25,359 bases of DNA. It comes from a virus. This document shows positions 1-25,359 of the stretch, piece by piece. The stretch spans positions 1-25,359 of IMG/VR virus record IMGVR_UViG_3300017788_000157. The stretch is one strand, 5' to 3'. Made by a program: the position numbers and the translations under genes. The notes beneath the pieces were generated by a model. That model made no database searches. It was not told the DNA's origin and saw only the letters and a list, made by a program, of their open reading frames with translations. Positions within the stretch are counted from its first letter, which is position 1; each line of letters starts with the position of its first letter.

Positions 1-55
1 CAACCAAGTATCTGAGTGACTCAAGTTCTCCAATATTTGGAACTAATAGTGCCAT
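1..55 (-). CDS. Start of a virion structural protein (partial, cut by window edge)
   Basis: Only the first 18 codons are visible, reading MALLVPNIGELESLRYLV, before the window ends. I chose the ATG at 55-53 because GGGGAG (complement of 64-69) lies 8 bases upstream as a good ribosome binding site, and a perfect late promoter sequence lies further up at 99-106. This opening (MALLVPNIGE...) is one I associate with a conserved small virion protein in marine T4-like phages; that is recollection, not a search. The gene is separated from the 225-residue gene by 46 bases, the longest gap in the window. The likely role is a virion component made late in infection. Its exact place in the particle cannot be told from 18 residues. 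Confidence 0.7.
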   Translation of the reverse strand, partial: MALLVPNIGELESLRYLV

Positions 56-63
56 TTAAACGA

Positions 64-69
64 CTCCCC
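64..69 (-). promoter_or_regulatory. Ribosome binding site for the gene starting at 55
   Basis: The minus strand reads GGGGAG here, followed by 8 bases and then ATG at 55-53. This is one of the two clearest Shine-Dalgarno matches in the window, the other being at 787-791. It decides the start of the partial gene at the left edge. Confidence 0.65.
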
Positions 70-98
70 GACAGGTTATGATTGTTAATAACTATCTT

Positions 99-106
99 TA
101 TTTATA
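99..106 (-). promoter_or_regulatory. T4-type late promoter (TATAAATA)
   Basis: The minus strand reads TATAAATA, an exact match to the T4 late promoter -10 element, which the phage sigma factor gp55 recognises together with the sliding clamp. No -35 element is expected for this class. The site embeds the TAA stop codon of the 225-residue gene (104-102). Initiation a few bases downstream would leave a leader of roughly 35 bases before the ATG at 55. It sits in the longest intergenic gap of the window, which supports a real function. In AT-rich DNA an 8-base match can occur by chance, so position and spacing are the main support. Confidence 0.65.
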
Positions 107-779
107 ATTTTAATTTTAAAGAGATTAGAAATCTAGTAATGTTACTGACAGCAATAACATCAAAAGTAAGTATATCTCCAGCTGTTATTGTTTTTGTCCA
201 TCCGGACAAATCATCATCACGAACTTTTCTTGCATTGGACATTTGGGGATATACCCCACCTACTATTGAATTAAAAGTAGGAAAAGTTGAATAACTTGAT
301 TTTTTTATATCTAAAGTCAAATCTCCCTGTTGATCTGATAATATCACTAAAGATTCTAATACTCCCGTTACATCAACAGTTAAAGATCCTTTATTTCCCG
401 TTAACATTGCAATAGATCCACTATCAATTACATAATTAATAGTTCTAGTTAAATCTGCAGTTGTGGCTAAAGCGACAATAGTGCAATCTTGACCATTTGT
501 TGGTGCAGTTGTAAATATTATATTATTTGTGGATAAAGTATAATCTTTTCCTGGTTGTAAAATAGATCCATCAACCATTACCAAAAGTTGTTGGTCATTA
601 ATAGGAACATAAGAAGTTGCATTTTCAGTAAGAACAAATGTTGAAATTGATCCGTTAAATTGTGAACTTATGTCATCTAAGATAATGTTGCCGTATTGAA
701 TTGATTTAGTAGGAATTTCATAATCAACACCAATTCTATATGGACCTGGTTCATTTAATGTTACTAAGTAATCTGTCAT
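102..779 (-). CDS. Virion structural protein with DDIS-FNG beta module (225 aa)
   Basis: I do not recognise a named family. Residues 31-43 read NIILDDISSQFNG, followed by a predicted beta-rich stretch with MVDGSILQPGKDYT near residues 68-81 and IIFTTAP near 88-94. The same arrangement occurs at least twice in the giant protein of the window: residues about 3516-3596 (NILLDDISLSFTG, later IDNDSQNVVKF) and about 3779-3869 (FIIFDDISENFNG, later YINDVLQNP, then FKEAP). A module shared with a wedge protein, and its place in the late structural cluster, suggest a baseplate or fibre component; this is inference. The gene starts inside the TAATG overlap with the 110-residue gene and has a strong ribosome binding site (AGGAG, complement of 787-791). 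No signal peptide or membrane segment is evident. Confidence 0.8.
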   Translation of the reverse strand: MTDYLVTLNEPGPYRIGVDYEIPTKSIQYGNIILDDISSQFNGSISTFVLTENATSYVPINDQQLLVMVDGSILQPGKDYTLSTNNIIFTTAPTNGQDCTIVALATTADLTRTINYVIDSGSIAMLTGNKGSLTVDVTGVLESLVILSDQQGDLTLDIKKSSYSTFPTFNSIVGGVYPQMSNARKVRDDDLSGWTKTITAGDILTFDVIAVSNITRFLISLKLKL

Positions 780-1111
780 TAGGAGACTCCTGGAGTTACT
801 AGAACATTTCCTTGAACAGCTCGGGTTCTGTAAGAATTTGGAGATATCAAGATAACATCATAAACATAACGGCCACCTTCAATGGAATCGGTTGCAGTAA
901 ACCCCATAGAGACAGCAATTTTTCCATTAATTCTATCTGGAAAACTTAAAGTTAATGGGTAGGCAGTAGTAGATGTTGGATGTTTTCTAATTGAAGAAAT
1001 TCCAGTATATCCCGTTAGATTTAATGGTGCGTTATTGGTATTTTTGATTGTGAAGCTGGCTTGAAAGTCAACCCCTTGTTCAAGAACCAAGTTTACATTC
1101 CTTGCCGCCAT
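779..1111 (-). CDS. Small virion protein, BppU N-terminal/Ig-like beta fold (110 aa)
   Basis: The short protein is beta-rich. An early EQGVDFQASFTIKN, then PLNLTGYTG near residues 29-37, a central GKIAVSM strand, GGRYVYDVILIS near residues 80-91 and a closing GNVLVTPGVS follow the layout of BppU N-terminal-like domains found at the start of many phage baseplate and fibre proteins. Here the domain stands alone rather than leading a long fibre. It probably binds another baseplate or fibre protein; that is inference from fold type and neighbours. A late promoter candidate lies at 1132-1139, about 20 bases upstream of the ATG. The ribosome binding site is weak (GGA, 8 bases from ATG). Its TAA stop overlaps the next ATG by one base, so the next gene is probably translated by coupling. 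Confidence 0.8.
   Translation of the reverse strand: MAARNVNLVLEQGVDFQASFTIKNTNNAPLNLTGYTGISSIRKHPTSTTAYPLTLSFPDRINGKIAVSMGFTATDSIEGGRYVYDVILISPNSYRTRAVQGNVLVTPGVS
787..791 (-). promoter_or_regulatory. Ribosome binding site for the 225-residue gene
   Basis: The minus strand reads AGGAG, 7 bases before the ATG at 779-777, inside the last codons of the 110-residue gene. It lies in an odd-length palindrome AGGAGACTCCT (781-791). It fixes the start at the TAATG stop-start overlap. Confidence 0.6.
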
Positions 1112-1131
1112 TATTAGAATCCGTTTTTAAG

Positions 1132-1139
1132 TATTTATG
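1132..1139 (-). promoter_or_regulatory. Late promoter candidate (CATAAATA)
   Basis: The minus strand reads CATAAATA, matching the NATAAATA form reported for late promoters of T4-like cyanophages. It contains the TAA stop codon of the 81-residue gene (1137-1135). Initiation a few bases downstream would give a leader of about 15 bases before the ATG at 1111. The site lies at one of the few real gaps between genes here (23 bases). Confidence is lower than for 99-106 because the first base is not T and the leader is short. Confidence 0.5.
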
Positions 1140-1380
1140 AATTAGAATCTAATTTAGATAAGATAAGTTTCACCATATTTTTTAATTCATCTACATCATT
1201 TTTTAAATTTTCAAGTTGTTCAATTTTATTATTCATGGCATTAAATTGTTCAATTTCTTTTATTCTTCTTTCTTTTGTTTGTAAATAAGAAGAAAATTCA
1301 TTTCCAGAACAATTTAAAATTGCTCCAGATTTAGAATCTCTGAATAAACCAGTATTTCCTTCTACAGGTATTAATTCCAT
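1135..1380 (-). CDS. Conserved hypothetical small coiled-coil protein (81 aa)
   Basis: The N-terminal 25 residues contain PVEGNTGLFRDSKSGAILNC, a pattern (PVxGxxxLxRDxxSGAIxNC) that I associate with a small protein of unknown function recurring near the structural genes of T4-like cyanophages; this is recollection only. Residues about 35-77 are charged and rich in Leu, Ile, Met, Glu and Lys with heptad-like spacing (IEQLENLKNDVDELKNMV), so a coiled coil is very likely. The gene begins one base after the TGA of the 2500-residue gene (TGA T ATG) and no Shine-Dalgarno sequence is obvious, which points to coupled translation. It may be a trimerisation or attachment element for a neighbouring fibre or baseplate protein, but no function is shown by the sequence. 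Confidence 0.75.
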   Translation of the reverse strand: MELIPVEGNTGLFRDSKSGAILNCSGNEFSSYLQTKERRIKEIEQFNAMNNKIEQLENLKNDVDELKNMVKLILSKLDSNS

Positions 1381-1381
1381 A

Positions 1382-4300
1382 TCAAATTGATGCTATTGCT
1401 CTTAAATCTCTTATTAAAGGAACGAAAGAAGAATTAGTTCCAGACATTAGAATTTTTATTTGGAATCCTTTAAATTGCGGTAAGAATGAAGCTGTAAACT
1501 CATAGGATCTGAAATCTTCTTCTGAAGAAGAAGACAATACTTTTTTATCGGGCAATCCATTATTATCTTTTACATTTTTAACTTGTCCATTATCATCCAA
1601 ATTATTATACCCAGGGAAAAGTTCCCAAAGTGGTGCTGAATTGGAATCACCTCTAAACAATCTATAACAAACTCTGATGTCACTACTTGAATGTCTAAGC
1701 GCATCAAAATACACCTTTAAATTATCTGCTGCCTTTTCAAGACGAACAATTTTACTTAAGTAAGTAGCAGCAGTTGGATCATCATTTATAGAATTGACTC
1801 TGCCATCAGTTGCGTAATTTTTAATTTTTGAATTGATTCTATTTGCAATAGTAATTATATTCGTTCTATCCAAATCTATCATTGGAGAAATTTTACTATC
1901 TTCACTAGTTAATTCTAATTCAATCGTAAAAGATTTATTTCCAGGAAAATCTGTTAAATATGTATTTTCATTGATTTGTGATGCTATCAATCTTGGACTG
2001 GAGAGTTCATTGGTTTTCACTAAAGAAATATCTTCAAACCCTTGATCAACAAAAGAAATTAAGTCACTGTCGGGAGTTGATGCAGAGAATGTTCGTGCCT
2101 TCGCCGTAATGTTGGTTTTCTCAGGTAACATCATTTGGAAATTAGTTAAAAATGAATTAAAAGGTATATTTTGTGTTGCTTTTGGTCCTTTAGGAGAGCC
2201 AGTTAATGGGACAATATCATAAGATCCACAAGATTTATCTGCCTTAAAGAACAATTCTGGGAATCCATTTGCGTTTCCTGTTGTTCTATCTGTTCCTCCA
2301 GTATTCATACCAACCTTAATATAATAGAAATCCAAATCATTTGGATACGTTGTTTGATCTGCAGTTGATAAATTATGAGTTTTATTGATCCTTCTCAAAG
2401 AAACTCCATTAAGCTCATACTTGTAAACAGAATCACCACTAGAGTAAGATCCAGCAATTGTTCCATCTACTTTTCTAGATATACCAGTTAGAGAATTAGT
2501 AGAAGTTACAACTCCAGTATATTTAATAACCTCAGAATCAATCAAAATATATCCAGGGTTCAAAGAAGATACCGGAATATTCTCAAAACTAGTAAAGATT
2601 CCGACAGAATTGACTGTAACTGAATCAGTTGAAGATGCACTATATGAGGAATTTAATGTTTGCGGTTTCAGATCTGGTTCTAATCCAGAAAGAACAACCC
2701 TATCATTCGTAGCATACATTCCATGGTTATAATGACTTACTTTGAAATGAAGTCCATCTGACATAGTTTTGATATACGTGACATTGGCATTTGCTAAAGA
2801 GCTTGTTCCAGCAGCGCCAACATAGAATAAGATATCAGTTGAGTTTTGTTGTGGAGTTCCTTGAACTCTGTCAATAAGTAAAGAATTGAATGCAGAAATT
2901 ACCCCAATATTATTGGGTATAGAAAGAATCAGGTTGTTGCCCAAATTATCAGTTTGGCTATAATCAACTTCTAAAGCATCTCCATAAACATATCCAGTGC
3001 CACCAACAGATACGGTAGCTGCGATTGCAACTCCACTTTGTACACTCAGATTGACTTTTGCGCCAACGCCGGTGCCAGTTAACGCTATTAAGTTCACATT
3101 TGAATAAGTTTTAAATCCAGTTGTAAATGCAGATCCAGGAGAAGTTACTGATAACGTGCTACCAATACCAATTGATCCGACGACACTTTTCAAATTACCC
3201 CTGAAGTTTCCGTTATTATTTTGAAGTATGGTAACTCCACTAGTCAAATTAGTAGATTCAGCAGCTGTTAAACTTTTACCTAATCCAACTACTAATGATC
3301 TGGAAATACAATCAAGTGGATTTGGTTTTAATGTAACTATCTGTTTGTTACCAACATCTAAATCTGGATTATAAAATCTAACGGTAGAAGATCCCTTATA
3401 AAAATCTGCTCTATAAATTGTGAGTTTAAGATCTTCAAGTTGACTTGGATCCCATGTGGCACCATTTTGAGATTTGAACAAAGATCCTAATAAAGGTTGT
3501 TGTGATACAATAATTTTTTCAGACTCTATTTTGTTTATAGTAGTTACATCTTCTTCACCCATTCTAGAAATAAAGACGTTATATTCGTCAGACGCCGAAA
3601 GAAGAACTACTGCATATGACTTACCAGTTTCACAATAAACTGGTGAGGGAAAAGTAAATGTAGTAGCAGCAGATCCCGAATCTGAGGTTTTAACATCAAT
3701 TGGATCTAAGATTATTTCGCCAAAAGGCAAAATTTCTGTAGTGGGCAAACCAGTTTGCATAGTTCTGATTTGTGCTGTAATTGGTAATCCTTTAGTATCT
3801 TTTGTTTTAAAGAAAACATCAACTTTGGTTATGAAAATTCCTGTTTCGTCAGGAACTTCAAAAGATTGTGCAAGTGGATCCACCCAACGTTGTTGTGTAA
3901 TACTTCTATTCTTAAATGAAGTGCTAGCAACAGTTTCCGTTTTTTCAGAAGTTAAAGTTCTTTCATCAGTTTTAGCAATTTGTTCAACTTTTGCATTTCT
4001 AATTCTTAAAGTTGTTTCTTCTGTATTATTAAGGGTTCCGGAAGAAACGAAATTAGTTGATGCAGTGCTGTCTGTAGCTCCAGATATTGTAGTGTTAATG
4101 GAACTAGTTGTAAGTGTAAATGTTTTTGTTCCGGTTTCAAAAGAAGGTGCTGAAGGCAATGTTGCGTTAGGAATAAACAATGATCCTATTAATGTTCCAG
4201 CAGAATCAGTTACTAATCTAACGTTTGTTACCTTTGCAATCGCACCACTTGTCTCACCTTTTAACTGCATATTCTTAACAATAAAACCATAATATCCAGC

Positions 4301-7300
4301 CGAGGATTGCAGTTCTAAAGATGCAGTGTCTAAATTCAATATTGTTGACGTGCTAGAATATGAAGAGGGTATTGTTTCAGTGGGTATATAGGGATTTTCA
4401 GTATATACCTGGGTAGGACTGTTGTAAGGTCCATATTTATGATTTGGTTTTGCCAATCTAGCTCTTACAGCAGTGGTTCCAGAAGTTCCTTGTATTGCTT
4501 CTCCAACAGCAAATGTGCCACTAACCATCTGCACTTCAACTAATTTTGGTATGGTATACTTATTCATATCAACATTATCAAAAAATGCATACAACTGAGT
4601 TTTTGGTTTCAGTCTTCTTGAAATAAACTCAACATTTCTTGATCTCATAGTATGAATAACTTCAGTAGACACTACCTTAGTTCCTAAATTCACATAATCA
4701 AATTGTTCACTTACCTTATATTGAATACCCTGTCTAGATTGTTTAGTAGTTGTTAAAGTAGTTACATTAGCAAAATCAGTATATTGATCTTTATAATCAA
4801 TCTTTGTCCATTCTGGAATACCTCTACCTTTTTGATATCTGCCTCTCCAACTAGTTCTACCAGTTTCTTTAGTTCCAATATAAATGGAACCCATGTTTTT
4901 TCTACCTGTTTCTACAGTTCCGGTCCAAGTAGTTTCCCAAGCTCCCCACGTAATAGGTGATAATCCAGTGTTTGTATCAACCCCTAATTGTTGAATAGTT
5001 GTATTATAGGTTCCTTCTTGGTCAACTGTTTTTTTGGTTCCCTTTGTTTCAATCCAAGTATCAGTAGCAGGATTTAATTCAATTGCACCAATCCAATTGA
5101 CAACGTTAAAAGGATTTACATTTACAATTCTAGTTGCAAACTTATTTTGTAACCACTGTTTATCTGTATATTTTAAACAGACTACATCTCCAACTTTTAC
5201 TGTATTTGGATTTCCCAAGTCTTTAACAAATCTCAAATCCGCATCTGGGTTAGATGTATTTGCTGCGCCAACTACAGCTTCAGATCCAAGTAAAAGGTCA
5301 ATCGAAGTTGTATAGTGTTGTGGTCTCAAATGTCCTTCTAGGGTATCAATACTGCATTTATGATTTGGATTTCCTAAAGAACCTGCACTATCTGATTTAA
5401 AATTATCAACAAAGAATCCCGTCTTAAATCTATCTAATCCGGTTTGACCATCCTTTAAAGTTAAATTTTTAGTGTCACTCTCTAATAAAGATAACGAAGT
5501 GTAGTATTCTACATTTTTCAGTCTATCCTCAAGTCTTGCAATATCTTGCATTCTATAACGTTTATGCGTAGATAATTGGACTTTTACATCGTTAGAATTG
5601 TAAACATATGGAGGCATTAAAATTGTAGCTACTTCTAATGCTGTTTCAACATCTTTAGGATTTTGTGGATTTAACGATGGCACACCACTACTTACAAAAA
5701 ATTCTCCAAATCTATTTAAATATAGTTTATCAATTCTTCCCAGATAATAATCATAAGAAACTATGATATTTTTATCCTTTGCTATATTAAATGGGCTTGA
5801 GTTTGTTGATGCCGAATATGTTCTTGCCGCATATTCAAATGGAGAATAAATATTAGTTGATTGATTATATGGTGAAACTCTAGGTCTTACATCAATAATA
5901 TCATTTGCTCTGTAAGTATCAACATAAGGTAAATCATTAGAAAATCTTTCTTTATCATACGAAGTTACTGTTATAAAATCGCCAGTATCTGCTGGATCAA
6001 TTACATAGTTATGATATATTATTTTTAATTGTTTAGTTGGGGCTGTGATTCCTTCTTTTCTAGTGATATATGCATAATTTGCAATTTCACGTTCTTGTCC
6101 ATAATCAATAATAAAGTCATTGATTATATTTCTATCTCCCTCAATAAATTTGACAACATTAGCGGTTAAATTTGATTCAACAAAAATAATTTTTTCATCT
6201 GCAACAAAAGAATTTTCATTGACATAAACAATTTCAATGGTATTTGATCCATTATTTTCAACTAATACAGCCATAGCTTGACTAGATTCACCATATACCA
6301 TTTCTCCTCGTTTAGAATTGAGAATATTGCCATTCAAATTGGATAATTCTAATTTCGGAAGGTCTGCTGGATTTGAATCTGAAGATTCAAATATGCCCAT
6401 AACAAAAGCAACATCTGGAACTTGTAATGAAATATCTTTATCTTGAACTCTAGTTCCATAAATTGAACTATAAGTTAATCCATCGGCCAAAGTTGTACTT
6501 GTTATTCCAGATGATGGATTTGCTGATCTAGTAATATTTAAAACTGTTGATCTATTATAAAGTTTTTTCCTTGATTTTAAACCTGTTTTTTTCAAAGTTG
6601 CAGTTAATGTTGCTGGCCCGTTTGCAGTTAATTGAACTAGGTTTATAGTTCTTCCAGCAGTAATTGAAAATTTAGAACTAGTTAGTGGTTCATTAGTTCC
6701 ATTAGAATAAACTAAAGTATAGTCTTCCTCATCAAATGGAACTAATGTAATATCTGTTCCGGATTCTAAAGTAGCAGTAACTGCATTTGAAGATACCGTT
6801 ACGGCATAAGATTTTCTAAATATAATTTCACCATTTGTCAAATCAACCGACGCAATATCCGTATTTTCGTATTCAGTAAATAAAAATGATTCTTTACTAT
6901 TAGTTAATACTGGAATAACCTTAAATACATCTGTAGAAGTTATAGAAGAAATTGATAGAGTTCCATCACAAACTCCATTAACTGAAGTTGTAGGTTTAAC
7001 AATTATTCTTTTGCCAGAAGTATTAACCTCAGAAACTATATTGTATGTTGGAACTGTTTGACCTGATTTAGTATAAGAGATAATATCTCCAGTTTTGATA
7101 CCTATTCCAAAAATAGAAGTGGAAGCTGAAATCGTACTAATTCCAGATGAAGCAGTAGAAATACTAAAAGTTGTTCCCTGCGGGGATAAAAGTAGTGGTT
7201 GACTTAATAATAAATCTCCAGTGAAAGAGGTTCCATCTAAACTAACTACTTGTCTAACATCAGATAGTGAATAGTCTCTTACTGCAGTAACAGTTCTTGA

Positions 7301-8884
7301 AATTTCTACTTCATTAATTTTTAATGCCTCGTCTTTTAAAAAAGTTCCAGATACTTGATACAAAACTAATTGATTTGTATTTGTTGCTGCTTCAGCTAAA
7401 TATCCAGAGGCAGAACTATTTTTACCTTCAATGAACGCAGGAAGATTTAGAGTAATTGTAGAATTGATAGTTAAGTAGGTATAAGTTTGGACATCATATA
7501 CCGATCCTTCAAAAATAGTCGTAGAATTTGAGTATTGTGTATTTTTTAACTTCAAATCATAGACCCTTGCAACTCCAATTGGAATTCCAGAAGAAGATCC
7601 AGGTGTAGATGTTCGTTGAGAATATAGTTTAACTTGACTAGTAGATCCGAATCCAACTTTTACTCCACCAAAAACGTTGTTAATTTCAATTTGATTACCT
7701 AAACTAAAAGGTAAAGTGATATTTTGAACTGATGCTGTGGTTCTTGGTTTTTTTAAATCAAAATTAATAGTATTTAAAGTTTCTACTTCATAGCCTCTAA
7801 CATATGCTTTTCCTGGAGATATTTGAAGAGTTAATAAATCATCTGACGGAGTGTTTCCTTGTTTAGTTAGTTGATTATATTGGAAAACTCCATTATTACC
7901 TATTTTATTATTTAAAGATTCTTTAGCTATAACCGAATATGGTTTTACATAATAATCACCGGATTCATCATATGTTCTTCTAGCTAATTCATCCGTTATA
8001 AGATTTGGATCTTCTTTTTTTGTAAATTTTTGTAAGATACCGTTTTCAACTCGCATCAATTCAACAAAATTTTCATCATTAAAATCATCTAAAGATTTTT
8101 TGCCCAATGTTGCTGTAATTTTTAATCTATCCGCTCCTGGGGCTGCAAAATTTGAAAATCCCCTAGCATTGTCATAAAGATCTGGATTTGATTGAGACGC
8201 TACAGAAAGTTCTTCTAAAATATTTAAACCAATTCGATATGAAGGTAAATTTGAATATTGATCAAGAATTACTGTTTGTGGATAAACATCAATAAAAAAA
8301 CCTCTAATAAAATAAACACCTTGATCAATTTTTGCAGCCGAACCAGTTTCTACCGCTCCTGTTACTATTGATGTTGCAAATGATGAATTTTCACGTATAA
8401 TTGCCGTTGTGTAGTCAATATTTTCTAAAGAAATTAAATTTTCTCCATCAATAAATGTTTTTGATGAAAAATTAGTATCACTTGAACTTTGATATTTTAT
8501 ATAAAGAGTATAATTATCATTTTCAGATTGAGTATTTGTAATATAATTTTCTACTTTTGCAATTACTCCACTAGTTTCTCCTTTTATCAATCTTCCAACT
8601 AACTTGTCGATATAAAAAGAAATCGAAATTCCTAAGTGAGTTGGATCTATTTGGACACAAGAATATTCAGGATCATACGCAATACTCCCAGGTATGACTA
8701 CAGACCCTTCTTTGAAAAAATGTTTACCAAATTTTTCAATTTGATTTTGCAGTATTGATTGTGACGTTGTTAATTCTCTAGCCTGTATTGGAGTCCCGGG
8801 TTTGAATAATACTCTTTGATAACCCTTAGTTACATCAAAATCATCAAAGTATGGCGATGCATTTAAATTAGTATTTTGTGCCAT
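1382..8884 (-). CDS. Giant DUF4815-type virion structural protein (2500 aa)
   Basis: The N-terminus carries the DUF4815 signature: YQRVLFKPGTPIQARELTTS at residues 22-41, then ILQNQIEKFGKHFFKEGSVV by about residue 63. This family belongs to large tail or baseplate proteins of marine myoviruses. A conserved-looking block near residue 1109 (RYRMQDIARLEDRLKNVEYY) may be helical. Near residue 1665, RWVDPLAQSFEVPDETGIFI begins a C-terminal beta region. A TSG motif inside a short module recurs (GETSGVIAKV, GETSGAIAKV, QGTSGTTAVRARL), and one GGTGY repeat occurs. In T4 the genes after gp8 are gp9, gp10, gp11 and gp12; this gene takes that place but I see no similarity to them. It probably attaches to or extends the wedge as a fibre-like protein. 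Translation may use GGAG (complement of 8897-8900), 12 bases before ATG within the end of gp8. No membrane segment is apparent. Confidence 0.85.
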   Translation of the reverse strand: MAQNTNLNASPYFDDFDVTKGYQRVLFKPGTPIQARELTTSQSILQNQIEKFGKHFFKEGSVVIPGSIAYDPEYSCVQIDPTHLGISISFYIDKLVGRLIKGETSGVIAKVENYITNTQSENDNYTLYIKYQSSSDTNFSSKTFIDGENLISLENIDYTTAIIRENSSFATSIVTGAVETGSAAKIDQGVYFIRGFFIDVYPQTVILDQYSNLPSYRIGLNILEELSVASQSNPDLYDNARGFSNFAAPGADRLKITATLGKKSLDDFNDENFVELMRVENGILQKFTKKEDPNLITDELARRTYDESGDYYVKPYSVIAKESLNNKIGNNGVFQYNQLTKQGNTPSDDLLTLQISPGKAYVRGYEVETLNTINFDLKKPRTTASVQNITLPFSLGNQIEINNVFGGVKVGFGSTSQVKLYSQRTSTPGSSSGIPIGVARVYDLKLKNTQYSNSTTIFEGSVYDVQTYTYLTINSTITLNLPAFIEGKNSSASGYLAEAATNTNQLVLYQVSGTFLKDEALKINEVEISRTVTAVRDYSLSDVRQVVSLDGTSFTGDLLLSQPLLLSPQGTTFSISTASSGISTISASTSIFGIGIKTGDIISYTKSGQTVPTYNIVSEVNTSGKRIIVKPTTSVNGVCDGTLSISSITSTDVFKVIPVLTNSKESFLFTEYENTDIASVDLTNGEIIFRKSYAVTVSSNAVTATLESGTDITLVPFDEEDYTLVYSNGTNEPLTSSKFSITAGRTINLVQLTANGPATLTATLKKTGLKSRKKLYNRSTVLNITRSANPSSGITSTTLADGLTYSSIYGTRVQDKDISLQVPDVAFVMGIFESSDSNPADLPKLELSNLNGNILNSKRGEMVYGESSQAMAVLVENNGSNTIEIVYVNENSFVADEKIIFVESNLTANVVKFIEGDRNIINDFIIDYGQEREIANYAYITRKEGITAPTKQLKIIYHNYVIDPADTGDFITVTSYDKERFSNDLPYVDTYRANDIIDVRPRVSPYNQSTNIYSPFEYAARTYSASTNSSPFNIAKDKNIIVSYDYYLGRIDKLYLNRFGEFFVSSGVPSLNPQNPKDVETALEVATILMPPYVYNSNDVKVQLSTHKRYRMQDIARLEDRLKNVEYYTSLSLLESDTKNLTLKDGQTGLDRFKTGFFVDNFKSDSAGSLGNPNHKCSIDTLEGHLRPQHYTTSIDLLLGSEAVVGAANTSNPDADLRFVKDLGNPNTVKVGDVVCLKYTDKQWLQNKFATRIVNVNPFNVVNWIGAIELNPATDTWIETKGTKKTVDQEGTYNTTIQQLGVDTNTGLSPITWGAWETTWTGTVETGRKNMGSIYIGTKETGRTSWRGRYQKGRGIPEWTKIDYKDQYTDFANVTTLTTTKQSRQGIQYKVSEQFDYVNLGTKVVSTEVIHTMRSRNVEFISRRLKPKTQLYAFFDNVDMNKYTIPKLVEVQMVSGTFAVGEAIQGTSGTTAVRARLAKPNHKYGPYNSPTQVYTENPYIPTETIPSSYSSTSTILNLDTASLELQSSAGYYGFIVKNMQLKGETSGAIAKVTNVRLVTDSAGTLIGSLFIPNATLPSAPSFETGTKTFTLTTSSINTTISGATDSTASTNFVSSGTLNNTEETTLRIRNAKVEQIAKTDERTLTSEKTETVASTSFKNRSITQQRWVDPLAQSFEVPDETGIFITKVDVFFKTKDTKGLPITAQIRTMQTGLPTTEILPFGEIILDPIDVKTSDSGSAATTFTFPSPVYCETGKSYAVVLLSASDEYNVFISRMGEEDVTTINKIESEKIIVSQQPLLGSLFKSQNGATWDPSQLEDLKLTIYRADFYKGSSTVRFYNPDLDVGNKQIVTLKPNPLDCISRSLVVGLGKSLTAAESTNLTSGVTILQNNNGNFRGNLKSVVGSIGIGSTLSVTSPGSAFTTGFKTYSNVNLIALTGTGVGAKVNLSVQSGVAIAATVSVGGTGYVYGDALEVDYSQTDNLGNNLILSIPNNIGVISAFNSLLIDRVQGTPQQNSTDILFYVGAAGTSSLANANVTYIKTMSDGLHFKVSHYNHGMYATNDRVVLSGLEPDLKPQTLNSSYSASSTDSVTVNSVGIFTSFENIPVSSLNPGYILIDSEVIKYTGVVTSTNSLTGISRKVDGTIAGSYSSGDSVYKYELNGVSLRRINKTHNLSTADQTTYPNDLDFYYIKVGMNTGGTDRTTGNANGFPELFFKADKSCGSYDIVPLTGSPKGPKATQNIPFNSFLTNFQMMLPEKTNITAKARTFSASTPDSDLISFVDQGFEDISLVKTNELSSPRLIASQINENTYLTDFPGNKSFTIELELTSEDSKISPMIDLDRTNIITIANRINSKIKNYATDGRVNSINDDPTAATYLSKIVRLEKAADNLKVYFDALRHSSSDIRVCYRLFRGDSNSAPLWELFPGYNNLDDNGQVKNVKDNNGLPDKKVLSSSSEEDFRSYEFTASFLPQFKGFQIKILMSGTNSSFVPLIRDLRAIASI

Positions 8885-8890
8885 GTTAAG

Positions 8891-10486
8891 TTAAAACTCC
8901 AGTATGACTTTAATATCTTCTTTTTGGCTAGAAGATCTGGGAATTGGCTGCCTATTATCTATGTAAATAATTTCACCAGACTTTTTATTATATTCTGCAG
9001 AGGATATGCCCGAAACAAAATCAAGACCTAACTGATATATTCTATTATTTATTGTGGTTGTTATACCGTTAAAATCAGTATTGATTGATAAAGCTGGTCC
9101 AATAATTGAAGATCCGTTTATTGTAACTCCATAACCAATGTCTGGATTTGATGTGAAAGGAAGTATTCTAAATGCAGTTTCACTTGAAGCTAGTCCCGTT
9201 GATTGATAGTATTTAAGAACTCCTGTTATTGGATCCCATGATGCAACGAATCCTATTGCAGTTGACCCAAATCCAACTGTTTGAGTAATTTTTGAATCTA
9301 TTGCATAAGTTGTGTTGGTAGTAACTCCGGATAATTTTAAAGCCTGCAATCCACTTACCAAAGAAGTATTTAATACTTGGGTATTACTGCCAACAACGGT
9401 TGGATTTTTTATCACTCCTACTCTAGCAAAATCGTTTCCGAGAATAATATCCGGATTACTCTCTAACGTTTCAAATCTAGAATATAACAAAACACGATTT
9501 GCACCCAGTTCTCTGTATATATCATATCCATGTCCACCTTTCGGGGGGATTATTACTTGAAAAGTTGCTACAGAAGTTGTACCAATTCCAGTATTACTTA
9601 ACTGACCTAATGCGCCATTAATATTTGATTCTGGAGCTCCTGGATAAAATTGAATGGTGCCATATGTATAGTCTTTTCCGCCTTCAGTAACGAATATCTC
9701 GGATATTTTTCCAAAAGAATCGATTGTAATTGTAGCTTTACCTCCAGAACCATCACCCAATATTGGAATATTTGAAAAAGAAGTTGAAATTGGTTGATAA
9801 TTGGAACCCCTATTTGTGACAAGAATTACTTCTATTTTTCCATCAATAGAATTATTTTTTGTTGCAACACTTTCTCCAACTACTCCCCAATCTTCAGGAA
9901 CTGGAATATACTCAATAGAATCAAATTTAACAATTTCGGAAGGTTTAATAGTGTAAAGGTATTTCCAAACATATCCGTCTCCACTAGCGCCCGCAGATCT
10001 GGGTTCCAAATCAATAAAAGTCGGTTGATCGTATGATGGTCTACCCTTAGGATTTTCAGGATCCGTGCCATTTTGAAGGCAAATATAAACTCTTAAATCA
10101 TCATTAATTACGTAATAATTTGATTCATATAGAGAAGTTGAATTTGAAACCGGTGAAGGGTTATAAACATTATAATCATGTCTATACATTTCATAAGTAT
10201 TGCCGGCAACCCAAGGTGTTTTTCTAATTAATCTCCTAACATCTTGATTCGTTATTTGTTTCATTGCAATAATACTTTCTTTTATCTGGTTTTCCTCTTG
10301 AAAACCATCCAAAGGAGATGGTGTATTAGCAATCCAAGTTGGTGTTCCACCAGTAGCCGGATTTAATGCATTAGGAAGGCCAATAAAAGTATAATATTTA
10401 CTATCAGTATTTCCAACACCAGAAACGCTTTTTGCAAAAGTTTCTGCGTTTAGAATTCTAAATTGATCCGATATAATTGCGGGCAT
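8891..10486 (-). CDS. 8: Baseplate wedge protein gp8 homologue, enlarged (531 aa)
   Basis: Two parts match T4 gp8 as I recall it. Residues 169-178 read GDGYVWKYLY (T4: GDGYVWEYLF), followed by EYIPVPEDWG (T4: EYIVVPWPEEL). The last 29 residues, from about 503, begin SGEIIYIDNRQPI (T4: SGEMIYMENRPPI) and end in an acidic stretch, then ILEF (T4: ILFTF). T4 gp8 has 334 residues and joins gp7 and gp10 in the wedge; this protein has about 200 more. The extra length falls mainly between the two matching parts and includes beta repeats of the GxGY kind (RGSNYQP near residue 226, then GSGGKATITIDSFGK). It starts 23 bases after the stop of the gp7-like gene, as gene 8 follows gene 7 in T4. The ribosome binding site is weak (A-rich). 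A poor late promoter candidate, ACTAAATA, lies at 10507-10514. Confidence 0.85.
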   Translation of the reverse strand: MPAIISDQFRILNAETFAKSVSGVGNTDSKYYTFIGLPNALNPATGGTPTWIANTPSPLDGFQEENQIKESIIAMKQITNQDVRRLIRKTPWVAGNTYEMYRHDYNVYNPSPVSNSTSLYESNYYVINDDLRVYICLQNGTDPENPKGRPSYDQPTFIDLEPRSAGASGDGYVWKYLYTIKPSEIVKFDSIEYIPVPEDWGVVGESVATKNNSIDGKIEVILVTNRGSNYQPISTSFSNIPILGDGSGGKATITIDSFGKISEIFVTEGGKDYTYGTIQFYPGAPESNINGALGQLSNTGIGTTSVATFQVIIPPKGGHGYDIYRELGANRVLLYSRFETLESNPDIILGNDFARVGVIKNPTVVGSNTQVLNTSLVSGLQALKLSGVTTNTTYAIDSKITQTVGFGSTAIGFVASWDPITGVLKYYQSTGLASSETAFRILPFTSNPDIGYGVTINGSSIIGPALSINTDFNGITTTINNRIYQLGLDFVSGISSAEYNKKSGEIIYIDNRQPIPRSSSQKEDIKVILEF

Positions 10487-10509
10487 TTTATAAATATACT
10501 TTTCTTTAT

Positions 10510-13500
10510 TTAGTTACTTAATAGTCCTCTTGTTCTAAAGACCTTAGCAGAAGTATTTAATCCAACCAATCCATCATTTGTATAAGTTTCAAAAGATTCT
10601 GCTCCGGATAAAGACAAAGCTCTATTTTGGTAGTCATATATTTTACCCCAACTATATCTTCCATAAAAATTATTAGTTCCGACACCAGTATTATTTGGAC
10701 CTCTTTTATAAACTTTAACATAATTATCTACCATAGGAGCAAAATGACATGTTACCGTCACTATGCCTAGATTTGGAGTTGTTACATTGTCTGCAATATA
10801 AACTCCATCTATAAAACTTTTTGCAGTTCCAATTCTTGAATTTGGATAATTACTCATTCCACCAAGTAAAGTTGTTATTCCTACCAAATCACCTCCAGTG
10901 GAAACATTACTATCAGTAATTACAAAATAATCACCTTTTTGTAATTGACTATTAGAAATTCCAAATGTATTAAGAGATGAATATCCGATTCCTAAAGTAT
11001 TATTATCATAAGTTTCAGACTGTAAGACAAATTCTATTTTTGGTGAGGTTGTTCCTATGCCAGGAGTTCCAGAAATAAATGTGTTTATTCCAATAATTAT
11101 TCCATGGTCACCTACTGCCTTAAAAGATTTAATAGTTTCAGATCTAAACACATCTGGTTCAATCATTACTGCAGGTGGAGAATTTTGCAAGTATCCAAAT
11201 CCACCATCTATAATAACGATTGAAGTTACTAATCCAGAAGTTACTGATGATTGTGCTACAGCCCTATGGAAAACAGGTTCAGCATATATTACAGTCGAAG
11301 CTGCGCCAACTGCAATATATTTTCCATTTATGCCAAGAGATTCCTCAAATGATAAATCTTTTATGTTATTAGTTCCCACATAATCCCTAATAACCCATGT
11401 AGATAAATTAAATGAGTAGTATAAGTCCCCACTAGATGTAATAGCAACGTAGAAACCATAATTATATTTAATATTTACAAAATTTGTTGATCCATACAAA
11501 TTAGTTGTTATAAATTCATACGAACTTCTACTAATAGATTTTAATATAGCTCCACTATTTGCAGCAATAATAAAATTACTTCCATCAAAAGTAACTTTAT
11601 TTAAATTAAGGGTAGTTGGAGATGGTTCTAATTCCCAGAATAATCCAGTATTTGAAGTTAATATTGTTCCATCATTACCAACCGCAACAAAATATCCATT
11701 ACCAAATGCGACACTATTTAAATCTTTAATTGTTCTAGAATATCTATTTACAAAAGTATTTGTATCTATACCAGAACCAACAAATATAGATCCAGCGGTT
11801 CCAACGGTTATCCATGTATTTGGTAATGGATTATATACAATTTCTTTTAACGTTCCGTCATATGAACTGGATTGTAGCGATAATGCTCCATATCCAGGAA
11901 TAGATATTTCTTCAACAAGGCTTAATTGTGTCCAACCTGAAATAGTATTAGCATATCCGATTGCTTTTCCAATTTTTCCAAAAGATCCAACAGCTAGTAT
12001 TGTATCAGAATTACCATATCCAACAGATGCAGAATATACAGAATTAAAATTAGTAGTTGCGCCTAATCCAATATTTCCAACTTCCCAGTCGGAGCCGTCC
12101 ACACTAATGACATACAGGGAACTATTTCCAACAGAAATAATTCTCTCACCAAAAGATACTGAATTCAATTGAGATGTTGTAGATAATCCAGTAATACCAG
12201 TAACAGTATTCCATTCATATATGGGATCTTTAATTGAAATAGCAGAAAGGGATATATTAACATATGGAGAAGTAGTATATGCATATCCAATTCCAGGAGA
12301 AGTTATTGTTATCGAAGAAAGTGTTGATGCTACTGAAACTATAGACGTAGCTTCTGCTGCTTCAGTATTTCTATTTTCAACTATGAATAAATCTCTTAAA
12401 TCTTCAACCAATCCATCAGTTCCAGCAAAAATTGGAAAAACATTATCAACATAAATTGAAGTATCTTCCGGAGATATACTTTTTATTATAGTAGCATTTG
12501 GTCTTATATTGCTTTGTAGATTTGGTCTAGATTTTGCAAATAATGATCCTGTTATAATTTTATCTTGTTTTTGTTTTTTCCATGTCAATGGTCTTTCTTT
12601 ACTAGAATCTGTAATAATTCCTATACTGCCATAAGTAAATGTATCCAATTGATCTGATGATACTATTTTTTTGACTGTTCTTTCAAATTGAGAAATGTCA
12701 TAAAAATCATCACGATTTTCTTGAATTATTAATGAATCGCCAACTTTTATAGTTTTTGGTGGTTCTATTTCTTCAACATCAACTGATGAGCCTCTGTAAT
12801 AAAGAATGCTACATTTAGAGTTTCTTCTAGGTGCTTCCTTGAAACTTACTCTACTTCCTTGGAATGTATAAGAATCTAGAGGATTTTGTAATACATCATT
12901 AATGTAGATAAAGATATTATTTGTAATATCCAAATCTGACCCAACGGGAGTTTTTAAACTTAAAATTTGTCTAACACCATTAATCATCGCAGCCAAAGTA
13001 AATTTCTTTCTAAATCCATTAAAGTTTTCGGAAATATCATCGAATATGATAAATTGTCCTGGATAAAAACCACTAAATTTATCGGTCTGAACTTCCTGTA
13101 CGGTAATTAGGAATTCACTAAAAGATGTTCCAATACCAACGTTAGTTGATATTCCGGGAACAGAGAGAATATCGCCAACTTTATATCCAACTCCAACTTC
13201 ATCAAGTTTAAATGAAATTATACTTGATCCCGAACCAACTTCAACTGTTACTTTAGCGCCTTGACCAACACCAGAACTGCCTCCAGTATATGCCACAGGT
13301 AAATTACTATATCCAGTTGGAATGCCTATATTAATTTTAGGAATAGATGATATAGTATACCCAACACCCGGATTAACTATGGTAAACCCAGTAATAGTTC
13401 CCGAAACTCCAACAGTAGCAGTAATGCTAGCCCCAAATCCAATAGTTGAAGATATACTGACTGATGGAGATTGTCTATATCCAAGTCCACCTTGATCTAT

Positions 13501-16500
13501 AACAATAGATGAAATAGTACCAGATGCAGAAACTACAACTGTAGCCGCTGCTCCAATTCTAGGTTGATATCCAAACCCGGTTGTAATGGCTACTTTTGAA
13601 ATTTTACCTGATGATGGAGTGCCTGATAAAAACTTTACAACATTTTGAGAGTCATTATCAATTGTAAAGTCTGATTGCGGAACTTGCGGAACATTATTTA
13701 TTAAAATAAAAGGATTATTGTTGATATTTGATCCACTGTTAATATTATTAAAAAGAGTGGTTGTATTCTGTCCGTTTGATTTTATGGTAAACTCTGTTGC
13801 CGCAATTCCTGTAAATGATAGGGATATATCATCAAGCAATATATTTTTATCTTGTGGTGTAGCAGCATTAAATTGTCTTGAAAAAGCTCTTCCTCCAAAA
13901 ATAGATCCAGTGGACAGTCCGGCTGGTCCAATTTTACCATATGGAGCAGTAGTAAAGAATATTGTATCTTTAACAATATTAAAATCTCCAGTCAATACAG
14001 TTGCGGAGACTCCTACCGTATGAACTCCTGCAGTTGTTCCCAAATATCCCCTTTCAACAAAAATGGAATTGCTGGAAGATATTCCAATACTTTTAACTAA
14101 GATATATTCGTTACTTAAATTTAAAATATCATATGCATTAAGAGAAGATATTCCACTAGAAACATTAAGTATAGTTGTATTAGCGGTTGAAACATTAGAA
14201 GCTAAGCTCACTGATAAAGATTTTCTTCTGATGGATGTTTGTATAACTCCATCTATTGTTATTATTACACTTGCATTTGGATCTTTATGACTTAAAGTAT
14301 GATAACCAGTGCCAAATCCAGTAAAATTTAAAAATCTAGAACTAGTTGAAAGACCAAAAACTTTAAATTCGTTATCGTTTAACTTATATACAAATAAAGA
14401 TTCTGGAAGTTTTGAGGCGCCTAGTTCTAACGGAGTAAATGTAATAAAATCATTTGTTGATCCTCCGATATAAGTTCCTGCTATAGAAATAGTTGAAGTA
14501 AAGGCATATCCTGGAGCTGGATTTGATACTTGAACGTCAGAAACATATCCACCAGATCCATCTCTAGTGACATTAAACAGAGCACCACTTAAATCAATTG
14601 AGGGAACATTTGAATAAACTTCATTAGCTCTTGTTTGAATTCCAGTTGGTCCAGTATTAGAAACAACAAAACTTAGATCATTAGTTGGAGTTGTCCCGCC
14701 CATATAAGTTCCAGCTATAGAAACTGTCTGACCAACGAAATATCCACTTCCACCAGAAGTTAAAACTATAGATGTAGATAATGGTTGTCCGGTTGATGGG
14801 GAATACGTAATTAAAACATTAAACGTTGCATTTATACCAGAAGTAGTTCCTATACCGATAACTTGAGTATATTGTTTTAGAGATGGTCCTACTGGAGATA
14901 AAACTGTTGAAATACCAGTTATAGTAGTTGAAATAGAAACGCTATATCCCTGTTGAAGAATTGCGGTTCCATTAATGTTACCAACCTCCATAACTTCGGT
15001 TGTATTTCCTAAAACATAAGAAGTCGTTGCTATTCCTATTGGACTTCCTCCAGAATATTCGTAAATTAATTCGTGTCCTGTTTGGAAGTTATGATTTGGA
15101 ATAATAAATTTATTTGATTCCAAATCAACATAAGTACTCGCAGAAGAAACTATCACATGACTGAATAATGAAGTTCCTTTATTTTTTAATTTAAATGTTG
15201 ATAATCCTACAATACCGCCCCCTCTAGATATTGATGGGAGAATTATTGTTGGTGCAAAATTAGTACCAAGTCCAATAATTGTAGTAATAATGCCAACATA
15301 ATTGCCAAGTGCAGTTCTAACATCTGCACAATCTGCAGTGCCATAATTTTCTGTAGGAATGCCTGCTAGACTACTATTACCTATTGATACTGTTAATATG
15401 CCAACTAGTGTGTCAATATTTGTTTGAATATTCGCACAAGAATTTGGATCAGTGTTAAATCCAGTTAATGGATCAGCAGTGATTGTTAAATCTTTTACAT
15501 TTAATTGATTTGTTATTGCTTGTTTCATTAACAATTTAGCTGTTTCAAAAGCATAAATTGATTCAGATTCTTCGCCAACTAAACCAGAAGTTAAAGCAAT
15601 TCCAGCTCCAGTAAAATATTTTTTAGTATTATAGAGAGTATGTTGATTAGTTCCGTAAGATATGTCTTGAGCAACTCCATCAATAATATATCCAAGGTCT
15701 CTAAAACATTTTGATTGACCACTAGTGTATGTGCCAACATTAGTTGCTGGTAAAGTGGTTGTAGATCCTATAGAAATAACGGCAGTAACTATTCCAACAA
15801 GAGTTGAAATATTATTTTGAACATCAGTACATGCTGCTGTAGAGGTAACTCCCACTGTAGTTCCAATACCATACACTGGAGGACCAGGTGTTACAGTTAG
15901 ATCTTGTATTGTAAGTCCGTTTCTCACGGCAGATCTCATTAAGTTGCGAGCTGCAACAAAAGCAAAAATAGATTCTGCTTCCTCACCAACCAAACCATTT
16001 GCAATCGGAGATCCCTGATTAAAGTATTGCAAAATAAATTGTTTAGTGTAAGAGTTTCCTCCTAAAAATACATCCACTGAAATAGCATCAATAAAATACC
16101 CAATATCACGTTTACACTTATTCTGAGTTGTAGAAATTCCTGGATATGTACTGAGAGTATTATTCCAAGAAGTATCAATAATTTCTTGTTTATTTTGTTG
16201 TATCAATCTATATCCATCAGCATATCTTGATCTAAATGTAGTTTGTGGATCTGGGGGGAAATAAAAGTCTGGAAATCCTACTGCAACAGAAGCTAAAGAT
16301 TTATCTTGAATTTCTCTTTTGTTTGCCAGTATTAGATTTCTAGCATCTTTATATCGATTTACTGTTGGATTTAAAGGATCCTGTATAATTTCAAAATCAA
16401 ATTCCTGTGCAACTGATGTTTGATATAAAGTTGGTGGAGTTTGATTATTAATTACATATTGACCTAAAAATTTAACGTAATTATATGCAAATAGTGTTTC

Positions 16501-19500
16501 TTCTGTTTCATTGACGACATAAGAAGCTCCTGCATTCCAATATGCAAGTCCAGCCTCAACAGATTTATCATTTGAATTATATTTCAAATCATGAGAAACT
16601 GCATCAACAATATATCCAACATCTCTTTTACACTTTTCCGCGTCATATGTTGTACTAATTCCAATATTTGGGTAATTAAATTCAACAAATGCTACTACCT
16701 CTTCTTGAATGAATTCCTTATTTAAATCGAGTAGATCAGAAGCATCGGCATATCTACCATCTAAATTTTGTAATGAACTTCCATTAAATTGCTCACTAAT
16801 GTCATCAATTCTCAAAACTTTATTAGTTTTATTAATAATAAATGGTCTTAAATTTACACCTTCAGTAAAATAAACAGATTCGACAGATCCATCATCCAAA
16901 GTTTGGTCTTCATAAACTCTTGCAAAATTAAATTTATCATACATTGAAATTTCATTATCAACATTTATTGATAATGTAGAATCGGAACCCGCAAGTTTTA
17001 CCCTCATATTTGTAGATTTTGCATATCCAATGTTAGTTGGATTTGTATAAATTACAAGATCTGAAAATTCTTTAAATCCAGATGGGTGGACAATAGATCT
17101 AACAGATTCTCTCCATTTATCATATGATATATCACTTTTAAGTGAGTATGCGAATTTTTGATAATAAAAATTATCCGAGATCCTCTGTTGGAAATCATTC
17201 AATATTCCTACAGAATTATCCACTGAAGCCACTTTATCTCTAAAAACTCCAAGTGTTGATTTTAGATCAAAAGTATCAAAATAATCTACTTTACCATTAA
17301 TTTTAGATCTTTCCCCATACAAATAGTCACCAACCTGAAGAGTACCATATCCATCGTTCATTCTCAGTTGGTTTAAATTATTGTCCCAACCGTTTTCCAT
17401 AACAGTGGCTGTAAAATCAGAACTGATTACTTTTTCAGAAGATTGATAACTAACATCATCAACTAAATTCATTTGGAAAACTGGTAAATCTTTTTGATTA
17501 ATAACTGTTCCCAGAGTAAATTCATCATTATATGTTCCAAATTGACCGGTCGAGATACCACTCATACTGTATGTAACAGTATTGTTCAGAGAACTTATAC
17601 CTGTTACGGTAAAAAAGCTATAATTATATGAGGAGGAATTGAAATTGGCTTTATCTCTTGTGCTTGAAGTTAATCTACAATTTTCAATAAAAATTTTATC
17701 TCCCACAGCAAAAGGATATTCTACTAATGTACTACCGTAACCAATAGTTACGAATGGATTCAGTCCTGGAGTATTACTTAATTCTAAAGTTACAGAATTA
17801 CCAACATATGTAATGTTATCAATTTCATATCCATTAGAATTTCTAATAGAAATTATTTCTAATGGTGACGAGAGAGATGTTGAATTATTAATAATATTAA
17901 CTTTAGAGATAGCTCCACCAGTTACAGAACAAGATAATTTAATACTAAGATCGTCCTTGACCAACAATTCTGGTGGACCATTGTATTTTCTTCCTCCAGT
18001 AATTATTCCAACGTTAGATATTGTTCGTATATCTTTTATTCCACAAATAACAGGAATACTAAGTCTGGGAGATAACGTTGGATCTGTTGGATAATCAAAT
18101 CCATCTTTAATTCTTTCGTATGATTCTACTCTGCCTATTTTTTCAGACTTTAATTTTAAAATAGCATTTTTTCCAAGTTTTGTATTGATTTTTTCAATAA
18201 ATGGTAGTTTTTTATATCCTCTGCCAGCAAAGTTTATTTTAACGTTAGAAATTGCACCAATAGCTGAGGTTGAAGTAGTTTTGTATGATGAATTAGATGA
18301 TGAAACAGAAGTCAATTCATTAAATGAAAGTTTTGTATCTAACAAAAAAGTAAATTCAGTATTTGATATTGTGGTAATTCCAACTTTTCTGTTCAAAGGA
18401 TGATTTTTTACAATTATTTGATTATTACCAGAAACAGAATAATCTGAACTTAATTGAGTTTTACTTTCTTCAATAGGACTCTTAAATATTAAATTATAAT
18501 ACAAAACAGTTGGGAAATTTTTATTAGACGTGTCTAATGTTACATAAGAATCATTAGTTCCAGGAGTTCCTGAGTTGACTATTGCAAATCCATTAATATT
18601 ATTTCCAATAATATCCAATCGTTTTGAATAAAAAGGATCAGAATAAAATTTAATATCCATATTCAATAAACTTGGATCAGATAAATTAAATTTAATTATA
18701 TCACCTTTTATAAATTTTAATGGTGGATTTACAAAATAAAGAGTTTGTGATGCGGATCCAACAGTTGTAAAGTCTATAACATTTTTTTGAGATCCGGAAT
18801 TAGTTTTTGTGTCACTTTCATGTAAACATAATTTTATTTTGTCAACATCTTCTTTCAATACATAATACGTTCCACCATCAGTCAGGCCTCCTATAGGTGT
18901 GGAAGCAAAATATGTAACTTTATCTCCATTTTTTATTTCATTAACATAACTAGATAAATTAATAGTATTATTTAAGATTGAAACATCGCTATCAGAAAAT
19001 AATATTTGATTTACTAATAATTTTCTATTAATTTGGTCAAATTTAATTTTTATTTCGTTTTCGATAGAGCTGGAAAGCGAAATTGATACCATATCTCCAG
19101 TCACCAATCCGTGACTAACATTTGTTGTAATAATCCCACTGGATGTTATAATTGTGCCGGTTATTTTTTTATTTGTTGTACTTAACGAATGAGCGGATCC
19201 AACTACACCAAAGGCCTCTGTTAAGGCCCAGAACTCTAGGGACTTCAAATTTGTTCCTATCCCTGATGAAGTAGTGAACCCTACGGTTGATAATCCAACA
19301 TAATTTTTACCTAGATTAACTGCATAAACTTTTTGATTTTGTTGTAAACTAAACGATTGTCCAGATCCTACATTATTAACATATAAAGATGTTCCACCTA
19401 ACCCACAATTATAAATTAATTCTTGACCAGTAAAAAAGCTATGTCCTGGTATGTAAATACTTCTACTTGGTAAAAATATTGAAACAAAAGAAGAAGTTCC

Positions 19501-22500
19501 AAGACCAACGACATTTCTACTTATTCCGGCTGTGCCTGTTCCAACAGATTCTTTTGGGTCAAAAAAAGTAACCGTATTTTCAAAAGTATAATCGGAAAGT
19601 GGTTCTTTTAAGTTCAGTTCAAATCTTTTTGGCAATAAATCCACCGTATCAATACCTGCAGTATGAATGCCGGTATTTTCAATACGATTGACATAAAATC
19701 CTGATCTTTCGGGAGAAATACGAGTGATTAATAATTTTTCTGTACCAATTGCTACGGTATCATTAACTCTAAATCCACCGATATCCTTTACAAAAATAAT
19801 TGTAGAAATTCCTGTATTAGCTACTATATCAATATTCTTCAATAATTGAACCGATTTTTGAGTAACTTTGACAGATCTTTGTCCAGACAAACCACTTGAG
19901 GTAATAGTTGAAATTCCAGAAATAGAAACTACTTCATTATTTCTAATTTGATGTGGATAATCTACGACTCCAATTATGTTAGTAGATCTTATTACAAATG
20001 AAACATTATCTAACTTATTTTTTAATACTGTAAGGCCGCTTATTTTTTTTCCTTCTATCTCGGATATTACGATATTTGCACCATTTCCGGAAGTATTTTC
20101 ATTATTGAGAATAATATCATCTTCAACTTTATAATCTTGGCCCGCAGAAAATATTACAACATCATCAATAACTGATGATTGTATGTCCGATATCCTGAAC
20201 TCTTGTTTATATTCGTCTACAACTTTATCAATTAAATTATAAAATGAATTTTGTTTATCCAAATAATATGGTGCAACATTCCTGGTTAGGTCATTCGTGA
20301 AAATATTTAAATCTTGATTATACTTTGGTAAAAAATTCTCCTCTACAGGAGTATTATAAAAGCTATTCGCAACTACATAGGGATACGATGGAGTAGATCT
20401 TTTTGCAGCATCTACACTTATTGAATAAAAATAAGCATACGTTCCATCAGGGTATTGTGGGGTTATGCAAAATCTTCCATTATTTTCATCTAGATCGCCA
20501 GATCCATTGTAAGCATAATCATTAACAAAGTATCCGGGTTCAAATAAAGGTGGTCTCAATGATTCGTTTATATTCAAATTTAATATATAACTTGATTTCA
20601 TTTGTCTTACAAATCCACCTAAAGTAGAATTAAACCCATATGGACCATAAATTGGATTTCCATCATAAGCAAATCCTAAAATAGGAGAATGTATTAATGT
20701 TCCGGAAGTTTCTTTATCGGTTTCTGCAAAATTATCAGAAAGTTGATATCTAAGTTTTTTAGGAATATAAAAATTAACGAATTGAAGTCCTAAGTCTACA
20801 TTTTTATTTGGATATAAAACTCCATCATCATTAACGGAAATTTGATTTTTTAATTTTACAACTTGATTTATTTTCCATTCCGTTACATTTGCCAAAAATT
20901 TAGCATCTAATCCTCTATTTTGTAATGTAAGTTGAGTAGTAGATACACCATATCCTATGCCACCTCTTAAGATATTAACAGCGGATAATCTACCGTTAGA
21001 ATCAATAATAGGATCAATTTCTGCAAAAGATCCATCTCCAGAAATAATAATATCAGAATCTTTTCTATATCCTCTGCCTTTATTAATAATTTTAACATCA
21101 ACAATATTACCATTAATAATGATAGGTTTTAGTATTGCTTCCGATTTTATGCTAGAGATTCCAACATTTGGTCTACGATGAAAATTGATAATATCTGTAC
21201 AACCAAATCCAACTCCACCTTCTTCGACATAAACATCGTTTATACTACCCAATACCAAGGGCTCAAGTATAGGTTTTATGATTGTGGTCGATCCAATTGC
21301 AGAGATTGTTTCAACAGATATTTCAATTGGTGGATAAGATACACTATGAGTGCCTATTCCCAGATCATTAAACTTTGCGAATCTTCTTTCAAGAAAAAGT
21401 GCATTGGTTTGTGTCGTTCCAATTCCAGCTGGAGCCAATTTAAATTTATTGTCATCAATAACCCCGACATAATAGTAGATAGAAGTTGATAATCCAGAAA
21501 TAACTGTTCCTGTAGTAGAATATTGTACAAGTTCTCCATCTAAGAATCCGTGTTTTCTAGCAAAAAAATATGAATCAAATGTATTAATTCCCAGTGTCCT
21601 GTTATCAGCGGATAATATTGATGGAACTTTAATAGTTCTATTGGAGTATCCTTCACCAGGATCTTTAACATATACTTCGGTAATTGTATTTTTATTTTTT
21701 AAACTACTGAAGTAGTGGAATCCAGAACCTGTTCCTGTTATGTCAATGACATTAGTTGAATTTAGTGCATCTTGTTGTGTATTATAAACTTTTAATTTTG
21801 TGGAGGTTACGAACCCAATAAAATAACTAGATCCATTAACTAATCCAGGCACATCATCGTTAGTATTTGAATCGTAAATAATTTCTTCACCATTTTCAAA
21901 TAATAAATTTTCTAAAAAAGTTATAGTATTATCTGAAGAATTAACATTAATATCTGCTTTAAATCCAAATCTAAGTCTTGAACTTACTAAATTGCAATCT
22001 AAAGCACAACCCTTTCCATTACCACCACTAATAGTAATTTTTGGTTTCTCTTTATAACCAACACCAGCAGAAATAATTTTTACTTTTTTAATACTTCCAG
22101 ATAAGTTAAGATGTGCTTTTACAGACGATCCAACTTCATCCTTAATTTCAATTGAAGGAGTATTTACAATATCATAGTTTTTTCCAGAATTTATAACTTC
22201 AATAGATTGTATTGCTCCGTAATAAATATTTTCATCGAATAAAGTTGGAGATAATATTTCAACTCCATTTACTAATAAACCTATTGGCCTATTTGTAGTT
22301 CTTCTTTTATTAATATCATCAAATAAAGTAGATTGTTTTTGTAAAGGAAACTTTTTAAGTATTTTTTGATTTCTTAAAATTTTATTTTCAAATCCAGCTT
22401 TAACTATTGTATCAGATGATATGCCAGAATTTGATGTAATATACTTTTTGGAAAAAATATCAGATTTACTATAAGATAATTTAATAGAATTTGAATCAAT

Positions 22501-24390
22501 TTTGGTTACATAATAATATCCGGTTGATATTCCACTTTCTGGAGTGAAAGAATTATAATATATAAAATCACCATTTATCAATTGGTGATTTTGTGCATAA
22601 AATATCGATGTGATTCCAGATCCAAATGTTTGTGGCAATAATGATAATGATTGCGTAGAAATTATTTGTTTATTATCAGTTGAAAAAATAGGATAATTTG
22701 GTAATCCAGTTGAAGTTACATAAAAATTTTCATGTTTGGAATCAACATAAGTGTTTTGGATTCCAGCCGGAATCGAAGTAACTTCTGGAAAATAATTTGA
22801 ATAATGATTAGACTTATATATTTTTTTTCTTATAGATTTTATTCTAGTTAAATCGAATGAGGCACTAAGACCTGACTGAACTAAGATTCTATTGGTATAT
22901 TTTCTTATTTTATCCGAAGAATTATACTCAACAGATAAAATACTAGCGTTACTAAGATTATTATTTTTATCGACTAAAATTATATTTTCATTTTGATAAA
23001 AAGAAATCTCATCAAATAGTATAATTCTATATCTGTTGCTAGAAACTTGAGAAAGACTTTTTACATTATGTTCAGTTGGAATATTATAAATCCAATTATT
23101 AGAAGATACTTCATCTGCTAAATTTTTTCCAAATCCAGATAATTTTACTTTGTCATTTATTCTAAGACTTTTTGTTTTTGAAAAATCAACTTTATCAATA
23201 ACATTAATAACTCTAAATTTAACTTCTGAGGTATTTCCAATACCAATATAACTAAAAGCAAATTTTTCTTCTATAATATCTAGTCCAAATGTTAAATTTT
23301 TAGTTATTCCAGTTACACCCAAAAATTGATTCGTGGTTATATCAGTATAAAACAATTCAATAAAATCGGAATTTTCTGGTTTTACAAGAATTTTGCCAGT
23401 TTTTGAAAATCCAATAGTTGAATCTACCAAAATAGTATTTGATCCTATTGGAGTGTCTTCTAATAATTTCGTTTTACCCGAAACTTCAAAGTTACCGCTA
23501 AAAGAAGTAGAGTCTAAAGATATTTCATAAAATTGTTTTTTGTCTACAGGTCTATACTCAATATTATAAATTGAAGCGCTGACAGTTCCTATGCCAGTTA
23601 AATTTTGATATAAAAAATTACCCCTAATATCTGTAGGATTTCCACCGGAAATTTTTTCTACTAGAATATTTTTCGTAGTAAAATATGGATTTGATGATGG
23701 TATTAATGTATAATCTTGTGGTTTTATTACCTCAACATCAGTACCGAATAAAACCTTGAATAGTAATTTATAAGATGAATCTGTTCCTTTAGAGCTATAA
23801 AAATCTCGAGCACTAGTTAAAACATTTTCAATTGAAATTTCTTCGTTAAAGTCTCTATCTTCAAATCCAGGAAAAAATTCCGACTTAAACTTTTCAAAAA
23901 ACTTTAAAAGAAAAAGATTGCTTAAATTTAAAACAATAGAATTTTCAAGATGTTCTTCAGATGATGTAGAAACAAAATTTAAAAACTCGGAATTTTCTAT
24001 AGAATTAATGGCATCAATCCCACTAAATCCTCGAATACAACCCTCGAAGGTAGTATTGGTTTTTGATGTATATGTAATGATCTCATTATCTATTTTTAAT
24101 AATCCATATGTTGATGGCCACCCATCAGTAGATATAACATTTATTGAAGTATCAAATTTTAAAATATTTTTTGTTGATTTTGTAGATTCTGTTAAATTTA
24201 ACTTATTGAATTGAGAGATATCTTTATACTTTTTTACATTTATAGCAAGATCTATTGCTCCAGACTGATGTTCAAGAGATTGGTAGTATTGTTTTAAAAA
24301 CTCTACAAAAAGAGGAGATTCTTCTATTAAAAACTCTGGGATTTGTGATTCTATTATAGAATCAATTTTAACTCTTTTAATTTCTGACAT
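10510..24390 (-). CDS. 7: Giant gp7-like baseplate wedge protein with multiple modules (4626 aa)
   Basis: Residues 17-42 (IPEFLIEESPLFVEFLKQYY...) and 193-223 (ARDFYSSKGTDSSYKLLFKV, then LFGTDVEV) resemble the C-terminal part of T4 gp7 as I recall it (SYDFYSTKGIEASYKFLFKV). Residues about 2406-2448 (NFYYQKFAYSLKSD..., YDKWRESVRSIVHPSGF) resemble the next gp7 block (SYYVMKIKSN..., SRWKSDVIRFVHPVGF). T4 gp7 has 1032 residues, with roughly 110 between these blocks; here about 2180 intervene. In order, the protein then shows a YHYH domain (about 1230-1330, inside the insertion), helical Cys/Arg-Asp repeats (about 2526-3030), DDIS-FNG beta modules (about 3516 and 3779), and a seven-unit propeller-like region (about 4070-4370). 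GxGY beta repeats run throughout. It begins one base after the gp6 stop (TAA A ATG), so translation is probably coupled. It should be the clamp or scaffold of the wedge with gp6 and gp8. The gene symbol rests on this partial similarity plus synteny. Confidence 0.85.
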   Translation of the reverse strand: MSEIKRVKIDSIIESQIPEFLIEESPLFVEFLKQYYQSLEHQSGAIDLAINVKKYKDISQFNKLNLTESTKSTKNILKFDTSINVISTDGWPSTYGLLKIDNEIITYTSKTNTTFEGCIRGFSGIDAINSIENSEFLNFVSTSSEEHLENSIVLNLSNLFLLKFFEKFKSEFFPGFEDRDFNEEISIENVLTSARDFYSSKGTDSSYKLLFKVLFGTDVEVIKPQDYTLIPSSNPYFTTKNILVEKISGGNPTDIRGNFLYQNLTGIGTVSASIYNIEYRPVDKKQFYEISLDSTSFSGNFEVSGKTKLLEDTPIGSNTILVDSTIGFSKTGKILVKPENSDFIELFYTDITTNQFLGVTGITKNLTFGLDIIEEKFAFSYIGIGNTSEVKFRVINVIDKVDFSKTKSLRINDKVKLSGFGKNLADEVSSNNWIYNIPTEHNVKSLSQVSSNRYRIILFDEISFYQNENIILVDKNNNLSNASILSVEYNSSDKIRKYTNRILVQSGLSASFDLTRIKSIRKKIYKSNHYSNYFPEVTSIPAGIQNTYVDSKHENFYVTSTGLPNYPIFSTDNKQIISTQSLSLLPQTFGSGITSIFYAQNHQLINGDFIYYNSFTPESGISTGYYYVTKIDSNSIKLSYSKSDIFSKKYITSNSGISSDTIVKAGFENKILRNQKILKKFPLQKQSTLFDDINKRRTTNRPIGLLVNGVEILSPTLFDENIYYGAIQSIEVINSGKNYDIVNTPSIEIKDEVGSSVKAHLNLSGSIKKVKIISAGVGYKEKPKITISGGNGKGCALDCNLVSSRLRFGFKADINVNSSDNTITFLENLLFENGEEIIYDSNTNDDVPGLVNGSSYFIGFVTSTKLKVYNTQQDALNSTNVIDITGTGSGFHYFSSLKNKNTITEVYVKDPGEGYSNRTIKVPSILSADNRTLGINTFDSYFFARKHGFLDGELVQYSTTGTVISGLSTSIYYYVGVIDDNKFKLAPAGIGTTQTNALFLERRFAKFNDLGIGTHSVSYPPIEISVETISAIGSTTIIKPILEPLVLGSINDVYVEEGGVGFGCTDIINFHRRPNVGISSIKSEAILKPIIINGNIVDVKIINKGRGYRKDSDIIISGDGSFAEIDPIIDSNGRLSAVNILRGGIGYGVSTTQLTLQNRGLDAKFLANVTEWKINQVVKLKNQISVNDDGVLYPNKNVDLGLQFVNFYIPKKLRYQLSDNFAETDKETSGTLIHSPILGFAYDGNPIYGPYGFNSTLGGFVRQMKSSYILNLNINESLRPPLFEPGYFVNDYAYNGSGDLDENNGRFCITPQYPDGTYAYFYSISVDAAKRSTPSYPYVVANSFYNTPVEENFLPKYNQDLNIFTNDLTRNVAPYYLDKQNSFYNLIDKVVDEYKQEFRISDIQSSVIDDVVIFSAGQDYKVEDDIILNNENTSGNGANIVISEIEGKKISGLTVLKNKLDNVSFVIRSTNIIGVVDYPHQIRNNEVVSISGISTITSSGLSGQRSVKVTQKSVQLLKNIDIVANTGISTIIFVKDIGGFRVNDTVAIGTEKLLITRISPERSGFYVNRIENTGIHTAGIDTVDLLPKRFELNLKEPLSDYTFENTVTFFDPKESVGTGTAGISRNVVGLGTSSFVSIFLPSRSIYIPGHSFFTGQELIYNCGLGGTSLYVNNVGSGQSFSLQQNQKVYAVNLGKNYVGLSTVGFTTSSGIGTNLKSLEFWALTEAFGVVGSAHSLSTTNKKITGTIITSSGIITTNVSHGLVTGDMVSISLSSSIENEIKIKFDQINRKLLVNQILFSDSDVSILNNTINLSSYVNEIKNGDKVTYFASTPIGGLTDGGTYYVLKEDVDKIKLCLHESDTKTNSGSQKNVIDFTTVGSASQTLYFVNPPLKFIKGDIIKFNLSDPSLLNMDIKFYSDPFYSKRLDIIGNNINGFAIVNSGTPGTNDSYVTLDTSNKNFPTVLYYNLIFKSPIEESKTQLSSDYSVSGNNQIIVKNHPLNRKVGITTISNTEFTFLLDTKLSFNELTSVSSSNSSYKTTSTSAIGAISNVKINFAGRGYKKLPFIEKINTKLGKNAILKLKSEKIGRVESYERIKDGFDYPTDPTLSPRLSIPVICGIKDIRTISNVGIITGGRKYNGPPELLVKDDLSIKLSCSVTGGAISKVNIINNSTSLSSPLEIISIRNSNGYEIDNITYVGNSVTLELSNTPGLNPFVTIGYGSTLVEYPFAVGDKIFIENCRLTSSTRDKANFNSSSYNYSFFTVTGISSLNNTVTYSMSGISTGQFGTYNDEFTLGTVINQKDLPVFQMNLVDDVSYQSSEKVISSDFTATVMENGWDNNLNQLRMNDGYGTLQVGDYLYGERSKINGKVDYFDTFDLKSTLGVFRDKVASVDNSVGILNDFQQRISDNFYYQKFAYSLKSDISYDKWRESVRSIVHPSGFKEFSDLVIYTNPTNIGYAKSTNMRVKLAGSDSTLSINVDNEISMYDKFNFARVYEDQTLDDGSVESVYFTEGVNLRPFIINKTNKVLRIDDISEQFNGSSLQNLDGRYADASDLLDLNKEFIQEEVVAFVEFNYPNIGISTTYDAEKCKRDVGYIVDAVSHDLKYNSNDKSVEAGLAYWNAGASYVVNETEETLFAYNYVKFLGQYVINNQTPPTLYQTSVAQEFDFEIIQDPLNPTVNRYKDARNLILANKREIQDKSLASVAVGFPDFYFPPDPQTTFRSRYADGYRLIQQNKQEIIDTSWNNTLSTYPGISTTQNKCKRDIGYFIDAISVDVFLGGNSYTKQFILQYFNQGSPIANGLVGEEAESIFAFVAARNLMRSAVRNGLTIQDLTVTPGPPVYGIGTTVGVTSTAACTDVQNNISTLVGIVTAVISIGSTTTLPATNVGTYTSGQSKCFRDLGYIIDGVAQDISYGTNQHTLYNTKKYFTGAGIALTSGLVGEESESIYAFETAKLLMKQAITNQLNVKDLTITADPLTGFNTDPNSCANIQTNIDTLVGILTVSIGNSSLAGIPTENYGTADCADVRTALGNYVGIITTIIGLGTNFAPTIILPSISRGGGIVGLSTFKLKNKGTSLFSHVIVSSASTYVDLESNKFIIPNHNFQTGHELIYEYSGGSPIGIATTSYVLGNTTEVMEVGNINGTAILQQGYSVSISTTITGISTVLSPVGPSLKQYTQVIGIGTTSGINATFNVLITYSPSTGQPLSTSIVLTSGGSGYFVGQTVSIAGTYMGGTTPTNDLSFVVSNTGPTGIQTRANEVYSNVPSIDLSGALFNVTRDGSGGYVSDVQVSNPAPGYAFTSTISIAGTYIGGSTNDFITFTPLELGASKLPESLFVYKLNDNEFKVFGLSTSSRFLNFTGFGTGYHTLSHKDPNASVIITIDGVIQTSIRRKSLSVSLASNVSTANTTILNVSSGISSLNAYDILNLSNEYILVKSIGISSSNSIFVERGYLGTTAGVHTVGVSATVLTGDFNIVKDTIFFTTAPYGKIGPAGLSTGSIFGGRAFSRQFNAATPQDKNILLDDISLSFTGIAATEFTIKSNGQNTTTLFNNINSGSNINNNPFILINNVPQVPQSDFTIDNDSQNVVKFLSGTPSSGKISKVAITTGFGYQPRIGAAATVVVSASGTISSIVIDQGGLGYRQSPSVSISSTIGFGASITATVGVSGTITGFTIVNPGVGYTISSIPKINIGIPTGYSNLPVAYTGGSSGVGQGAKVTVEVGSGSSIISFKLDEVGVGYKVGDILSVPGISTNVGIGTSFSEFLITVQEVQTDKFSGFYPGQFIIFDDISENFNGFRKKFTLAAMINGVRQILSLKTPVGSDLDITNNIFIYINDVLQNPLDSYTFQGSRVSFKEAPRRNSKCSILYYRGSSVDVEEIEPPKTIKVGDSLIIQENRDDFYDISQFERTVKKIVSSDQLDTFTYGSIGIITDSSKERPLTWKKQKQDKIITGSLFAKSRPNLQSNIRPNATIIKSISPEDTSIYVDNVFPIFAGTDGLVEDLRDLFIVENRNTEAAEATSIVSVASTLSSITITSPGIGYAYTTSPYVNISLSAISIKDPIYEWNTVTGITGLSTTSQLNSVSFGERIISVGNSSLYVISVDGSDWEVGNIGLGATTNFNSVYSASVGYGNSDTILAVGSFGKIGKAIGYANTISGWTQLSLVEEISIPGYGALSLQSSSYDGTLKEIVYNPLPNTWITVGTAGSIFVGSGIDTNTFVNRYSRTIKDLNSVAFGNGYFVAVGNDGTILTSNTGLFWELEPSPTTLNLNKVTFDGSNFIIAANSGAILKSISRSSYEFITTNLYGSTNFVNIKYNYGFYVAITSSGDLYYSFNLSTWVIRDYVGTNNIKDLSFEESLGINGKYIAVGAASTVIYAEPVFHRAVAQSSVTSGLVTSIVIIDGGFGYLQNSPPAVMIEPDVFRSETIKSFKAVGDHGIIIGINTFISGTPGIGTTSPKIEFVLQSETYDNNTLGIGYSSLNTFGISNSQLQKGDYFVITDSNVSTGGDLVGITTLLGGMSNYPNSRIGTAKSFIDGVYIADNVTTPNLGIVTVTCHFAPMVDNYVKVYKRGPNNTGVGTNNFYGRYSWGKIYDYQNRALSLSGAESFETYTNDGLVGLNTSAKVFRTRGLLSN
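11270..12175 (-). repeat. Seven-unit beta-propeller-like repeat in the gp7-like protein
   Basis: Residues about 4070-4370 of the giant protein hold seven units of about 30-45 residues. They begin LNSVSFGERIISVG, FNSVYSASVGYG, LKEIVYNPLPNTWITVG, LNSVAFGNGYFVAVG, LNKVTFDGSNFIIAA, FVNIKYNYGFYVAIT and IKDLSFEESLG. Several end in a Ser/Thr-x-x-Trp strand (DGSDWEV, TGLFWELEP, LSTWVIR). The pattern (hydrophobic-N-x-V-x-F, then YxVAVGxxGTIxxS) is that of BNR or Ycf48-like propeller blades. No catalytic residues of a sialidase are evident, so a binding or structural role is more likely. Seven units would close one propeller. Confidence 0.65.
13000..13846 (-). repeat. Two DDIS-FNG beta modules within the gp7-like protein
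   Basis: Two units begin NILLDDISLSFTG (13846 downwards) and FIIFDDISENFNG (13057 downwards) and continue for about 80-90 residues through an IxINxxxQxP turn (ILINNVPQVPQ, IYINDVLQNP) to a closing FKEAP or FLSGTP strand. The second unit runs below 13000 to about 12785. A third, shorter match (IDDISEQFNGS) lies near 16813-16780. The same layout makes up the first half of the 225-residue gene product. Confidence 0.6.
15290..16760 (-). repeat. Cys/Arg-Asp helical repeat region in the gp7-like protein
   Basis: Three units carry C(K/F)RD(V/I/L)GY(I/F)(V/I)D: CKRDVGYIVDAV near residue 2586, CKRDIGYFIDAI near 2757 and CFRDLGYIIDGV near 2894. Three units carry RYxDxxxL with NKxxI: RYADASDLLDLNKEFI, RYKDARNLILANKREI and RYADGYRLIQQNKQEI. 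Two units carry GLVGEE(A/S)ESI(F/Y)AF. Three short units carry a Cys followed by VGI(V/L/I)T (near 2854, 2985 and 3021). The region is predicted to be mostly helical, unlike the beta-rich rest of the protein. Its function is not known to me. Confidence 0.65.
17047..17175 (-). other. Second gp7 core block (residues about 2406-2448 of the giant protein)
   Basis: The block reads NFYYQKFAYSLKSD, then YDKWRESVRSIVHPSGFKEF. The T4 gp7 block, as I recall it, reads SYYVMKIKSN, then SRWKSDVIRFVHPVGFGFI. The shared elements are a Y-Y start, a K-S pair, a W(R/K) pair, and (I/F)VHP.GF. In T4 it lies about 110 residues after the first core block; here it lies about 2180 residues after it. Confidence 0.65.
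20400..20700 (-). other. YHYH domain within the gp7-like protein
   Basis: Residues about 1230-1330 read HSPILGFAYDGNPIYGPYG, then DLDENNGRFCITPQYPDGTY and AYFYS. This is the signature of the YHYH family: a G-(F/Y)-x-D-G-x-P-I-Y-G-P core and a later N-G-R-F-C-x-T-P-x-Y-P-x-G-T-Y-A-Y-F. The family occurs as a domain of unknown role in many marine proteins and in structural proteins of marine phages. No enzyme activity can be assigned from the sequence. Confidence 0.75.
23715..24345 (-). other. First gp7 core block (residues about 17-223 of the giant protein)
   Basis: The block runs from IPEFLIEESPLFVEFLKQYY to ARDFYSSKGTDSSYKLLFKV and LFGTDVEV. In T4 gp7, as recalled, DSYLLQDSNFEAFCEAYIQY and SYDFYSTKGIEASYKFLFKV, then LYNEEVEI, occupy the corresponding places. 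The strongest shared elements are the FYS(S/T)KG motif, SYK.LFKVL and the following VE pair. Confidence 0.75.
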
Positions 24391-24391
24391 T

Positions 24392-25359
24392 TTATCTTGT
24401 ATACTTACCGTTTAAATAACTTGAAGTTGGAACATATAATGTGGCGGAAATATTTTCACCAGAGGTTATTGTATCCTCTACCATATTTACCACAGAATTT
24501 TGAACGTCAACTTGTAAATATAAATCTTTCAGTCCAATAATATCATTAGATTCGGGAACAGCTTGAACTTCAATAAGACCATTGGATAAAGATGTTGATG
24601 TAATATTAACTACATCTAATAATATGTCACCTTTTTTATAGTTTATAGATCCTGCAGTATTTTTAACTATGACTGGAATATTATTTTCCAATTTAAAGAA
24701 AAATATTTTTCCAGAATTTTCGGAGACTTGAATATCAGCCATATATAAAGTTTCAGCTATACCATTGATCTTAAATCCGGTTGATTTTACAGAATATCCA
24801 TCTTTTTTAATATGAACCTCATTCCCATAACAAAGTTCATAGGTTGCAGAAGTATTAAATTCTGGGGTTAGATCTCTTCGCATTCTTACTTTTGTAATGT
24901 TTGAAGTGATTGATTTATCCGAGTCATCGACTAAAGTAACAACCTTACTATACTTAAATCTACCTCCAAAATTATTGACATCACTTGAATTTGCATAAGA
25001 TGTTAATGTATTTAATACTTTTGTGCGAACTAATTCTGGTCTGGTTGAAGCATTTACATTATAATAAACTGTAGAATCAACCTCAACATATAGATACGAT
25101 AGATCTATTATTTCTGGTCTTATACCAGCGATTGAATATTGTTTTAAATTTCTTAAAATATCTGATTTTGTAATCTCTGATAAAAAAGTACCATTTCTGG
25201 GTTTAATTGATATAAAAACTTTCCCATATTCTGGTGGTTCTAACTCTTCTCCACCATAAGAAGTTACAGAATCAACGTTAGAATATATGTATGGTATTAA
25301 TCCTTTGTAATCATTAGCGGTTACTGCACGAAATTGTGATGCATATACCCTTGGGGCTA
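24392..25359 (-). CDS. 6: Baseplate wedge protein gp6, C-terminal part (cut by window edge)
   Basis: The frame stays open from 25357 to the TAA at 24394-24392, giving 321 visible residues; the true start lies outside the window, so the internal ATG at 24883 is not the start. Visible residues 11-17 read AVTANDY, and residues 35-53 read GGEELEPPEYGKVFISIKP (25255-25199). These are hallmark blocks of T4 gp6 (VTANDY; GGE..PP.YGKV..SIKP), which belongs to the baseplate J-like group and forms the inner ring that joins wedges around the hub. T4 gp6 has about 660 residues, so roughly half is seen here if lengths are similar. The gene ends one base before the gp7-like ATG, in the T4 order 6-7-8. I see no insertion in the visible part, in contrast to its two downstream neighbours. 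Confidence 0.9.
   Translation of the reverse strand, partial: APRVYASQFRAVTANDYKGLIPYIYSNVDSVTSYGGEELEPPEYGKVFISIKPRNGTFLSEITKSDILRNLKQYSIAGIRPEIIDLSYLYVEVDSTVYYNVNASTRPELVRTKVLNTLTSYANSSDVNNFGGRFKYSKVVTLVDDSDKSITSNITKVRMRRDLTPEFNTSATYELCYGNEVHIKKDGYSVKSTGFKINGIAETLYMADIQVSENSGKIFFFKLENNIPVIVKNTAGSINYKKGDILLDVVNITSTSLSNGLIEVQAVPESNDIIGLKDLYLQVDVQNSVVNMVEDTITSGENISATLYVPTSSYLNGKYTR

Follow-up and report, generated by a model that had tools for sequence, protein, structure and literature searches.

A giant gp7-type baseplate wedge protein of a cyanophage with a probable accretion site between domain V and the HPxGF segment

The largest gene of a 25,359-base virus sequence encodes a 4,626-residue protein, P0001. 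With a probability of about 85%, we take this protein to be gp7, the baseplate wedge subunit, of a marine T4-like cyanophage, with a linker that tolerates accretion between domain V and the HPxGF segment. Two blocks of P0001 are homologous to consecutive blocks of T4 gp7, they occur in the same order and in one reading frame, and the distance between them is graded among relatives. What P0001 would have in common with T4 is the gp7 core, equivalent to T4 residues about 650-904 and made up of a helical start, the FYSSKG segment, the domain V barrel and the HPxGF segment, and blocks A and B may still pack into one wedge core. Seven genes were examined in this sequence (the window, meaning the whole stretch of DNA that was analysed), all on the minus strand: those for gp6, P0001, gp8 and the VrlC homologue P0004, and three small ones. 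The main features are as follows, with positions in the window and residues of P0001:

24392-25357, minus strand: gp6, C-terminal part (PF21387, PF21871, PHROG 219); the gene runs off the record
10510-24390, minus strand: giant gp7 (P0001), 4,626 residues; PHROG 2885 'baseplate wedge subunit', best stretch residues 5-2539
23461-24390, minus strand: block A, residues 1-310, with the helical start, the FYSSKG segment and most of the domain-V-like barrel (BLASTP, profiles; the profile envelope is 184-310)
23413-23715, minus strand: putative equivalent of the T4 gp7 domain V barrel, approximately residues 226-326 (aligned by profile to the pelagiphage relatives)
17245-23460, minus strand: insertion, residues 311-2382, including the YHYH domain (the stretch between the profile envelopes)
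20407-20694, minus strand: YHYH domain, residues 1233-1328, within the insertion (PF14240, E 7.2e-20)
17026-17244, minus strand: block B, residues 2383-2455, with HPSGF (BLASTP, profiles)
10513-17025, minus strand: C-terminal extension, residues 2456-4626; the length after block B varies from 0 to 2,719 in complete frames
8891-10486, minus strand: gp8 (PF09215, PHROG 438)
1382-8884, minus strand: VrlC homologue P0004 (DUF4815), 2,500 residues, a separate gene (PF16075, E 2.3e-58)

T4 gp7 is a baseplate wedge subunit adjoining gp6 and gp8, and the gene for P0001 lies between gp6 and gp8, the position of the gp7 wedge family; the gene order in P-SSM2 is gp25-gp6-gp7-gp8. A preliminary description of this DNA had given the open reading frame and the coordinates of the giant protein correctly. 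Residues 1-260 of P0001 have their best protein match in Synechococcus phage S-SCSM2R (65.6%), and homologues of the giant protein are already labelled gp7 in several GenBank records. A megablast search with 1,001 bases against 50,697 phage records returned no match, no tRNA was detected in the window, and an Rfam scan of the window produced no match at gathering score. We also note that gp7 relatives are spread across PHROGs 964, 2885, 4406, 701, 26741, 17744 and 3465, some of which carry the names 'head closure Hc2' or 'head and packaging'. GxGY-type motifs were counted 18 times in P0001, twice in gp8 and twice in the VrlC homologue by a loose scan without a control, and are perhaps a module common to neighbouring baseplate genes.

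Direct comparison of P0001 with T4 gp7 by BLASTP aligns residues 196-221 with 733-758 (62% identity, E 3e-6) and, collinear with these, residues 2413-2439 with 862-888 (33%, E 0.057). When profiles built from the phage group of P0001 alone, without T4 rows, were searched against 177,635 PDB sequences, the top match of block A was T4 gp7 729-758 (E 1.2e-6) and the sole match of block B up to E 5 was T4 gp7 865-888 (E 0.047). These results uphold the original proposal that the two blocks are consecutive blocks of T4 gp7. A further PDB search, with a profile that includes T4 rows, was rejected as evidence because it is circular. The profile-profile comparison of both blocks with gp7 suggested in the preliminary description gave 96.8-98.0% for block A and 85.6-95.3% for block B against T4, and the crossed controls failed (A against T4 block B, 1.9%; B against T4 block A, 0.15%). 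Profiles of the pelagiphages alone did not match T4 (0.5% and 0.8%) and did match the P0001 group (99.3% and 98.3%), so that their link to T4 runs via the P0001 group. In an alignment of T4, X1, IME-SM1, Mosig, phiN3 and P0001, the N-terminal helix, FYSSKG, the barrel and HPxGF all line up, and the N terminus of P0001 is the equivalent of T4 about 640. Both segments of the gp7 wedge core are present in P0001, that with FYSSKG (T4 about 722-760) and that with HPxGF (T4 about 848-903), the latter being weak by itself.

The extent of the interruption was measured with profiles iterated over all groups, T4 included, whose envelopes place P0001 184-310 and 2383-2455 on T4 gp7 722-829 and 840-904, in the same order, with a gap of 2,072 residues in P0001 versus 10 in T4. 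The large insertion thus stands, with refined figures: the preliminary description had put the spacing at about 2180 residues versus about 110 in T4, and of the blocks that it delimited as 17-223 and 2406-2448, A extends through the barrel to about 310-330 and B comprises 2383-2455. Within block A there is, in addition, an extra stretch that is absent from T4 (window 23911-24204, very roughly residues 63-160), and the model of a pelagiphage relative also has a barrel where this stretch lies.

The PF14240 match confirms that the insertion holds a YHYH domain, as had been described. The insertion itself is conserved, since residues 2-2537 of P0001 can be aligned to the gp7 of S-CAM9 as one stretch with 34% identity. 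Its position was judged against the domains that Pfam recognizes in T4 gp7 (helical, 643-689; V, 766-861; VI, 920-1012), and the putative domain V barrel of P0001 was recognized in two steps, through the fold predicted for a pelagiphage relative and then through a profile match of 97.3% to that relative. The barrel predicted after block A in the relative matches gp7 763-843 (5iv5) with Z 10.1 and an rmsd of 2.3 over 80 residues, the gp7 of a Klebsiella phage with Z 10.1 and 5hx2 with Z 9.0; the next row is an unrelated protein with Z 6.7, and in Foldseek gp7 chains rank first and second. The barrels alone were used from this AlphaFold model, which has a mean pLDDT of 47.6, is poor outside the barrels and was built on an alignment in which 7 of 73 rows are T4; missing fold matches outside 247-334 say nothing, because the rest is poorly covered in the fold search. 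In the relative, the domain V fold stops just before the insertion site. We conclude that the insertion starts behind that domain, its most likely site being the short connection that leads from domain V to the HPxGF segment.

The two blocks share one frame in 147 of the 195 open frames with block A (190 loci), counts that are not independent because near-identical contigs are included. Of the 48 frames with block A only, 47 leave the contig at its 3' end and one (L122) ends at a stop, the only one between its blocks A and B, with the frame unchanged. The spacing of the block starts is 117-121 residues in T4-type proteins (18 loci), 296 in both X1 and IME-SM1, 403-423 in Mosig-type pelagiphages (80 loci), 841 in phiN3 and 2063-2845 in the P0001 group (46 loci). 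Among 12 further phages, 11 have A and B in one frame, 116-125 residues apart in four T4-like phages, 145 in SRB7757, 367 in Rhizobium phage RHph_I1_18 and 1598-2755 in five cyanophages; the exception is S-SKS1, with the blocks in different frames. The gp7 gene of S-SKS1 has three frame changes with short overlaps, most likely sequencing errors, and the region of block A is unannotated in its record. The records of SRB7757 and AsFcp_1 are marked UNVERIFIED; the gp7-like open frame of SRB7757 has 587 residues, and its spacing is the smallest outside the T4-like phages sampled.

Across all relatives the spacing is therefore graded, from 116 to 2,845 residues. Compared with T4, the linker is longer by about 30 residues in SRB7757, 180-305 in the other short relatives, about 720 in phiN3 and about 1,480-2,730 in the cyanophages. 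Of the 1,432 records that match a T4 query spanning the junction, 1,424 cover 80% or more of it at a single place, and the best 50 of these 1,432 matches are all single pieces. The core is thus split by an insertion, as the preliminary description held, but this is not a one-off split: because graded, smaller insertions are found at the same place in other phages, the site is one of accretion. A tree of A plus B from 30 sequences sets the T4-type apart from the rest with a support of 100, and the backbone among the non-T4 lineages, whose order would show stepwise growth, has a support of only 46-58.

The main rival to placing the insertion after domain V is a duplication of that domain, in which the one T4 barrel would have two counterparts, one behind block A and one ahead of block B, with modules between them; the connector would then be a string of domains and the core would not be split. 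Profiles anchored on A and on B do both reach into T4 domain V, where they overlap (98.0% and 95.3%), a match of 42% (E 2.6e-4) links the pelagiphage barrel region to the residues that precede block B, and the relative's model contains three barrel-like parts (about 85-152, 245-333 and 515-598). Duplication is also possible because neither the barrel profile of the P0001 group alone (1.5%) nor the profile of the stretch before block B alone (3.7%) found T4 domain V. However, the two barrel profiles of the P0001 group do not match each other (0.2%), and gp7 is matched by the barrel after block A alone, the rows for the other two barrels naming other proteins, so that we consider a duplication unlikely, if a serious contender.

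Rather lower is the likelihood of a giant precursor that undergoes cleavage, with its insertion released or assembled separately. DSL-LC02 encodes its counterpart of the C-terminal part in a gene of its own directly behind block B, and S-SSM7 has a portion of it in a later gene, so parts of the protein can work apart; but no break was seen inside the insertion except in S-SKS1, with its probable sequencing errors, and in L122, with its one stop. It seems most improbable that gp7 is represented by block A alone and that block B is a helical motif of other origin in which HPxGF arose by chance: although BLASTP links block B to T4 with an E of only 0.057, the short relatives hold both blocks 116-423 residues apart, gp7 is the sole PDB match of block B, and the crossed controls fail. 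An insertion after domain V accordingly remains our preferred reading.

P0001 resembles the gp7 of the Straboviridae (T4; PDB 5IV5, 5HX2) in its helical start, FYSSKG, domain V and HPxGF, and in the place of its gene between gp6 and gp8. However, T4 gp7 has about 640 residues before the core whereas block A of P0001 starts at the N terminus, and T4 gp7 is without an insertion whereas P0001 has an insertion of about 2,070 residues and a further 2,170 at the C terminus. Additional domains of its own precede the core in T4 gp7, and domain VI follows it. As the approximately 640 T4-type residues before the core are absent, P0001 is not filed as a Straboviridae-type gp7. Pfam gave no match to domain VI in P0001, where it likewise misses the helical and domain V parts. 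The gp7 proteins of cyanophages P-SSM2, S-SSM7, P-HM1, S-CAM9 and S-SCSM2R have the same split core, with a spacing of 2197-2384, and differ from P0001 in the length and gene division of the C-terminal part. In the short gp7 proteins of IME-SM1 (Stenotrophomonas; 503 residues), X1 (Xanthomonas; 498), Mosig (Pelagibacter; 874) and SRB7757 (Nitratidesulfovibrio; about 587, open frame), both blocks are in one frame and the insertion is small or nearly none; those of IME-SM1, X1 and Mosig lie behind a gp6-type gene. A precedent for a wedge-protein insertion is described in PMC10966104, in whose account an insertion domain of the A-1(L) wedge protein gp31 holds a tail fibre; that insertion, of about 100 residues, is in a wedge subunit that is present twice and is read as gp6-type.

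Growth is not confined to the linker. Complete frames end with block B in DSL-LC02 (0 residues after it) or continue for about 530 residues in S-SSM7 and many contigs, 1,789 in P-HM1 and 2,719 in S-SCSM2R. The gene that follows in DSL-LC02 is homologous, with gaps, to P0001 2459-4619, and the protein is therefore divided right behind block B; in S-SSM7, P0001 residues 3410-3663 match a later gene. In P-SSM4, S-RIM8 and S-RIM2, block A begins 380-500 residues further into the frame (two of the frames are cut at the locus edge), and these phages therefore carry an N-terminal extension. With the insertion and the C-terminal and N-terminal additions, the core has grown at three places in different phages.

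According to a 2020 study, cyano- and pelagimyophages lack T4 gp7 and have VrlC in its place (PMC7029224), and PMC3037559 lists gp7 among non-cyanophage core genes. A table in PMC5349666 gives the gp7 of phage DLP6 beside cyanophage and pelagiphage proteins at about 4-7% identity, and thus already equated them. In the window, P0004 matches the annotated VrlC of IME-SM1 (blastp E 1.7e-49), so that gp7 and VrlC coexist there; P0001 has no DUF4815/VrlC match up to E 1 in Pfam or PHROG. A protein with both blocks has been found in a virion: S-CREM2 gp122 (ORF122; 1,937 residues) was detected by mass spectrometry with 91 unique peptides and 27.2% coverage, according to the data presented in PMC10665884. 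Its block A starts at 183, matching profile positions 2-55 of about 125 with the barrel not covered, and block B is at 1862-1925, about 1,680 residues away. The literature searched, which covered few subscription journals, contained no description of a split gp7 core.

The C-terminal extension carries a cassette of three helical units, repeated around Cys 2587, 2759 and 2895 and each with a CxRD motif:

15235-16776, minus strand: cassette of three units, approximately residues 2539-3052; S-SSM7 and DSL-LC02 both lack it, the borders being almost identical
16417-16782, minus strand: phycobiliprotein-like unit 1, Cys 2587 (profile of repeat units)
15901-16266, minus strand: phycobiliprotein-like unit 2, Cys 2759, folded (PF00502, 23.4 bits versus a cut-off of 22.2; model pLDDT 89.2)
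15493-15858, minus strand: phycobiliprotein-like unit 3, Cys 2895 (profile of repeat units)

Matches to P0001 stop at 2538 in S-SSM7 and 2537 in DSL-LC02 and resume at 3056 and 3053, respectively, and S-CAM9 is also without most of the cassette. A profile of 76 units searched against the PDB gave 35 matches up to E 1, every one a phycobiliprotein (lowest E 1.6e-4), and by manual count in the alignment the unit cysteine falls on Cys84 of phycocyanin alpha. PF00502 was matched at E 0.1 or better by 28 of the 76 units (best 3.5e-7) and at E 0.1 not by the other 48; the whole of P0001 scores 18.3, under the cut-off of 22.2. In each of two fold searches with unit 2, 49 of the 50 matches listed are phycobiliproteins, phycobilisomes or derived biliproteins, the remaining one in both being 8u0f, 'Bacterial fluorescent protein'. 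Among the matches listed, VIA-align gave Z 11.7-12.8, values at which helical folds (Z under about 13) may share only a common arrangement, and Foldseek gave E 0.025-0.11. Because the initial units had been picked by their motif, the invariance of C, R and D among them is by construction, and a recount was therefore made with those three columns masked in the search: all three are present in 187 of 229 ungapped units, 65 of 294 distinct rows having been dropped for gaps and the masked profile itself having been built from motif-picked units. CxRD is treated as a pigment attachment motif in PMC10151467.

The three units thus look like carriers of the phycobiliprotein fold, as modelled for unit 2. 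They have the fold in common with C-phycocyanin and other phycobiliproteins over 103-117 of 122 residues (among the matches listed), together with CxRD, and differ in being shorter and in lying within a phage structural protein; since bilin binding is putative, we name them phycobiliprotein-like only. Unit 2 matched 181 phage records at E 0.001 (140 Synechococcus phages, 30 named cyanophage, 10 Prochlorococcus phages and one marine virus), the closest match being a 3,338-residue gene of S-PM2 downstream of its 'Virulence Associated protein'. Units of this kind also occur in cyanophages S-PM2, S-RSM4 and B23, in further genes that are either tail genes or hypothetical. In the literature searched, we found no report of phycobiliprotein-like units in these phage proteins.

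In this reading the insertion and the C-terminal extension would project from the core of each wedge as a peripheral arm that carries adhesion modules, and six such arms may protrude, as the preliminary description proposed. Several marine cyanomyoviruses adsorb in a light-dependent manner, as reported in PMC2984593 (the light dependence in PMC5931967 pertains to infection and splicing and is not usable on this point). That the three units are bilin-binding globins on the baseplate, a light-sensing pigment in arms that touch the host, could explain such adsorption; we think this doubtful, and the tie between light-dependent adsorption and these units is a conjecture, for which they nevertheless provide a concrete candidate. 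The presence of both a gp7 core and VrlC in the window bears on the conflict in the literature over the replacement of gp7 by VrlC, at least as that replacement is put in PMC7029224, and a split, enlarged gp7 helps to account for the annotation of one family under many names. For the contractile baseplate, the comparison points to a growth site in a single linker, which would accommodate additions ranging from next to none up to about 2,700 residues while the core is kept on both sides.
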